From assembly GCF_013348805.1 (NCBI RefSeq), contig NZ_CP054690.1:1550001-1614000 (forward strand): a DNA stretch of 64,000 bases, read 5' to 3'. The notes under the pieces were generated by a model. It made no database searches. It was not told where the DNA came from and saw only the letters and a program-made list of their open reading frames with translations. Positions 1 through 64,000 of this stretch are shown here, in pieces (the first letter of the stretch is position 1; each line of letters begins with the position of its first letter). The DNA is from Rhodococcus sp. W8901 (GTDB lineage: Bacteria; Actinomycetota; Actinomycetes; Mycobacteriales; Mycobacteriaceae). The position numbers and the translations under genes were made by a program.

Positions 1-851
1 CGCGCGATCGAGGCCAGCGAGTCGCCGCCCAGCGCGACGACGCAGCGGTTGTCCGGCGCGTGCTCGAGCGTGCCCCACGCGGCGTCCACCATCGGGGCGA
101 TCTCGTCGATCGGCGCATCGAGCAGTACCCGCGCCCGGACCTGCGTTACGGCCCGGCTGACGCCGCGCGCGACGAACTCCGCGGCGCCACCCGGCGGCAG
201 TTCGCGGGGCGTGAATCGCGGGCCGGTCGGAATCTTGGGTTCCATACGGTCGACGCGGAACGACCGCCAATCGTCGCGCGTGACATCCCACGCGACCAGG
301 TACCAGCGCAGCCCGGAGCGGACCAGCCGGTAGGGCTCCACCTCACGGCGGCTCTCGCTGCCGCCGTGGGCGCGGTAGTCGAACCGGAGCCGCTCGTGGT
401 TGTGGCACACCGACGCGATCGCCGACAGCACCGATGCGTCGACGGCGCTCGGTGCAGGCTCGCGGTGCACCACGTCCACCTGCAGTGACTCGAGGCGGTG
501 CCGCAGCCTCGACGGCATCACCTGCCGCAACTTGGTCAGTGCCCGCACCGACGATTCGCCGATCCCGACGACCGACCCCGTCGCGCCGGACTGCAGGCCG
601 AGGGCAACTGCGAGGACCTCGTCGTCGTCGAGTAGCAGTGGCGGCATCTCGGCGCCCGCGCCGAGGCGGTAGCCGCCCCCGACGCCGACCGTCGCGTCCA
701 CCGGGTAGCCGAGGCCGCGCAGCTTGTCGACGTCGCGCCGCACGGTGCGCGGCGTGATGTCGAGCCGTTCGGCCAGTTCCTCGCCCGACCAGTCCCGGCG
801 GGTCTGGAGCAGGGACAGCAATCGCAGCAATCGTGCCGATGTTTCCCGCAT
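1..851 (-). CDS. WYL-domain transcriptional regulator (YafY type), 3' end outside window
   Basis: A DNA-binding regulator, incomplete because it runs off the left edge; about 283 residues are visible. Residues 5-60 form a DeoR-like winged helix (EELAERLDITPRTVRRDV). A WYL domain follows, with its core at about 171-204 (VEPYRLVRSGLRWYLVAWD). WYL domains usually sense a small ligand. The start chosen is the ATG at 851; another in-frame ATG lies 12 bases upstream at 863. The gene is divergent from the ABC exporter at 953, and two inverted repeats lie between them, so control of that exporter is likely but inferred. Confidence 0.88.
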   Translation of the reverse strand, partial: MRETSARLLRLLSLLQTRRDWSGEELAERLDITPRTVRRDVDKLRGLGYPVDATVGVGGGYRLGAGAEMPPLLLDDDEVLAVALGLQSGATGSVVGIGESSVRALTKLRQVMPSRLRHRLESLQVDVVHREPAPSAVDASVLSAIASVCHNHERLRFDYRAHGGSESRREVEPYRLVRSGLRWYLVAWDVTRDDWRSFRVDRMEPKIPTGPRFTPRELPPGGAAEFVARGVSRAVTQVRARVLLDAPIDEIAPMVDAAWGTLEHAPDNRCVVALGGDSLASIA

Positions 852-870
852 GCATCGCAGCATCCCATCG

Positions 871-895
871 ATTGCGGACGTTAGGTGTCCGCAAT
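871..895. promoter_or_regulatory. Candidate operator: 9-bp perfect inverted repeat
   Basis: ATTGCGGAC (871-879) is repeated inverted as GTCCGCAAT (887-895) around a 7-base spacer. It sits 20 bases upstream of the WYL regulator start, between that gene and the divergent ABC exporter. An operator for the WYL protein is the simplest reading; it is an inference. Confidence 0.55.
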
Positions 896-903
896 TGCTC
901 CTA

Positions 904-937
904 GTTTTCGTGGCGAGAGGGAACGAACCACGAAAAC
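904..937. promoter_or_regulatory. Second inverted repeat upstream of ABC exporter
   Basis: GTTTTCGTGG (904-913) and CCACGAAAAC (928-937) form a perfect 10-bp inverted repeat with a 14-base spacer. It ends one base before the ribosome-binding site of the GTG start at 953. It could be an operator or a 5'-leader hairpin that masks the binding site. Confidence 0.5.
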
Positions 938-952
938 GGGGAGGTACGGACC

Positions 953-1921
953 GTGCACGCGATGATCCGCACGGAGGCGTTGACCAAACGCTTCAAGCAG
1001 GGCAAGAACACGGTGGACGCGGTGGTGGACGTCGATCTCGAGGTCGCCGACGGCGAGTTGGTGGCGCTGCTGGGCCCGAACGGGGCCGGCAAGTCGACGA
1101 CACTGCGGATGCTGACGACACTGCTGGCGCCCACGTCGGGCCGCGCGAGCGTCGCCGGATTCGACGTCAGCGCCGACCGCGACGAGGTCCGCCGCCGGAT
1201 CGGCTACGTCGGGCAGGGCAGCGGGGCCGGCCACAACCAGCGGGTGCGGGACGAGTTGGTGACCCAGGGCCAGTGCTACGGCATGACGAAGGCGGCGTCC
1301 GGGATCCGGGCCGACGAACTGCTCGACGCCCTGGACCTCGCGGACCTCGCCGTCCGCAAGGTGAGCACGCTGTCGGGCGGTCAGCGCAGGCGCCTCGACA
1401 TCGCCCTCGGGCTGGTCCACCGGCCGCCGCTGCTGTTCCTGGACGAGCCCACCACCGGTATGGACCCGCAGAGCCGGGCCAACCTGTGGGAGCACATCCT
1501 GCGGCTCCGGGCACAGATGGGCACGACGATCGTGCTCACGACGCACTACCTGGAAGAAGCCGACGCGATGGCCGAGCGGGTGATCGTCATCGACCGCGGC
1601 ACGGTGATCGCCGACGATACAGCGACCGCCCTGAAATCCGATCTCGCCGGTGACCTGCTGACGATCGGGCTGGACGAGCCGGCGGCGGCGAGCCGGGTCG
1701 CGGGTCTCGCGGAAACGCTCGTGACGGTCCGCGACGTCGAGGTGACCGGTGCCACCGTGCTGGTGCGGACACGGCAGGGCGACGTGACCCTGCCCGAGCT
1801 GCTGCGGGTCGCCGAGGAGCGCGGCCTGCGCGTCGCGACCGCGGAGATCACCCGCCCCACCCTCGACGACGTGTTCCTCGGCCTCACCGGCCGCAGCCTG
1901 CGCGAGACCGCTGCGGCGTGA
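953..1921 (+). CDS. ABC transporter ATP-binding protein, DrrA (daunorubicin resistance) type
   Basis: The ATPase subunit of a two-gene exporter. In 322 residues it shows Walker A at 41-49 (GPNGAGKST), the signature LSGGQ at 140-144, Walker B ending LFLDEPTTGMDP at about 161-172, and the longer C-terminal tail usual for DrrA proteins. The GTG start at 953 has GGGAGG 8 bases upstream; the in-frame ATG at 962 is less well placed. The stop overlaps a possible GTG of the permease frame. The substrate cannot be told from sequence. Transcription is probably controlled by the divergent WYL regulator. Confidence 0.92.
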   Translation: MHAMIRTEALTKRFKQGKNTVDAVVDVDLEVADGELVALLGPNGAGKSTTLRMLTTLLAPTSGRASVAGFDVSADRDEVRRRIGYVGQGSGAGHNQRVRDELVTQGQCYGMTKAASGIRADELLDALDLADLAVRKVSTLSGGQRRRLDIALGLVHRPPLLFLDEPTTGMDPQSRANLWEHILRLRAQMGTTIVLTTHYLEEADAMAERVIVIDRGTVIADDTATALKSDLAGDLLTIGLDEPAAASRVAGLAETLVTVRDVEVTGATVLVRTRQGDVTLPELLRVAEERGLRVATAEITRPTLDDVFLGLTGRSLRETAAA

Positions 1922-1974
1922 CCGCCGATCCTTCGACTCGATCCGACATCCAGACCCGACCAAGGAGACCACTC

Positions 1975-2718
1975 ATGCCCGGCATCGTCCGCGACAGCGG
2001 CATCGTCATGGCCCGCGAACTGCGACCCACGCTGCGTGACCCGGTGAGCGTCGTGTTCAGCCTGGCCCAGCCGCTGATCCTGCTCGCCCTGTTCGGCCCG
2101 CTGTTGAAGAGCGTCCCCGGGATGGGGGAGAGCGTGTGGAACTGGTTCATCCCCGGCGTGCTGGTGATGATCGCGATCTTCGGCACCTCGATGACCGGTT
2201 CGAACCTGCTGATGGAGATGCAGCAGGGCTCGCACGAACGGATGCTGGTGACGCCACTGCACCGCTCGTCGCTGCTGATCGGGCGGGCCGCGAAGGAGAT
2301 GGTTCCCCTTGCCGCGCAGGCGATCCTGATCATCCTGGTGGCGCTGCCGCTGGGCCTGGACGTCGATCCGCTCGGCGCCGTGATCGGCATCGTGTTGCTC
2401 GGGGTGTTCGGTGTGGGGCTCGGTGCGCTGTCCTACGCGCTCGCGCTGGCGGTGCGGAACCAGGACTGGATGTTCTGGGTGGTGCAACAGACGTTGATGT
2501 TCCCGATGCTGATCCTGTCGGGCACGATGCTGCCACTCGACGACGCCCCGGGGTGGATGCGCGCCCTCGTCACGATCAACCCGCTCGGCTACGTGGTCGA
2601 CGCGGAGCGGGCCCTGTTCGCGGGCGATCTCGCATCCGGAGCCGTGCTCTCGGGGGTGGTCGCGGCCGTCACCGTCGCGGTCGTGGGACTCGGCGTCGGC
2701 GTCCGGTCCGTGCGATAG
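1975..2718 (+). CDS. ABC-2 type exporter permease, DrrB type
   Basis: The membrane partner of the preceding ATPase. It has 247 residues and about six hydrophobic segments, with an ABC-2 membrane pattern that includes the conserved NPLGYVVDAERALF stretch near the C terminus. The ATG at 1975 is preferred because AAGGAG stands 7 bases before it. The same frame is open back to a GTG at 1918 that overlaps the ATPase stop, which would add 19 residues with no membrane character. With the ATPase it should form a drug or lipid exporter; the substrate is unknown. Confidence 0.9.
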   Translation: MPGIVRDSGIVMARELRPTLRDPVSVVFSLAQPLILLALFGPLLKSVPGMGESVWNWFIPGVLVMIAIFGTSMTGSNLLMEMQQGSHERMLVTPLHRSSLLIGRAAKEMVPLAAQAILIILVALPLGLDVDPLGAVIGIVLLGVFGVGLGALSYALALAVRNQDWMFWVVQQTLMFPMLILSGTMLPLDDAPGWMRALVTINPLGYVVDAERALFAGDLASGAVLSGVVAAVTVAVVGLGVGVRSVR

Positions 2719-2780
2719 GCGGAAGTGGCGTCTGAGGTGCGTTTTCGTGACCCCGCGCCGAGCGCCTATTGTTGGAAATT

Positions 2781-3718
2781 GTGCTTTCCGTCGTCCCACG
2801 CCCCGTCACGGTCCGGGCCCCGTCCAAGGTCAATCTGCACCTTGCCGTCGGCGACCTGCGCGAGGACGGCTACCACGAACTCAGCACGGTCTTCCAGGCG
2901 CTCTCGCTCAGCGACGACCTCTCGGTGGTGCCCGCGGAGACCCTGACGGTCCGGGTGCGCGGGGAGGGCGCGGCGGCGGTGCCGACCGACCGCACGAACC
3001 TGGTGTGGAAGGCCGCGGAACTGCTGGCCGCCGAGGCGGGCATCACTCCCGACGTCGAGATCTCGATCGTGAAGGGCATCCCGGTGGCCGGCGGCATGGC
3101 GGGCGGCAGCGCCGACGCGGCCGCCGCGCTGGTGGCGCTCGACGAGCTGTGGGGCCTGGGCCTGAGCCGTGATGAGCTGAGCGGTTTCGCGGCCCGGCTG
3201 GGCAGCGACGTCCCCTTCTCGCTGCACGGTGGGACCGCCGTCGGCACCGGCCGCGGCGAGAAGCTGCTGCCGGTGCTCTCCCGCAACACGTTCCACTGGG
3301 TGCTGGCGCTCGCGAAGGGTGGGCTGTCGACGCCGACGGTGTTCCGTGAACTCGACCGTCTCCGCGACGAGGGCGATCCGCCGCGGGTCGGTGATGTCGC
3401 GGACCTGATGCACGCGCTCGCGGCCGGAGACGCCGCGGCGCTGGCTCCGCTGCTCGGCAACGACCTGCAGGCGGCGGCGCTGGCGCTGGCTCCCGACCTT
3501 CGGCGCACCCTGCGCGCCGGGGTCACCGCGGGCGCCCTCGCCGGGATCGTGTCGGGCTCCGGCCCGACCTGTGCGTTCCTGTGCGAGGACGCCGACGCGG
3601 CCGTCGCGGTGGGGGCGGAACTCTCGGGTGCGGGAGTGTGCCGCACCGTACGCGTCGCGAGCGGGCCCGTGCCCGGCGCGCGCATGATCGACCCCGAGCC
3701 GGAAGAAGGCAGCCACTG

Positions 3719-3719
<1 letters not shown>
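2781..3719 (+). CDS. ispE: 4-diphosphocytidyl-2-C-methyl-D-erythritol kinase
   Basis: IspE phosphorylates CDP-methylerythritol in the non-mevalonate isoprenoid pathway. The 312-residue GHMP kinase shows APSKVNLHL near residue 13, the ATP-binding glycine loop [16 protein letters not shown] at about 101-116, and the C-terminal [13 protein letters not shown] motif. The GTG at 2781 matches the usual start of the family; the frame also opens at TTG 2769. No clear ribosome-binding site is seen. The stop overlaps the ATG of the ABC-F gene by one base (TGATG), so the two are translationally coupled. From memory, ispE is Rv1011 in M. tuberculosis, which fits the downstream gene order. Confidence 0.95.
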
Positions 3720-5509
<1,790 letters not shown>

Positions 5510-5621
5510 GCCGCGGCGGTGTAGCTGCCCTGCAACGATAATCGCACTACGGACCCCATACGTGCGTGGTGACGGTTAGCCTGCACTTGTACCGTACGGG
5601 TCTGGGCGGAGGGCGGGCATC

Positions 5622-6119
5622 GTGGATCTGGAGGCGATAGCCGAGATCAGTCGGCTCAAGTACCGATACGTGCGTGCCCTCGACACCAAGTCGTGGGTCG
5701 ACTTCGCGGACACCCTCCTGCCCGATGCCACGGCCACGTATGCCGAGCACCTGCGGTTCGATTCGCGGGATGCGTTCGTGTCCTTCCTGCAGGACACCCT
5801 CGGTCCGCACGTGATCACCGAGCACCACTGCGGGCACCCGGAGATCGACGTCAGCGGTGATACCGCGACCGGGATCTGGTACCTGTCCGACACCGTCGTG
5901 GTGCCGGGCGACCAGATGCTGATGCACGGCGCGGCCTTCTACGAGGACACCTACCGGCGGGATGCCGCCGGCCGGTGGAAGATCGCGCACACCGCGTACG
6001 AGCGCACCTACGAGTCGGTGTACTCGCTCGCGGACATGCCGAGCTTCCGCCTCACGTCGAACCGGTGGGCCCTCATCGGCTCGCCGCAGTCCGGAACGGC
6101 GTCCGGGATCGTCCCGTGA
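5622..6119 (+). CDS. SnoaL-like / NTF2-fold protein
   Basis: A 165-residue protein with the pattern of SnoaL_4-type alpha+beta barrels: an N-terminal helix (AIAEISRLKYRYVRALDTKSW), a HHCGHPEIDV strand, and WKIAHTAYERTYE near the C terminus. Such proteins are small-molecule cyclases, dehydratases or binding proteins. The GTG at 5622 is the only early start in frame; the upstream sequence is G-rich but holds no classic binding site. The stop overlaps the start of the next gene by 4 bases, so the two form an operon. The substrate is unknown. Confidence 0.8.
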   Translation: MDLEAIAEISRLKYRYVRALDTKSWVDFADTLLPDATATYAEHLRFDSRDAFVSFLQDTLGPHVITEHHCGHPEIDVSGDTATGIWYLSDTVVVPGDQMLMHGAAFYEDTYRRDAAGRWKIAHTAYERTYESVYSLADMPSFRLTSNRWALIGSPQSGTASGIVP

Positions 6120-6514
6120 CGGATCTCCCCGCTGCCGGCGTCCTGCCGTATCTCACGGTGCGCGGGGCGGGGCAGGCGATCGAGTGGTACCGGAAGGCGT
6201 TCGGCGCCGAGGTGGTGGGCGAGCCGATCGTGATGGACGACGGCCGGATCGGGCACGCGGAGCTGCGGCTGCAGTCCGGGATGATCTATCTGGCCGAGGA
6301 GTTCCCGGAGATGGGGCTCAGCGCGCCGGAGTCGGGCGCCACGTCGGTGAGCCTGATGCTGCCGGTCGACGACACCGACGCGGTGCTCGAACGGGCCCGC
6401 GACGCCGGCGGCAGGGTGGAGCGGTGGATCTCGGAGAACCACGGCCGCCGCAACGCGACGCTGATCGACCCGTTCGGGCACCGCTGGATGCTGTCGGGTC
6501 CGGTCAAGGACTGA
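6116..6514 (+). CDS. VOC family (glyoxalase/bleomycin-resistance fold) protein
   Basis: A 132-residue single-domain VOC protein of the PhnB-like group: PYLTVRGAGQAIEWYRKAFGAEVV at the N terminus, a central acidic stretch MIYLAEEFPEMG, and the C-terminal DPFGHRWML. Members bind a metal and act as lyases, dioxygenases or antibiotic-binding proteins. The GTG at 6116 overlaps the SnoaL-like stop (GTGA). The 3' end overlaps the convergent transporter gene by 11 bases, so there is no room for a separate terminator. Confidence 0.85.
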   Translation: MTDLPAAGVLPYLTVRGAGQAIEWYRKAFGAEVVGEPIVMDDGRIGHAELRLQSGMIYLAEEFPEMGLSAPESGATSVSLMLPVDDTDAVLERARDAGGRVERWISENHGRRNATLIDPFGHRWMLSGPVKD

Positions 6515-7856
6515 CGGGTTCGCGGGTGCCCGGTCGTGGGGCCGGTCGGCTGGTCCGTACCAGGGTTTCCTTGGACAGGAATACTGCGAGGGCGGACAGT
6601 GCAATGAGCCCGATGAAGTACCAGGCGATGTTGTCGGTACGGCCGCCGTTCCCGAGTCCGACGAGCCAGTTCGCCATCAGCGGTGCGGTCCCGGCGCCGA
6701 GGACGGAGCCGAACTGGAAGGTCAGGGAGACACCCGTGTAACGGTCCTGCGTTTCGAACTTCTCGGCGAGGAAAGCGCCGATGGGGCCGTACATCGACGC
6801 CTGGATGATCGGATTGCCCACCAGGAAGCCGATCGCGACCAGCCAGTAGCTGTCGGAGTTGAACAGCGCGAACATCGGGAAGACGAGCACGACGGAAACC
6901 AGCCCGCCGGCGAGCATGATCGGGCGGCGTCCGTATCGATCCGAGAGCCAGGCGAAGAAGGGGATCGCGAAGATGTGGACGACGCTGGAGAAGGTGAGCA
7001 TGTAGAGGGCGTCCTGGCGCGGCACCACACCCTGGGCCGCGACGTACGGAACGACCCAGACGGCGAGCAGCGCCTGCATGAACAGCGGTCCGGCCGTGGC
7101 CAGGATCCCGTACACCGTGGACGCGGGGTACTTCTTCAGAACGCGGAGGATCGGTGTGCCGGTGTGCACTTCACCGGCTGCGCGAGCCTTGGCGAAGTCC
7201 GGGGACTCTGTCACGCGGTAGCGCATGAACAGTCCGACGATCACCAGCGCAGCGGACATCAGGAACGGTACGCGCCAGCCCCAACTGAGGAACTCTTCGT
7301 CCGGAAGCCCTGCAAACAGGGCCAGAATCAGAGTCGCAAGGACAGACCCGGTGGGACCGCCGGTGACGGCGATCGATGCGGCGAGGCCGCGACGATCCTG
7401 CTTCACGTGTTCGGCAGCCATGAGGGTGGCGCCCGCCCACTCGCCGCCGACGGCGAGGCCCTGGATGACGCGGAGGGCGACCAGGATCAGCGGAGCGGCC
7501 ACTCCGATCGTCTCGTAGGTCGGCATGAGGCCGATCGCGACGGACACGAGCCCCATCATCATCAAGGTGATGACGAGAATGTTCTTGCGCCCGAACTTGT
7601 CGCCGAAGTGCCCGAAGAGGATGCCGCCGATCGGGCGCGAGATGTAACCGGCGAGCAGGATGATGAACGAGAGCGTCGACCCCAGTACCGGATCCATCGT
7701 CTCCGGGAAGAACAGCGCAGGAAACACCAAACCTGCTGCGGCGCCGTAGAGCAGGAAATCGTAGTACTCAACCGTCGATCCCAGAAAGCTCGAGACCAGC
7801 GCGCGACGCGAATCCTTCGGCGAGGGATCCGTGTGCGCGGTGTGCGGAAGATGCAT
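6504..7856 (-). CDS. MFS transporter, metabolite:H+ symporter (MHS) family
   Basis: A 450-residue inner-membrane symporter with about twelve membrane segments. The loop 2-3 motif GHFGDKFGRKN and the loop 8-9 motif WLSDRYGRRP, together with the N-terminal SSFLGSTVEYYDFLLYG, are typical of the MHS group (ProP, shikimate and dicarboxylate carriers), which import organic acids or osmolytes. The ATG at 7856 is chosen because GAAGGAG precedes it by 5 bases; the frame continues 9 codons upstream without a binding site. The intergenic region to the divergent flavoenzyme gene holds two palindromes. Confidence 0.9.
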   Translation of the reverse strand: MHLPHTAHTDPSPKDSRRALVSSFLGSTVEYYDFLLYGAAAGLVFPALFFPETMDPVLGSTLSFIILLAGYISRPIGGILFGHFGDKFGRKNILVITLMMMGLVSVAIGLMPTYETIGVAAPLILVALRVIQGLAVGGEWAGATLMAAEHVKQDRRGLAASIAVTGGPTGSVLATLILALFAGLPDEEFLSWGWRVPFLMSAALVIVGLFMRYRVTESPDFAKARAAGEVHTGTPILRVLKKYPASTVYGILATAGPLFMQALLAVWVVPYVAAQGVVPRQDALYMLTFSSVVHIFAIPFFAWLSDRYGRRPIMLAGGLVSVVLVFPMFALFNSDSYWLVAIGFLVGNPIIQASMYGPIGAFLAEKFETQDRYTGVSLTFQFGSVLGAGTAPLMANWLVGLGNGGRTDNIAWYFIGLIALSALAVFLSKETLVRTSRPAPRPGTREPVSP

Positions 7857-7907
7857 GGCACTCCTTCGATGTGGCGACGTCAATCGACGAATCCACAGGT
7901 TCGACTG

Positions 7908-7921
7908 TGTGACGCATCACA
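7908..7921. promoter_or_regulatory. Palindrome TGTGACGCATCACA, candidate operator
   Basis: A perfect 14-bp palindrome, 52 bases upstream of the MHS transporter start and 56 upstream of the flavoenzyme start. Its TGTGA/TCACA half-sites recall CRP-type sites, but the 4-base spacer is two short for CRP/GlxR. A GntR-like or other dimeric regulator is possible. Confidence 0.4.
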
Positions 7922-7929
7922 GCAATCGA

Positions 7930-7950
7930 GCGTGCCGTACGGCGGCACGC
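7930..7950. promoter_or_regulatory. Inverted repeat GCGTGCCG / CGGCACGC
   Basis: An 8-bp perfect inverted repeat around a 5-base spacer, ending 26 bases before the ATG at 7977. It could be an operator of the flavoenzyme gene or a hairpin in its leader. Confidence 0.35.
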
Positions 7951-7976
7951 TCTGGCAGACGACTAGGGTTCCGCGT

Positions 7977-8693
7977 ATGTCCGCCAGGCAGATCCGCGCG
8001 TCGTATCCGGACACTCGTAGTTGGATCCGTGCCATTCCCGGTGCGTCGGCCACCGCGCCCGCCACCGGACTCCCGATGCCCGGCGCCACGGGCGCCGCCG
8101 CGCTGCCCGCCGACCCGGTGGCCCAGTTCCTGGACTGGCTCGAGGAGGCTGTCGTGGCCGGCGTGGTCGAACCGCACGTCGCGACGCTGTCGACGGTGGA
8201 CGAGGCGGGCGCGCCCGATGCCCGCACGCTGCTGCTCAAGGACGTCACCGAGGCGGGATGGTGGTTCTCGTCCGACCGGCGTTCACCCAAGGCGCGGCAG
8301 TTGGACGCTGATCCGGTTGCGGCGCTGACCTTCTACTGGCGGGAGCAGGGCCGTCAGGTGCGGGTACGGGGTTCGGTGGTGCGCGGCGACGCGGACGTCA
8401 GCGCACGGGACTTCCTGGAGCGTTCGGTGACGGCGCGTGCGGTGGCCGCGGCGAGCCGGCAGAGCGAGATCCTCACCGATGTCGCGGAGTACGACGCCGC
8501 GGTGCGGGAGTCGGTGGCCGAGGTGGAGGCCGATCCGTCCTACGTCGAGGACACCTGGCAGGCTTGGTGTCTGGTCCCGGAGACGGTGGAGTTCTGGCAC
8601 GCCGATCCGGGCCGCCGGCACCTGCGGGTGCGGTACCGGCGCAGCCTGGAAGTCGAGGGTGTGAGCTGGGCCCGCGACGCGCTGTGGCCGTGA
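7977..8693 (+). CDS. Pyridoxamine 5'-phosphate oxidase family flavoprotein (PdxH-like)
   Basis: A 238-residue PNPOx-fold protein expected to bind FMN. It shows DARTLLLKDV, FYWREQGRQVRVRGSV and SRQSEI, as in PdxH, which makes pyridoxal phosphate. The C-terminal segment VEFWHADPGRRHLRVRYRR resembles the PdxH end but lacks the exact R-x-H-x-R pattern of the canonical signature, so a different PNPOx oxidase remains possible. The ATG at 7977 has only a weak purine stretch before it. The next gene follows with a 29-base gap. Confidence 0.75.
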   Translation: MSARQIRASYPDTRSWIRAIPGASATAPATGLPMPGATGAAALPADPVAQFLDWLEEAVVAGVVEPHVATLSTVDEAGAPDARTLLLKDVTEAGWWFSSDRRSPKARQLDADPVAALTFYWREQGRQVRVRGSVVRGDADVSARDFLERSVTARAVAAASRQSEILTDVAEYDAAVRESVAEVEADPSYVEDTWQAWCLVPETVEFWHADPGRRHLRVRYRRSLEVEGVSWARDALWP

Positions 8694-8722
8694 ACCGATC
8701 GAGAAGAACATAAGGAGGTCCG

Positions 8723-9760
8723 GTGACGTCGTTCATCCAGACCCGGGTACACGGGAACGTCGCAGAGATCGTGCTCGATCGGCCCAGGGCGCTCAACGCC
8801 CTGGACGCGAGCATGATCCGAGACATACACGCGGCACTGGTGCAGTGGCGCGACGACGACGCGATCGCCGTGGTGCTGGTGACCAGTTCGTCCGAGCGCG
8901 CGTTCTGCGCAGGCGGCGACATCAAGTCGGTGCGGCAGTCTGCACTGGACCGTGACCACAACGCCGTCCACAAGTTCTTCTCCACCGAGTACCAGCTCAA
9001 TGCGCTCATCGCGAACTACCCCAAGCCGTATGTCGCGCTGATCGACGGACACGCGATGGGTGGTGGGCTCGGCATCTCGGTGCACGGATCGATTCGTGTG
9101 GTGACCGAGAAGGCCGGCCTCGCGATGCCCGAGACCGCAATCGGCTTCTTCCCCGACGTCGGTGCCAGCTACTTCCTGCCCCGGCTCACCGGCGCGACGG
9201 GAATGTACCTGGGCCTCACCGGTGCCCGGGCGTCGGGCGCGGACGCCGTCGTCGCCGGTCTGGCTACCCACTTCGTGCCCAGCGACAAGCTCGACGCGCT
9301 CGCCGACGAGATTCGAGCGATTCGCAGCGGCGGAGATGTCGTCGCCACGATCGAGCGTCACGCCACCGAGGCGCCGGCATCGGAGATGGCGGATCAGCTC
9401 GACGAGATCGACCGTGTCTTCGGGTCGGGCAGTGTCGCCGACATGGTGGCGCGGCTGACCGGCGACGACGAGTGGACCAAGGCCACCCGCGAGGCGCTGG
9501 CCACGGTTGCCCCCAGCAGCCTGTGGATCACAGCCGAGTTGGTGCGCCGGGGCGCGGACCTGACCCTCGAGCAGTGCCTGGATCTCGAACTGGCACTCGG
9601 CGCCGAGGTCACCCGCAACGCGGACTTCATCGAAGGTGTGCGGGCCGTTCTGGTCGACAAGGACCGCAATCCGTCGTGGAATCCGCCGTCGGTCGACGAC
9701 ATCGACGCCGAGGCGATCGAGGCGCTGTTCACCGAGGTCACCGCCGAACCGGCGGAGTAG
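8723..9760 (+). CDS. Enoyl-CoA hydratase/isomerase family; probable 3-hydroxyisobutyryl-CoA hydrolase
   Basis: A crotonase-fold protein of 345 residues, the length of 3-hydroxyisobutyryl-CoA hydrolases (plain enoyl-CoA hydratases are about 260). It has the LDRPRALNALD start, the oxyanion-hole segments SSERAFCAGGDIK and DGHAMGGGLGISVH, and the hydrolase-type stretch MPETAIGFFPDVGASYFLPR. The enzyme releases free 3-hydroxyisobutyrate in valine breakdown. A strong AAGGAGG lies 5 bases before the GTG at 8723. Confidence 0.88.
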   Translation: MTSFIQTRVHGNVAEIVLDRPRALNALDASMIRDIHAALVQWRDDDAIAVVLVTSSSERAFCAGGDIKSVRQSALDRDHNAVHKFFSTEYQLNALIANYPKPYVALIDGHAMGGGLGISVHGSIRVVTEKAGLAMPETAIGFFPDVGASYFLPRLTGATGMYLGLTGARASGADAVVAGLATHFVPSDKLDALADEIRAIRSGGDVVATIERHATEAPASEMADQLDEIDRVFGSGSVADMVARLTGDDEWTKATREALATVAPSSLWITAELVRRGADLTLEQCLDLELALGAEVTRNADFIEGVRAVLVDKDRNPSWNPPSVDDIDAEAIEALFTEVTAEPAE

Positions 9761-9766
9761 CCGCGG

Positions 9767-11071
9767 TCAGACGGTCACGGGCAGGTCGAGTTGCAGGCGT
9801 GCACCGCCGAGCGGACTGTCGGTCAGCGCGGCGGTGCCCCCGTGCAGTGACGCCTGCTGCGCGATCAGTGCGAGACCGAGCCCGGATCCCTCCGGGTGCG
9901 CGGACGATCCCCGTGCGAAGCGCTCGAACAGCGTCGCGCGTTCGTGCTCGGGCACACCGATCCCGTTGTCGTCGACCGCGATCGTGACACCACGGTCGCC
10001 GTTGTCGGCGACGGTGATCCGGACCCGGTCGGCGCGCCCGTGCCGGACGGCGTTGGTGACCGCGTTCTCGAGTACCAGGCGAAGCCCCGACGGTAGCCCG
10101 CGCATCGGCAGGGACGGTGGGGTGGAGAGTTCGACAGCCACGTCGGGCAGGCGTCGGGCCGACTCCTGCACGCATCGGTCCGCCAGTTCCACCAGGTCGA
10201 GGTCTTCGTGATCGTCGGCGTCGGACAGCTCACCGACGGCCAGGCTCTCGAGGTCCGACAGGGTGTTCTCGATCTGTCGCTCGGTGGCCAGCACGTCGCG
10301 GACGATCTCGGCGCGCTGCTCGTCGGACAGGGGCATCGTGGCGAGCACCTCGAGGTCGGTGCGCATCGAGGTGAGCGGGGTGCGCAGTTCGTGGGCGGAG
10401 ACGGCCGCGAAGTCGCGTGCCGACCCGAGGGCAGCCTCTGTTCGGCTCTGCGCCTTACCGATTCGGGTCAACATGTGTCCGATGGCTTCGGCGAGCTCCT
10501 CCGCCTCGCGTGCCCCGCGGATGTCGGGGAGGGCGGCGGGCAGTTCGTCGCCGACGGTGTGGGTGGCCGCGGCGAGCCGCTGCAGGGGGCGCACCGCCCG
10601 CCCGGCCAGCAGCCAGCCGAGCCCGGCCGCGACCGCGATGGCGACGATCGCGGCGCCGGCCACCTGCCACTGCTGATCGCGGATGGCGCGGCTGAGCGCG
10701 TCCTCGGGAACCGAGACGGCGACCAACGTGCCGGCCGCGCCGATGATCGGGACGTCCTTGGCGCGGACGGCAGCACCGTCGATCGTGGTCGCACGGACAG
10801 AGTCGGTGACTTCCGCGGCGGGGGTCGAGACGACCGCCGGGTCGCTCTCGACGAGGGGTGAAGTGGGTGCGGCGCCGAATCCCGAGATCGCCGACTCGGA
10901 CGGCACAGTCAGCGACACCGAGTCCAGGGTGCGATCGAGTTGTTCGGAACTGTTGACGCGCAGGAACACCGCGAAGGCGAATCCGATCGCGGCGATCACG
11001 ATGGTGGCGGCGAGCGCCGCGACGAGCGCGACGCGGGCCCGCAGGGACAATGAGCGTCGGCGCGGCCTCAC
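9767..11071 (-). CDS. prrB: Sensor histidine kinase PrrB
   Basis: The membrane sensor of the PrrAB two-component system. It has 434 residues: membrane segments at about 12-37 and 137-156 enclose an extracytoplasmic domain, then a HAMP segment, a HisKA domain with the phospho-acceptor H227 in SAHELRTPL, and an ATPase domain with the N box ([11 protein letters not shown]) and the G boxes DDNGIGVP and GSGLGLAL. The kinase core closely resembles M. tuberculosis PrrB as I recall it. The GTG at 11071 overlaps the prrA stop by 4 bases; the longer frame upstream lies inside prrA and is rejected. Confidence 0.9.
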
Positions 11072-11769
11072 GGCTGATCCCGTAACACGAATCCGACTCC
11101 TCGCACGGTGTGCAGCACGCGGGGCATCCCGTTCGCCTCCAGCTTCTTTCGCAGGTACGTCACGAAGACGTCGACGACGTTGGTGTCCGCGTCGAAGTCG
11201 TAGCCCCACACCAGTCGCAGCAGCTGAACCCGGCTGAGGACGATCCCCGCGTTCTCCGCGAGGACGGCGAGCAGGTCGAACTCGCGTTTGGTCAGCTCGA
11301 CGCGCTCACCCCTCGCGCGGACACGTCGACCGGGCAGATCCACCTCGAGCTCGCCGACGGTGACGACACCTGCCGGGACGTCCTTGCGGGGTGCCCTGCG
11401 CAGCAGTGCGCGCAGTCGGGCGACCAACTCACCCAGCTCGAACGGCTTGGTGAGATAGTCGTCGGCGCCGGCCTCGAGTCCCGCGATCCGGTCGCCGACC
11501 GTGCTGCGGGCGCTGAGGACACAGATCGGGACGTCGTTGCCCATCGCGCGCAGAGCGGTGACGACGCTGACCCCGTCCAGGCCCGGCATGTTGACGTCGA
11601 GGACGATCGCGTCCGGGTTCGACGAGCTCACGGCCCGCAGCGCGGAGGCCCCGTCCGGCGCGGTCTCGAGGTCGAAACCGGACAGGCGGAGCCCCCGCGT
11701 GAGGGATGACAGGACCTTGGGGTCGTCGTCGACGAGCAGGATGCGGGCGCTATCGGTCACTGGATCCAT
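11068..11769 (-). CDS. prrA: Response regulator PrrA (OmpR family)
   Basis: The 233-residue partner of PrrB. The receiver domain carries the acidic pocket DDDP at 14-17, phospho-acceptor D58 in [15 protein letters not shown] and K in DDYLTKPF. The C-terminal winged helix holds [40 protein letters not shown] and [14 protein letters not shown], almost word for word the M. tuberculosis PrrA as I recall it. The ATG at 11769 is chosen; a GTG at 11760 is possible. A small exported-protein gene lies just upstream on the same strand, preceded by an 11-bp phased repeat that an OmpR-type regulator could bind. Confidence 0.93.
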
Positions 11770-11791
11770 AGTGCCCGGTCCCTCAGGTTGC

Positions 11792-12193
11792 TCAGCAGGC
11801 GCGCGCTGTGATCATCACCGTGTCGGCGCTGTCGGTCGACGACGTGACGGCGGGTGCGGCGTCGGCCTCGACGTACGCGGCTTCGCTGAGCTCGGCAGCG
11901 GCAGTGCTTTCCGTGGACGCGCCGGCCTCGGTGACCACCGGACCGTTCTCGGCACCGTCCGCGATCAGCTTCTGGATCTCCTCCTCCGACAGGTTCTCGG
12001 TCGAGCACGCTTCGGTCATTACCGCGGCGGGGGCGGAGTCGGTCGGGGAGGTGACGGCCACCGGCTCGCCGGAGGGAAGGGAGTTCTGCGCCCAGGCGAC
12101 GCCGGGGACGGCAAGAGCGCCCGCTGCAGCGATGCTCGCGGCGGCGACGGCGACCTTGCGGCGTGTGACGTTGCGGATGAGGGACTTGGTCAT
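11792..12193 (-). CDS. Small exported protein of unknown function
   Basis: I do not recognise this 133-residue protein. It starts with a clear Sec signal peptide: a basic head ([11 protein letters not shown]), a hydrophobic core and a probable cut after VAWA near residue 37. The mature part is acidic, rich in Ala, Ser and Thr, and holds two cysteines (EACSTEN and the final residue). GAGGAG lies 7 bases before the ATG at 12193. It is 22 bases upstream of prrA on the same strand, so it may be co-transcribed with the two-component system and serve as a target or signal protein; that is inference. Confidence 0.75.
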
Positions 12194-12271
12194 GGTCGGA
12201 CTCCTCGCTCGGTGTCGGAGCCCCGGTGGCCCCGACACCAGCCAAGCTATGGGCGCAAAACTCGGCTCCCG

Positions 12272-12297
12272 TTAGCGAAGTCTTAGGGGTTGATTAG
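12272..12297. promoter_or_regulatory. prrA: Three TTAG tetramers at exact 11-base spacing, candidate PrrA site
   Basis: TTAG begins at 12272, 12283 and 12294 (CTAA on the minus strand). Direct repeats with an 11-base period are the usual target of OmpR-family regulators. The array is 79-104 bases upstream of the exported-protein gene that leads into prrA-prrB. Autoregulation by PrrA is the suggested reading. Confidence 0.45.
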
Positions 12298-12301
12298 AGA
12301 A

Positions 12302-13165
12302 TCACGAGCGCGCGATCCCGAGCGCCGCGGCCAGCTCCCGCAGCGCAGGAAGCGGATCTCCGGCCATCGGCAGTACCTGGATCGCAACGTGATCGGCGCC
12401 TGCATCGAGATGCTCGGTGAGCCGGGGCGCGATGGAGGCCGCGTCGCCGTGCGCGACGAGGGCGTCGATGACGCGGTCGCTGCCGCCGTTGTCGAGTTCG
12501 GCGGTCGGGAAGCCGAGACGTTCGAGGTTGCGGCGGTAATTGCGCAGGTGCAGGTACGGGTTCTCGACGGCCTCGCGGCCGGTCGCCCGGGCGGCGTCCG
12601 AGTCGGTACCCAACACCACCTTCTGTTCCGGTGCCAGCAGCGCGTCCGGGCCCAGCACCTCGCGGGCCTCGCGGGTGTGCTGCGATGTCGTCAGGTACGG
12701 GTGCGCCCCGGCGGAGCGGTCCGCGGCCAGCTTCAGGACCTTCGGACCGAGCGCGGCGAGCACGCGCCGCTGCACCGGGACGCCGGCGTCGTCGAGGACG
12801 TCGAGGTAACGGACCAGGGCCTCGTAGGGCCGCTCGGCACCCATGCCGGGCACCTCCGGGTGGCCGACGCCGATCCCGAGCACGAACCGTCCGGGATGGC
12901 GAGATTCGATGCGGTGGTACGACTTCGCCACCTCGTCGGCGGGTGCGGCGAAGATGTTCACGATGCCCGTCGCGACCGTGATCTTCTCGGTGCCCGCCAC
13001 GAGGTCCTCGATCACCTGCAGATCCGCCGGGGGAGACCCGCCCGCCCAGATAGCGCCGTATCCGAGGCGCTCGATTTCCGCGCCCACCTCGGGTGGCAGA
13101 CCGAAGGCGTGACGCCAGACGCCGAACGCGCCGAAGTGCAAGGGCTCTGCTGTGTCCTGTGTCAT
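12302..13165 (-). CDS. LLM class F420-dependent oxidoreductase
   Basis: A luciferase-like monooxygenase-fold protein of 287 residues. It shows FGAFGVWRHAFGLPPEVGAEIERLGYGAIWAGG at the N terminus, ATGIVNIFAAPADEVAKSYHRIESRHPGRFVLGIGVGHPE in the middle, and the C-terminal AIQVLPMAGDPLPALREL. This is the pattern of the mycobacterial F420 oxidoreductase subgroup with a TIGR03620-like layout. The cofactor is inferred from the subgroup and the substrate is unknown. The gene is isolated: the PrrA-like array follows its stop and pnuC lies 28 bases away on the same strand. Confidence 0.85.
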   Translation of the reverse strand: MTQDTAEPLHFGAFGVWRHAFGLPPEVGAEIERLGYGAIWAGGSPPADLQVIEDLVAGTEKITVATGIVNIFAAPADEVAKSYHRIESRHPGRFVLGIGVGHPEVPGMGAERPYEALVRYLDVLDDAGVPVQRRVLAALGPKVLKLAADRSAGAHPYLTTSQHTREAREVLGPDALLAPEQKVVLGTDSDAARATGREAVENPYLHLRNYRRNLERLGFPTAELDNGGSDRVIDALVAHGDAASIAPRLTEHLDAGADHVAIQVLPMAGDPLPALRELAAALGIARS

Positions 13166-13193
13166 ACCCGCTGCAACGGGACCGGTCGGTGGT

Positions 13194-13874
13194 TCATTCC
13201 TGACGCGGCGCGACGTCGGTGGTTTCCGGCTGGGCGACGGTCCGCCGCTGGATCCGCAGCCACACCGCGAAGCCCCACAGTACGAAGCCCGCGTAAACCA
13301 AATACAGCAGCGCCGACGGGTAGTAGCCGCCGCTGAAGAGCAGCGGCACGCCGACGGCGTCGACCCCGATCCAGATCAGCCAGAACTCGGTCCAGCCGCG
13401 GGCCATGCCGTACGTCGCGAGGATCGACCCGGTGAAGATCCACGCGTCGGGCCACGGACCCCACGACCCGAGCGCCTCGAAGACCTTCGCGAACACGACG
13501 GTGCCGATCGCCATCGTCGCGATCATGCCGATACGCGCGCGGGTGGACGCCCAGTGCGGGAGTACCGCCTTGCCGGAGTCGTTGCGCGACTGCAGCCAGC
13601 GTGTCCAGCCGTACGCGCTCACGGTGATGAACAGCAGCTGGCGGCCGGCCTGGCCGTACAGGTTGAGGTCCTGGGGGGTGTGGAACAGCGCGCCCATGAA
13701 CACCGTGAACAGCAGGGCGTTGCCGATGATGCCCACCGGCCACGCCCACACGACGCGCTTCATGCCGCCGATCGCGGACGCGATGCCGAAACCGTTCCCG
13801 ATGATCTCGCGCCACAGGATCGTGGCGCCGCCGATGTGCAGTTCGGCGTCGAACAGCGTCTGCAGAACGCTCAC
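13194..13874 (-). CDS. pnuC: Nicotinamide riboside transporter PnuC
   Basis: A membrane protein of 226 residues with about seven hydrophobic segments and the PnuC marks WPVGIIGNALLFTVFMG, QDLNLYGQAGRQLLF, YGWTRWL and TEFWLIWIGVDAVGVPLLF. PnuC carries nicotinamide riboside inward for NAD salvage. The GTG at 13874 shares one base with the prfC stop (TAGTG), so it is translated by coupling to prfC. The C-terminal tail is hydrophilic and rich in Arg and Thr. No NAD-responsive element is seen, because pnuC has no leader of its own. Confidence 0.9.
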   Translation of the reverse strand: MSVLQTLFDAELHIGGATILWREIIGNGFGIASAIGGMKRVVWAWPVGIIGNALLFTVFMGALFHTPQDLNLYGQAGRQLLFITVSAYGWTRWLQSRNDSGKAVLPHWASTRARIGMIATMAIGTVVFAKVFEALGSWGPWPDAWIFTGSILATYGMARGWTEFWLIWIGVDAVGVPLLFSGGYYPSALLYLVYAGFVLWGFAVWLRIQRRTVAQPETTDVAPRQE

Positions 13875-15562
13875 TAGTCGCCTGCGGCCACGAGCGGCTC
13901 GAGCGTGAGCTCCGGCATCTCCTTCTGGATGTACTGCAGGCGCCACTTGTCGCTGAACAGCGCGAGCAACACGCCGTCGGTGCGGGTGAAGACCTCCACG
14001 CCGCGCTGGCGGCCCAGCTCGACGGCGGACTCGGCGTCGGTGCGGCGGCACAGCGCGTAGCCGAGCGGCTCCATCCGTGCCTCGACGTTGAACTCGGCCT
14101 TCATTCGGGCCGCGACCACCTCGAACTGCATGGGGCCGACGGCCGCCATGACGGGCGACGCGTCGCCGCGGATGTCGTTTCGCAGGATCTGCACGACGCC
14201 CTCGGATTCGAGCTGGTCGACGGCGCGGCGGAACTGCTTGTACTTGCTGGCGCTCTCGGCGCGCAGCACCGAGAAGTGCTCGGGCGCGAACGACGGGATC
14301 GGCGGGAACTCCACCTTCTTGTCGGTGAACAGCGTGTGGCCCGGCGCCAGCGCGTTGGCGTTGACGAGGCCGACGATGTCGCCGGGGTAGGCGTTCTCGA
14401 CAGTGGTGCGGTCGCGCCCGAAGACGGTCAGCGCGTACTTGGTCGCGAACGGCTTGCCGGTCTGCGCGTGCGTGACGACCATGCCGCGCTCGAACACACC
14501 GGACACCACGCGCATGAACGCGAGGCGGTCGCGGTGCGCGGTGTCCATGCCGGCCTGCACCTTGAACACGACGGCGCTGAACGGGTCGGTGACTTCGCGC
14601 GGCTTGTCGGCGATGTCCTTGCGCACACCCGGCGGCGGCGCGAGCGCGACGAGGGTGTCGAGGATCTGACGGACGCCGAAGTTCAGCATCGCCGACGCGA
14701 AGATCACCGGCGAGGTCTGGCCCGCGAGGAACAGTTCCTGGTCGTGATCCTGGCCGCTCGCCGAGAGCAGTTCGCTCTCCTCGGCCGCGGTCACCCATTC
14801 GTCGCTCTCGCGAGCCGCGGCCGCGTCGGCGTCGAGGATCTCCTCGGGAGCGATCTTCGCGCCACCGGCGGTGCGGGTGAAGCGGATGTACTCGACGGGC
14901 TCGCCCGCAGCGTCTCCCAGGCCGCGGCGCAGCAGACCGCGGAAGTCGCCCGCGATGCCGACCGGCCAGTACAGCGGGGTGGGGACGAGGCCGATACGGT
15001 CGTTGATCTCGTCGAGCAGTTCCAGCGGCGTGCGGCCCGGGCGGTCCCACTTGTTGATCACGGTGATGACCGGGATGCCGCGGTGGCGACAGACCTGGAA
15101 CAGCTTCAGGGTCTGCGGCTCGAGGCCCTTGGCGGCGTCGATGAGCATCACGGCCGCGTCGACAGCGGTGAGCACGCGGTAGGTGTCCTCCGAGAAGTCG
15201 GAGTGACCGGGGGTATCGACGAGGTTGATGACGTTGATCTGGTCGTCGGGGGTCTCGTCGGAGTGGTAGTTGAACTGCAGCGCCGTCGACGACACCGAGA
15301 TGCCGCGAGCCTTCTCCATCTCCATCCAGTCGGAGACGGTCGACTTACGGCCGGCCTTGCCGTGCACGGCGCCGGCCTCGGAGATCATCTTCGCGTGCAG
15401 CGCGAGAGCCTCGGTCAGAGTCGACTTACCGGCGTCGGGATGAGAGATGACGGCGAACGTGCGCCGCCGGGTGGCCTCGGCCTTCAGGGACTTGGGAACG
15501 GCACCCGCAGTGGACGCCGTCTCGGCGGTGGTGAGCTCGGCCGAGTCGGGCGCGCTAGTCAA
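13874..15562 (-). CDS. prfC: Peptide chain release factor 3
   Basis: RF3 is a GTPase that removes RF1 or RF2 from the ribosome after termination. The 562-residue protein has the G1 motif SHPDAGKSTLTEAL near residue 39, G2 RGISVSSTALQF, G3 DTPGHSDFSED and G4 NKWDRPGR. The C-terminal RF3 domain shows MQFEVVAARMKAEF and ALFSDKWRLQYIQKE. The start is a TTG at 15562 with GAGAGG 8 bases upstream; the N-terminal 30 residues before the GTPase domain are low in complexity, so the exact start is uncertain. Translationally coupled to pnuC. Confidence 0.93.
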   Translation of the reverse strand: MTSAPDSAELTTAETASTAGAVPKSLKAEATRRRTFAVISHPDAGKSTLTEALALHAKMISEAGAVHGKAGRKSTVSDWMEMEKARGISVSSTALQFNYHSDETPDDQINVINLVDTPGHSDFSEDTYRVLTAVDAAVMLIDAAKGLEPQTLKLFQVCRHRGIPVITVINKWDRPGRTPLELLDEINDRIGLVPTPLYWPVGIAGDFRGLLRRGLGDAAGEPVEYIRFTRTAGGAKIAPEEILDADAAAARESDEWVTAAEESELLSASGQDHDQELFLAGQTSPVIFASAMLNFGVRQILDTLVALAPPPGVRKDIADKPREVTDPFSAVVFKVQAGMDTAHRDRLAFMRVVSGVFERGMVVTHAQTGKPFATKYALTVFGRDRTTVENAYPGDIVGLVNANALAPGHTLFTDKKVEFPPIPSFAPEHFSVLRAESASKYKQFRRAVDQLESEGVVQILRNDIRGDASPVMAAVGPMQFEVVAARMKAEFNVEARMEPLGYALCRRTDAESAVELGRQRGVEVFTRTDGVLLALFSDKWRLQYIQKEMPELTLEPLVAAGD

Positions 15563-15647
15563 CGGGTGAGCCTCTCAGGTTCGTGGTCGGAGTCCGGGCG
15601 ATGAAGCGGTGGTGAGAAACCGATACCAGGGTACGCGGGCGCTGTGC

Positions 15648-15741
15648 TGGTCCGAGGTCGGCACCGCCGACGTGGTCCGAGGTCGGCACTGCCGACGTGG
15701 TCCGAGTTCGGCACCGCCGACGGGTAACAGGTCGGCACCGC
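15648..15741. repeat. 25-bp tandem repeat, three full copies and a partial fourth
   Basis: Units lie at 15648-15672, 15673-15697 and 15698-15722, differing at only two positions, with a degenerate fourth at 15723-15741. Each unit contains GTCGGCAC(C/T)GCCGAC, itself an inverted repeat. The array fills the gap between the divergent prfC and pks16 genes, ending 71 bases before pks16. Confidence 0.85.
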
Positions 15742-15812
15742 TTGTGGATATACGTGTCGGGAACCGGGGGAGACAGTCGTAGTGTCCCGACAGGGACCGG
15801 CAGGAGTTTGCG

Positions 15813-17441
15813 ATGAGCAAGTTCACCGACGAGATGTATTCCACGGCCGCGACGAGTTCGCAGGCCCTGATCACCGGCGAACCCGACGCGCCGCTGCGCC
15901 AGGAGTGGGGCGAGGTCCACGCGATTGCGCGCCGCATGGCCGGTGCGCTCGCCGACGCCGGGATCGAGCACGGCGACGCGATCGGCGTTCTGGCCGGCAT
16001 GCCCGTCGATATCGCCCCGGCCTGTCAGGCGACGTGGATGCGGGGCGCGTCGGTGACGATGCTGCACCAGCCCACGCCGCGTACCGACCTGCAGGTGTGG
16101 GTGCAGGACACCGAGATGATCATCAGGATGATCGCGGCGACCGCGGTGATCATCGGGTCGCCCTTCGAGGCGGCGGTCCCGTTGCTGATCGAGCGCGGGA
16201 TCAAGGTCGTGACCATCGACGAGATGCGTGCGGGCGGTGAGATCGACCCGGTCGACACGTCCGAGACCGACATTGCGTTGCAGCAGTTGACCTCCGGGTC
16301 CACCGGTTCGCCGAGGGCCGTGCAGCTCACGCACGGCAACTTCTACGCCAACGCCTACGCGATGATCGACCGCGTCAAGTTCAACCCCGACCGCGACGTC
16401 ATGATCAGCTGGCTGCCCCTGTTTCACGACATGGGCATGATCGCCTTCCTCGCCGTGCCGATGCAGATCGGCGCCACCACGGTCCACATCACCCCGCTCG
16501 ACTTCCTGAATGCGCCGCTGCTGTGGGCGGAACTGATGGGGAAGTATCGCGGAACACTCACCGCGGCACCGAATTTCGCGTACTCTCTGCTCGCCCGCCG
16601 GTTGGCGCAGGCGCCCGAGGGCGAGTACGACCTGTCGACCATGCGGTGCCTGCTCAACGGGGCCGAGCCGGTCGATCCCGACACGATGATCGCGCTCGCC
16701 GAGGCCGGCGCCCGATTCGGCCTGGATCCGATGGCGCTCGCCCCGACGTACGGGATGGCCGAGGTGACCCTCGCGGTGTCGGTGCCCGAACCCGGGCAGG
16801 GCATGGTGCTCGACCACGTCGACCCGGACCTCTTGGAGGCCGGCGGAATGGCGGTGCGCTCCAACCGAAGTAACGCTCGACCCCTCCCGACGCTGGGGCC
16901 GCTGGTGCCGGGACTCGAGGGGCGGGTGGTCGCGCGGGACGGGTTGGAGTTGCCGCGCCGCGCCGTCGGCGTGATCGAACTACGTGGAAAGTCCGTCACG
17001 CCCGGCTATCTCACCGTCGACGGGCCGGTGCCGACGCAGGACGACGACGGCTGGATCAACACCGGCGACATCGGCTACTTCACCGAGGACGGGCTGGTCG
17101 TGGTGTGCGGACGCGTCAAGGACGTCATCATCATGGGCGGCCGCAACATCTATCCCACCGACATCGAGCGCGCCGCCGGATCGGTCGCGGGGGTGCGCCC
17201 CGGCAACGCAGTCGCGATCCGCCTCGATGCCGGCGACAAGCGGGAGAGCTTCGCAGTTGCTGTGGAGACCAACGCAATCGACGACGAGGACGAGGTGAAG
17301 CGGATCGAGCGGGAGGTCGCGCACGCCGTGGTCTCCGAGGTCGGCGTCCGCCCGCGCAACGTCGCGGTCCTCGGGCCCGGGTCGATCCCGAAGACCTCGT
17401 CGGGCAAGCTTCGACGGTCGAGTTCGATCAGCCTGCTCTGA
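15813..17441 (+). CDS. pks16: Fatty acyl-AMP ligase family enzyme, Pks16-like
   Basis: An adenylate-forming enzyme of 542 residues, likely activating a fatty acid as acyl-AMP or acyl-CoA. The AMP-binding motif [11 protein letters not shown] is at 160-170, followed by [26 protein letters not shown], the A5 motif [22 protein letters not shown] and the A10 lysine in [11 protein letters not shown]. It follows M. tuberculosis Pks16 (Rv1013) almost line by line as I recall it; despite that name there is no polyketide synthase module. Its place between ispE and pth also fits Rv1013. The ATG at 15813 has CAGGAG 7 bases upstream. Confidence 0.9.
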
Positions 17442-17450
17442 GGGCCTGAA

Positions 17451-18317
17451 TCAGGCTGCGGCGAGGACCGGTTCGACGATGCGCTCCGCGACGGCCCGGC
17501 GAATCTCGGTCGGGATCTGCGCCTCGTGGGCGCGTCGGACCGCCACGGCGAGCCGATCGGCGGTCTCGTTCAACAGGTGCCCACTGTGCCCGCGCACCCA
17601 GGAGAAACGGACGTGTCGACCGACTAACGAGTGCCTGATGCGGTCCGCAACCACCGCGGCCTCCCCATCGCGTGGCAGCGGCCAGTTCGACTGCAGCACC
17701 CCGAGGTGCTGCAGTGCCGCCTGACTGTCGGTGAGAATGTGGAGCCGGCGGTCGGTGAACCGGTCGATCGCGAGTTCGATCGCGAGCAGTTCACCGGTGA
17801 GCACCGTCTTGACGTTCGGGACCATCCGCTGATGACGATTGCCCTCTTCGCTCACACAGGCCACGCCGACTCCCCGGCGGCGTGACTTGGAGGCATCCGT
17901 GGCGACCGTCAGCTCCGGCAGCGCCGCGATTCGCAGGCGCTCGAGCTCCTCGCGTGCGGTCGTCCGTGCGCCGGCATCGGCATCGAGGGCATCGAGACCA
18001 ACGCGTGAGAGATCCGCGACGGCGCCCCGGGCCACCCCGACGATCGTGATCGACGGGAATGCGTCGAGGACGTGATCGATCTCTTTGCGGAGGGTGTTGT
18101 CGGTGAGGTGGAGCAGGATGGGCTCCGCGCGGGTGGCGGAGAGGTCGAGGAGGAACGAGAACGCATCGAGCGCCGCCGCGAAGTACGACGCGTCGGTTGC
18201 ATCGTCGCGGACGAACAGGCGCGTGTGCGTTTCGTCGTTCGCCTGCCACACGGCGACGGCGCGGGCGAGACCGCCGTCGAGGCAGCGGTTCTTGCGGGCG
18301 TGGATCACGGCAAGCAC
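17451..18317 (-). CDS. RNase H-like protein with a second, degenerate N-terminal domain
   Basis: The 288-residue protein has a C-terminal RNase HI-type domain (about 136-262) with a full acidic set: D141 (VATDAS), E176 (TGELLAIE), D197 (ILTDSQAAL) and D254 (NETADRLA), plus the WVRGHSGHLLNE loop. It should cleave RNA in RNA:DNA hybrids. The first 130 residues are not recognised, but PILLHLTDNTLRKEI (66-80) resembles LHILTDSQAALQHL (192-205), so a decayed duplicate of the fold is possible. The GTG at 18317 has AAGGAG 7 bases before it. It is divergent from the restriction-modification operon and shares its control region. Confidence 0.78.
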   Translation of the reverse strand: MLAVIHARKNRCLDGGLARAVAVWQANDETHTRLFVRDDATDASYFAAALDAFSFLLDLSATRAEPILLHLTDNTLRKEIDHVLDAFPSITIVGVARGAVADLSRVGLDALDADAGARTTAREELERLRIAALPELTVATDASKSRRRGVGVACVSEEGNRHQRMVPNVKTVLTGELLAIELAIDRFTDRRLHILTDSQAALQHLGVLQSNWPLPRDGEAAVVADRIRHSLVGRHVRFSWVRGHSGHLLNETADRLAVAVRRAHEAQIPTEIRRAVAERIVEPVLAAA

Positions 18318-18401
18318 GGGCTTTCTCCTTCGTTCGGATCCTTTGTTCGGGTAACACCGAACAGAATGCCCGGTACGTACGACAGCAACGTGATGAAGAT
18401 T

Positions 18402-18417
18402 GATAACCGGGGTTATC
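18402..18417. promoter_or_regulatory. Palindrome GATAACCGGGGTTATC, copy 1, upstream of the modification operon
   Basis: GATAACC and GGTTATC face each other around a 2-base centre, 102 bases upstream of the fusion gene start and 84 bases upstream of the divergent RNase H-like gene. The same site, with one base changed, lies upstream of hsdR at 31247-31262. Candidate operator for a shared regulator. Confidence 0.65.
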
Positions 18418-18445
18418 GACGCTCGCTCGTGCATTTGGGGCGGGG

Positions 18446-18460
18446 CGATCGGCCCGATCG
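18446..18460. promoter_or_regulatory. Inverted repeat CGATCGG / CCGATCG near a possible -10 box
   Basis: A 7-bp perfect inverted repeat around one base, followed three bases later by TAGATT (18463-18468), a plausible -10 hexamer about 50 bases before the ATG at 18520. It may mark the promoter of the modification operon and a second binding site. Confidence 0.35.
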
Positions 18461-18519
18461 GATAGATTGCTCGGGCGGCCGTCGACCGAGGCCGGATCGA
18501 GGTGGGGGGAGTCCGACGC

Positions 18520-20595
18520 ATGCGCGAGTCAGAACAGTCACCCCTTCTCCTCACCCGGCCGGACATCGCGAAGCTCGCCAAGGTGCAGCGCCCGGTCGTC
18601 ACCGCATGGGCACAGAGGTACTGCGGCGATGATCGCCCTTTCCCGAGGCCGACCGTCGTCGACGGTGTCCTGGACAAGTTCGATGCCGACGAGGTGGTCG
18701 AGTGGCTGCGGTCGCGAGGCCTCGGTAACAACATCTCCTTCGCTGAGGACGTCGCGATCCATGCCGCGCTGGACCACAAGACCTCAATGCACCCACACGC
18801 GGTGATCGACGGCATCACGGCCCTGCTGGCCGTCAAAGTGATGTTGGGGGAGCGTCTCGGTGATCTCACGCCCGACGACCTGCTCGACGAGGTCGAAGAG
18901 CTCGACCCCGACAACGAGTTTCTCTGTGATGAGCTCGAGGCCCTCGGCGACGAACTCGCCACCTTTGCGCGGTACACGGATCGGATGTCCGACGCCGCGT
19001 TCACTTCGGTCGATGCGTTCGAGGCAGTGATGGCGCGCCGTTTCCGGATGCAGCGACCCGAACTGTCCGACAGTGCCCTCGGCGCTGCGGCGTTGTCTCT
19101 GGGAGCACGAGTGAGTGTCGCACTCGCGGAAGACACCGACACGCTGTTCATCGATCCGGCGCCGGCGAGTACCGACTTGCTGATCGCGCTGCGAGCCGCA
19201 TTGCCCGAGTACGCGGAGCCGACCGTCATGACGGGAGGTTCGTCCACTCCGACTGCGCGCCTGGCGCTGCGGCGGCTCGCGGTGCACGGGTTGCGGCGCG
19301 AGAGTCTGCCGGAGGAGGGGTTCGGGGCGGACTTCAGCGTCGACCGTCCGGCGGTGTTTCTGACGCAGTACCCGTCGTCGTCCACGACTGGCTACACGGA
19401 CGTCGACATCCTCGCGGAGATCGAGAACATCTCGTTGCAGATGGGTCCGGGGCAGAGCGCGGTGATCATCGGCCCGGCGGCGACGTTTGCCGACCCGCTA
19501 CGTGAGCGGGAAGCCGAAGCGCTGCGTTCGGATCTGCTGCGCTCGGGTCACCTGCGTGCAGTCGTCCGGCTGTCGGAGGGGTTGCTTCCCTCGCGGCCGG
19601 GTCTGTCGATGGCCCTGTGGGTACTGGGCGCGGTGGACCGAACGATTCCGGCCGCCGCTCGGCGCACGGTGTTGGCCGATCTCAGCGCTGTCGAGCTCAC
19701 CGACGACGTCATCGACGGAGTGATCGCCGACGTCACTGCCGCGATGGGTCCGTGGGAGTCCGTGCGTGCACACGCCTTTCGCTTTGGCCACTTCTACAAG
19801 ACTGCGGAACTGCTCGCCGCAGGCGGGGTGCTCACGGCGAAGCCGAAGGTGCATCGTCCTCCGGTCGACGCCGGTGAGGCCGCGGCACGTGTGCTCGAAC
19901 TGGTGGGTGCGCTCGACAGCGCTGCCGGACTTGTCGATGGTGGGCTCGATCTGCGGGTCGAATACCGGACGACGAGGCGCCCGCGGTTCCAGACGGCCGG
20001 AGAACTGGCCGCCGCGAAGGAGCTCCGGGTGCTGCCCGGTAACCGGATCGATGCCATCGATATCGAGGCGCGCGGTTCGGTGCCGGTGATCGGTACCGAC
20101 GAGATCCTCGGTCGCTGTGAAGTCGGATCGCGGGGCATCGACCGTCTGACGTTCGTCACCGACTACCCCAGTGGCCGCTACACCGAGCCGGGCGACATCG
20201 TGTTCTGCACTAGCCCGTCGTTCGGGGTGATCGTCGACGTCGAGGGGTCGTCGGTGGTGATGTGGCCGGCCCGGATCCTCCGAATCGCGGACGTGGGCGC
20301 TTCCGGGCTGGTACCCGAACTCGTTGCGCGGCATCTGCAGAGCCGCAGGGTGGGGGCCAAACCGCCGGGCGCGATCCGCAGCGGATCGGCTTGGAAGACC
20401 TGGGAGATCCCGCGAGTGCAGGCCGATCAGGTGGGTGCGGTCACTGCCGCGCTCGCCGACCTCCGGGAGCGTCGGGCGGCTGCCCGACGGCTGCTCGGCA
20501 CCCTCGAAGACTTGACCACCACGCTGGTGGACGGCGTGGCGCACGGAGCGCTCACCGTCGCACCGGCACCACAGACCGTCACAGAGAAAGGCTGA
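18520..20595 (+). CDS. HTH / degenerate N6-adenine methyltransferase / S-like fusion, accessory to type I RM
   Basis: A 691-residue protein in three parts. Residues 10-65 form a helix-turn-helix of the AlpA/MerR kind (LTRPDIAKLAKVQRPVVTAWAQR). Residues 70-375 follow the HsdM layout but lack its catalytic motifs: the SAM loop reads IDPAPASTDLL at 211-221 and the NPPF site reads LTQYPSS at 281-287, while the late HsdM stretch survives as HLRAVVRLSEGLLPSRPGLSMALWVLG. The last 200 residues resemble a target-recognition half of HsdS (GDIVFCTSPSFGVIVDVEGSSVVMWP). ATG 18520 has GGGGGAG 8 bases before it. It lies 2 bases before hsdM. A DNA-binding control or specificity role is inferred. Confidence 0.72.
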   Translation: MRESEQSPLLLTRPDIAKLAKVQRPVVTAWAQRYCGDDRPFPRPTVVDGVLDKFDADEVVEWLRSRGLGNNISFAEDVAIHAALDHKTSMHPHAVIDGITALLAVKVMLGERLGDLTPDDLLDEVEELDPDNEFLCDELEALGDELATFARYTDRMSDAAFTSVDAFEAVMARRFRMQRPELSDSALGAAALSLGARVSVALAEDTDTLFIDPAPASTDLLIALRAALPEYAEPTVMTGGSSTPTARLALRRLAVHGLRRESLPEEGFGADFSVDRPAVFLTQYPSSSTTGYTDVDILAEIENISLQMGPGQSAVIIGPAATFADPLREREAEALRSDLLRSGHLRAVVRLSEGLLPSRPGLSMALWVLGAVDRTIPAAARRTVLADLSAVELTDDVIDGVIADVTAAMGPWESVRAHAFRFGHFYKTAELLAAGGVLTAKPKVHRPPVDAGEAAARVLELVGALDSAAGLVDGGLDLRVEYRTTRRPRFQTAGELAAAKELRVLPGNRIDAIDIEARGSVPVIGTDEILGRCEVGSRGIDRLTFVTDYPSGRYTEPGDIVFCTSPSFGVIVDVEGSSVVMWPARILRIADVGASGLVPELVARHLQSRRVGAKPPGAIRSGSAWKTWEIPRVQADQVGAVTAALADLRERRAAARRLLGTLEDLTTTLVDGVAHGALTVAPAPQTVTEKG

Positions 20596-20597
20596 CG

Positions 20598-22211
20598 ATG
20601 CCATCGAGGAAGAAGTCTGCGGTCTCCGCGCCGTCGACGATGAAGGAACTCAAGGACACTCTGTGGAAGGCCGCGGACAAGCTGCGCGGGTCCATGGACG
20701 CCTCGCAGTACAAGGACGTGATCCTCGGGCTGGTGTTCCTCAAGTACGTCTCCGACGCGTTTGACGAGCGCCGCGGCCAGATCCGTGAGGAGCTGCTGGC
20801 GGAGGGGATGAACGAGGATCAGATCGCGACGCTGATCGACGACGAGGACGAATACCTCGGCAGCAGTGTCTTCTGGGTTCCGGAGCCGGCGCGGTGGAGC
20901 TTCCTTGCGGAGAACGCGAAGGGCATTCAGGAAGCTGTCGGTGTCGAGGGACGCACGGCCGGTGAGCTGATCGACGCTGCGATGCGTGAGCTGATGGCAG
21001 CCAATTCGACTTTGGCGGGCACGCTTCCGACGATCTTCAATAACCAGAGCGTCGACCAGCGCCGGCTCGGTGAACTGATCGACCTGTTCGGCGACACCCG
21101 CTTCACCGGTCACGGCGCGACGAAGGCGCGGGACCTGCTGGGTGAGGTGTACGAGTACTTCCTCGAGAAGTTCGCGCGTGCGGAGGGTAAGCGCGGCGGC
21201 GAGTTCTACACGCCCGCCGGGGTGGTGCGGGTACTGGTCGAGATGCTCGAGCCGTACAGCGGTCGTGTGTACGACCCGTGCTGTGGTTCGGGTGGCATGT
21301 TCGTGCAGACCGAGAAGTTCGTGGAGCGGCACGGCGGCAACCCCACCGAGGTGGCGGTGTACGGCCAGGAGCTCAACGAGCGCACGTGGCGGATGGCGAA
21401 GATGAACCTCGCGATCCACGGCATCACCGGCAACCTCGGGGACCGCTGGGAGGACACGTTCGCCCAGGACAAGCATCCGGACCTGTTGGCAGACTTCATC
21501 CTTGCCAATCCGCCGTTCAACATCAAAGACTGGACACGCAAGGAAGACGACAAGCGCTGGAAGTTCGGCGTTCCCCCGGCGGGCAACGCGAACTACGCGT
21601 GGATCCAGCACATCATCTCGAAGCTCGCCGAGCGTGGCAGCGCCGGTGTCGTCATGGCCAACGGGTCGATGTCGTCGAATTCCGGTGGCGAGGGCGAGAT
21701 CCGGGCGCAGCTGGTGGAGGCCGACCTGGTCTCGTGCATGATCGCGCTGCCCACACAGCTGTTCCGCAGCACCGGAATCCCGGTGTGCGTGTGGTTCTTC
21801 GCGAAAGACAAGGCTGTCGGGCCGAAGGGCAAGATCGACCGCCAGGGCCAGGTTCTGTTCATCGATGCCCGCAACCTGGGCTACATGGTCGACCGCGCCG
21901 AGCGGGCGCTGAGCGACGACGACATCGCCAAGATCGCTGGCACGTTCCATGCCTGGCGCGGAACGGGATCTGCTTCCGGTGCTGTCTATGAGGACGAACC
22001 CGGCTTCTGCTACTCGGCCACTCTCGCGGAGATCAAGGAAGCGGACTACGCCCTCACTCCGGGCCGGTACGTCGGCGCTGCTCCGATTGAGGACGACGGC
22101 GAACCGATCGCAGAGAAGCTGGAGCGGTTGACCAAGGAACTGTTCGAGCAGTTCGACGAGTCGGCGCGATTGCAAGCCGTCGTGCGCGAGCAGTTGGGGA
22201 GGGTGTTGTGA
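20598..22211 (+). CDS. hsdM: Type I restriction-modification methyltransferase subunit HsdM
   Basis: HsdM methylates adenine in the target site and forms the core of the type I complex. The 537-residue protein has the N-terminal HsdM helical domain (ELKDTLWKAADKLRGSMDASQYKDVILGLVFLKYVSDAF), the entry motif RGGEFYTPAGVV at 199-210, the SAM-binding DPCCGSGGMF at 226-235 and the catalytic NPPF at 304-307. The ATG at 20598 follows the fusion-gene stop by 2 bases with AAAGG just before it. hsdS overlaps its end by 4 bases. All key residues are intact. Confidence 0.96.
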   Translation: MPSRKKSAVSAPSTMKELKDTLWKAADKLRGSMDASQYKDVILGLVFLKYVSDAFDERRGQIREELLAEGMNEDQIATLIDDEDEYLGSSVFWVPEPARWSFLAENAKGIQEAVGVEGRTAGELIDAAMRELMAANSTLAGTLPTIFNNQSVDQRRLGELIDLFGDTRFTGHGATKARDLLGEVYEYFLEKFARAEGKRGGEFYTPAGVVRVLVEMLEPYSGRVYDPCCGSGGMFVQTEKFVERHGGNPTEVAVYGQELNERTWRMAKMNLAIHGITGNLGDRWEDTFAQDKHPDLLADFILANPPFNIKDWTRKEDDKRWKFGVPPAGNANYAWIQHIISKLAERGSAGVVMANGSMSSNSGGEGEIRAQLVEADLVSCMIALPTQLFRSTGIPVCVWFFAKDKAVGPKGKIDRQGQVLFIDARNLGYMVDRAERALSDDDIAKIAGTFHAWRGTGSASGAVYEDEPGFCYSATLAEIKEADYALTPGRYVGAAPIEDDGEPIAEKLERLTKELFEQFDESARLQAVVREQLGRVL

Positions 22212-23383
22212 GTGCTCCTGTCTTGGCTCGCTACTCCCTCCCGGAGTTGTTGTCGGAGATCGTTGATAACCGTGGAAGATCCTGCCCAACAGCGGATTCG
22301 GGGATTCCGTTGATTGCAACCAACTGCCTGAAGGAAGATCAACTTTATCCTGTTTCTGAGAACATCAGGTATGTCGATCGCCAGACGTATAGCGAGTGGT
22401 TTCGAGGCCACCCGGAGCCGAACGATATTCTGTTCGTATGTAAAGGTAGTCCGGGACGGATTGCGATGGTGCCTGACCCGGTACCGTTCTGTATTGCGCA
22501 GGATATGGTCTCGCTACGGGCCGATCAGGCGAAGGTCACGCCTCGCTACCTCTACTATCTACTGAAGAACCCTGACACTCGACGCAAAATCGAGAACATG
22601 CATGTGGGGACGATGATTCCGCATTTCAAGAAGGGCGATTTCGGCAAGCTGCATCTGGATGTCCATTCGTCCCTCGCGCAACAGTGTGCTATTGCCGGAA
22701 TCCTCGGTGCCCTCGACGACAAGATCGCCGGGAATCGCAAGCTGACCGAGAAGGTTGAGGAGCTGGCTTCGATCACGTTTGCTCAGATGCTCGAAGAATC
22801 GTCGACTGTTCCTCTCTCGGCGACTGCTGACTTCGTCAACGGAAAGGCGTTCACCAAGGGTGCGAGTGGAACCGGCCGTGTTGTGGTTCGGATTGCTGAA
22901 CTGAATTCGGGTATCGGCGGGTCGACTGTGTTCAGTGACATCGAGGTCGACGACAAGTTCGTCGCGCGGGCAGGAGACATCCTTTTCGCTTGGTCGGGCT
23001 CGTTGACCCTGCATCGGTGGTTCCGTGACGACGCCATTGTGAACCAGCACATCTTCAAGGTGATTCCTGCAGAGGGATACCCATCGTGGTTGGTCTATCA
23101 GCTGATTCAGCGGAAGCTGCAACAGTTCAAGGACATTGCCGCGGACAAGGCCACGACGATGGGACACATCCAGCGCCGCCACCTGGACGAGTTGGTCGAG
23201 GTCCCCTCCCGCTCTGTCATTGAGCAGCGCGATTCGTTCATGACTGCGTTGTGGGAACGTGCGCTGCTTGCTGAACAGGAATCCGAGACCCTCGCCGCCA
23301 CCCGCGACGCGCTGCTTCCACGTCTGATGTCTGGGGAACTTCGCGTCCGTGATGCGGAACGTCAGGTCGAAGCGGTGCTGTGA
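22208..23383 (+). CDS. hsdS: Type I restriction-modification specificity subunit HsdS
   Basis: HsdS reads the two halves of the DNA target. The 391-residue protein has two target-recognition domains, each followed by a conserved helix: LAQQCAIAGILGALDDKIAGNRKLTEKVEEL near 160-185 and VIEQRDSFMTALWERALLAEQESETLAATRDALLPRLMSGEL near the C terminus. GTG 22208 overlaps the hsdM stop (GTGA). The first target domain (22250-22600) is visibly richer in A and T than its neighbours, as expected of exchangeable specificity cassettes. The stop overlaps the following DUF6508-like reading frame by 4 bases. Confidence 0.94.
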   Translation: MSAPVLARYSLPELLSEIVDNRGRSCPTADSGIPLIATNCLKEDQLYPVSENIRYVDRQTYSEWFRGHPEPNDILFVCKGSPGRIAMVPDPVPFCIAQDMVSLRADQAKVTPRYLYYLLKNPDTRRKIENMHVGTMIPHFKKGDFGKLHLDVHSSLAQQCAIAGILGALDDKIAGNRKLTEKVEELASITFAQMLEESSTVPLSATADFVNGKAFTKGASGTGRVVVRIAELNSGIGGSTVFSDIEVDDKFVARAGDILFAWSGSLTLHRWFRDDAIVNQHIFKVIPAEGYPSWLVYQLIQRKLQQFKDIAADKATTMGHIQRRHLDELVEVPSRSVIEQRDSFMTALWERALLAEQESETLAATRDALLPRLMSGELRVRDAERQVEAVL

Positions 23384-23854
23384 GCGACGAGGCGCGAACG
23401 GACGCGGGGCAGCCAGGGATCGTCGAATCCGGGGCCCCACAAGTGATCGCCGACCTCGACCGAGAAGCCTGGGCGCGCGCAGCTTCGGTCGCTTGTCGAG
23501 CGGATCGATACGCGTTGGCCCGCGGACGGATCGAACTTCCGCGCCGCCCCGTGGGACCGTGAAGACGTACCCGATCCGCTCGTGGAAGAGGTCGTGAGCT
23601 TTCTCCATGACCACGATCTGATCGTCACCGATTTCGATCGGGCCGCGTTGAATCGGGTGGGAAACCGGCTGGACCTGATGGGCATGCGGAATCTTGCCCC
23701 GCAACTCGGTCCCACCGAGATTCTCGGGATGATCGCCAGCACCATCGGCGTCGATCGCACATCGGAGCGGGCGACCCACAACGCGCTGGAGTTCGGCTTG
23801 CTGCCGCCGCTCCTGGAACGTCTGCTCGACTTCCGACCAGAAGAGAGTCGCTGA
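23380..23854 (+). pseudogene. DUF6508-like protein, interrupted by a +1 frameshift
   Basis: From the GTG at 23380 (overlapping the hsdS stop) the frame runs through DREAWAR and then ends at 23562. One base later in phase, the sequence reads AQLRSLVERIDTRWP and continues to a stop at 23854, ending PPLLERLLDFRPEESR, with no start codon until a GTG at 23582. Dropping one base from the GGGCGCGCGC stretch near 23471-23480 gives a continuous 157-residue protein that aligns with the next gene: QLRSLVERI/ELRMLVERI, DPLVEEVVSFLHDHDLI/DPLVDESVRWLDSKGLL, and PTEILGMIASTIGVDR/VAEVLGLLTRLVLADR. It may be a decayed gene, a programmed shift or a sequencing error. Function unknown. Confidence 0.7.
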
Positions 23855-23904
23855 ACGTTCGGGGTACTCGCTGATTGCACACTGAGAGGTGGGGGGGACA
23901 GGCA

Positions 23905-24357
23905 ATGACCGATCAGAACTTCCGGACACCGGAAGGCGTCCTGGCCGCACTGCACTCGCAGGACATCGCGGAGTTGCGGATGCTCGTCGAACGAATTCGA
24001 CTGCACGAAGGCGAATTCGGATACGTGAAGCGTTCAGAGCCGACCCGGGCGGGCGCCCTGGGATTCGGGTACACGGTCGAGGACCCGCTGGTCGATGAGT
24101 CGGTGAGGTGGCTCGACTCGAAGGGTCTCCTGGATCGCGCTTTCGTCGGTGCTGCCGAGCCGGCGGTCGGGCGGCTGCCCGAGCGCGGAGACGTCGGCCC
24201 AGTCGTGGCTGCTTTCGATGTCGCCGAGGTGCTGGGTCTTCTGACGAGACTGGTTCTCGCTGATCGATTCTGCGAGGGAGCGCTCGTCGGCGTCTTTGAC
24301 AACGGAACGATGCCGGCTCTGTTCGATCGTCTGGTCGTGTTGGTCACGGAGTCGTAG
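23905..24357 (+). CDS. DUF6508-like protein
   Basis: A 150-residue soluble protein. The C-terminal LLTRLVLADRFCEGALVGVFDNGTMPALFDRLVVL matches, from memory, the DUF6508 pattern (LLT-x-RFCEG-x-ES/DNG). That family has no known function but is often seen beside restriction-modification genes. It is the intact paralogue of the frameshifted frame just upstream. ATG 23905 follows a G-rich leader (GGGGGGGACAGG) ending 3 bases before it. It is probably the last gene of the modification operon, 50 bases after its paralogue, and may be a modulator of the RM complex; that role is inferred. Confidence 0.72.
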   Translation: MTDQNFRTPEGVLAALHSQDIAELRMLVERIRLHEGEFGYVKRSEPTRAGALGFGYTVEDPLVDESVRWLDSKGLLDRAFVGAAEPAVGRLPERGDVGPVVAAFDVAEVLGLLTRLVLADRFCEGALVGVFDNGTMPALFDRLVVLVTES

Positions 24358-24449
24358 GCGCGACACCCGCGCGAAATGTCAGTGGCGCCTGTCACAATCA
24401 CATCCGAATCGAAGGGCAATCTAGCCCTTCCCTGCGCAGCACCAGGAAG

Positions 24450-25208
24450 ATGATGAACGCCGTAATTCCGTATCTTCGCGTCCTCGCCGGATTCTTCGCC
24501 GGAGTCGTGACCTGGCTGGCGATCGTCAGCCTCGTGCAACTCGACTTCGGCTCCGTCGGGATCTCCCTGATCATGGCGGCGGGCCTGTGGTATCTCGCCG
24601 TCGGTCGACCGATTCGCAACCACTTCGCCAGGATCAAGGCCGAGAAGGACGCCCTGGCCGCCCGCGCCCAGGCCGGGCACGAGGCGTTCCTTGCCGGCGA
24701 TACGTCCGCGGCCTTCGCCCCGCCGCCGGAGGCGCCAACGAAGCAGCCTGTTCGCCGGGGTGTCGTCATCGCATCCGCAGTGGCTGCTGCGTTCGTCCTG
24801 ATCGGGATCATCGGCGACATCAGCGATGGACTCGACCATGACTCGTCGACGGAGGACACCAGCAGAACGCCCGCGACGCTGGCACCGCCACCCGCGGTCC
24901 CCGCCGCCCCGGCCGGGCTGGCGCCGCTCGCACCGCAGCCGACCTCGGCGGCGTCGGCCGGTCGGGGAGCTGCCCAGGCATTGATGCCGAACGTGAAGTG
25001 CATGAATCTGCAGAAGGCGCAGGACACGATCCAGGAGGCCGGAGTCTTCTACTCCCGGAGCGAGGATGCGACCGGTAAGGGCCGGATGCAGATCTCGGAT
25101 CGCAATTGGGTGGTCGTGGAGCAACGCCCCGCAGCGGGCACTCCGATCGCCGAGGGTGATGCCGTGCTAGCGGTGGTCAAGTACGGGGAGCCCGGGGACT
25201 GCTCCTGA
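24450..25208 (+). CDS. Membrane protein with C-terminal PASTA-like domain
   Basis: A 252-residue protein. It has two hydrophobic segments near the N terminus (about 8-27 and 33-51), a basic cytoplasmic loop, a third membrane segment (about 104-124), a Pro/Ala-rich linker, and a C-terminal domain MPNVKCMNLQKAQDTIQEAGV ... WVVVEQRPAAGTPIAEGDAVLAVVKYGE of about 65 residues. That domain follows the PASTA pattern and carries two cysteines (CMN and the final CS) that could form a disulfide outside the cell. ATG 24450 and ATG 24453 are both possible starts. It lies between hsdS and hsdR without an obvious link to restriction. Confidence 0.75.
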   Translation: MMNAVIPYLRVLAGFFAGVVTWLAIVSLVQLDFGSVGISLIMAAGLWYLAVGRPIRNHFARIKAEKDALAARAQAGHEAFLAGDTSAAFAPPPEAPTKQPVRRGVVIASAVAAAFVLIGIIGDISDGLDHDSSTEDTSRTPATLAPPPAVPAAPAGLAPLAPQPTSAASAGRGAAQALMPNVKCMNLQKAQDTIQEAGVFYSRSEDATGKGRMQISDRNWVVVEQRPAAGTPIAEGDAVLAVVKYGEPGDCS

Positions 25209-25254
25209 GGCGTCCCGTTGACGAAGCTGGCACCAACACAGGGGGGATTGAGGA

Positions 25255-26154
25255 TTGGCAAGTTCGATGGACGATCTGGATGAACTGCTGAGTCGGGCGC
25301 GAGGTGCCGCGCGGGCATTGTCCGACGAGCTCGAGTTTGCGCTCGCGCTCGTCCTGGAAGAGGAATCCCTCGAGGTCGACCTCCAGTCGCGCGTACGGGC
25401 CTGGAACCGTGCCCGCACCGAACTCGCGATGGCCGTGTTCGGCGAATCCACACTGCCGGCGGGCGGGCTGGCGGCCTGTGAGACCGCCATCGTCGACCGT
25501 CGTCGCGCGGTGCAACTCGAAGAGGAGTATCAGCAGGCGAAGGCGGAGCTCGTCTATCTCGAGCAGTCTCCCAGTGGGCTTGCGAGTGAACTCGCGGCGC
25601 TGCTCGACAGCAAGAGTGAGCGGGTAGCGAAACTCGAAGCCGAACTGTCTGCCATTCAGCCGCCCAAACCCGTGCAACCGCCGAAACCCGTGCAACCGGC
25701 CAGGCCTGCTCCGGTGGTGCAGTCGAATCCCAAACCGGCCCCGCCGGTACCGGTTCCACAGACGCAGGCGAAACCGACGACGACGCCGGTGCCGAAGCCC
25801 GCTCCGGCGCCGCAGCCGAAACGGTGTGGAGTGTGCCTGGTCGTCAAGAACCTGTCGCGGTTCGAGTCCGGCTGGCGCTGTGCCACATGCCTGCACCTGG
25901 AGAAGGAGATCGCTTCGGCCCGAAGAGCCCTTGCCGCGCTCGGAGCGCCGCCGTTGGAGAAGGCGGTGCCGAGCGAGGTTCCTGGGATGGCGAAGATCCG
26001 CGCGGAGGGTCGCGACGCGATTCATGCACTCGCCTCAAGACACCGCCAGCTACCCACACCCGTGCCGTCCCGGGCGGTGACCGGCCCGCCGCGGAAGATG
26101 CCGCAGAAGGCGGCAACCGCGCTCGGCAAGCAACGGCGGAACGGGTCTCGCTGA
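25255..26154 (+). CDS. Coiled-coil protein with proline-rich linker and zinc ribbon, unknown function
   Basis: I do not recognise this 299-residue protein. Residues 1-140 are helical and charged, with coiled-coil character. Residues 143-195 are a proline-rich linker with PPKPVQ repeats. A zinc ribbon follows: CGVC, 14 residues, CATC (about 198-219), and then a basic C-terminal tail. No membrane segment or signal is seen. The TTG at 25255 has GGGGGGA 7 bases upstream; an ATG at 25267 is possible. The same C-x2-C-x14-C-x2-C spacing occurs in the protein encoded at 44499-45176, with the domain order reversed. Confidence 0.68.
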   Translation: MASSMDDLDELLSRARGAARALSDELEFALALVLEEESLEVDLQSRVRAWNRARTELAMAVFGESTLPAGGLAACETAIVDRRRAVQLEEEYQQAKAELVYLEQSPSGLASELAALLDSKSERVAKLEAELSAIQPPKPVQPPKPVQPARPAPVVQSNPKPAPPVPVPQTQAKPTTTPVPKPAPAPQPKRCGVCLVVKNLSRFESGWRCATCLHLEKEIASARRALAALGAPPLEKAVPSEVPGMAKIRAEGRDAIHALASRHRQLPTPVPSRAVTGPPRKMPQKAATALGKQRRNGSR

Positions 26155-26192
26155 TCGAGAACCGGCCCGGCCAAGGATAAGTGGGGGACAGG

Positions 26193-26342
26193 TTGGACGA
26201 AGCTGACGATCGCCGCACCGATGCCGAAGCGCTCGCCGCGGGCATGCACGTCGACAAGGAGCGCGTCGCCGAGATCGCGCGTCGAGTGGCGCAGCGCTCG
26301 GCAGAACTGAACCGACGCCTCGCCCAGGGGTCGGGCGAGTGA
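26193..26342 (+). CDS. Small helical protein of about 49 residues
   Basis: A short reading frame with a biased, highly charged product (DEADDRRTDAEALAAGM..., ending RRLAQGSGE) that should form a long helix. TTG 26193 is preceded by the leader GTGGGGGACAGG, nearly the same as the leader before the ATG at 23905; a GTG at 26181 in the same frame is an alternative. It ends 51 bases before the HNH gene. Codon third positions are strongly G/C, which supports coding. Confidence 0.45.
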   Translation: MDEADDRRTDAEALAAGMHVDKERVAEIARRVAQRSAELNRRLAQGSGE

Positions 26343-26393
26343 GAACGCGGCAAACGCCTGAGATTGTCGGAGGGCTCCACTAGAGTCGAAAGC

Positions 26394-27962
26394 ATGTTCG
26401 ATACGGGGGTGTTGGCTGAGGCGGCGGACGCGGATGTGGCCGCCGTCCTCGTCGAGCGGCACGCCCGTATCGCGCGTGAACAGTTCAGTGAGATCGATGC
26501 GGTGACAACGCTGTTCGTCACCCGCTGCGAAGAGGATGCGCGTCTCGGTAGGAACGAGGCGCACCACGGCGAGTTCGCGCACGTCGAGGTGGCCGGCCTC
26601 CTCGGGCTCACTGAGGTGTCCGCCCGGCGAATGATCGGGCTCGGCTGTGACCTGCGGTGGCGACTGCATCAGGTTCGTGCCCAGTTCCAGGCTGGGCGGA
26701 TCGACCTCGCGAAAGCCCACGCGCTGTCGGAGGCGCTGGCGAATGTCTCCGACGACAAGCTGGAGAAGATCGAGCGCTGCCTGCTCGACGGTGCGGCGCA
26801 GTCGACCACCACGCGACTGAAGGAGCGTGCCCGACGTCTGATTGCGAGGCTCGACCCTGACGGCGCGCGAGAACGGCGCCGACGTGCTGTCGAGGACCGC
26901 GACGTGAGAGTAATTGCTGGCGACCACGCGATGTCGCACCTGGACGGACTGCTGCCCGCCGAGGGCGGTCGCATCCTCGCAACCCGACTCCGGGCCATGA
27001 GCTTCGACGTCTGCGGACACGACCCACGGACCCATGCGCAGCGCCGGGCAGACGCGCTCGTCGCTCTCGCCGCCGGCCACACCCACCTCGAGTGCCGCTG
27101 CGGCAGCGTGGATTGCACCGCCCGCACCGACACCACAGCGAAGAACCGCGCCGGCGTCCAGGTACAGGTGCTCGTCGGAGTCGATGCGTCGACACTGCTG
27201 GGACTCGACGACGCCCCCGGGTACCTGTCGGGACACGGCGCGATAGACGCCGATCTGGCCCGCGAACTCGCTGCGGACGCCACGTGGAAGCAGGTCCTGA
27301 CGCTTTCCGCGGCAGATCGAGCCAGGCTCACCGGCGACAGCAACACCGGGCCGGTGCTCGGGATCGGACCGACACTTCCGTCCCCCGAACAATCTCCACA
27401 ATCGCTCGCTTCCAGAACGCGAGAACGATTGCGGGCAACAACCTATCGTCCGAGCTCCCAATTGGCGGACATCGTCAGGACACGGGACGGCGTGTGCCGC
27501 TTCCCGAACTGCGCCGCGCCCGCCACCGCATGCGACCTCGACCACACGGTCCCGTTCGATCATGAGAACCCGGATCGCGGCGGGCTCACCGTCGAGTCGA
27601 ATCTCGCGTGCCTGTGCCGGACCCACCACCGGATCAAGACCCTCGGCTACTGGACCGTCCGCCAAGTCGGGCAAGGCCGGCTCGAGTGGATCGATCCCAC
27701 CGGTCGGACCAGCGTGACATATCCGCAAGGACCGTTCTCCGATTCGGACCCGCAACCGACTCTCAGCGCCGGGCTCGATTCCCGACTCGTCGATCGGCTC
27801 ACCGACTCACGAACCCTTGCACGGCTCCGGTACTCGAAAGCCGAACTCGACCTCGACTATCTCGTCGAAAGCTGGTTCCCCGCAAGCCTTCGAGGGCGTC
27901 GAGCCGCGCCGCCACCGGAGCCGCCCACGGTCGTCGAGTGCGACGACACCGCGCCCTTCTGA
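26394..27962 (+). CDS. DUF222 - HNH endonuclease (13E12 repeat family)
   Basis: A 522-residue protein of the actinobacterial 13E12 family. The N-terminal DUF222 helical region includes ARLGRNEAHHGEFAHVEVAGLLGLTEVSARRMI. The HNH nuclease motif near residues 360-410 reads VCRFPNCAAPATACDLDHTVPFDH, then NLACLCRTHHRIKT, with the metal-binding cysteines and histidines present. Such genes are multi-copy in mycolic-acid actinomycetes, sometimes mobile, and of unclear role. ATG 26394 has no strong binding site (TCGAAAGC). Here it lies inside the region between hsdS and hsdR. Confidence 0.88.
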   Translation: MFDTGVLAEAADADVAAVLVERHARIAREQFSEIDAVTTLFVTRCEEDARLGRNEAHHGEFAHVEVAGLLGLTEVSARRMIGLGCDLRWRLHQVRAQFQAGRIDLAKAHALSEALANVSDDKLEKIERCLLDGAAQSTTTRLKERARRLIARLDPDGARERRRRAVEDRDVRVIAGDHAMSHLDGLLPAEGGRILATRLRAMSFDVCGHDPRTHAQRRADALVALAAGHTHLECRCGSVDCTARTDTTAKNRAGVQVQVLVGVDASTLLGLDDAPGYLSGHGAIDADLARELAADATWKQVLTLSAADRARLTGDSNTGPVLGIGPTLPSPEQSPQSLASRTRERLRATTYRPSSQLADIVRTRDGVCRFPNCAAPATACDLDHTVPFDHENPDRGGLTVESNLACLCRTHHRIKTLGYWTVRQVGQGRLEWIDPTGRTSVTYPQGPFSDSDPQPTLSAGLDSRLVDRLTDSRTLARLRYSKAELDLDYLVESWFPASLRGRRAAPPPEPPTVVECDDTAPF

Positions 27963-28024
27963 GCCCGGTGCATCGAGCCGCGGAAGGGCCGAGGCGACTC
28001 CCTATCCGCCGCGACGATTTCCTA

Positions 28025-29833
28025 TCAGCCCAGCCATCCCTGGGGGCCCCACACCGAACCCGGGTGATCGCGCTCCGCCAGCGCCGAGAACACGGCGGTC
28101 AGCTCCTCGTAGTCGGCGTCGTCGAAGAACCTATCGAAGATGAGCTGCGCGACGTTGTCCATGAGGTCGAGCGGCAGCGCGATACCGTGCACGGTCGCCA
28201 CATGCAGGCCGGCGAGGATCGCCTCGTACGGTTCGCCGCAGGATGCGGTGTTCCGGACCAAGCGCACCAGCTGATCCGGCGCCGAATCCACTGCCTTGCA
28301 CAGGTCGTTCGCCGTCGGAATCACCAGATTCCTCGGATAGTCGTCAGGCAGTTCGTTGAACACCACTCCGTCGCCGCTCAGCGGATACGCGGTGACCACA
28401 CGTGGCTCCTCGTCCGGCCGGCGCCGCCACACCACGCACACCCAGACACCGTCGAACTCGCGTTCGTCGAACACCGTCCAGCCGATGACCGTCCGCGATT
28501 GCGGTTCTACCGTCGTCGACTCGATCCGGGCCATCACCGTCTCCCGGGACCAGGTGGCGGGAAACTCCGTCTTGCCGGGAAGCCCGACCCCCGATCCGTG
28601 CCCGCCGGCGGGAGGGCGGTGCAGGGCTGCGACGAAGTCCTCCGCGAGTTCCCGCGACGTGGGGGTCGCGACGGGCTCGGGGTGTTCCTCGGTCCAGTCC
28701 TCCACAGAGTTGCGCCGCAGCCATTCCTGCGGTCCGAGATCGGCGATCTCGTCCGCGAACAGGCTGACGACCGGCAGCGGGTGCGCGTGCGCGGGTGCGC
28801 CCAGTCGGTCGCAGAGAGCGCGGATGCCCTCGTGCGGCACGACCACGCGATACACCGGTTCCGACAGCACCGGGACGGAACCGGAGTCGTACGCCGCAAA
28901 CTCGAACCCGTCCCTGCCCGCGCCGATGAAGAGCTTCCGGCCGTCCGGATCCGGACCGATCCCGTGGAAGGTGGCGTCCACTTCGGCGGGGCACTGCACG
29001 CCGAGCGTGTCGTGCCGCGTCGTCCTCGGATGGGCGCCGGATGTTCGATCCGCCTGCCAGAGAACCAGATCGAGGAAGAGCTCGCGGACCAGGCGTCGAT
29101 CGTCCGCGTCGAGATCCTGTGCCTGCACTTGCGCGAGGACTGGACTGTCGTCGACCCCCGACGGCCGAAACAGCGCGTCGTGAGCATCGCACCACCCCGC
29201 GACAGTGCCACCGGCGCTGTCGATCACCGCCTGGATGACTGCCACCCGATCGGCCTCTCGAAAGTTGTTCCGGCCCAGCGGCTCGACGCGCACGGAGGAC
29301 TCGGGAATCAGCCTCCAGCCCGTGTATGGCCCGATACTTTCCCGCACCCGAGGATCGGTCCGTTCGTCAGGCTTGACGAAGTGATCCCAGATGTCGTGCG
29401 CACTCGCCGGCCGGGCATCGAGCAGGCCACTGTGATCGTCGAGCCTGTCGAGCAGTTCGTCGAGTACTTCCCGGGTCGGGACTGCGGTATAGCGGCGTGG
29501 ATCCTCGCCCCGGGGCCAGACGCCGTCGACGCCGGTGAGGTGGTAGACGACCTCCGGGTCGGGTGAGGCTACCAGCGCGTCGTCGTTGAGCATTGTGATC
29601 TCGATGCGGTCGGCCGCCGGCTGCGCGAGATGCAGCCAGAGCGCGCAGGCGTCGGAATAGTGGAACGCCGATGCCGCAGATTCGACGGCCGCAGCATGCG
29701 GCGCGGAGATCGAACTGGGCCGCACCGCTCCGCTGGCACCCCAGCGCGCAGGATTGTGTGTGTGGACGATTCCGCGCCGCGGTCCCACGGCGTACTCCAG
29801 TGTGGCGATGCGTTCGGCGGCCGAGCCGGTCAT
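28025..29833 (-). CDS. Large protein with an EndoU-like nuclease segment, otherwise unknown
   Basis: A 602-residue acidic protein with no signal peptide or membrane segment. I do not recognise residues 1-415. Residues 420-490 (GKTEFPATWSRETVMARI ... GVWVCVVWRR ... VVTAYPLSGDG) follow the pattern of EndoU-like toxin nucleases, as I recall it: GK-x-EFP-x-x-WS, then a strand, then T-x-YP. Residues 495-602 form a helical tail. In polymorphic toxins this domain is C-terminal and exported; here it is internal and apparently cytoplasmic. ATG 29833 has GGGGAGG 7 bases before it. A nuclease role is tentative; it could be a defence effector. Confidence 0.55.
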   Translation of the reverse strand: MTGSAAERIATLEYAVGPRRGIVHTHNPARWGASGAVRPSSISAPHAAAVESAASAFHYSDACALWLHLAQPAADRIEITMLNDDALVASPDPEVVYHLTGVDGVWPRGEDPRRYTAVPTREVLDELLDRLDDHSGLLDARPASAHDIWDHFVKPDERTDPRVRESIGPYTGWRLIPESSVRVEPLGRNNFREADRVAVIQAVIDSAGGTVAGWCDAHDALFRPSGVDDSPVLAQVQAQDLDADDRRLVRELFLDLVLWQADRTSGAHPRTTRHDTLGVQCPAEVDATFHGIGPDPDGRKLFIGAGRDGFEFAAYDSGSVPVLSEPVYRVVVPHEGIRALCDRLGAPAHAHPLPVVSLFADEIADLGPQEWLRRNSVEDWTEEHPEPVATPTSRELAEDFVAALHRPPAGGHGSGVGLPGKTEFPATWSRETVMARIESTTVEPQSRTVIGWTVFDEREFDGVWVCVVWRRRPDEEPRVVTAYPLSGDGVVFNELPDDYPRNLVIPTANDLCKAVDSAPDQLVRLVRNTASCGEPYEAILAGLHVATVHGIALPLDLMDNVAQLIFDRFFDDADYEELTAVFSALAERDHPGSVWGPQGWLG

Positions 29834-29874
29834 GCTTGTTCCTCCCCTTGATCTGCTTTACGAAATATGTCGGT

Positions 29875-29908
29875 GCGGGCGCGGGCACCCCCCAGCGCTC
29901 GCGCCCGC
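29875..29908 (-). terminator. GC-rich hairpin after the DUF4352 gene
   Basis: GCGGGCGCG (29875-29883) pairs with CGCGCCCGC (29900-29908) around a 16-base loop. It lies 13 bases beyond the stop of the gene ending at 29922 and before the next minus-strand start, with no long T tract, as is usual in actinomycetes. Confidence 0.6.
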
Positions 29909-29921
29909 CCGATCGGGCCCT

Positions 29922-30608
29922 CTACTGGAGGGCGACTCGTGAGCCGCTCGAGAACATCGAGTCGTGCAGTTCCATCTCGGCCGGCGCGGTGTCGGCGGGC
30001 ATGTCGTAGACGACCTTCATCGTCACCTTGTTGCCCGGGTTGATTTCGTCCCAGACCGAGACGTCCGAGTCGAGGGCGATTCCCGCCGACGTGTCGGCGG
30101 TGAACTTGCGCCCCTGGGAGTCGTACAGCTCCTGGTCGCTCGGGCTCAGTCCCTTCGGCTTGTCCGAGGTGTTCTGCACAGTCATCGTCACGATCACGAA
30201 CTGTCCCTGCGCCTTCTTGGTGAGGAACGGGTTGTCGCCGACAGTGCCGAGCCCCGTCTCGACGTCCGTGACGACGAACTCGAACTTGCCGTCACGGACC
30301 GGTGCGTTCAATCCGGGCAGGGCCTTCTTCGCGGCCGGTGCCGGTGCCGGTGCCGGTGCGGGTGCGGGTGCCGCCGGAGCCGCGGGTGCTGCCGCGTCGA
30401 CCGCGACGACGTCTGCTGCCGCTGCCTGACCGTCGGCGGGTGTCGCGTCGTCCTTGCCGTTGCTGATCGCGCTGATCACCACGACGGCGGCGATGGCACC
30501 CACCACCCACGGCCACTTCTTGGACTTCTTCTTCGGCGGCTGGACCGCCGGGGGAGTGGCCGGGAACTGGTTGGGCTGTCCGGGCAGGGGATTCTGGGGA
30601 GCGGTCAT
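29922..30608 (-). CDS. DUF4352-type membrane-anchored protein
   Basis: A 228-residue protein: a Pro/Gln-rich cytoplasmic head ending PPKKKSKK, one membrane segment at about 33-48, an Ala/Pro linker with repeated AP dipeptides (about 75-92), then an immunoglobulin-like domain of DUF4352 type (FEFVVTDVETGL ... GQFVIVTMTVQNTSDKPKGLSPSDQELYDSQGRKFTAD). Such domains sit outside the membrane and are of unknown role (telokin-like fold). GAAAGG lies 6 bases before ATG 30608. It is followed by a hairpin terminator. Confidence 0.8.
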   Translation of the reverse strand: MTAPQNPLPGQPNQFPATPPAVQPPKKKSKKWPWVVGAIAAVVVISAISNGKDDATPADGQAAAADVVAVDAAAPAAPAAPAPAPAPAPAPAAKKALPGLNAPVRDGKFEFVVTDVETGLGTVGDNPFLTKKAQGQFVIVTMTVQNTSDKPKGLSPSDQELYDSQGRKFTADTSAGIALDSDVSVWDEINPGNKVTMKVVYDMPADTAPAEMELHDSMFSSGSRVALQ

Positions 30609-30652
30609 GGTCGACCTTTCTGATGGATGTCGAATGGGATGGAAGCTGGGCG

Positions 30653-31171
30653 TCAGTCGCCCAGTGAGAGCGCGACGCCGTTCTCGGCTTCGGCTTCGGT
30701 GAAGGACAGGCCGCCGCGGTGGGCGATCTCGACCTCGTAGAACTTGCTGCCGCGCGGGACATCGGTGACGGTGAAGTCGAAGATGCAGTAGCCGGAGCTG
30801 CCGCTGCTGCCGGTGAAGTGGCCCTTCGCCAGCAGGGTTCCGGACTCGTCCGAAACCGTCACCGCCGCAGAGGAAGACAGATCGCTGTATCCGCCGGCCC
30901 CGGCACACGTGAATCCGGTCGGAAGTCCGCTCGAGGTGGTCTTGCCCGTGAGCGTGATCATCCCGGTGATGTCGAACGAGCCGGGTGCGCTCGCGGCCCG
31001 GACGGCGGTGACGACACCGAACGCGATGCCGACTGCCGCCGCGGTCGCGGCGACGCCGGCACTCAGTCCGATCCAGAACGGCCGCTTGCCCGACGGCTGC
31101 GTCGACGGGGTGTCGACGACGGTCGTTCCAAGCGGATCGGACGAGGGCTCGGGCCCGAGAAAAGCGGTCAC
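30653..31171 (-). CDS. Single-pass membrane protein of unknown function
   Basis: I do not recognise this 172-residue protein. A 30-residue polar head with Thr and Pro is followed by one membrane segment (about 33-57) and an extracytoplasmic domain with two cysteines (FTCAGAGG and GYCIFDFTV) that may form a disulfide. Its layout is close to the DUF4352 gene 44 bases downstream on the same strand, so they probably form an operon. GTG 31171 has GGGAG about 6 bases before it. It is divergent from hsdR, and the hsdR-side palindrome is in the shared region, 76 bases upstream. Confidence 0.65.
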   Translation of the reverse strand: MTAFLGPEPSSDPLGTTVVDTPSTQPSGKRPFWIGLSAGVAATAAAVGIAFGVVTAVRAASAPGSFDITGMITLTGKTTSSGLPTGFTCAGAGGYSDLSSSAAVTVSDESGTLLAKGHFTGSSGSSGYCIFDFTVTDVPRGSKFYEVEIAHRGGLSFTEAEAENGVALSLGD

Positions 31172-31246
31172 AACGGACTCCCTGGTTCGGTTGAGGTGAT
31201 GACCACATCGTGAGGACCGGAGAAGCGCAATGCCAAAGAGATTCCT

Positions 31247-31262
31247 GATAACTGGGGTTATC
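31247..31262. promoter_or_regulatory. Palindrome GATAACTGGGGTTATC, copy 2, upstream of hsdR
   Basis: This differs by one base from the site at 18402-18417. Flanking bases extend the symmetry to CTGATAAC / GTTATCAG. It ends 85 bases before the hsdR start. Two copies 12.8 kb apart, one before the modification genes and one before the restriction gene, point to a shared regulator. Confidence 0.65.
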
Positions 31263-31347
31263 AGAGGTGGCGATTTGACCTTCGATGGCCATTGCGGGTG
31301 CCCGGTACTGTTTGCCCTGTTGTGTTGTTGTGAGGGAGGACATAGCA

Positions 31348-34300
31348 GTGATCGAAAGCCGCGCGCTGACCGAGAACGACTGGGAGCAGATGGCCCTCGA
31401 CGTTCTCGGTGAACTCGGGTGGAGGCCCACTGCGGGAGCGGACATCGCGCCCGGTTCGGGTGAACGGGCATCGTGGGACGAGCTTCTGATCGTGCCGCGC
31501 CTGCGCGCGTCGATCGCGCGGTTCAATCCGCAATTGCCCGACCACGTCGTGGACGAGGCCGTCGCCGCCGTCGCGACGGCAGGGTCGACCGATGCCATCG
31601 CGGAGAACGAGGCGATCCACCAGTTCCTCACCGAGGGGCTCCGGAAGATCACCTACGTCGACGAGTCGGGTGAGGAGATCACCCCGACCATCCGGCTGCT
31701 GTCGGCGGAACCCGACGACAACGACTGGCTCGCGGTCAACCAGGTGACGCTGGTGAAGGGCGACTATCACCGGCGATTCGACGTCGTGCTGTACCTGAAC
31801 GGGATGCCGGTCAGCGTCATCGAGCTCAAGAAGGCCGGAGCCGAGAACGCCGGCCTGGTCCAGGCGCACGCACAGCTGCGGACGTATCTGAAGGAGTTCC
31901 CGCTCGCCTTCAGGTTCGCTGTCTTCAACGTGATCTCGGACGGAATCACCGCGCGGTACGGAACGCCGTTCACGCCCTTCAACCACTTTTCGCCCTGGAA
32001 CGTCGACGACTACGGCACCCCCGTCACGACCGAGACCCTCACCGACGGCACGACGCCGCTCGACACCGCGCTGTACGGACTGTTCAACCAGGAACGCTTC
32101 CTGCAGCTGCTCCGCCACTTCACCGCCTTCGACCGGGACGAGAACGGTCTGCTGAAGCGGATTGCCAAGCCGCACCAGTACTTCGCGGTGAGCAAGGCGG
32201 TCGGCAAGACGGTGCAGGCGGTGGCCAGCAACGGCAAGGCCGGCGTCGTGTGGCACACCCAGGGCTCGGGCAAGTCCATGGAGATGGAGTTGTACGCCAA
32301 CCAGGTGATCCGACACCCGGCGCTCGCCAACCCGACGGTCGTGGTGATCACCGACCGCACAGAACTCGATGGCCAGCTCTACGAGACGTTCCTGCGGTCG
32401 CGGCTGCTTCCCGAACAGCCGCAGCAGGTGCGCAAGCGCGAGGAGCTCCGGCAGGAACTGTCCGGCCGTACCACCGGTGGCATCTACTTCACCACGTTGC
32501 AGAAGTTCGGTCGCACCAAGGACGAGCGGGATTCCGGTGCCAGCCATCCACTCCTGACCGCCCGCCGCAACGTCATCGTCGTCGTGGACGAGGCGCACCG
32601 CAGTCACTACGACAACCTCGACGGCTACGCACGACACCTGCGCGACGCACTGCCTCACGCCACGTTGATCGCGTTCACCGGTACGCCGATCTCGTTCGAG
32701 GACCGCAATACTCGCGACGTCTTCGGCGACTACATCGACATCTACGACCTGACCCGGGCCGTCGAAGACGGCGCCACCGTTCCGGTCTACTTCGAGAGCC
32801 GGCTCGTGAAGGTGTCCTTCGCCGAGGATGTTTCGGAACAGGATCTGGATGCGTCGGCCGACGAGGCGACCATCGGGCTCGACGACACCGAACGTGATCG
32901 CATCGAGAAGAGCGTGGCGGTCATCAACGCCGTCTACGGTGCCCCTGCCCGGCTGAAGAAGCTCGCAGCGGACATCGTCGAGCACTGGGAGATCCGGCGG
33001 GCCGCGATGCGTGCCTTCGTCGATTCCGAGGACAACCCGACCGCCACGGGCAAGGCGATGATCGTCGGAGCCACCCGCGAGATCTGCGCCAACCTGTATC
33101 GGGAGATCGTGGCGCTGCGTCCCGACTGGCACACCGACAGTCTGTCCACCGGCAGGATCAAGGTCGTCTACTCCGGAAACCCCAGCGACGAGCCGCCGAT
33201 CAGCGACCACGTGCGTCGCGACTCCGAGAACGCCGCGATCAAGAAGCGCATCAAGGACATCGACGACGAACTCGAACTCGTCATCGTCAAGGACATGATG
33301 CTCACCGGCTTCGACGCGCCGCCGCTGCACACGATGTACCTCGACCGGCCGCTCAAGGGCGCCCTGCTGATGCAGGCGCTGGCGCGGGTGAACCGCACCT
33401 TCCGCGGCAAGCAGGACGGCCTGCTCGTCGCGTACGCGCCGTTGGCCGACAATCTCGCGCACGCGCTGGCCGAGTACACGGAGACGGATCAGCAGCAGAA
33501 GCCCATGGGGCGCGACATCGACGCCGCCGTCGACACCGCGAAGAACCTCATCACGATCATCGAGAACATCCTGCACGGCTTCGACTGGCGGTCGCAGCTT
33601 CAGAAACCCGGTCCGCGAGCCTACTTCGATGCCGCCAATGCGACAGTCAACTATCTGAGGGATCCGCGCAATCCCGAGAACCAGGTGGGGGAGGGTGAGG
33701 AGACCCTCGCGGCCCGCTACCGCAAGTTCGCGTCGCAACTCTCGCGGACCTGGGCCATCTGCGGTAGCCACGAGGCGCTCCGCGAGCAGGCCCCGATCGC
33801 GCAGTTCTTCGAGGAAGTGCGCATCTACATGGCCAAGTGGGATGCGGAGGAACGCTACGCGCGTGGTCAGGCCGTGCCCGAGGACGTCCAGCGGGCACTG
33901 CGGCAGCTGATGGCGGCGTCGGTCGAATCCGGTGAGGTCCTCGACATCTACGACGCGGCCGGGATGCCGAAGCCCTCGTTGGGTGACATCAATGTCGATT
34001 TCATCCGCAAGGCGCAGGAAGCGAAGAACCCCAACCTCGCGATCGAGGCGTTGCGGAAGCTGATCAACGACGAGGCGCAGAAGGCCGCCAAGCACAACGT
34101 GATACGGCTCCGCGCCTTCTCGGAGAAGCTCCAGTCGTTGATGGTGAAGTACACCAACAGTCAGCTCACCTCCGCCGAGGTGATCGCCGCGCTCGTCGAG
34201 ATGGCGAAGGAGGTGGCCGCCGAATCGGATCGAGGCAACCGATTCACGCCGCCGCTCGACGACAACGAGCTCGCGTTCTACGACGCTGTCGCACAGAACG

Positions 34301-34539
34301 AGTCGGCCGTCGAGGAACAGGGGGAGGGCAAGCTCGCGGACATCGCCCGCGACCTCGTGGCGGTGATGCGTCGTGACGCGTCGACCGACTGGACCGTCCG
34401 AGAGGACGTCAAGGCTCGCCTGCGATCACAGATCAAGCGCCTGCTGACCCGGCACGGCTATCCGCCGGATCGCCAGCCGGCCGCGATCAAGCTCGTCATC
34501 GAGCAGATGGAGGCCATCGCCCCGACGATGGCGGCGTGA
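31348..34539 (+). CDS. hsdR: Type I restriction endonuclease subunit HsdR
   Basis: HsdR cuts unmodified DNA after ATP-driven translocation. The 1063-residue protein has the PD-ExK nuclease site at 145-161 (D145 in RFDVVLY, E159 and K161 in VIELKK), Walker A HTQGSGKS at 303-310, DEAH at 414-417, the motif III-like FTGTPI, and a helicase domain 2 with MLTGFDAPPLHTMYLDRPLKGALLMQALARVNRTF. The C-terminal helical domain for HsdM contact is present, so the gene looks complete. GTG 31348 has GAGGGAGGA 7 bases upstream. hsdM and hsdS lie about 8-10 kb away instead of adjacent, which is unusual. Confidence 0.95.
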   Translation: MIESRALTENDWEQMALDVLGELGWRPTAGADIAPGSGERASWDELLIVPRLRASIARFNPQLPDHVVDEAVAAVATAGSTDAIAENEAIHQFLTEGLRKITYVDESGEEITPTIRLLSAEPDDNDWLAVNQVTLVKGDYHRRFDVVLYLNGMPVSVIELKKAGAENAGLVQAHAQLRTYLKEFPLAFRFAVFNVISDGITARYGTPFTPFNHFSPWNVDDYGTPVTTETLTDGTTPLDTALYGLFNQERFLQLLRHFTAFDRDENGLLKRIAKPHQYFAVSKAVGKTVQAVASNGKAGVVWHTQGSGKSMEMELYANQVIRHPALANPTVVVITDRTELDGQLYETFLRSRLLPEQPQQVRKREELRQELSGRTTGGIYFTTLQKFGRTKDERDSGASHPLLTARRNVIVVVDEAHRSHYDNLDGYARHLRDALPHATLIAFTGTPISFEDRNTRDVFGDYIDIYDLTRAVEDGATVPVYFESRLVKVSFAEDVSEQDLDASADEATIGLDDTERDRIEKSVAVINAVYGAPARLKKLAADIVEHWEIRRAAMRAFVDSEDNPTATGKAMIVGATREICANLYREIVALRPDWHTDSLSTGRIKVVYSGNPSDEPPISDHVRRDSENAAIKKRIKDIDDELELVIVKDMMLTGFDAPPLHTMYLDRPLKGALLMQALARVNRTFRGKQDGLLVAYAPLADNLAHALAEYTETDQQQKPMGRDIDAAVDTAKNLITIIENILHGFDWRSQLQKPGPRAYFDAANATVNYLRDPRNPENQVGEGEETLAARYRKFASQLSRTWAICGSHEALREQAPIAQFFEEVRIYMAKWDAEERYARGQAVPEDVQRALRQLMAASVESGEVLDIYDAAGMPKPSLGDINVDFIRKAQEAKNPNLAIEALRKLINDEAQKAAKHNVIRLRAFSEKLQSLMVKYTNSQLTSAEVIAALVEMAKEVAAESDRGNRFTPPLDDNELAFYDAVAQNESAVEEQGEGKLADIARDLVAVMRRDASTDWTVREDVKARLRSQIKRLLTRHGYPPDRQPAAIKLVIEQMEAIAPTMAA

Positions 34540-34546
34540 GCGGCGG

Positions 34547-34573
34547 ACCGGCTGCGCCCTCAGTGCAGCCGGT
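34547..34573. terminator. Hairpin between convergent hsdR and pth
   Basis: ACCGGCTGC (34547-34555) and GCAGCCGGT (34565-34573) form a 9-bp perfect stem around a 9-base loop. It sits in the short gap between hsdR and pth and overlaps the last codons of pth, so it may end transcription from both sides. Confidence 0.5.
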
Positions 34574-35138
34574 TCTGTGCGGCCTCCAGGCCGAGCTGGA
34601 GGACCAGTTCGGCAGCGTCGGCGGCTTCCTCGCAGACCAGGTCGAGTTCCTTGCGTTCGACGCTCGAGAACGGCTTGAGCACGTAGTCGGCGGGATCCTG
34701 ACGTCCCGGGGGCCGGCCGATGCCGACGCGGGTGCGCAGGTAGTCCTTGGTGCCGAGGGAGTTCGAGATCGAGCGCAGCCCGTTGTGGCCGCCCTCGCCG
34801 CCGCCGAGCTTGAGGCGGATGGTGCCGAAGTCGAGGTCGAGCTCGTCGTGCACGACGACGATGTTCTCCGGCTCGACGGAGAAGAACCGGGCCAGACCGG
34901 ATACCGCACCGCCCGACAGGTTCATGTACGACCGGGGCTTCGCGAGGATCACCTGCCGCCCAGCGATCCGGGTCTGGACGATCTCGGCGCCGCTGCGCTT
35001 GTGGGCGCTGAACTTTCCGCTCACTCGCCCGGCGAGCAGGTCGGCCACCATGAATCCGATGTTGTGGCGGGTCTTCTCGTACTGGGGCCCGGGGTTGCCC
35101 AGGCCGACCACCAACGCGGTGCCGTTCTCGTCGCTCAC
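34560..35138 (-). CDS. pth: Peptidyl-tRNA hydrolase
   Basis: Pth frees tRNA from peptidyl-tRNA dropped by ribosomes. The 192-residue protein has [19 protein letters not shown] near residue 12 with the catalytic histidine in [19 protein letters not shown], the acidic [30 protein letters not shown], and [19 protein letters not shown] 35138 has AAAGGA 7 bases upstream. It follows rplY on the same strand as in M. tuberculosis (Rv1014c-Rv1015c), but a strong hairpin between the two suggests separate or reduced transcription. Confidence 0.95.
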
Positions 35139-35205
35139 CGAGGTGTCCTTTCACGATCCGTGTCGTACGACGGCAGCGTCATACGACTGCAGCGCTACAA
35201 AGCAA

Positions 35206-35240
35206 CGGCGCGCCGAACCCGAATCGGGTTCGGCGCGCCG
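35206..35240 (-). terminator. 15-bp perfect hairpin after rplY
   Basis: A perfect 15-bp stem runs from 35206-35220 to 35226-35240 with a GAATC loop, 24 bases beyond the rplY stop. On the minus strand it is followed by the T-rich TTGCTTTG. It is a strong intrinsic terminator between rplY and pth. Confidence 0.82.
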
Positions 35241-35263
35241 CACGACGTTCAGTGTGGAGCTGC

Positions 35264-35857
35264 TCAGGCCTCTTCGGCCGGAGCCTCGGCAGCGGCCTCG
35301 GTGGACTCGGCAGCCTGAGCGGCAACGATGTTGACGAGCAGCAGATCCGCATCGTCAGCCAGGGTTGCACCCTTCGGCAGCGTGACGCCACCGGCGAGGA
35401 ACTGGGTGCCGATCTCGGCGCCCTCGATGGAGATCTCGACATTCTCGGGGATGTGCAGCGCCTCGACCTCGAGCTTGATGGTGTTGGCCTCTTCGGTGAC
35501 GAGCGCGCCGGGAGCAGCGACACCGGTGAGGACGACGGGAACCTCGACCGAGACCTTCTCGCCCTTCTGGACGATCAGCAGGTCGGTGTGCTCGATGTAG
35601 CGGCGGATCGGGTGGACGACGACCGACTTGGTCAGCGCCAGCTGCTCCTTGCCGTCGACCTCGAGCGTCATGACGACGTTGGTGCCGTGTGCGCGCAGGA
35701 TGGCGGCGAACTCACGAGCCGGGAGGTTCAGGTGCTGCGGGTCGGTGCCGTGGCCGTACAGGACGGCGGGAACCTGGCCATCGCGACGAGCACGACGGGC
35801 GGCACCCTTACCGAACTCGGTACGCGCGGAGGCTACGAGGCGATTGGCGTCAGACAT
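35264..35857 (-). CDS. rplY: 50S ribosomal protein L25 (Ctc form)
   Basis: L25 binds 5S rRNA. The 197-residue protein is the long, two-domain general-stress form: the N-terminal L25 domain ([31 protein letters not shown], about 6-36), the C-terminal TL5/Ctc domain ([17 protein letters not shown] ... [33 protein letters not shown]), and an acidic Ala/Glu tail. ATG 35857 has AGGAG upstream. The 216 bases upstream, before the flavoprotein terminator, should hold its promoter, but I see no clear control element there. Confidence 0.95.
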
Positions 35858-36073
35858 TTTGAACGGCTCCTACAACTCACGTGAGATTTCGCTGGCGGTC
35901 GGTCGTCGTCGCGGGGAGAGGCGGACGGACACGGACGGCCGGGGAGCAGTGCAGACTGCTCGAGCGGAGCCGTAGCCGCGTCGATCACGGTGATTCAGCG
36001 TGAAAAAGTTCTTCGCGAATCGCCCTCGCCGAGACAACTTGAAACACTCTACCGGACGGCCTGCGGAAACGGG

Positions 36074-36113
36074 AATCGGCCCGGTCGACGGCGATGCGTC
36101 GACCGGGCCGATT
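36074..36113 (-). terminator. 16-bp perfect hairpin after the KstD-like flavoprotein gene
   Basis: AATCGGCCCGGTCGAC (36074-36089) is matched by its exact reverse complement at 36098-36113 around an 8-base loop, 17 bases past the flavoprotein stop. It is a strong intrinsic terminator. Confidence 0.8.
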
Positions 36114-36130
36114 CGGCGAGGGGTGGAGCG

Positions 36131-37606
36131 TCAGGCCTTCGCGGCGCTCTGTCCGGCGCGACGGCCGAAGAAGCTGCCGTCACCGAGGGACGCGCCGCTG
36201 GCGTAGCCGCCGGCCGAGACGCCGGAGGTGCAGCGACCCGCGGCGAACAGGCCCGGAATCGGCTCGCCGGAGACGTGCAGGACCTCGGAGTCGACGCTGG
36301 TGCGCAGGCCGCCGAGCGTGAAGCCGCCGGTCATGCCGCGCAGGTCGATGGCCGCGACGGGCGAACCGATCGGCTTGACCCACTCGGCCTTCTTGCCGAA
36401 CAGCGGATCCTCGCCGTTCGCGGCGTGGCGGTTGTAGACGTCGACGGTGGCCTGCAGCGCGCCGGCGGGCAGACCCATCTCGGCCTCGAGTTCCTCGACG
36501 GTCTCGGCCACCCACTTGGGCTGGTGGCGCAGCTGCGGGCTCGACGTCGGACGGGTCATGCCCTCCTCGTACGCCTCCTCGTCGATGACCAGGAACGACT
36601 GGTTCTGGTTCTCGATCAGCGTGGCCTGGCCGACGCGGCCCGGGTAGGTGTCCTCGTTGATGTAGCGCTGACCGCGGCCGTTGACCAGGATGCCGCGGAT
36701 GAACAGCTGCGGATCGCAGAAGAACGCGACCTCGGTGGCGTCCATGTGGGCCAGGTCGGCGCCGAGCGCCTGGGCCATGCGGATCGCGCGACCGTCGTGC
36801 TCCTCGATGGAGGCGGCCGGGCGGCCGATCAGACGCGGGGCGTACGCCGCGAGCATGTCGTCGTTGTACGCGAAGCTGCCGGTCGCGAGCACGACACCCT
36901 TGCGGGCGCGGACGGCGACGTCCTTGCCGTACTGCTTGGCCTGCAGGCCGACGACGCGGCCGTGGGCGTCGACGATCAGGGCCTGCACGCGCATGTCGTA
37001 CTCGGCCTTGACGCCCAGTTCGGCGGCCTTGTCGGTGAGCGGCTTCATGAGCATGTAGCCGCCGCCCTTCTCGCTGCTCACGTGCTTGTCCTGCATCTGC
37101 GGGACGTGGCCGCGCGGCGCCGGCGGGATGGTCGCGTTGAACGGGGCGGAGTTCTCGCCGCCGGTGTACTGCAGGCCGTCGTCGCCCGGCGGCTCCCAGC
37201 CCGGCTCGCCCCAGAAGCTCATCTTGAACGGGACGCCACACTCGTCCGCCAGCCAGTGGTAGTGGTCGACGCTGCCCTCGCAGTAGGCGTCGATCTTGGC
37301 CTCGTCGACGCCCGGGCCGAGCGCGGCCGTCATGAACGCCTTCATGTTGTCGACGGTGTCCTCGAAACCGCACGCCTTCTGCAGGGGGGTTCCGCCGCCC
37401 ATGTAGATGAACCCGCCGGCCATCGCCGCGGCGCCGCCCCAGCCGCCGGTGCGCTCGAGCACCAGGACCTCGGCACCCTCCGTGGCGGCAGCGACCGCAG
37501 CGGAGGCACCGGCGACACCGAATCCGGCGACGACGACATCGGCCTCGTAGGCCCATTCGGTGACTTGATCAGCCTGGATCGGTCGGATCGGTGTGGCGTC
37601 AGCCAT
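36131..37606 (-). CDS. FAD-dependent oxidoreductase, KstD/fumarate reductase flavoprotein family
   Basis: A 491-residue flavoenzyme. The N-terminal FAD-binding Rossmann fold is VVVAGFGVAGASAAVAAATEGAEVLVLER (about 24-52), followed by GGAAAMAGGFIYMGGGTP. The middle shows KGVVLATGSFAYNDDML, and the C-terminal second FAD segment is IPGLFAAGRCTSGVSAGGYASGASLGDGSFFGRRAG. This layout is shared by 3-ketosteroid dehydrogenases, fumarate reductases and their many Rhodococcus relatives; the substrate cannot be assigned. It stands alone, with its own terminator. The ATG at 37606 has GAGAGGACGACC just before it. Confidence 0.82.
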   Translation of the reverse strand: MADATPIRPIQADQVTEWAYEADVVVAGFGVAGASAAVAAATEGAEVLVLERTGGWGGAAAMAGGFIYMGGGTPLQKACGFEDTVDNMKAFMTAALGPGVDEAKIDAYCEGSVDHYHWLADECGVPFKMSFWGEPGWEPPGDDGLQYTGGENSAPFNATIPPAPRGHVPQMQDKHVSSEKGGGYMLMKPLTDKAAELGVKAEYDMRVQALIVDAHGRVVGLQAKQYGKDVAVRARKGVVLATGSFAYNDDMLAAYAPRLIGRPAASIEEHDGRAIRMAQALGADLAHMDATEVAFFCDPQLFIRGILVNGRGQRYINEDTYPGRVGQATLIENQNQSFLVIDEEAYEEGMTRPTSSPQLRHQPKWVAETVEELEAEMGLPAGALQATVDVYNRHAANGEDPLFGKKAEWVKPIGSPVAAIDLRGMTGGFTLGGLRTSVDSEVLHVSGEPIPGLFAAGRCTSGVSAGGYASGASLGDGSFFGRRAGQSAAKA

Positions 37607-37719
37607 GTGGTCGTCCTCTCACGAATGAATGTGTGACACAGATCATTTACACGCGCAAAAGGTTCGACGGCACACACATCCCGCCCAGCGGGAACCCAAC
37701 TCCGGTACGCCGACGGGCC

Positions 37720-37760
37720 GGCCGCGACGCACCACCCTCGAGGGGGAGTGCGCCGCGGCC
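37720..37760 (-). terminator. Long hairpin after the lipoprotein gene
   Basis: GGCCGCG (37720-37726) pairs with CGCGGCC (37754-37760); after one mismatch CGCAC (37728-37732) pairs with GTGCG (37748-37752), and CCCTCGAGGG (37735-37744) closes the top. It begins 7 bases beyond the lipoprotein stop on the minus strand. Confidence 0.65.
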
Positions 37761-37766
37761 GTTCGG

Positions 37767-38315
37767 TCAGCCGTTCGGCTGATCGTTCTTCGGGGGATCC
37801 CCCTCACCCTTGTCGCCGCCGTCCCCCTTGTCTCCTCCGGTATCGGTGTCGCCCGTGCCCGGATCCTTGGTGCCGTCCGGGTCCGTCCCCTCTCCGGTTG
37901 CGCCGCCGTCCCCGCCGGGGGCGGAACCGGGATCCGTCTTCTCCTCGTCCACGGGATTGCCGGAGTTCGGATCGGCCGGCGGTTGCTGCTGATCGCCGAC
38001 CGGTGCGGGTGACGGCGGCGGGGGCGGGGTTCCCGGCCCGGCGTTCTGGCCGCCGCCGGAGCCGCCGGTACCGGTACCGGCGGCCGGTTGGTTCGCGCCA
38101 CCTCCGGCACTACCGGCGGACCCACCGGCGCCCGCTTCGCCCGCCCCCGTAGGCGTTGCCTCCGCGCTCGTCGTCGGCGGCGCCGAGGTCGTGGTGCTGG
38201 GCGCGGTGGACGTGGTTTCGGGCACCGGCGTCCCGTCGTCGTCGTTGCATGCGGCGAGCAGGAGACCCGCCGCGAGGATGCCCGCCGACAGAACGGCGGC
38301 CTTGGTGCGCTGCAT
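37767..38315 (-). CDS. Low-complexity lipoprotein of unknown function
   Basis: A 182-residue protein with a lipoprotein signal: basic MQRTK, a hydrophobic core, and the lipobox LLAAC with the cysteine at residue 23. The mature part is disordered, made of Thr/Ser, Gly/Ala, Pro-rich and finally Asp/Gly/Lys-rich stretches, with no folded domain. GGGGAGGAATT lies before ATG 38315. It stands where M. tuberculosis has lpqT (Rv1016c, between rplY and prs), but there is no similarity to a folded lipoprotein, so I do not call it lpqT. A cell-wall tether or surface coat is possible. Confidence 0.7.
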   Translation of the reverse strand: MQRTKAAVLSAGILAAGLLLAACNDDDGTPVPETTSTAPSTTTSAPPTTSAEATPTGAGEAGAGGSAGSAGGGANQPAAGTGTGGSGGGQNAGPGTPPPPPSPAPVGDQQQPPADPNSGNPVDEEKTDPGSAPGGDGGATGEGTDPDGTKDPGTGDTDTGGDKGDGGDKGEGDPPKNDQPNG

Positions 38316-38429
38316 AACTCAATTCCTCCCCAGTGATCGGTTGATGCCAGTCATGTGACTACCGGCGCGTCGGGGGAGTTATATGAGCATTGCGAAACAG
38401 TTGTCCGAAATGTTACTCGAGGGTCAGAT

Positions 38430-38456
38430 GTGGCCGAAGTGGCCGAAGTGGCCGAT
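38430..38456. repeat. Three tandem copies of GTGGCCGAA
   Basis: Units at 38430, 38439 and 38448 (the last ends in T) sit just beyond the egtE stop. The 9-bp period could code for a three-residue repeat, but no gene crosses it. Probably a small slippage repeat. Confidence 0.7.
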
Positions 38457-38459
38457 GCG

Positions 38460-39632
38460 CTATCGGAGCGTCGACAGCGTCCTGAGGACCCACTCGATGT
38501 CGCCGTCGGAGACGAAGTAGTGCGGCGACGCGCGGACGACGGCGTCGAGACCGCGTGCGCTCATGTCCAGCAGGGTCGACGAGCGACCGCTCACCGTGAC
38601 GGTGATCCGGTTGTTCGCGAGGTGTTCCCGGACCAGCGCGGGATCGACGCCGTCGACGGTGAAGGTCACGATGCCGCTCCGGTCGACGCCCAGGTCCCGG
38701 ACCTCGACGCCGGGCATCGCGCCCAGTCCCTCGCGGAGGGAATCGGCGCGATCGGTGATCGCCCTTGCGGCGTAGTCGATTCCGATGCCCAGGAGGTAGT
38801 CGACCGCGGCGCCGAGGCCGAGCCTCGCCGCGACGTCGCACTCCCACAGTTCGAAGCGGGTCGCGTCCGGCGCGGGCCGGTAGTCGTCCGCCGAAATCCA
38901 TTCCGCACCATGAAGATCGAGGGCCGACGGCGTCAGTGATCCGGCAAGTTCGGTCCGCAGGTACAGGAATCCGGTTCCGCGTGGGCCCCGCAACCACTTT
39001 CGCCCTGTCGCCGACAGTGCATCCACCCCGAGGTCGTCGACGTCGATCGGAACCTGCCCGATCGACTGGCACGCGTCGAGCAGCACCAGCGCGCCGTGCC
39101 GGTGCGCGAGTTCGACGACCTCACGTACCGGGTTGATCAGCCCGCCGTTGGTGGGCACGTGGACGAGCGAGACCAGTCGTACCCGGTCGTCGAGCATCCG
39201 GTCGAGGGCGTCGAGATCGATCCGGCCACTGGGATCGCTCGGCACCACCTCCACCGTCGCCCCCGCCGCGCGGGCGCGGTGCAGCGCGGTGATCGCGTTG
39301 CTCGCGTACTCCACCCGTGAGACCAGGATCCGGTCGCCGGCGCGCAACGGGACGGCCCCGAAGAACTCGCACCACGCCCGCGTCGCGCTGTCGACCAGGG
39401 CGATGGCGGCCGGTGTCGCGCCGATCAATCGGGCGATCGAGCCGCGGACGGCGGCGAGGTCGTCGGCGCGCTCGTCGGCCGCGACGTACCCGCCGACCTC
39501 GGCCTCGCGGCGCAGGTGCCCGATGACGGTCGAGAGGACCGGCTGCGGCGGTAGCGACGATCCGGCGCTGTCGAGGAACACCCGCTCGAGGCATCCCGGG
39601 GTGTCCTGCCTGAGCCGTTCGAGATCGAGCAC
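38460..39632 (-). CDS. egtE: Ergothioneine biosynthesis PLP enzyme EgtE
   Basis: EgtE is the PLP-dependent C-S lyase that releases ergothioneine from the sulfoxide intermediate. The 390-residue class V aminotransferase-fold protein shows HVPTNGGLINPVREV, the cofactor aspartate D186 in LLDACQS, and the Schiff-base lysine K212 in ATGRKWLRGPRGTGFLYL. The length equals the mycobacterial enzyme as I recall it. GTG 39632 has GAGGAGG upstream. In mycobacteria egtE is the last gene of egtABCDE; here it is on the opposite strand, divergent from egtA with 86 bases between. Other class V lyases look similar; the assignment rests on location and the conserved segments. Confidence 0.85.
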   Translation of the reverse strand: MLDLERLRQDTPGCLERVFLDSAGSSLPPQPVLSTVIGHLRREAEVGGYVAADERADDLAAVRGSIARLIGATPAAIALVDSATRAWCEFFGAVPLRAGDRILVSRVEYASNAITALHRARAAGATVEVVPSDPSGRIDLDALDRMLDDRVRLVSLVHVPTNGGLINPVREVVELAHRHGALVLLDACQSIGQVPIDVDDLGVDALSATGRKWLRGPRGTGFLYLRTELAGSLTPSALDLHGAEWISADDYRPAPDATRFELWECDVAARLGLGAAVDYLLGIGIDYAARAITDRADSLREGLGAMPGVEVRDLGVDRSGIVTFTVDGVDPALVREHLANNRITVTVSGRSSTLLDMSARGLDAVVRASPHYFVSDGDIEWVLRTLSTLR

Positions 39633-39718
39633 GGCAATTCCTCCTCATCGGTAGCCACATCGGGGAGCGGGCTCTACCCTCGAGAAGGACGCTCGACCGC
39701 CCCCGAGGGGAGGATGGC
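39633..39718. promoter_or_regulatory. Divergent egtE/egtA control region
   Basis: Only 86 bases separate the two divergent ergothioneine units. The region holds both ribosome-binding sites (GAGGAGG toward egtE, GAGGGGAGG toward egtA), leaving about 60 bases for both promoters. No clear palindrome is seen. The short space implies overlapping promoters and joint control. Confidence 0.6.
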
Positions 39719-40948
39719 ATGGTTGTCGCTGTCGAGTCCACCAGTCTGACGTCGCGCCCCGCAGCGGAGTCGTACGTCGGCGGTGTCTGCTTCAAACTGG
39801 GTCCGCCGAGGCTGATCGGCGCGGAGCTCGAGTGGCTCACCGCGCACCACAGTCCTGCTCCCACGCGCCCCGGGCTGGCTGCCATCGCCGCAGCTCTCGG
39901 CCCCCACGCACCCCGATCGCTCGTGCCCGATTCCCCCGCTCTACCACTGCCGGCAGGCAGTCTCGTCACCGTCGAACCCGGCGGTCAGATCGAACTCTCC
40001 AGCGCTCCCCGTGACAGCGCCTTCGCGCTCTGCGAAGCCCTCGCCTCCGACGAACGGGTTCTGCGCCATCTCCTCGCCCGCCGCTCCATCGCCGCCCATT
40101 CGGATGCCGCCGATGCGCGCCGCGCGGCTCACCGACTCCTCCAGCTGCCCCGATACCGGGCGATGGAGGAGCGCTTCGAGGACATCGGCCCGTTCGGCAA
40201 GCTCATGATGTGCAACACCGCCGCCGTGCAGGTCAGCGTCGACGCGGGTGCCGATGTCGACGAGGTGGCCCGTCGGTGGAACCTCCTGCACGCCGTCGGG
40301 CCCGCGCTGCTCGCCGCGTTCGCGTGCTCGCCGCGGCTGTGTGGCATTCCGCCGGGGGACTGGGCGTCGCAGCGGATGCGTACGTGGCTCGAGTTGGACC
40401 CGCCGCGCACCACCGGAACGGCCGACGTGACGCTCGATCCGGTCGGTGACTACGCGCGCTGGGTCCTCGACGTCCCGCTGCTGTGCGTGATCCGGGACGG
40501 GCCGTGCTGGACGGCGCCACCCGGCGCGACGTTCGCGGACTGGATCGACGGCGTGCTCGACGACGAACTGGACCGCCGGCCCACCCACGCCGACCTGGAC
40601 TACCACCTCACCACCGTGTTTCCGCCGGTGCGCGCGGTGGGTCACCTCGAGGTGCGGTATTTCGACGCCCAGCCGGGGGACCAGTGGCGGTTCCCGATCG
40701 CGGCGATCGAGGCGCTGTCGACCTCGCCGGACGCGGCGCTCGCGGCCGTGGGTGTGGGAACCACGACGCGCGGCCGGTGGTCCGACGCGGCCCGCTTCGG
40801 GCTCGGGGACGGTGAACTGCGCACCGCTGCGGGCGATCTGCTCGAGCTCGCCGCCGAGTACGCACCCGACCGGGGGTTGGCGTCGGGCCTCGGTGCCGCC
40901 GCCGCGCGATGTCGCCGCGGGCAGTGCCCGACGGGGGAGCGGTCGTGA
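39719..40948 (+). CDS. egtA: Glutamate-cysteine ligase EgtA
   Basis: EgtA joins glutamate and cysteine to give gamma-glutamylcysteine, the sulfur donor used by EgtB. The 409-residue GCS2-type ligase has a glutamate-binding pattern GPPRLIGAELEWL at 28-40, then MEERFEDIGPFGKLMMCNTAAVQVSVDAG with the substrate-binding MCNTAAVQV strand, HLEVRYFDAQPGDQWRFPIAAIEAL and the Arg-rich C terminus. ATG 39719 has GAGGGGAGG upstream. Its stop overlaps egtB by 4 bases. Confidence 0.93.
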   Translation: MVVAVESTSLTSRPAAESYVGGVCFKLGPPRLIGAELEWLTAHHSPAPTRPGLAAIAAALGPHAPRSLVPDSPALPLPAGSLVTVEPGGQIELSSAPRDSAFALCEALASDERVLRHLLARRSIAAHSDAADARRAAHRLLQLPRYRAMEERFEDIGPFGKLMMCNTAAVQVSVDAGADVDEVARRWNLLHAVGPALLAAFACSPRLCGIPPGDWASQRMRTWLELDPPRTTGTADVTLDPVGDYARWVLDVPLLCVIRDGPCWTAPPGATFADWIDGVLDDELDRRPTHADLDYHLTTVFPPVRAVGHLEVRYFDAQPGDQWRFPIAAIEALSTSPDAALAAVGVGTTTRGRWSDAARFGLGDGELRTAAGDLLELAAEYAPDRGLASGLGAAAARCRRGQCPTGERS

Positions 40949-42237
40949 CGGGGGTGCGCGAGCAGTTGGAGGCGGCGCTGCTGCGGGCCCGGGGACGCAG
41001 CAACTCCCTGATCGAGTGCGTCGACGATGCCGATCTGGTGGCCCAGCACTCGCCGCTGATGAGCCCGCTGGTGTGGGACCTGGCGCACATCGGCAATCAG
41101 GAGGAGCTGTGGCTGGTCCGCGACGTGGGCGGCCGCGAGCCGGTGCGCCGCGACATCGACGAGCTGTACGACGCGTTCAAGCACGCGCGATCCGCGCGTC
41201 CGACGCTGCCGCTGCTCGGGCCCGCCGAGGCGCGGCACTACGTCGGTCAGGTTCGCCGCAAGGTATGGGATGTTCTGGACGCGAGCAGTTTTCGTGGGCG
41301 TCGGCTCGAGCAGGACGGTTTCGCGTTCGCGATGATCGCGCAACACGAGCAGCAGCACGACGAGACGATGCTCGCGACCCACCAGTTGCGGAAGGGACCC
41401 GCGGTGCTCACCGCGCCGCCGGTCCGGGCCGCCCGCCGGCCGGTGACCGAGCGCGAGGCGGTGATCCCCGCGGGGGAGTTCACGATGGGGACCTCGGACG
41501 ATCCGTGGGCGCTGGACAACGAGCGTCCCGCGCACCGGGTGCATGTCGAGGAGTTCGCGATCGACACCGTCCCGGTCACCAACGCCGACTACGCGCACTT
41601 CATCGAGGACGGCGGCTATCGGCGGCGGGAACTCTGGAGCGAGCGTGGGTGGCGGCATCGACGCGAGTCCGGGCTCGAGGCGCCGCTGTTCTGGACCGGT
41701 GATGGCGGCGGGAACTGGTGGCGGCACCGTTTCGGGATCCTCGAGCCCGTTCCCCCGGACGAGCCGGTCGTGCACGTCTGCTGGTTCGAGGCCCAGGCGT
41801 ACGCGCGATGGGCGGGCAAGCGGCTGCCGACCGAGGCCGAATGGGAGAAGGCCGCACGGTGGCACCCGGTGAGCGGGCGCTCGCGCCGCTTCCCGTGGGG
41901 CGACGACGAACCCGACCGGACCCGGGCGAATCTCGGGCAGCGCCATCTGGGCCCTGCGCCGATCGGCTCGTACCCCGCGGGCGCGTCCGCGCTCGGGGTG
42001 CAGCAGTTGATGGGCGACGTGTGGGAGTGGACGTCGTCGTCGTTCACCGGCTACCCGGGGTTCGCGGCGTTTCCGTATCGCGAGTACTCGGAGGTGTTCC
42101 TCGACGGCGACTACCGGGTGCTGCGCGGCGGCTCGTTCGGCACCGACCCGATCGCGTGCCGGGGCACCTTCCGGAACTGGGATCATCCGATCCGGCGTCA
42201 GATCTTCGCCGGTTTCCGTTGTGCCCGGGACGTGTGA
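40945..42237 (+). CDS. egtB: Iron-dependent sulfoxide synthase EgtB
   Basis: EgtB couples hercynine with gamma-glutamylcysteine using O2. The 430-residue protein has an N-terminal DinB-like helical bundle with the three iron-binding histidines H48 (DLAHIGNQEE), H134 and H138 (AQHEQQHDE), close to the H51/H134/H138 triad of the studied M. thermoresistibile enzyme. The C-terminal sulfatase-modifying (FGE) domain shows FTMGTSDDPWALDNERPAH, RLPTEAEWEKAARW, QLMGDVWEWTSSSF and VLRGGSFGT. GTG 40945 overlaps the egtA stop, and the egtB stop overlaps egtC by one base. Confidence 0.95.
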   Translation: MTGVREQLEAALLRARGRSNSLIECVDDADLVAQHSPLMSPLVWDLAHIGNQEELWLVRDVGGREPVRRDIDELYDAFKHARSARPTLPLLGPAEARHYVGQVRRKVWDVLDASSFRGRRLEQDGFAFAMIAQHEQQHDETMLATHQLRKGPAVLTAPPVRAARRPVTEREAVIPAGEFTMGTSDDPWALDNERPAHRVHVEEFAIDTVPVTNADYAHFIEDGGYRRRELWSERGWRHRRESGLEAPLFWTGDGGGNWWRHRFGILEPVPPDEPVVHVCWFEAQAYARWAGKRLPTEAEWEKAARWHPVSGRSRRFPWGDDEPDRTRANLGQRHLGPAPIGSYPAGASALGVQQLMGDVWEWTSSSFTGYPGFAAFPYREYSEVFLDGDYRVLRGGSFGTDPIACRGTFRNWDHPIRRQIFAGFRCARDV

Positions 42238-42965
42238 TGTGCCGGCACCTGGGCTACATCGGACCGACACGATCCGTTCGTGAGGTGGTCTCGGCGGGGG
42301 AGTTCTCGCTGCTACGGCAGTCGTGGTCGCCGCGGGACATGCGCGGCGGCGGCACCATCAATGCGGACGGGTTCGGCGCGGCGTGGTGGGGGCCGACGTT
42401 GTCGCGGTACCGCAGCGCGATGCCGATCTGGTCGGATCCGGCGTTACCCGAGATGCTTTCGCGGGTCCGCTCGCATGCGGTGCTGGCCGCGATCCGCTCG
42501 GCGACCGTCGGGATGCCCGTCGAGCGCAGCGCGTGTGCCCCGTTCGTATCCGGGCATTGGGCGTTCAGCCTCAACGGCCGCATCTCGAACTGGCCCGAGT
42601 CGATGATCGGTCCCGCGGCCGGGCTTCCCACCGTGGATCTCCTGGGGCTCGAGGCGCCCACCGATTCGGCGCTGCTGTGGTTGCTCGTGCGCCACGCCCT
42701 GCGCGACAACAGCCCCGAGGTGGCGCTGATGCAGGTGACGACGGCGGTCACCGAGGCGGCGCCCGGGTCGCGGCTGAACATGCTCCTCTGTGACGGCCGG
42801 CAGCTGTGGGCGACCACGTGGGACCACTCGCTCTCGGCCCTCGTCGACGACGACCGTGCGGTCGTCAGCTCCGAGCCCTACGACCGTAACCACAACTGGA
42901 AGGAGATTCCGGACGCGTACATCGTCACCGCGCGTCCCGGCCACCTGATCACGACTCCGCTGTGA
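42237..42965 (+). CDS. egtC: Gamma-glutamyl hydrolase EgtC
   Basis: EgtC removes glutamate from the sulfoxide intermediate. It is a 242-residue class II glutamine amidotransferase-like enzyme whose nucleophile is Cys2, exposed after removal of the first Met (MCRHLGYIG). Further marks are NADGFGAAWWG, AAIRSATVGM with the substrate-binding arginine, and APFVSGHWAFSLNGRISNW. ATG 42237 shares one base with the egtB stop (TGATG). No intein or extension is present. Confidence 0.94.
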   Translation: MCRHLGYIGPTRSVREVVSAGEFSLLRQSWSPRDMRGGGTINADGFGAAWWGPTLSRYRSAMPIWSDPALPEMLSRVRSHAVLAAIRSATVGMPVERSACAPFVSGHWAFSLNGRISNWPESMIGPAAGLPTVDLLGLEAPTDSALLWLLVRHALRDNSPEVALMQVTTAVTEAAPGSRLNMLLCDGRQLWATTWDHSLSALVDDDRAVVSSEPYDRNHNWKEIPDAYIVTARPGHLITTPL

Positions 42966-43000
42966 GCGTCATCCGAGAAGGTTCTGGAGATCGGAGAGGT

Positions 43001-43972
43001 ATGAGAGCACCGACCCTGGAAGTCCACATCACACCCGACGAACTGGCGGCCGCGCTGCGCGGCGACGCGGCCCGGGGGCTGACGGCGACCCCCAAATGGT
43101 TGCCGCCCAAGTGGTTCTACGACGCGCGGGGCAGCGAGCTGTTCGAGCGGATAACGCGGCTGCCGGAGTACTACCCGACGCGGACCGAACGGGCCCTGCT
43201 CGAGGAGCATGCCCGCGAGATCGCGGCCCTCGCGGCTCCGCAGGTCCTGGTGGAACTGGGGTCGGGTTCGTCCGAGAAGACGCGACTGTTGCTCGATGCA
43301 CTGGGCACCCGGGGCTCGCTGGAGAAGTACGTCCCGCAGGACGTGTCCGAGAGTGCCCTCCGCGATGCGACGCACCGGATCGCGGCGGAGTTCCCGGAGA
43401 TCGACGTCCACGGGGTGGTGGGGGACTTCACCGACTCGCTGCACCACCTGCCGGGCGGCGGACACCGGATGATCGCGTTCCTCGGTGGAACGCTCGGGAA
43501 CCTCGTGCCGGACGAGCGCCGCGTCTTCCTGGCCGGTATCGCCGACGTCCTCGACCCGGGCGAGCATCTGCTGCTCGGCGTCGCGCTGGTGACGGATCCC
43601 GCGGTGCTGGTGCCGGCGTACGACGATGCCGCCGGGGTCACCGCCCAGTTCGACCTCAACGTGCTGTCGGTGTTGAACAAACAATTGGGGGCGGATTTCG
43701 ACCTGGACCGGTTCCGGCACATCGCGCTGTGGGACCCGGTCGAGGAGTGGATCGAGATGCGACTCGAAGCCGACACCGCGATGAGCGTCCGCGTGGCCGA
43801 CCTCGGTCTGACGGTGCCGTTCGCGGCGGGCGAGCAGATCCGTACCGAGATCTCGGCGAAGTTCCGCAAGAACGGCATCCGCGCGGAACTCACCGCGGTC
43901 GGCTTCGACGACGTCCAGACCTGGACCGACGCGGACGAGCGGTTCGCGCTGGTGTGTGCCCGCCGGGGCTGA
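43001..43972 (+). CDS. egtD: L-histidine N-alpha-methyltransferase EgtD
   Basis: EgtD trimethylates histidine to hercynine, the first committed step of the pathway. The 323-residue SAM enzyme has PKWLPPKWFYDARGSELFERITRLPEYYPTRTE (about 31-63), the SAM loop VELGSGSSEKTRLLLDAL at 84-101, and IAFLGGTLGNL. ATG 43001, with GGAGATCGGAGAGG upstream, gives the usual family length; a GTG at 42962 overlapping the egtC stop would add 13 residues. It is last in egtABCD and convergent with the GNAT gene with no spacer. Confidence 0.95.
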   Translation: MRAPTLEVHITPDELAAALRGDAARGLTATPKWLPPKWFYDARGSELFERITRLPEYYPTRTERALLEEHAREIAALAAPQVLVELGSGSSEKTRLLLDALGTRGSLEKYVPQDVSESALRDATHRIAAEFPEIDVHGVVGDFTDSLHHLPGGGHRMIAFLGGTLGNLVPDERRVFLAGIADVLDPGEHLLLGVALVTDPAVLVPAYDDAAGVTAQFDLNVLSVLNKQLGADFDLDRFRHIALWDPVEEWIEMRLEADTAMSVRVADLGLTVPFAAGEQIRTEISAKFRKNGIRAELTAVGFDDVQTWTDADERFALVCARRG

Positions 43973-44482
43973 CTACTCAGCGGCGTACGGATCGGGCAGC
44001 GTCAGCTGCATGTAGGTCATGTCCAGCCAGCGGTCGAACTTTCGCCCCACCTCGGGCATCTGCGCGACGATCCGGAACCCGAAGCGCTCGTGCAGGGCGA
44101 TGGATGTGGTGTTCGACGACTCGATGCTCGCCACGATCACGTGGATGCGCGCGGCGCGGGCCCGGTCGATCAGCTCCGCCATCAGCGCAGTGGCGATACC
44201 CCGCCGGTGATAGTCGACGTGCACGTACACCGAGTTCTCGACGGTGTGGCGGTACCCGCTCTTGGGCCGCCACACCCCGTACGACGCGTAGCCCGCGACC
44301 GTGCCGTCGATGTCCGCGACGAGGATCGGGAAGCCGAGTCGGCGGCGGTCGTCGAGCCACCGCCGCCGCTCGTCCAGATCGGCCGGCGCGTCGTCCCAGT
44401 TCGCCGTCGTGTTGGCGATCGCCTCGTTGTGGACCTCGAGGATCCCCGGCAGATCGCCCTCGACCGCGTCGCGAATCAGCAT
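43973..44482 (-). CDS. GNAT acetyltransferase, phosphinothricin acetyltransferase-like
   Basis: A 169-residue acetyl-CoA-dependent N-acetyltransferase. It shows IRDAVEGDLPGILEVHNEAIANTTANWDD at the N terminus, the acetyl-CoA loop HRRGIATALM near 95-104, and IASIESSNTTSIALHERFGFRIV. The pattern is that of phosphinothricin/methionine-sulfoximine acetyltransferases, so substrates such as amino-acid analogues are likely; the true one is unknown. ATG 44482 is chosen from the family start (MLIRDA); the upstream binding site is weak. It abuts egtD in convergent orientation. Confidence 0.87.
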   Translation of the reverse strand: MLIRDAVEGDLPGILEVHNEAIANTTANWDDAPADLDERRRWLDDRRRLGFPILVADIDGTVAGYASYGVWRPKSGYRHTVENSVYVHVDYHRRGIATALMAELIDRARAARIHVIVASIESSNTTSIALHERFGFRIVAQMPEVGRKFDRWLDMTYMQLTLPDPYAAE

Positions 44483-44498
44483 GCCGACCGATCCCTGT

Positions 44499-45176
44499 CT
44501 ACTCGCCCGCGCTGCGGCGCGCCTTCTCGAGCGCCGCCAGCGTGCGGAGGATGGTGGCCTTCTGGCTGTTGAGGTCGTTGAGGCGGGCACGTGCCGCCAG
44601 ACCCTGGGCGGCCTCGGCCAGTCCGATCTGTGTGTCCACCTTGGTGAGCTGGTCGAGCAGGCCCGTCACCCGCTCCTCGAGCGCGGCGACGTCGAGCTTC
44701 TTCGCCGGTGCAACGGCAGCGGTCGGGGCGGGGGCCGGCGCGGACGATGCGGTGCGGGGACGCGCGGGTGCCTTGCGGGCCGGAGCCGACTCGGCCTCGA
44801 ACGCGGTCACGATGCGAGCGGCCTTGGGGCGCATCGACTTGCGGATGAGCGCCGGGTCCGGCGGCTCGGGCAGACGGATCTGGTTCAGGGCCGCGCGGGC
44901 GTCGCGGGCGTTGACTCGCCATTCGCGCTCTTCGTCGTCGTCGGACTGCAGCGTGCCGCCGATCGGGCGCAGGCCGTACATGCCCATGAACTTGCGGGCC
45001 TCGTCGATGACGGTCTCGTGCTCACGGCAAACCTCACAGCGCGGTTCGTTGCGGAACACTTCGATCGATTCGGCGCTTCCACACCACACACAAGACCCGG
45101 GAGTCCATCGGCGAACCGGTTGCGGATTCGGAACAGAGGCGGCGGCGGGGTTTTCCAGGGTCTGCGCGTCGATCAC
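44499..45176 (-). CDS. Zinc-ribbon and coiled-coil protein, unknown function
   Basis: I do not recognise this protein of about 225 residues. Near the N terminus it has a zinc ribbon CVWC, 14 residues, CEVC (about 29-50), then a helical segment (ETVIDEARKFMGMYGLRPIGG), an Ala/Pro-rich linker (about 130-158) and a C-terminal coiled coil (ALEERVTGLLDQLTKVDTQIGLAEAAQGLAARARLNDLNSQKATILRTLAALEKARR). The start is uncertain: GTG 45176 or TTG 45188 (GGAGCGG 7 bases upstream). The cysteine spacing equals that of the island protein at 25255-26154. Confidence 0.68.
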   Translation of the reverse strand: MIDAQTLENPAAASVPNPQPVRRWTPGSCVWCGSAESIEVFRNEPRCEVCREHETVIDEARKFMGMYGLRPIGGTLQSDDDEEREWRVNARDARAALNQIRLPEPPDPALIRKSMRPKAARIVTAFEAESAPARKAPARPRTASSAPAPAPTAAVAPAKKLDVAALEERVTGLLDQLTKVDTQIGLAEAAQGLAARARLNDLNSQKATILRTLAALEKARRSAGE

Positions 45177-45321
45177 GACGAGCCACAATAAGGCACCGCT
45201 CCGACCCCGGCTACACCGAGGTCCACTTTTCTCGTCGCGCGTGACCAAACTCATGTTCGGGAGCACTGGATCTCGGCAAAGTCTTGTGGCACATCAACTC
45301 TCCGCGTCGGCCGAGTCCGGC

Positions 45322-45954
45322 TCACACCACCCCGAAAGCGTCGGCGAACCAGTCCACGAGGGGGCGCATCGCCCGCCAGGCATGCCGGACCTCGTCGGCC
45401 GTATCGGCGGTGCCGAGCCAGTCCGGGCACCCGTAGTTGCGACCGGCCGTGAGCGATCGATGACGCAGCAGGTCGAGGCGGGGATGGTCGGCCGCGACAC
45501 CACGGGGCCGGGTCGCGAGACGGTCCCCGCCGATGTCGTAGCCGGCGGACTCGAGCTTGCGCACGATGCGTTGCAGGGAGCGGCCGCGGCGCTCGTCGTC
45601 GACCGTCTCTCGGTAGCGCGCGAGTTGCTCGGGGGTGTGGGCGTAGTGGCCGCCGGCCAGGAACAGCCCGGACGCGTCGATCTGCACGTAGAAACCCACG
45701 CCCGAGCAGACCTCGACGAAGCCGCCCTGATGAGTCTTGTACGGCGACTTGTCCTTCGAGAACCGGACGTCCCGGTACGGCCGAAAGACCTTGCCGGAGC
45801 CGAACTCGGGCTCGAGGTCGGTGAGCAACTCGACCATCGGCGCGCGGACGTCGGTGTCGTAGACGGACTTGTGCGCCGTCCACCAACTCTTGCTGTTGTC
45901 GGCCTCGAGGTCCTCGTAGAAGTCCAGTGCGGCCGTCGGGAATCCGGAGAACAC
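45322..45954 (-). CDS. DUF2461 family protein
   Basis: A 210-residue protein following the DUF2461/TIGR02453 pattern: GFPTAALDFYEDLEADNSKSWWTAHKSVYD at the N terminus, then VFRPYRDVRFSKDKSPYKTHQGGFVEV, GFYVQIDASGLFLAGGHY and LARYRETVDDE. The family is widespread and of unknown function. GTG 45954 is taken as the start; the sequence before it (TTTCCAGT) lacks a classic site. It lies after the prs terminator, so it has its own promoter or depends on readthrough. Confidence 0.88.
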   Translation of the reverse strand: MFSGFPTAALDFYEDLEADNSKSWWTAHKSVYDTDVRAPMVELLTDLEPEFGSGKVFRPYRDVRFSKDKSPYKTHQGGFVEVCSGVGFYVQIDASGLFLAGGHYAHTPEQLARYRETVDDERRGRSLQRIVRKLESAGYDIGGDRLATRPRGVAADHPRLDLLRHRSLTAGRNYGCPDWLGTADTADEVRHAWRAMRPLVDWFADAFGVV

Positions 45955-45967
45955 ACTGGAAAGGCTA

Positions 45968-46008
45968 CGCCCGTGCCCGGCTCGCGAAGCGCGAATCGGG
46001 CACGGGCG
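45968..46008 (-). terminator. Strong hairpin after prs
   Basis: CGCCCGTGCCCG (45968-45979) pairs with CGGGCACGGGCG (45997-46008), and inside it TCGCG pairs with CGCGA. It lies 12 bases beyond the prs stop and ends the glmU-prs operon. Confidence 0.82.
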
Positions 46009-46019
46009 CAGTAGACCGC

Positions 46020-47000
46020 CTAGGCGATGCCGTTGAAGAGGGAAGTCACCGAGCCGTTCTCGAAGACCTCCTGGATGGTGCGGGCCAGCAGCGGCGCGAT
46101 GGACAGCACCGTCAGCGTCGGGAACCGCTTCTCCTCGGGGATCGGCAGCGTGTCGGTCGCGATGACCTCCTTGGCGCCGCAGTTCGCGAGGCGCTCCGCG
46201 GCCGGATCCGAGAACACACCGTGCGTGGTCGCGATGATCACGTCACCGGCACCGGCGTTCTTGAGGACTTCGACGGCGCCGGCGATGGTGCCGCCGGTGT
46301 CGATCATGTCGTCGATCAGCACGCAGGTGCGCCCGCTGACGTCACCGACGACGCGGTTGGACTTGACCTGGTTGGGCACCAGCGGATCGCGGGTCTTGTG
46401 CACGAACGCCAGCGGCGCGCCGTCGAGGGCGTCGGCCCACTTCTCGGCGACCTTCACGCGGCCCGCGTCGGGGGAGACGACGCAGATGTTGTCGGTGCCG
46501 TAGTTCTCGCGCACGTACTGGGCGAGCTGGCCCTGCGCGTGCATGTGATCGACCGGACCGTCGAAGAAGCCCTGGATCTGGTCGGTGTGCAGATCGACCG
46601 TGATGATCCGGTCGGCGCCCGCGGTCTTGAGCAGATCCGCGATCAGGCGGGCCGAGATGGGCTCGCGTCCGCGGTGCTTCTTGTCCTGGCGGGCGTACGG
46701 GTAGAACGGCAGCACCGCCGTGATCCGCTTGGCGGATCCGCGCTTGAGAGCGTCGATCATGATCAACTGCTCCATGATCCACTGGTTCAGCGGTGCCGGG
46801 TGGCTCTGCAGCACGAACGCGTCGCTGCCTCGCACCGACTCTTCGAACCGGACGAAGATCTCGCCGTTGGCGAAGTCACGAGCCGTCTGCGGCGTGACCT
46901 TGATGTCCAATTCCTTGGCCACCTGCTCCGCCAGTTCGGGGTGTGCGCGGCCCGAGAAGAGCATCAAGTTCTTCTGCACGTCGCTGGATATCGCGCTCAC
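46020..47000 (-). CDS. prs: Ribose-phosphate pyrophosphokinase
   Basis: Prs makes PRPP from ribose 5-phosphate and ATP for nucleotides, histidine and, in this group, arabinan precursors. The 326-residue protein shows [41 protein letters not shown], the ATP-binding [20 protein letters not shown] and the PRPP loop [17 protein letters not shown] near residue 230. GTG 47000 overlaps the glmU stop by 4 bases, so the two are translationally coupled. Same order as M. tuberculosis Rv1018c-Rv1017c. Confidence 0.96.
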
Positions 47001-48475
47001 TGGTCTTCGCCATCCTTTGGTTCTAGCTGATCGGTTTGTTGCTGGGCTGCTAGTGCCGCTGCCTCGGCAGCGGGAGTGCCGGGTCGATTCCGCTCGACCC
47101 AACCCTCGATGTTGCGTTGTTTGCCACCCGAGACGGCGAGCGCCCCCGGCGGCACGTCGTTGCGCAGGACCGTGCCTGCACCCGTGTAGGCGCCGTCACC
47201 GACACGGACGGGTGCGACGAACATGGTGTCGGATCCGGTGCGCACATGCGAACCGACGACGGTGCGGCTCTTGTTCACGCCGTCGTAGTTCACGAAAACA
47301 CTGGATGCTCCGATGTTGCTGTGCTCGCCGACCGTCGCATCGCCGACGTAGGTCAGGTGCGGCACCTTCGAGTGTGCGCCGATATCGGCGTTCTTGGTCT
47401 CGACGAACGCCCCGAGCTTGCCGGACGCGCCCAGGGCGGTGCCGGGCCGCAGGTAGGTGTACGGGCCGACGGTCGCGGACGGGCCGATCTCGGCGCCCTC
47501 GCCGTGCGTGCGGATCACCGATGCGCCCTCCCCGACGGTGACGTCGGTGAGCGTGGTGTCGGGGCCGATGACGGCGTCCTCGCCGATCGTGGTGGCGCCG
47601 CGGAGCTGGACGCCGGGACGCAGCGTGACGTCGCGGTCCATCGTGACGTCCACGTCGATCCACGTGCTCGACGGATCCTCCACGGTCACCCCGGCCCGCA
47701 TGTGCCGCTCGAGGATGCGGCGGTTGAGCTCGCCGGCGAGCTGGGCCAGCTGGACCCGGTCGTTCGCCCCGGCGACGAGGAGGTTGTCGGTGATGTGCTG
47801 GGCCCGAACGGTTTTCCCCGCCTGTCGGGCGATCGCGATGACGTCGGTGAGGTACAGCTCGCCCTGCGCGTTGTCCGCGCTCAGCGACGACAGCGCGGCG
47901 CGGAGCGTGGCGGCGTCGAAGGCGTAGACGCCCGAGTTGACCTCGGTGATCGCGCGCTGGGACTCGGTGGCGTCGGCCTGCTCGACGATCGCGGCGACCT
48001 CGCCGTCGGTGGTGCGCAGGATCCGCCCGTACCCGGTGGGGTCCGGCGCCGTCGAGGTCAGGACGGTCACCGCGGCCGCAGGCTCGGCGGTGTGGGTTCC
48101 GACCAGCGCGCGCAGCGTCCCGGCGTCGAGCAGTGGGACGTCGGCGGCGGTCACCAGCACGGTGCCGTCGAAGTCGTCCGGCAGTGCGGTCAACCCGCAT
48201 CCGACGGCGTGCCCGGTGCCGTTCTGCTCGTGCTGGACGGCCGTCGCGACGGCGCGCCCCAGGTCCTTGGCGACCTCGTCGACCGCGGCACCGACCGCGT
48301 CACGATCGTGTCCGATCACCGTTACCAGTTCGGTGGGCTCGACGGCCGCCGCGGCGTGCAGGGAGTGCGCGAGCATTGAGCGCCCGGCCAGAGTGTGCAG
48401 CACCTTGGGGGTCTTCGACCGCATTCGCGTCCCGGCACCGGCGGCGAGGACGATGACGGCGGTCTTCGGTGGCAT
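46997..48475 (-). CDS. glmU: Bifunctional GlmU: glucosamine-1-P acetyltransferase / GlcNAc-1-P uridyltransferase
   Basis: GlmU makes UDP-GlcNAc for peptidoglycan. The 492-residue protein has the N-terminal uridyltransferase domain with [18 protein letters not shown] at 10-27 and EQNGTGHAV, and the C-terminal left-handed beta-helix acetyltransferase with hexapeptide repeats, [34 protein letters not shown] and a disordered Gln/Glu-rich tail typical of the actinobacterial enzyme. ATG 48475 has GAGGGAG upstream. First gene of glmU-prs. Confidence 0.96.
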
Positions 48476-48778
48476 GAAGCTCCCTCGAGTTTCGATCTAC
48501 GCTTGGCCGCTTGCGCGGGCGGACTCGTCGCGCACGTTCCGACAAAGAATATCGCGACGAGTTCTCGTGATGGCAACGCGCCCGACACTAGCCGCGGGGG
48601 AGCACGGTCGTCCGGAGAACCGGGCGGCCCGGGATCGGGCAACCGTGCAAACCCCCGCTCTCGCGCGGGAGCGAAAGTTAACGGGACGGTAGCAACATCG
48701 AACTTACCGGTCGGTAGGTGGTGTCGGGAATCACATTCGATCGGGTGAATGTGAGGGAGGGAAGAGAGCTCGGGAGAG
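48476..48778. other. Gap of 303 bases upstream of glmU
   Basis: No gene is supported here. It should contain the glmU promoter; TATTCT on the minus strand near 48548-48553 is a possible -10 box. The right half holds the palindrome at 48702-48719. Nothing else is apparent. Confidence 0.5.
48702..48719. promoter_or_regulatory. Near-perfect 18-bp palindrome, TetR-type operator candidate
   Basis: ACTTACCGGTCGGTAGGT is an inverted repeat with one mismatched pair. The ACCG/CGGT core is common in TetR-family operators. It lies between glmU and tRNA-Gln, 60 bases beyond the tRNA 3' end and about 300 bases from the tetR gene. Binding by that TetR protein is a guess. Confidence 0.4.
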
Positions 48779-48849
48779 CTCCGCCGCCAGGACTCGAACC
48801 TGAACTATCTGAACCAAAATCAGAGGTGCTGCCATTACACTACGGCGGA
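48779..48849 (-). tRNA. tRNA-Gln (anticodon TTG)
   Basis: A 71-base cloverleaf on the minus strand. Acceptor TCCGCCG (48849-48843) pairs with CGGCGGA, then discriminator G at 48779. The anticodon loop is TTTTGGT with anticodon TTG, and the T arm contains GGTTCGAGTCC. The CCA end is not encoded. It lies between glmU and tetR. Confidence 0.95.
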
Positions 48850-49015
48850 TTACCGCGACCACGAGCTGTCGCTCGTAATGCGGGAACGATCCTCGCATGT
48901 CGACGCGCCGCGCGTCGAACCGTAGGCGAAATTCGTTCGCCGGGGAGCTATAAGCTGGCCTCTACCAGCGCCGTCGGTGTTCCGCGCGGCGTGTCGGAAA
49001 GGACGGTTACCTCGA

Positions 49016-49660
49016 GTGTCGCGACCATCACGAGAATCCCAGGGTGCCGAACGCGCGCCGCGCACACGGATGACGGGCACCCAGCGTCGGGAGCAGTTGA
49101 TCGAGATCGGACGCGCGCTCTTCGCCGAACGCGGGTACGAGGCCGCCTCGATCGAGGAGATCGCCGCGCGGGCCCAGGTGTCCAAGCCGGTCGTCTACGA
49201 ACACTTCGGCGGCAAGGAAGGCCTCTACGCCGTCGTCGTCGACCGTGAGATGTCCAAGCTGCTCGAGATGATCACGTCGTCGCTGACCCAGAACCGCTCG
49301 CGCATCCGCGTCGAGCGGGTGGCACTCGCGCTGCTCACGTACATCGACGAGCGGACGGACGGCTTCCGGATCCTGGTTCGGGACTCGCCGGTCGCCGCCG
49401 ACGAGGGCACCTACTCGAGCCTGCTCAACGAAGCGGTCCGGCAGGTCGGGCATATCCTCGCCGGCGACTTCGCCAAACGCGGATTCGATCCGGAACTCGC
49501 GCCGCTGTACGCGCAGGCCCTCGTCGGCATGGTCGCCACCACCGCCACGTGGTGGCTCGACGAGCGCACCCCGTCGAAGGAGGTCGTCGCGGCGCACCTG
49601 GTGAACCTCTGCTGGAACGGGCTGACGAACCTCGAGGCCGACCCGCAGCTCGGGCAGTGA
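49016..49660 (+). CDS. TetR family transcriptional regulator (Rv1019-like)
   Basis: A 214-residue dimeric repressor. The N-terminal DNA-binding domain reads [53 protein letters not shown], followed by a C-terminal ligand domain with [20 protein letters not shown] and [25 protein letters not shown]. Its position between glmU/tRNA-Gln and mfd matches M. tuberculosis Rv1019. GTG 49016 follows GAAAGGA by about 12 bases; an ATG at 49070 would still include the whole helix-turn-helix. The ligand is unknown. mfd follows 103 bases downstream. Confidence 0.9.
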
Positions 49661-49763
49661 TCCGGCGCGCGGGCGCGGGCGCGGATCGGGCGGTCGGCCC
49701 CCGTGTCGGCACACGCGCATAGAATCGAACGGTCTGCATTTCACGACATCAGGAGCGCCGTCG

Positions 49764-52700
49764 TTGTCTTCCGTGTCCTCTTCAGCTCCGTCCTCGGCTG
49801 CCTCGGCCCGGGCGGTCTCGGCCGGAGTGGCCACTCCGCTCGCCGGGCTCGCGAGGACCGCCCTCGCGGACAGCGCCATCGGTCGCGTGCGCGAGTACAT
49901 CGGCCGGTCGGCCGTCGACATCGTCGCCCCCAACCCCGTGCGGCCGTTCGTCGCCGCGGCCCTGGCCGAGCAGACGCAGCTGTTGCTGGTGACCGCGACC
50001 GGTCGTGAGGCCGACGACCTCACCGTCGAGTTGCGCGAGATCATCGGTGACGCGGTGGCCCAGTTCCCGTCGTGGGAAACGCTGCCGCACGAGCGGCTGT
50101 CGCCGGGCGCCGACACGGTCGGTCGCCGGCTCCAGGTGCTCCGCCGGCTCGCGCGGCCCGAGGATCCCGACTACGGCCCGCCGCTGCAGGTGATCGTGAC
50201 GACGGTCCGCTCGCTGGTGCAGCCCATGGCGCCGGGCCTGGGCGAGATCGAGCCCGTCCTTCTGCGGGTCGGGGCCGAGCACGAGTTCGAGGGCCTGATC
50301 TCGAGGCTCGTCGAGCTGGCCTACACGCGTGTCGACATGGTCGGCAAGCGGGGCGAGTTCGCGGTGCGCGGCGGCATTCTCGACATCTTCCCGCCCACCG
50401 CGGACCACCCCGTGCGCGTCGAGTTCTGGGGTGACGAGGTCACCGAGCTGCGCGCCTTCTCGGTCGCCGATCAGCGGTCGCTGCCCGAGCTCGAGGTCGC
50501 CACCGTCATCGCGCCGCCGTGCCGCGAACTGCTGCTCACCGAGCAGGTGCGCGACCGGGCCGCACAGCTCGCGGCCGACAACCCGGCCGACGCGGCGCTG
50601 GTCGAGATGCTGGACAAGCTCTCCGCCGGCATCCCGGTCGAGGGCATGGAGGCGCTGCTGCCGCTGCTGCAGCCCGGCGAACTGCAACTGCTCTCGGACG
50701 TCCTTCCCCGCGACGCGCACGTGCTGCTGTGCGATCCGGAGAAGATTCGCACGCGCGCAACCGATCTCGTGCGCACCGGGCAGGAGTTCCTCGAGGCGTC
50801 GTGGACGGCGGCCTCGATCGGCGGTGCCGCACCGATCGACACGTCCGTGCTCGGGGGCGGCATCGATCTGGGCGCCTCCGCGTACCGGTCGCTGCGCCAG
50901 GTGCGGGAGAGCGCCGAGGCGCAGGGCCGGCCGTGGTGGACCATCAGCCCGCTGGCGTCCGGCAGCGACGACGAGACGGTGCTGCCGGTGCAGCCGGCGC
51001 CCGAGGTGCGCGGTTCCGACGAGTTGCTCTCGATGCTGTTCGCGAACCTGCGTGCGCATGTCACCACCGGTGGACGCGCGGTGGTCGTGGTGGCGGGTTC
51101 CGGTACCGCACACCGGGTCCTGGAGCGGCTGCGTGACGCCGACGTCCCGGCGGGCGAACTGGCGCCGGGCGCCGAGCCGGCCCGCGGACTGGTCGGTGTC
51201 CTGTGCGGATCGCTACACGAGGGGCTGGTGCTGCCCGGCGACGACACCGACGGTGTCCCCGGGCTGGTGATCGTCACCGAGTCCGACCTCACCGGCAATC
51301 GAGTCGCGGCCGCGGGCGACCGGAAGAAGATGCCCGCCAAGCGCCGGAACCAGGTCGATCCGCTCGCGCTGCACGCCGGCGACATGGTGGTGCACGACCA
51401 GCACGGCATCGGTCGCTTCGTGGAAATGGTCGAGCGCACCATCGGAGGCGCCCGCCGCGAGTACCTCGTCATCGAGTACGCCGCGAGCAAGCGGGGTCAC
51501 CCCGGAGACCGGTTGTTCGTGCCGATGGAGGCGCTCGATCAGCTCTCGCGCTACGTCGGCGGTGAGTTGCCCGCCCTGAGCAAGCTCGGCGGCTCCGACT
51601 GGGCCAACACGAAGCGCAAGGCGCGCAAGGCTGTTCGTGAGATCGCGGGTGAGTTGGTCCAGCTGTACGCGGCTCGACAGGCGGCACCCGGTCACGCCTT
51701 CGGCGCGGACACGCCGTGGCAGAAGGAGATGGAAGACGCCTTCGCCTTCACCGAGACCCACGACCAGCTGACGGTGATCGACGAGGTCAAGGCCGACATG
51801 GAGAAGCCGGTCCCGATGGACCGGGTCGTGATCGGTGACGTCGGCTACGGCAAGACCGAGGTGGCGGTCCGCGCCGCGTTCAAGGCCGTCCAGGACGGCA
51901 AGCAGGTCGCGGTGCTCGTGCCGACGACGCTGCTGGCTCAGCAGCACCTGCAGACGTTCACCGAGCGGATGGCGGCGTTCCCGGTGAAGGTGCGCGGGCT
52001 GTCCCGGTTCACCGACGCTGGCGAATCCAAGGAGATCATCGCGCAGTTGGCGGAGGGGGAGATCGACATCGTCGTCGGAACCCACCGACTGCTGCAGACC
52101 GGCGTCCGGTGGAAGGATCTGGGCCTGGTGATCGTCGACGAGGAGCAACGCTTCGGCGTCGAGCACAAGGAACACATCAAGGCGCTGCGCACGCACGTCG
52201 ACGTGCTGACCATGTCGGCGACGCCGATCCCGCGAACCCTCGAGATGAGCATGGCCGGGATCCGGGAGATGTCGACCATTCTCACCCCGCCCGAGGAGCG
52301 TCACCCGGTGCTCACGTATGTCGGTGCGTACGCCGACAAGCAGGTTGCGGCCGCGATCCGACGCGAACTGCTGCGCGACGGCCAGGTGTTCTACGTGCAC
52401 AACCGGGTGAGCTCGATCGACAAGGCCGCCAAGCGGATTCGTGACCTGGTCCCCGAGGCTCGGGTGGTGGTGGCACACGGACAGATGAACGAGGACACGC
52501 TCGAGAAGACCGTGCAGGGCTTCTGGCAGCGTGAGTTCGACGTGCTGGTGTGCACCACGATCATCGAGACCGGCCTCGACATCTCCAACGCCAACACGCT
52601 CATCGTCGAGCGGGCCGACTCGCTCGGTCTGTCGCAGCTGCACCAGCTGCGTGGCCGCGTCGGCCGCAGCCGGGAACGCGGCTACGCGTACTTCCTGTAC

Positions 52701-53468
52701 CCGCCGGAGAAGCCGCTCACCGAGACCGCGTACGACCGGCTCGCGACCATCTCGCAGAACTCCGACCTCGGCGCCGGTATGGCCGTCGCGATGAAGGACC
52801 TCGAGATCCGCGGCGCCGGTAACGTTCTCGGCGCCGAGCAGTCCGGGCACGTCGCGGGTGTCGGCTTCGACCTGTACGTGCGGCTCGTCGGCGAGGCCGT
52901 GGAGGCGTACCGCGCGGTCGCCGACGGACGCCCGGTCGTCACCGAGCAGGAGACCAAGGAGGTGCGGATCGACCTGCCGGTCGACGCGCACATTCCGCCC
53001 GACTACGTCACCAGCGACCGGCTCCGTCTCGAGGGATACCGCAAGCTCGCCGCGGCCACCGACGCCGAGGCGATCGCCGCCGTGGTCGAGGAGTTGGTCG
53101 ACCGGTACGGACCGCTCCCCGAGGAGGTGGGGCGCCTGGTCTCGGTCGCGAAGCTGCGGCTGCTGTGCCGTGAGTACGAGATCGAGGAAGTGGCCGTCAC
53201 CGGCACCCAGCTCAAGATCTCGCCGATGAGTCTGCCCGACTCGAAGCAGTTGCGCCTCAAGCGGATCTACCCCAGCGCGCAGTACCGTGCCACCACCGGA
53301 CTGGTGCAGATGCCCCTGCCGCGTGCCGGCTCCGGTGGCATCGGATCGGATCGGGTGCGCGACGTCGAGCTGCTGCAGTACATCGCCGACTTCCTGCTCG
53401 CGATGGACGGCAAGGCGGCGGGTTCGGTCGACGTGAGCACCCCCAGCGGTGTGCAGGCGGGGGTCTGA
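49764..53468 (+). CDS. mfd: Transcription-repair coupling factor Mfd
   Basis: Mfd removes stalled RNA polymerase and recruits UvrA. The 1234-residue protein has the UvrB-like N-terminal domain ([27 protein letters not shown]), the polymerase-binding CarD-like domain ([17 protein letters not shown]), the translocase with Walker [19 protein letters not shown], the DEEQ box ([15 protein letters not shown]), and the TRG region [21 protein letters not shown], then the C-terminal regulatory domain. The start is TTG 49764 with AGGAG 8 bases before it. mazG follows after 5 bases. Confidence 0.97.
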
Positions 53469-53473
53469 GCCCG

Positions 53474-54157
53474 ATGAGTGCCGGGGGCGAGCGCGGCGAC
53501 CAGTGGCGCGCCGGCGACGCGCTGATCGAGGCCGTCGAGGTGATGGATCGGCTGTGGGGATTCGGCGGCTGGGAGGTGACCCAGACGCACGACTCGCTGC
53601 GGCCGTACCTGCTCGAGGAGGCGTACGAGCTGCTCGACGCCGTACAGGTCGGTGACCCTGTCGGTGTTCGCGAGGAACTGGGGGATCTGCTGTTGCAGGT
53701 GCTCTTCCACTCCCGGATCGCGGAGGCGGCAGGTCAGTTCACCGTCGACGACGTCGCCGCGACCCTGGTCGCCAAGCTCGCCCACCGCAGCCCACACCTG
53801 ACCGACGGTGTCACCGGGCCCATCGACGTCGCGGAGCAGGAACGCGCGTGGGAAGTGCGCAAGGCCGCCGAGAAGGCCCGGCAGTCGTGCATCGACGGCA
53901 TCGCGTTGATGCAGCCCGCGCTCGCGCTGGCCGAGAAGGTGATCTCCCGCGCCCGCAAGGCCGGGCTGCCCGACGAGTTGGTACCCGACGAACTGCGCGT
54001 GATCCGACTCGGCGGTCCGGGGAGCGCCGAGGACGAACTACGCAAGGCGACATTGCGATTCGTCGAACGGATCCGGGCCGCCGAGTCCGCCGCGCACGCG
54101 GCCGGCGTGCCGTGGGGCGGACTCGACGCCGAGGCGTGGCGAACCTACTGGGTGTAG
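53474..54157 (+). CDS. mazG: Nucleoside triphosphate pyrophosphohydrolase MazG
   Basis: MazG hydrolyses NTPs and dNTPs to monophosphates and clears damaged nucleotides. The 227-residue protein has the metal-binding helices LLEEAYELLDAV and VREELGDLLLQVLFHSRIA with the EExxE and ExxD acidic sets, then HRSPHLTDG. Only one MazG domain is present, as in mycobacteria (Rv1021), while the E. coli enzyme has two. ATG 53474 is 5 bases after the mfd stop, so the pair is an operon. Confidence 0.93.
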   Translation: MSAGGERGDQWRAGDALIEAVEVMDRLWGFGGWEVTQTHDSLRPYLLEEAYELLDAVQVGDPVGVREELGDLLLQVLFHSRIAEAAGQFTVDDVAATLVAKLAHRSPHLTDGVTGPIDVAEQERAWEVRKAAEKARQSCIDGIALMQPALALAEKVISRARKAGLPDELVPDELRVIRLGGPGSAEDELRKATLRFVERIRAAESAAHAAGVPWGGLDAEAWRTYWV

Positions 54158-54226
54158 AACGGCGGGCGGTGTGCATGGCACGGCCGCCACGTCGCTCTCG
54201 TTCGGCACGGGTGGTCCCGGTTGGCG

Positions 54227-54967
54227 TCAGCCCTTGCGGCAGTTCAGTATCGCCGCATGGGGCTTCTCCCAGTAGCCGCGCAGGAGAGACGCCGCAGCGT
54301 CCGCTTCCGGGGAACGTACCTGCGCATGATCGACCCACTGTGCCAGTTGGAACCCCGAGATGTGCATTGCGTCGTCGATGCTCTGCCTCGTCCAGACGTA
54401 GGCAGTGACGGTGTCCTCGTTTTCGGGGGCGGCAGGGTCGAAGAGATCGAGCTGCACCTGCCCGCCGTCCACATCGGGTCCGATCGGAGTGAGCCGGAAG
54501 CCGAACCGTTCGTAGTACGACGGATCGCGCTCGTAGTCCGGATGGATCGGAAGGGTGACCAGACGGCCACCGGGCCGAAGCGGTCGCGCCATCTGCGCGC
54601 ACATGTCGTGGAGTTCTTCTCGTGTCGTGGCATAGGGCAGCACGTAGACGGCCAATACCAGGTCGAATTGGCCTTCGAGGTCGGGTGTCAGTTCGGAAGT
54701 GAACGTGATTCCGCGAGGGCTGTTCTGTTCCCACGTGCGCGCATAGCCGAGCATGCCGTCCGAGACGTCGTAGCCGACTACCCGGCCTGCGCCCTGTTCC
54801 TTGAGCCATCGCGAGTACATCCCGTTGCCGCAGCCGAAGTCGAGGACGTCGCGTCCCGTCAGATCTCCGAGTGTTGCGAGCACGTTCGGAATCTCCAGAT
54901 GTCTTCTGAACGGCCAGGCGGCCATGTCCTCGTAGAGATCGGCAAGCTCGTCGAATTGGCTCTGCAT
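54227..54967 (-). CDS. Class I SAM-dependent methyltransferase
   Basis: A 246-residue soluble methyltransferase. The SAM loop is VLDFGCGNGMYSRWLKEQG (about 41-59), followed by GYDVSDGMLGYAR, and the post-I motifs FDLVLAVYVLPYATTREEL and RPLRPGGRLVTL. The pattern is like small-molecule (ubiquinone/tocopherol-type) methyltransferases; the substrate is unknown. ATG 54967 has GGAGAG 6 bases upstream. It stands alone between the convergent mazG and the efe operon. Confidence 0.85.
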   Translation of the reverse strand: MQSQFDELADLYEDMAAWPFRRHLEIPNVLATLGDLTGRDVLDFGCGNGMYSRWLKEQGAGRVVGYDVSDGMLGYARTWEQNSPRGITFTSELTPDLEGQFDLVLAVYVLPYATTREELHDMCAQMARPLRPGGRLVTLPIHPDYERDPSYYERFGFRLTPIGPDVDGGQVQLDLFDPAAPENEDTVTAYVWTRQSIDDAMHISGFQLAQWVDHAQVRSPEADAAASLLRGYWEKPHAAILNCRKG

Positions 54968-55095
54968 ACGCACCTCTCCTGTTCAGCGTGGTGTGATGCC
55001 TCGAGCCCTCCGGATATGAGGGGGAGACCACACGCTCGTCACGCTAGGCCGAACAGGAGCTACCCGCAGGTACGTTCTGCGCGTCGGGGCGTGCG

Positions 55096-56448
55096 TTACC
55101 GCTGCGCCTCGAACAGCGTCGACCCCCAGTAGCCGCCGTCGCCGACGCCCGGCGGTACCGCGAACACCGCGGAGCCGACGTGCTTGATGTACTCGTTGAG
55201 CGCGTCGTTGCGGGCGAGGTTCTGCTGCATCGGGACGAACTGCTTCTGCGGATCCCGGCAGTACGCGATGAAGAACAGCCCCGCATCGAGGTGGCCGAAA
55301 CCGTCTGTGCCGTCGGTGAAGTTGTAGCCGCGGCGCAGGATCTGGATGCCGCCCAGTTCCTCGGCCGACGCCAGACGCACGTGGGCGTCCCGGTCGATCA
55401 CCGGCTTGCCACCGGCACCCTTGGCCTCGAGGTTGAGGGGATCGAACTCGTCCTTCTCGCCGAGCGGTGCGCCGCTGCCCTTGGTGCGTCCGAACACCCG
55501 CTCCTGCTCGTGCAACGTGGTGCGGTCCCACGGCTCGATCAGCATCCGGATGCGCCTGGCCACGAGGTACGAGCCGCCCGCCATCCACGCCTGATCGTCC
55601 TGCGGGTCCACCCACACGAACTCCGAGACGGCCGACGGATCCTCGGCCTTGATGTTGCGGGTTCCGTCCTTGAATCCGAACAGGTTTCGTGGCGTCGTCT
55701 GGCTCGTGGACGTCGACGACGTGCGACCGAACCCCAGCTGAGACCAGCGCACCGCGACCACACCGAAGCCGACGCGGGCGAGGTTGCGCACCGCGTGGAC
55801 CGCGACCTGCGGGTCGTCGGCGCACGCCTGGATGGCGATGTCGCCACCGGAGCGGGCCGGTTCGAGGGCGTCGCCGGTGAACTTCGGCAGGTCCACCAGC
55901 GCGGCCGGCTTGCGGCCGGCGATACCGAATCGGTCCTTGCCGTTCACCTCGAACAGCGACGGCCCGAACCCGATCGTCAGCGTGAGCTTGGACGCGTGCA
56001 GGTCGAGCGCCTCGCCGGTATCGCTGGGCGGGTTGTACTCGCCGGCACCGACGGCACCGTTCTCGGTGGCATCGTCGCCGGCGGTCATCCGCTCGGCCAT
56101 CTCGGTCCACTTCTTCAGCATCGTCACCAGCTCGTCGCGCGAATCGGTGATGACGTCGAACGCGACGAAGTGCATGCGATCCTGTGTGGGCGTGACGATT
56201 CCGGACTGGTTCGCGCCCCGGAAGACCACCGTCTGCGTGGTCGACTCGGCCGCCTCGGGTGCGGTCAGTCGGCCCACCGCGACACCGGCGCCGGCCAGCA
56301 CCGCGCCCGCCCCGACGGCGCCGAAGAGACGCCGCCGGGACAGGCCCGGACGAGGCTCGGGCCTGGAGTTCCCGTCCTGCGGGTTGCTGTCCCGCTGGTT
56401 GCTGTCCCGCTGGTTGCTGTCCTGCTGGTTACTGTCCTGCGATGACAC
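55096..56448 (-). CDS. efeB: Dye-decolorising heme peroxidase EfeB
   Basis: EfeB is the exported DyP-type heme peroxidase of the EfeUOB iron system, thought to oxidise ferrous iron or release iron from heme. The 450-residue protein has a Tat signal SRRRLFGAVGAGAVLAGAG at about 38-56, the DyP motif GFKDGTRN, the proximal-His region and the C-terminal GFGHLDAGLFFIAYCRDPQKQFVPMQQNLA. The N terminus before the Tat motif carries a QRDSN-type repeat encoded by 15-bp units. GTG 56448 overlaps the efeO 3' end by 20 bases. Confidence 0.93.
   Translation of the reverse strand: MSSQDSNQQDSNQRDSNQRDSNPQDGNSRPEPRPGLSRRRLFGAVGAGAVLAGAGVAVGRLTAPEAAESTTQTVVFRGANQSGIVTPTQDRMHFVAFDVITDSRDELVTMLKKWTEMAERMTAGDDATENGAVGAGEYNPPSDTGEALDLHASKLTLTIGFGPSLFEVNGKDRFGIAGRKPAALVDLPKFTGDALEPARSGGDIAIQACADDPQVAVHAVRNLARVGFGVVAVRWSQLGFGRTSSTSTSQTTPRNLFGFKDGTRNIKAEDPSAVSEFVWVDPQDDQAWMAGGSYLVARRIRMLIEPWDRTTLHEQERVFGRTKGSGAPLGEKDEFDPLNLEAKGAGGKPVIDRDAHVRLASAEELGGIQILRRGYNFTDGTDGFGHLDAGLFFIAYCRDPQKQFVPMQQNLARNDALNEYIKHVGSAVFAVPPGVGDGGYWGSTLFEAQR
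56374..56433. repeat. Four 15-bp tandem units at the efeO/efeB junction
   Basis: Units start at 56374, 56389, 56404 and 56419; the middle two are identical. They encode the repeated Gln-Asp/Arg-Ser-Asn head of EfeB, and the efeO stop codon (56429-56431) falls inside the fourth unit. Confidence 0.85.
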
Positions 56449-57562
56449 CCTGCACCTGGCTCACTTCTGCGGACAACGCATCGATCTTCTGCGACAGGGC
56501 CTGTCGCTGCGGTTCGGTCACCGTGTCGTACGAGACGAAGCCGTCGCCCCGGCGGTACTGCGCGAGTGCCTGGTCGAGCTCCGCGAACCGCTGGTCGATG
56601 CGTCCGGCCAGCTCGGGGTTGCGCGCGTCGAGGATGGGGCGCAGCGATGCGATCGCGGCCTGCGAACCGTCCGCGTTGGCCTGGAAGTCGTACAGGTCGG
56701 TGTGCGAGAAGATGTCCTCCTCGCCGGTGATCTTGGTGCGCGCGATCTCGTCGAGCAGGGTCTGCGCGCCGCCCGCGACCTGGATCGGGTCGATCTGGAA
56801 GTCGGGTGCGGCCACACCGTCCGCGAGTTCCTGGATGTCGGTGAGGAGCTGGTCGGCCATCGCGTTGGTGTCGGGCTGCAGGCCCTGCACCCACAGGTCC
56901 TTCTCGAGTCGGTGGAAGCCGGTCCAGTTCCAGCCCGGTTCGACGTCCACCTCGCGCAGGTCGATGCGCGGATCGAGATCGTCGGGGAAGCTCTCGGCGA
57001 TCGGTTCGATGCGCTCGTAGTAGGTGCGGGTGAGCGGGTACTGGGCCTTCGCGCCGGCGACGTCGCCGGCCTTGATCGCGGCGACGAACGAGCCCGCGGT
57101 CTCCTGCAGCGCGGTGAGCTGGCTGTCGACGTAGCGCTTGTATCCGGCGGCGGCCTCCTCGAGGCGGCCGTCCTGGTCGGTTGCGGCCACCGAGTCGCCG
57201 GTGACGGTGAACTCGGTCCGGATGCCGTCGCCGACCATGCCCGGCTTGCACGCGGTGTGGTAGGTCCCGGCCTCGGCGAGGTTGACGATGAGCTGACGCG
57301 TGAGGCCGGGGCCGACGTTCTCGACCTCGCCCATCACCCGGTCCCCGTCACCGAAGACGTAGAACTCGGTGACCTTGGCGCCGTTGTTGGTGATCGAGAA
57401 CGTGGTGTTCCCGGTCTCGGCGGTGTTGCCCGAGATCTCGCACGAGGTATCGGTGGCGGTCACCGTGATCGCCTCGTCGCCCGCAGCCGACTTGGATGTG
57501 CACGCCGCGAGGGCGAGGGGAGCGATCGCGAGCAGGGCGAGCGCGGAGGTGGAACGACGCAC
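56429..57562 (-). CDS. efeO: Iron uptake lipoprotein EfeO
   Basis: EfeO is the extracytoplasmic iron-binding component. The 377-residue protein has a lipoprotein signal with the lipobox ALAAC (Cys about 21), an N-terminal cupredoxin-like domain (ITVTATDTSCEISGNTAETGNTTFSITNNGAKVTEFYVFGDG), and a C-terminal M75 peptidase-like helical domain with the metal motif HRLE in WNWTGFHRLEKDLWVQG. The tail RQALSQKIDALSAEVSQVQGVIAGQ overlaps the efeB start. ATG 57562 follows a GAAAGG 6 bases before it. Confidence 0.94.
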   Translation of the reverse strand: MRRSTSALALLAIAPLALAACTSKSAAGDEAITVTATDTSCEISGNTAETGNTTFSITNNGAKVTEFYVFGDGDRVMGEVENVGPGLTRQLIVNLAEAGTYHTACKPGMVGDGIRTEFTVTGDSVAATDQDGRLEEAAAGYKRYVDSQLTALQETAGSFVAAIKAGDVAGAKAQYPLTRTYYERIEPIAESFPDDLDPRIDLREVDVEPGWNWTGFHRLEKDLWVQGLQPDTNAMADQLLTDIQELADGVAAPDFQIDPIQVAGGAQTLLDEIARTKITGEEDIFSHTDLYDFQANADGSQAAIASLRPILDARNPELAGRIDQRFAELDQALAQYRRGDGFVSYDTVTEPQRQALSQKIDALSAEVSQVQGVIAGQ

Positions 57563-57574
57563 GGGCGGAACCTT

Positions 57575-58471
57575 TCAGGAAACGGTGATCGAGGAGTCTT
57601 GTTCGGCGGCAACCGACTTCGGTCGTGCGGCCACCGGGCGCAGGAACAGCGGCAGCACGATCACGAGGTACGCCACCCACGCGACGAGCTGGAACACTGT
57701 CGGGTCCGGCCGGAAGTTGAAGATGCCCGAGAGGACGGTGCCGTACCAGCTGGAGCTGTCGAACACCGACGAGATGTCGAACGCGACGGTGGAGCCGCCG
57801 GGAAGCCAACCGGCGATCTGCAATGCGCGGACGCCGTAGGCGAGGATGCCCGCCGCGACGACCACGAGGAACGCGCCGGTGTAGCGGAAGAACCGGGCGA
57901 AGTCGATGTGCACGGCGCCGACGTACATCAGCACGGTGAGCACGGCCGCGACGGCGATTCCGAGCAGCAGGCCGATCAGCGGCCACGCACTGCCGGCGGT
58001 GTTCTCGGCGTAGCCGACGAGCAGCAGGGCGGTCTCGACGCCTTCGCGGCCGACGGCGAAGAACGCCATCGCGGCGACGGCCACCGGGCCGACGGTGAGG
58101 GCCCGGTCCATGCCGGCCTTCAGGTGCCCGGAGATCGATGCGGCTGCGGTGCGCATCCACAGCACCATCGCGGTCACGATGCCGACCGCGACGAGCGACG
58201 CGAGGCCACTGATCAGTTCGGCGGCGGTGCCGGTGACGGTGGAGGTGCCGAAGTGGATCGCGACGAAGATGCCGACCACCATCGCGACGGCCGCACCGAC
58301 GCCGGCCCACACCCACTTGAGTGCGTCACGGCGCTCGGACTTGACCAGGAACGCGACCAGGATCATCACCACGATCCCGGTCTCGAGTCCCTCTCGGACG
58401 CCGATCAGACCGCTGCCGAACAGCTGTGTCGCGATGGACGGTGCATCGGCGCCGGCGGCGAGGACTGACAC
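57575..58471 (-). CDS. efeU: Iron permease EfeU (FTR1/OfeT family)
   Basis: EfeU carries ferric or ferrous iron across the membrane. The 298-residue protein has about seven membrane segments and both REGxE iron motifs: GLIGVREGLETGIVV near the N terminus and FFAVGREGVETALLLVGY in the middle. The GTG at 58471 is chosen because AGGAG stands 7 bases before it; the longer frame upstream has no such site. It is the first gene of efeUOB, with a 12-base gap to efeO. A candidate iron box lies 40-58 bases upstream. Confidence 0.94.
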   Translation of the reverse strand: MSVLAAGADAPSIATQLFGSGLIGVREGLETGIVVMILVAFLVKSERRDALKWVWAGVGAAVAMVVGIFVAIHFGTSTVTGTAAELISGLASLVAVGIVTAMVLWMRTAAASISGHLKAGMDRALTVGPVAVAAMAFFAVGREGVETALLLVGYAENTAGSAWPLIGLLLGIAVAAVLTVLMYVGAVHIDFARFFRYTGAFLVVVAAGILAYGVRALQIAGWLPGGSTVAFDISSVFDSSSWYGTVLSGIFNFRPDPTVFQLVAWVAYLVIVLPLFLRPVAARPKSVAAEQDSSITVS

Positions 58472-58510
58472 TTCATGTCTCCTGATCAGAGTCGGAACGG
58501 CCGCCGTGAG

Positions 58511-58529
58511 ATAGGCAAGGCAAACCTGG
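58511..58529 (-). promoter_or_regulatory. Candidate IdeR/DtxR iron box before efeU
   Basis: ATAGGCAAGGCAAACCTGG agrees with the 19-base consensus TTAGGTTAGSCTAACCTAA at 13 positions, including AGG, AGGC and AACCT. It lies 40 bases upstream of the efeU start. Iron repression of efeUOB by an IdeR-type protein is known in relatives in general terms; here it is inferred from the match. Confidence 0.5.
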
Positions 58530-58651
58530 AGTGGCCACGCCGAAAGTAGCATCCCCTAAGCCCGTCGGGAAACCGCCCCCTACCAGGTCTTTTTTGTCCG
58601 AAATGGGGCGTTGGTCCCGATTCCGGCAAGCGTCACAACCGTGCGGTCTGG

Positions 58652-59497
58652 ATGATGGACGACGTGATGAGAGATGCCGCGACGCGCACCGGGGTGCCGC
58701 GAACGCCAGCGACGGGACTGCCGCCGGCCCCACCGCCGAAACGGCGGCGTCCGTTCCGCACGTTCCTGATCGTGACGTCCTCGCTCCTCGTCGGGACCGC
58801 GGTCGTGACGCTCGCGGTGGGACTCGACGAGCTGGACCAGAGGAAGCCGCGGATCGAGATCCCCGAGGGAATTCCCCCGGGGCCCGGTGCGCCGCTCCCG
58901 CCGATCGACGTCGACGCGCCCGGACGAACCGCGAACGTGCTGGGGGACTGGGCGGCGCCACTGGCGGACGCCCTGGCGATTTCCCCGACCGCACTCGAGG
59001 CGTACGGCTACGCCGCCGCGGTCATGGCCGCGACACGCCCCGAATGCGGCATCGGGTGGACCACCCTCGCGGGCATCGCCGCTGTCGAGAGCAAGCACGG
59101 CACGCACGGCGGCTCCCGCGTCGACGACGGCGGGAAGGTGACTCCACCCATCCGCGGCATCCCGCTCGACGGGTCGCCCGGAGTCGCGGAGATCCCCGAC
59201 ACCGACGGGGGAGCGATGGACGGCGACGCCACCCACGATCGCGCCATGGGGCCGCTGCAGTTCATCCCCGAGACGTGGAGCCGCTGGGGCGTCGACGCCA
59301 ACGGGGACGGGGCGGCCGATCCGGACAACATCGACGACGCCGCGCTCACCGCGGCGCGCTACCTGTGCGCGCGTGGCGGCGACCTCACCACCGCAGACGG
59401 TTGGACCGCGGCGCTCATGGCCTACAACCTGTCCGGCGAGTACCTGCTGGATGTCCGGGATCGTGCCGCGGCCTACTCGGTGGGGGTGCGCCGGTGA
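58652..59497 (+). CDS. LpqU-like lytic transglycosylase, membrane-anchored
   Basis: A 281-residue cell-wall enzyme. A basic head (PPPKRRRPFR) precedes one membrane segment at about 36-57, then a Pro-rich stretch and a lytic transglycosylase domain of the MltB kind: GWTTLAGIAAVESKHGTHGGS with the probable catalytic Glu (E145), then DRAMGPLQFIPETWSRWGVDANGDGAADPDNIDDAALTAARYLCARGGDL and AYNLSGEYLLDV. It holds the position of M. tuberculosis LpqU (Rv1022), but no lipobox cysteine is seen. ATG 58652 has no good binding site; later starts at 58664 or 58667 are possible. Confidence 0.85.
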   Translation: MMDDVMRDAATRTGVPRTPATGLPPAPPPKRRRPFRTFLIVTSSLLVGTAVVTLAVGLDELDQRKPRIEIPEGIPPGPGAPLPPIDVDAPGRTANVLGDWAAPLADALAISPTALEAYGYAAAVMAATRPECGIGWTTLAGIAAVESKHGTHGGSRVDDGGKVTPPIRGIPLDGSPGVAEIPDTDGGAMDGDATHDRAMGPLQFIPETWSRWGVDANGDGAADPDNIDDAALTAARYLCARGGDLTTADGWTAALMAYNLSGEYLLDVRDRAAAYSVGVRR

Positions 59498-59569
59498 CCG
59501 CCGCCGGGACCGCGGTGACGAGGGCCACGCCGCGCGCGCCGCGGGACGGGAGTCGGTTACTCCGGTTAG

Positions 59570-60999
<1,430 letters not shown>

Positions 61000-61000
<1 letters not shown>

Positions 61001-61719
61001 TGAATCAGCGCGGTAGGTCGCGGTCGGGTCGCCCCTCTCCGGGTGGGCGTCCCGGTCGCCGCGGTGCCGGGTCGGATCAGGGGCCACGTCGGCCCCGCCG
61101 GGTCCGCTCCGGCGCCACTGCCGCGCCCACCGGCCGCGTCGAGCCGGCGGCACCCGGTGAAGCCGGTGCCGCCGCCGCGGCCGATGTTCCCGCCCCGTCC
61201 CGGGCCCGCTCCAAGCGAGCCGGCCCGGGACGCAGGACGTCCCCGGAACGACCCGAGCGCACGTTCTTCGGGCTCTCGACGGGACGTGCCGTGATCCTCG
61301 GCGTCGTGATCTGCGCGTTGGCGCTCACCCTCGCGATGCCGCTGCGCACCTACCTGACGCAACGCTCCGAAGCGGACCGCCTCGCGTCCGAGCAGCGCGA
61401 TCTCGAACAGCAACTCGACGATCTGCAGCGGCAGAAGGAGCAGATCGAGGATCCCGCGTGGGTCGCCACGCAGGGCAGGGAACGCCTCGGCCTGGTCCGG
61501 CCGGGGGAGACCCCGTACAAGGTGCAACTGCCCGGCGACTACAAGCCGCCGGAGAAGGATGCGCCGCCGCCACCGCCGTCCACCGGGGCGTGGCACAGCG
61601 ACCTGTGGCAGCGGCTCACCGAACCGCCGCCGTCCGTCGAGCCCGAACCAGAGTCACCGCCGGCGGCCCCCGTGGTGCCGGCTCCCGCACCAGAAGAACC
61701 AGGAGTACCCACCGGGTGA
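61000..61719 (+). CDS. ftsB: FtsB/DivIC-family septum formation protein
   Basis: A cell-division membrane protein. In 239 residues it has a long Arg/Gly/Pro/Ala-rich cytoplasmic head (1-90), one membrane segment (about 95-115), the septum-initiator coiled coil TQRSEADRLASEQRDLEQQLDDLQRQKEQIEDPAWVATQGRERLGLVRPGETPYKV, and a Pro/Glu-rich tail. FtsB works with FtsQ and FtsL at the divisome. It matches the place of Rv1024 after eno. ATG 61000 shares one base with the eno stop, and the stop overlaps the DUF501 gene by 4 bases. Confidence 0.9.
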
Positions 61720-62252
61720 GCGAATCGTCCGTCCCCCAGGAAGACCTCGACGCCGTAGAGGCCCAGCTGGGTCGTGCCCCGCGGGGCGTCCTCGAGATCG
61801 CCTACCGCTGCCCGGACGGGCAGCCCGGCGTCGTGAAGACGGCCCCCCGGCTGCCCGACGGCACGCCGTTCCCCACCCTCTACTACCTCACCGACCCCCG
61901 GCTCACCGCCGAGGCCAGCCGGCAGGAGTCCGCCGGAGTGATGCGGGAGATGACGGAGCGACTCGGAACCGATCCGGAGCTGGCCGCGGCGTACCGCCGT
62001 GCCCACGAGTCCTACCTCGCCGAGCGTAATGAGATCGATTCCCTGGGAACCGATTTCACGGGTGGCGGCATGCCCGATCGGGTCAAGTGCCTGCACGTGT
62101 TGATGGCGCACTCCCTCGCGAAGGGGCCGGGTGTCAACCCGTTCGGCGACGAGTCGGTCGCCCTCGCCGCGCGAGGCAAGCTGCGGGGCACCGCGATTCC
62201 CGCGGACTGGCCCGAGTACCGCGGACCCGGCGAGGCGGGAGACGGAGAGTGA
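61716..62252 (+). CDS. DUF501 family protein (Rv1025-like)
   Basis: A 178-residue soluble protein of the DUF501 family: VEAQLGRAPRGVLEIAYRCPDGQPGVVKTAPRLPDGTPFPTLYYLTDPRL, ESAGVMREMTERL and MPDRVKCLHVLMAHSLAKGPGVNPFGDE, with a CLH motif. Its function is not known, but it is consistently next to ppx in actinomycetes. GTG 61716 overlaps the ftsB-like stop and its own stop overlaps ppx, so eno, ftsB, DUF501 and ppx are translated as one chain of overlaps. Confidence 0.92.
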   Translation: MSESSVPQEDLDAVEAQLGRAPRGVLEIAYRCPDGQPGVVKTAPRLPDGTPFPTLYYLTDPRLTAEASRQESAGVMREMTERLGTDPELAAAYRRAHESYLAERNEIDSLGTDFTGGGMPDRVKCLHVLMAHSLAKGPGVNPFGDESVALAARGKLRGTAIPADWPEYRGPGEAGDGE

Positions 62253-63205
62253 CCAGGGTCGCCGCGATCGACTGCGGCACCAACTCGATCCGACTGCTCG
62301 TCGCGGACGCCGACGAGCACGGCCGGCTCACCGACGTCGCCCGGCTGATGCGGATCGTGCGTCTCGGCCAGGGCGTCGACGCCACCGGGGCGTTCGCGCC
62401 CGAGGCGATCGAGCGGACCCGCGTCGCGCTCGTCGAGTACGCCGACATCATCCGCGAGACCAGGGCGACGGCCGTGCGGATGGTCGCCACGTCGGCTACC
62501 CGCGACGCCTCGAACCGCGAGGACTTCTTCGCGATGACCCGTGAGGTGCTCGGTGCCGTGATCCCCGGCGCCGAGGCCGAGGTCATCACCGGCGACGAGG
62601 AGGCGCGGCTGTCCTTCTCGGGTGCCGTCGGTGAACTCGATCCGGCCGCGGGGCCGTTCGTCGTGGTCGATCTGGGCGGCGGGTCCACCGAAGTCGTGCT
62701 CGGCGACGCCGCCGGCGTCCACGCCGCGTATTCCACCGACGTCGGCTGTGTGCGAGTGACGGAACGCTGCCTGCACGACGATCCGCCCACCGCGGAGCAG
62801 ATCGAGTCCGCGCGCTCGTTCGCGTCGGACCGGCTCGAGCAGGCGTTCGCGAAGGTGCCGGTCGAGCAGGCCCGCACGTGGGTCGGTGTCGCCGGCACCA
62901 TGACGACGCTGTCCGCCGTCGCGCAGGATCTGCCGGAGTACGACGCCGAGCGGGTGCACCTGTCGCGGCTCGGCATCGACCAACTGCACGAGGTCGCGCA
63001 CCGCCTCGTGACCATGACGCACGACCAGCGGGCCGCCCTCGGCCCGATGCATCCCGGTCGGGTCGATGTGATCGGTGGCGGGGCGATTGTCACCGCCGTT
63101 CTGGCCGACGAGCTTTCCAGGCGTGCCGGAATCGATGAGCTCGTCGTCAGCGAACACGACATCCTGGACGGGATTGCAATGTCAGTCTCGCTGGGCGGGT
63201 CGTGA
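62249..63205 (+). CDS. ppx: Ppx/GppA family exopolyphosphatase
   Basis: A 318-residue phosphatase of the Ppx/GppA family, acting on polyphosphate or pppGpp. The two ASKHA phosphate loops are AAIDCGTNSIRLLVAD at 5-20 and VVVDLGGGSTEVVLG in the middle, with SATRDASNREDF and GVAGTMTTLSAV. It corresponds to the short form Rv1026 (Ppx2); the C-terminal HD-type domain of E. coli Ppx is absent. GTG 62249 overlaps the DUF501 stop. Confidence 0.92.
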   Translation: MTRVAAIDCGTNSIRLLVADADEHGRLTDVARLMRIVRLGQGVDATGAFAPEAIERTRVALVEYADIIRETRATAVRMVATSATRDASNREDFFAMTREVLGAVIPGAEAEVITGDEEARLSFSGAVGELDPAAGPFVVVDLGGGSTEVVLGDAAGVHAAYSTDVGCVRVTERCLHDDPPTAEQIESARSFASDRLEQAFAKVPVEQARTWVGVAGTMTTLSAVAQDLPEYDAERVHLSRLGIDQLHEVAHRLVTMTHDQRAALGPMHPGRVDVIGGGAIVTAVLADELSRRAGIDELVVSEHDILDGIAMSVSLGGS

Positions 63206-63282
63206 ATTAGCTCACTGTTTGTTCCGCCTACACTGTTCCTTGGTTTCCACTGTCGTGGCCACCGGAGTCGGGCCGGTGGTGG

Positions 63283-63356
63283 GCCCCCATAGCCCAATTG
63301 GCAGAGGCAGCAGACTTAAAATCTGCAAAGTGTGGGTTCGAGTCCCACTGGGGGCA
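63283..63356 (+). tRNA. tRNA with anticodon TAA (Leu), short variable loop
   Basis: A 74-base cloverleaf. Acceptor GCCCCCA (63283-63289) pairs with TGGGGGC (63349-63355), discriminator A at 63356. The anticodon stem GCAGA/TCTGC holds the loop CTTAAAA with anticodon TAA at 63317-63319, and the T arm is GTGGG-TTCGAGT-CCCAC. The variable loop is only AAAGT (63327-63331), whereas leucine tRNAs normally carry a long variable arm. By anticodon it is tRNA-Leu; by shape it is class I. Confidence 0.85.
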
Positions 63357-63391
63357 CCTCCGTCCCGCCGCCCGCCGGCACATGGCATCGC

Positions 63392-63426
63392 AGGTCCCGC
63401 CCATCGCAATCCGGTGGGTGGGACCT
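63392..63426 (+). terminator. Hairpin downstream of the TAA tRNA
   Basis: AGGTCCC (63392-63398) pairs with GGGACCT (63420-63426) and, after a G-T pair, CCCA (63400-63403) pairs with TGGG (63415-63418). It lies 36 bases past the tRNA and probably ends its transcript. Confidence 0.6.
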
Positions 63427-63551
63427 CCGCCGTTGAGCACATCACGAACCGTCGGGCCATTCGCGGTATCCGCCGCTGACGTCACTGCGCTGCAACCCAT
63501 TGCGATGACTCCTTATCGGAGTGGCTCGCCTGAGCGTGCTCGACGGTCGGG

Positions 63552-63797
63552 CTAGCGGCAGTGCCAGTGTCCGTACGCCTGTGGGTTCTGCCAGCGTCGG
63601 CACGGGGCGGTGTGGTCGACGCCTGCCTGTGTCGCCGCGACCGCAGTCGGTCGATCTGCGGTGTATGCCGTCTCGGCCGCTGCCGGAGCCGTGGAGATGC
63701 TCAGCGGAATTGCCGCGAGTGCGGCCGCCGCCAGGATGTTCGCGAGCATTCGCCCTCCGTGCGTGGCGCTGTGGTGTGGGTCGTTCTCCTGTGTCAT
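63552..63797 (-). CDS. Small exported protein
   Basis: An 81-residue protein with a Sec-type signal: a polar head (MTQENDPHHSATHGGR), a hydrophobic core (MLANILAAAALAAIPLSIS) and a probable cut after APAAA near residue 40. The mature part is about 40 residues with two cysteines (APCRRWQNPQAYGHWHCR), likely one disulfide. I do not recognise the family. ATG 63797 has AAAGGA 7 bases upstream. A weak hairpin (ACTCC/GGAGT) lies near its 3' end at about 63509-63523. The 200 bases to the right edge hold no gene that I can support. Confidence 0.7.
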   Translation of the reverse strand: MTQENDPHHSATHGGRMLANILAAAALAAIPLSISTAPAAAETAYTADRPTAVAATQAGVDHTAPCRRWQNPQAYGHWHCR

Positions 63798-64000
63798 CGG
63801 TCGATCCTTTCCACGCGGACCAGTGGGCGCCGTCACCGCGAGAGCGCGGGTTCGAAAGGCGCATCGCTCCTGTTCCACTACCCATGTTAGGGCGGGCCAC
63901 CGCCGGGACGGGAGGTCTGGCGAGGATCGGGGGAGCGCCGGGCGCGGGGGTGACGGTCGCCTTTCCCTGCGCATGCCGTACAGTGGGTCTGTCAGGTGCG

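Follow-up and report, generated by a model that had tools for sequence, protein, structure and literature searches.

The question raised by this locus is why one 16-bp palindrome should stand before both transcription units of a split type I restriction-modification (RM) system, and which protein might read it. The window analysed, a stretch of 64,000 nucleotides of Rhodococcus sp. W8901, contains all of the type I genes hsdM, hsdS and hsdR in intact form, with Pfam and PADLOC matches to N6_Mtase, HsdM_N, Methylase_S, HSDR_N and T1RH-like_C, and the following features:

18402..18417, no strand assigned: operator 1, GATAACCGGGGTTATC, upstream of the fusion-hsdM-hsdS operon
18463..18468, + strand: predicted -10 box TAGATT, 45 nt after operator 1
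18520..20595, + strand: fusion regulator of 691 aa (HTH, pseudo-HsdM and HsdS-like C-terminus)
18544..18720, + strand: winged HTH, aa 9-67
18589..18618, + strand: predicted recognition helix, aa 24-33, with V26 and V27
18733..19854, + strand: pseudo-methyltransferase module with type I HsdM fold, aa 72-445
19996..20559, + strand: HsdS-like target-recognition domain and long C-terminal helix, aa 493-680
20598..22211, + strand: hsdM, catalytic motifs present, starting 2 nt past the regulator stop codon
22208..23383, + strand: hsdS
23384..31246, no strand assigned: hsdS-hsdR interval, unrelated-looking genes partly common to close relatives
31247..31262, no strand assigned: operator 2, GATAACTGGGGTTATC, upstream of hsdR
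31306..31311, + strand: predicted -10 box TACTGT, 43 nt after operator 2
31348..34539, + strand: hsdR, with a GTG start after GAGGGAGGA

The operator pair and the fusion protein

The palindromic part of the operators is GATAAC/GTTATC, and the 4-base middle differs among genomes. The initial annotation had reported the pair and placed it 85-102 bases before RM genes, and both statements hold: a gap of 102 bases separates operator 1 from the ATG at 18520 and one of 85 bases separates operator 2 from the GTG at 31348, and a search of the window at up to 3 mismatches returned the two operators (on either strand) and no further match, with a mean of 0.24 matches (maximum 2) in 100 shuffles of the window. 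The scarcity of genomic copies that it had named as support was also found: in the whole genome (one contig of 5,713,496 bases) GATAACNNNNGTTATC is present in two places only, both of them the operators, and GATAAC-N4-GTTATC occurs exactly twice in these 5.71 Mb, one copy preceding the modification operon and the other hsdR. Permitting one mismatch to GATAASNNNNSTTATC added three places in the genome, and the reversed pattern, used as a control, gave two. One of the three, at 5,564,305, is an exact fit to the degenerate motif defined below; no RM gene was recognised around it, judging from ORFs alone, no TANNNT box lies at the distances seen in regulated promoters, and as it looked unlike a promoter of the operator type when examined we rejected it as one.

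The fusion protein gave no match to Pfam, PADLOC or NCBIfam at the limits used. Its HTH matches the MerR-type winged HTH weakly; the HsdM fold of its middle part was found by structure comparison, the profile match to HsdM being weak (hhalign E 0.024, probability 2), and its C-terminus matches HsdS (hhalign E 6.4e-6, probability 85). HsdS proteins have two target-recognition domains with conserved helices, and the HsdS-like end of the regulator has a single domain and a single long helix. Catalytic motif IV of type I methyltransferases has the form [NDS]PP[FYW]; the window regulator holds QYPS at the position of this motif (NPPF), and in the segment aligned with motif IV the pattern occurs in none of the 58 aligned fusion proteins. 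The protein is probably a transcription factor descended from a modification enzyme of type I, its HsdM fold being catalytically dead. Rows with doubtful or short ends were dropped from the alignments of HsdM (4 of 21) and HsdS (2 of 21).

Conservation and promoter geometry

The fusion protein was found in 42 of 301 genomes of the family and in 21 of 394 genomes of the class, G000 and G223 being counted in both; five plasmid records carry it too, and four of these are typed as conjugative. With the degenerate motif GATAAS-N4-STTATC, at most 2 mismatches being allowed, an operator lies within 400 bp upstream of 39 of the 41 fusion genes of the family (0 mismatches in 21, 1 in 15 and 2 in 3; G261, with a partial regulator, is not among the 41), and the best match in 4,300 dinucleotide shuffles had 0 mismatches in none, 1 in 3 and 2 in 58. 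Outside the family, 18 of 20 class-level homologues have the operator within 300 bp upstream. No such operator was seen upstream of the family regulators of G046 and G063 or the class homologues of G404 and G459. The upstream regions of hsdR bear the motif in 27 of 46 cases, a count that leaves out G186, G208, the second copies in G021 and G283 and the distant ones of G262, G071 and G150, and that takes as a miss the hsdR of G116, for which only 95 bases of upstream region are available. At G116, a site at a contig end may belong to its hsdR, the pieces not being joined. The conservation at orthologous loci that the initial annotation had proposed as its own check was thus borne out.

Whether hsdR has an operator of its own goes with its distance from the regulator: with a cut-off of ~6 kb, set after the data were seen, this is so in 16 of 18 loci with hsdR at or beyond that distance and in 3 of 14 loci with hsdR nearer. 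In some relatives hsdR lies directly behind hsdS or a few kb off, without its own operator; in G242 hsdR is 8.1 kb away and the second operator is absent. The hsdR of G204 keeps a 1-mismatch site, and neither regulator nor hsdM was found in that genome; the hsdR of G230 (assembly 75% complete) likewise has the site, and the regulator was not found. When 28 loci were scanned whole at up to 1 mismatch, the motif was confined to the fusion and hsdR promoters and, in two loci, to a place before an RmuC gene. Two Streptomyces plasmid loci have one extra 1-mismatch match each, away from the regulator. Judged by sequence, the predicted regulator and its site are a pair that recurs across many actinobacteria and some plasmids.

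The operators also keep a fixed distance to a TANNNT box, which was first spotted by eye and then counted. Across 83 operator-bearing promoters, counted without G416 and a chance match at the hsdR of G046, the box lies 32-35 nt past the operator in 62, and at 33-34 nt in 56 (mean 1.4 and at most 6 in 1,000 shuffles); like the operator counts, these numbers are non-independent, the sequences being related by descent. In ten further promoters the box lies one helical turn further on, at 43-45 nt; all ten belong to one clade, where five precede fusion genes and five precede hsdR, and no other clade has them. The remaining 11 of the 83 have no TANNNT at either distance. No -35 consensus was seen, the best match to TTGACA averaging 2.74 of 6 positions against 2.57 in shuffled sequence. 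In a group of nine genomes the hsdR box lies 6-7 nt ahead of the ATG, as would be expected of leaderless transcripts. Five further loci that had not been used in defining the motif or spacing (four plasmids and Actinocorallia populi) all have the operator, at up to 1 mismatch, and TANNNT at 32-34 nt. A fixed operator spacing is explicable by descent as well as by function.

A candidate activator and the rival readings

The HTH of the fusion protein, already named as the likely binder in the initial annotation, is by far the best candidate to bind the operators because its predicted recognition helix covaries with operator base 2. Of 595 alignment columns, V26 and V27 are the two that best track this base: the 4 proteins with GTTAAG operators all have A26 and S23, and the 2 with GGTAAC operators both have P27. 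The GTTAAG-type proteins do not form one clade (AU p 8e-6; 3 changes by parsimony), and the covariation amounts to 2 independent pairs on well-supported branches, which is below significance; A26 is also found in three proteins without the full GTTAAG operator.

On balance, we think it probable that the palindromes are operators of an enzyme-derived activator, encoded at 18520, which raises both units. The regulator, probably as a dimer, would bind GATAAS-N4-STTATC just upstream of the -35 region, before its own operon (regulator-hsdM-hsdS) and before hsdR where this is a separate unit; from this fixed face and distance it would help RNA polymerase to start at a promoter that has no -35 box. 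As this help would be given at both promoters, both units would be raised together, in a positive feedback such as type II C proteins exert on C and R genes. While operators, conservation, TANNNT spacing, HTH covariation and loss of motif IV are read from the sequences themselves, we infer from them the binding, dimerisation and activation by the regulator and any signal sensed by its dead module.

The suggestion that one regulator times modification against restriction survives in part, in that one dedicated site serves both transcription units. The opposition as stated is not supported, since the operator has the same placement relative to the -10 box in both promoters and both were shifted together by one turn in one clade, which suggests that the two are switched the same way, most likely activated. 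A single protein would probably turn on both modification and restriction and not set one against the other, although a delay of hsdR behind the M and S genes could still come about as the activator builds up.

The same protein might instead bind the same operators as a repressor of its own operon and hsdR, which we consider unlikely. There is precedent: the dedicated type I regulator RptR is described as repressing (PMC12255303), HsdC of M. gallisepticum 'appears to repress' its operon, and M.SsoII-like regulatory methyltransferases reduce expression of their own gene (PMC3978073). Against this, the operator ends ~33 (or 43-45) nt before the -10 box, clear of both it and the usual -35 position, and the phased spacing and absent -35 consensus fit activation better than repression; operator and -10 spacing together have the geometry expected of an activator, and an upstream operator alone would be no proof of activation.

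It is a good deal less probable that the HsdS-like C-terminus, and not the HTH, reads the palindrome, in the manner of a half-HsdS homodimer on a bipartite palindrome. GATAAC-N4-GTTATC does resemble the bipartite target of a type I enzyme, the C-terminus can be aligned with HsdS, and columns 525, 528 and 538 of this domain also rank within the top ten for tracking operator base 2; the two best columns, however, sit in the recognition helix of the HTH, where GTTAAG goes with A26 and S23 in all four proteins concerned.

A palindrome of this size would suit many regulator families, and the strict pattern also turns up in family genomes that lack the fusion protein (27 of 259, at 29 places whatever their context, by hand tally), so that an unrelated host regulator might happen to control the locus. 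We find this very improbable, as there are only two copies in the genome, the operator accompanies the gene onto plasmids of other families, and in the 42 fusion-bearing family genomes a hand tally of the strict pattern gave 25 occurrences: fusion or hsdR promoters account for 21, a site preceding an RmuC gene and another at a contig end for one each, and other places for two. That both palindromes are chance or functionless repeats is scarcely credible given the conserved upstream regions (39/41 and 18/20) and fixed TANNNT spacing, even if short sites can recur and one more fit to the degenerate motif lies in the genome away from RM genes.

A further speculation, which we consider unlikely, is that the regulator senses through its dead HsdM/HsdS module, which would pass for a modification enzyme. 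Like the real enzyme, the module might meet unmodified target DNA, free HsdM or HsdS subunits, S-adenosylmethionine or phage DNA-mimic inhibitors such as Ocr and ArdA, and what it meets would alter the action of the HTH on both promoters; if true, a decoy copy of the enzyme would serve as guard over the enzyme's own genes. The C-terminus of the regulator does not seem to follow HsdS specificity: between one relative (G134) and the window, the regulator is 65% and HsdM 93% identical but HsdS only 32%, which would make the target sequence a less likely signal than the subunits, the cofactor or the inhibitors.

This is a protein family without a match in the libraries searched. Its operator, the constant geometry of its promoters and a helix linked to specificity make type I restriction regulation in Actinomycetes directly testable.

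Comparison with known systems

Among the best matches listed from openly licensed PMC papers, none concerned an HTH/pseudo-HsdM/HsdS regulator, judging by titles and the starts of abstracts. Compared with HsdM and HsdS subunits, the 18520 protein lacks motif IV, has an added HTH and is encoded beside an intact hsdM and hsdS. Its HTH may be of the MerR/excisionase-type winged kind (BldC, HiNmlR, Xis), the matches being weak. MerR proteins bind between the -35 and -10 of a long-spacer promoter; the operators described above, in contrast, lie upstream of -35, and in 72 of the 83 promoters they end 32-45 nt short of the predicted -10 box.

Two regulators of type I systems bear comparison. RptR of enteropathogenic E. 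coli and relatives is likewise a dedicated regulator whose gene opens a type I RM locus and whose operator is conserved alongside it, but it is a small repressor of Gammaproteobacteria with one domain (its aligned homologues have 79 aa; PMC12255303), and its operators are TAGCTA repeats overlapping the -10 box, so that the 18520 system differs in both protein size and operator. HsdC of Mycoplasma gallisepticum also regulates a type I hsd operon but, unlike the 18520 protein, is a C-protein with the direct repeats (GTGTTAN5)2 (PMC5282649).

The closest known counterparts appear to be type II C proteins and M.SsoII-type regulatory methyltransferases. C proteins resemble the proposed 18520 regulator in being autogenous, with a site upstream of their own promoter and, likely, a positive feedback that reaches the restriction gene; they are encoded by small genes and have two adjacent dimer sites, one activating and one repressing (PMC12707154, PMC6237814). 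The 18520 protein differs from them in its 691 residues, three modules and one clear operator per promoter (one in each promoter of the 28 loci at up to 1 mismatch, a scan that a degenerate second site would escape). The type II regulatory methyltransferases M.SsoII, M.Ecl18kI and M.EcoRII share with it an N-terminal HTH fused to a DNA methyltransferase, and M.SsoII autoregulates its RM system from a quasi-palindromic operator within its own promoter region (PMC3978073, PMC12707154). That the 18520 protein may likewise bind an operator in its own promoter is indicated indirectly by operator conservation and HTH covariation. The M.SsoII type, however, are C5 methyltransferases, whereas the 18520 protein has an N6-type HsdM fold that has lost motif IV, and an HsdS-like end; also unlike them, it is adjoined by separate HsdM and HsdS genes and has an operator in activator position before each unit. 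It may be a case of an enzyme turned into a regulator of its own genes.

Two palindromes at a divided type I locus

Two 16-bp palindromes were confirmed where the initial annotation had placed them, 102 bases upstream of the start codon at 18520 and 85 bases upstream of that at 31348, and its expectation of few genomic copies held in a whole-genome check, GATAACNNNNGTTATC occurring at two places only in 5.71 Mb, both of them these sites. The degenerate form GATAASNNNNSTTATC, with 1 mismatch allowed, adds three genomic places, compared with two for a reversed-pattern control. The genes and sites are listed below; hsdS and hsdR are separated by ~8 kb that contains other genes:

18402-18417, operator 1
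18520-20595, regulator (691 aa; winged HTH, pseudo-HsdM and HsdS-like C-terminus), first gene of the modification operon
20598-22211, hsdM, after the regulator
22208-23383, hsdS, after hsdM
31247-31262, operator 2
31348-34539, hsdR

An RNase H family gene (17454-18320, Pfam 1.5e-13) is transcribed away from the regulator gene, placing operator 1 between the members of a divergent pair; operator 2 likewise lies between the divergent gene at 30656-31171 and hsdR. The interval between hsdS and hsdR (23384-31246) encodes two DUF6508-like proteins, a PASTA protein, a DUF222 protein with a weak HNH match, a weak EndoU match and others, and its genes are in part common to near relatives and less so to farther ones. 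Among the matches found, Prescottella defluvii has the closest named regulator (85% identity), with those of Rhodococcus species next. The regulator varies much more between relatives than do the neighbouring genes, e.g., that of family genome G134 is 65% identical to the window's, compared with 93% for HsdM and 88% for HsdR. One phage record without annotation, obtained from a human faecal sample (MT835479.1:45678-46787), partly matches the regulator's methylase/HsdS-like part (31% over 57%).

Conservation of the operator

Among 301 Mycobacteriaceae genomes the regulator was found in 42 and hsdR in 51. Upstream regions of 400 bases were read for 41 of the 42 regulators, and 39 contained GATAASNNNNSTTATC with ≤2 mismatches, a form derived from the same genome set in which its conservation was counted; dinucleotide-shuffled controls gave ≤1 mismatch in 3 of 4,300. 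The operator was also found in 27 of 46 hsdR upstream regions and, in Actinomycetes outside the family, at 18 of 20 homologues from 19 further genomes. At loci with regulator and hsdR on one contig, a second operator was present in 16 of 18 where the two genes were ~6 kb or more apart and in 3 of 14 closer ones (Fisher p 2e-4, uncorrected for kinship and with the cut-off chosen afterwards). In genomes where the regulator was not found, hsdR lacked the operator in G096, G243, G157 and G207 and carried it in G204 and G230 (the latter assembly 75% complete). The G204 site (locus L109) has 1 mismatch; hsdM was likewise not found in that genome, leaving its hsdR as an orphan restriction subunit that may be a relic.

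Promoter geometry

A TANNNT box, first spotted by eye in alignments, was then counted across 83 operator-bearing promoters, where it lies 33–34 nt after the operator in 56 (shuffle mean 1.4, maximum 6 in 1,000 shuffles) and 32–35 nt after it in 62; ten others have it at 43–45 nt, and 11 have no box at either distance. After thinning to <50% identity, 45 of 59 promoters had the box at 32–35 nt and three at 43–45 nt. All ten with the longer spacing come from a single clade of five genomes, the window's among them, and comprise its regulator and hsdR promoters; none of the 83 outside this clade has it. The shift of 10–11 nt, one helical turn, affects regulator and hsdR promoters alike in these genomes. 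The box stands 6–7 nt upstream of the ATG in nine related hsdR promoters; in G230 that ATG is out of frame with the hsdR coordinates used, which cover a partial match from residue 30 onwards. Between 31 and 16 nt before the box, no position exceeds 0.11 bit, and TTGACA matches are near the shuffled level (2.74 vs 2.57). Provided that the box is a genuine -10 element whose first T is at -12, the operator would span roughly -61 to -46 (roughly -72 to -57 in the window's clade), upstream of -35. This region is a frequent site of activator action.

Five loci used for neither motif nor spacing (those on plasmids from Paenarthrobacter ureafaciens, from Arthrobacter U41 and Hiyo8 and from Streptomyces anthocyanicus, plus Actinocorallia populi) all have the operator with ≤1 mismatch and TANNNT at 32–34 nt; Streptomyces sp. 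M92 was left out of this count, being the same DNA as class genome G425. Each of the two Streptomyces loci has one extra 1-mismatch match away from the regulator. All five plasmid records share the order regulator, M, S, R (in Hiyo8 S and R are separated by two other genes, and the annotation of regulator, M and R is fragmented) and annotate the regulator as a hypothetical protein; four of the five plasmids were typed as conjugative. In A. populi and genome G154 an RmuC-family gene (Pfam E-values 7e-88 and 3e-93) sits just upstream of the regulator and has its own operator, with TANNNT at 34 nt. Two loci show an RmuC-family gene of this kind:

L136:8099-9918, RmuC-family gene adjoining the regulator, own operator and TANNNT
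L104:8781-10603, RmuC-family gene adjoining the regulator, own operator and TANNNT

From its promoter sequence, this gene may belong to the regulon as an additional member.

Candidate binding domain, proposed mechanism and known systems

Operators of the form GTTAAG-N4-CTTAAC pair with HTH residues S23 and A26 in 4 of 4 proteins, and GGTAAC operators with P27 in 2 of 2; A26 occurs without the full GTTAAG operator in three more proteins (G260, G404 and G459). For information on operator base 2, V26 ranked first and V27 second among 595 columns; three columns of the HsdS-like end (525, 528 and 538) were within the top ten too. On a tree built without the HTH, the GTTAAG proteins do not form one clade (AU p 8e-6) and three changes of the base are placed; on supported branches two covariation comparisons are independent, too few for significance. 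The earlier proposal that one regulator serves both halves of the system, with its HTH as binder, is supported at the level of sequence.

The opposing control of modification and restriction that had also been suggested found no support. We propose that, probably, a dead modification enzyme carrying an HTH binds one operator per promoter and would recruit polymerase to promoters that lack a -35 box, so that its own operon and hsdR would be raised together.

In the openly licensed literature searched, no such regulator architecture was evident by title or abstract start. M.SsoII-type enzymes, fusions of an HTH with a C5 methyltransferase, reduce expression of the gene that encodes them (PMC3978073; PMC12707154), C proteins activate and then repress through paired sites (PMC12707154; PMC6237814), and RptR (PMC12255303) and HsdC (PMC5282649) each regulate a type I system. 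None of the four has the architecture of the 18520 regulator, and RptR and HsdC differ from it in both protein and site.
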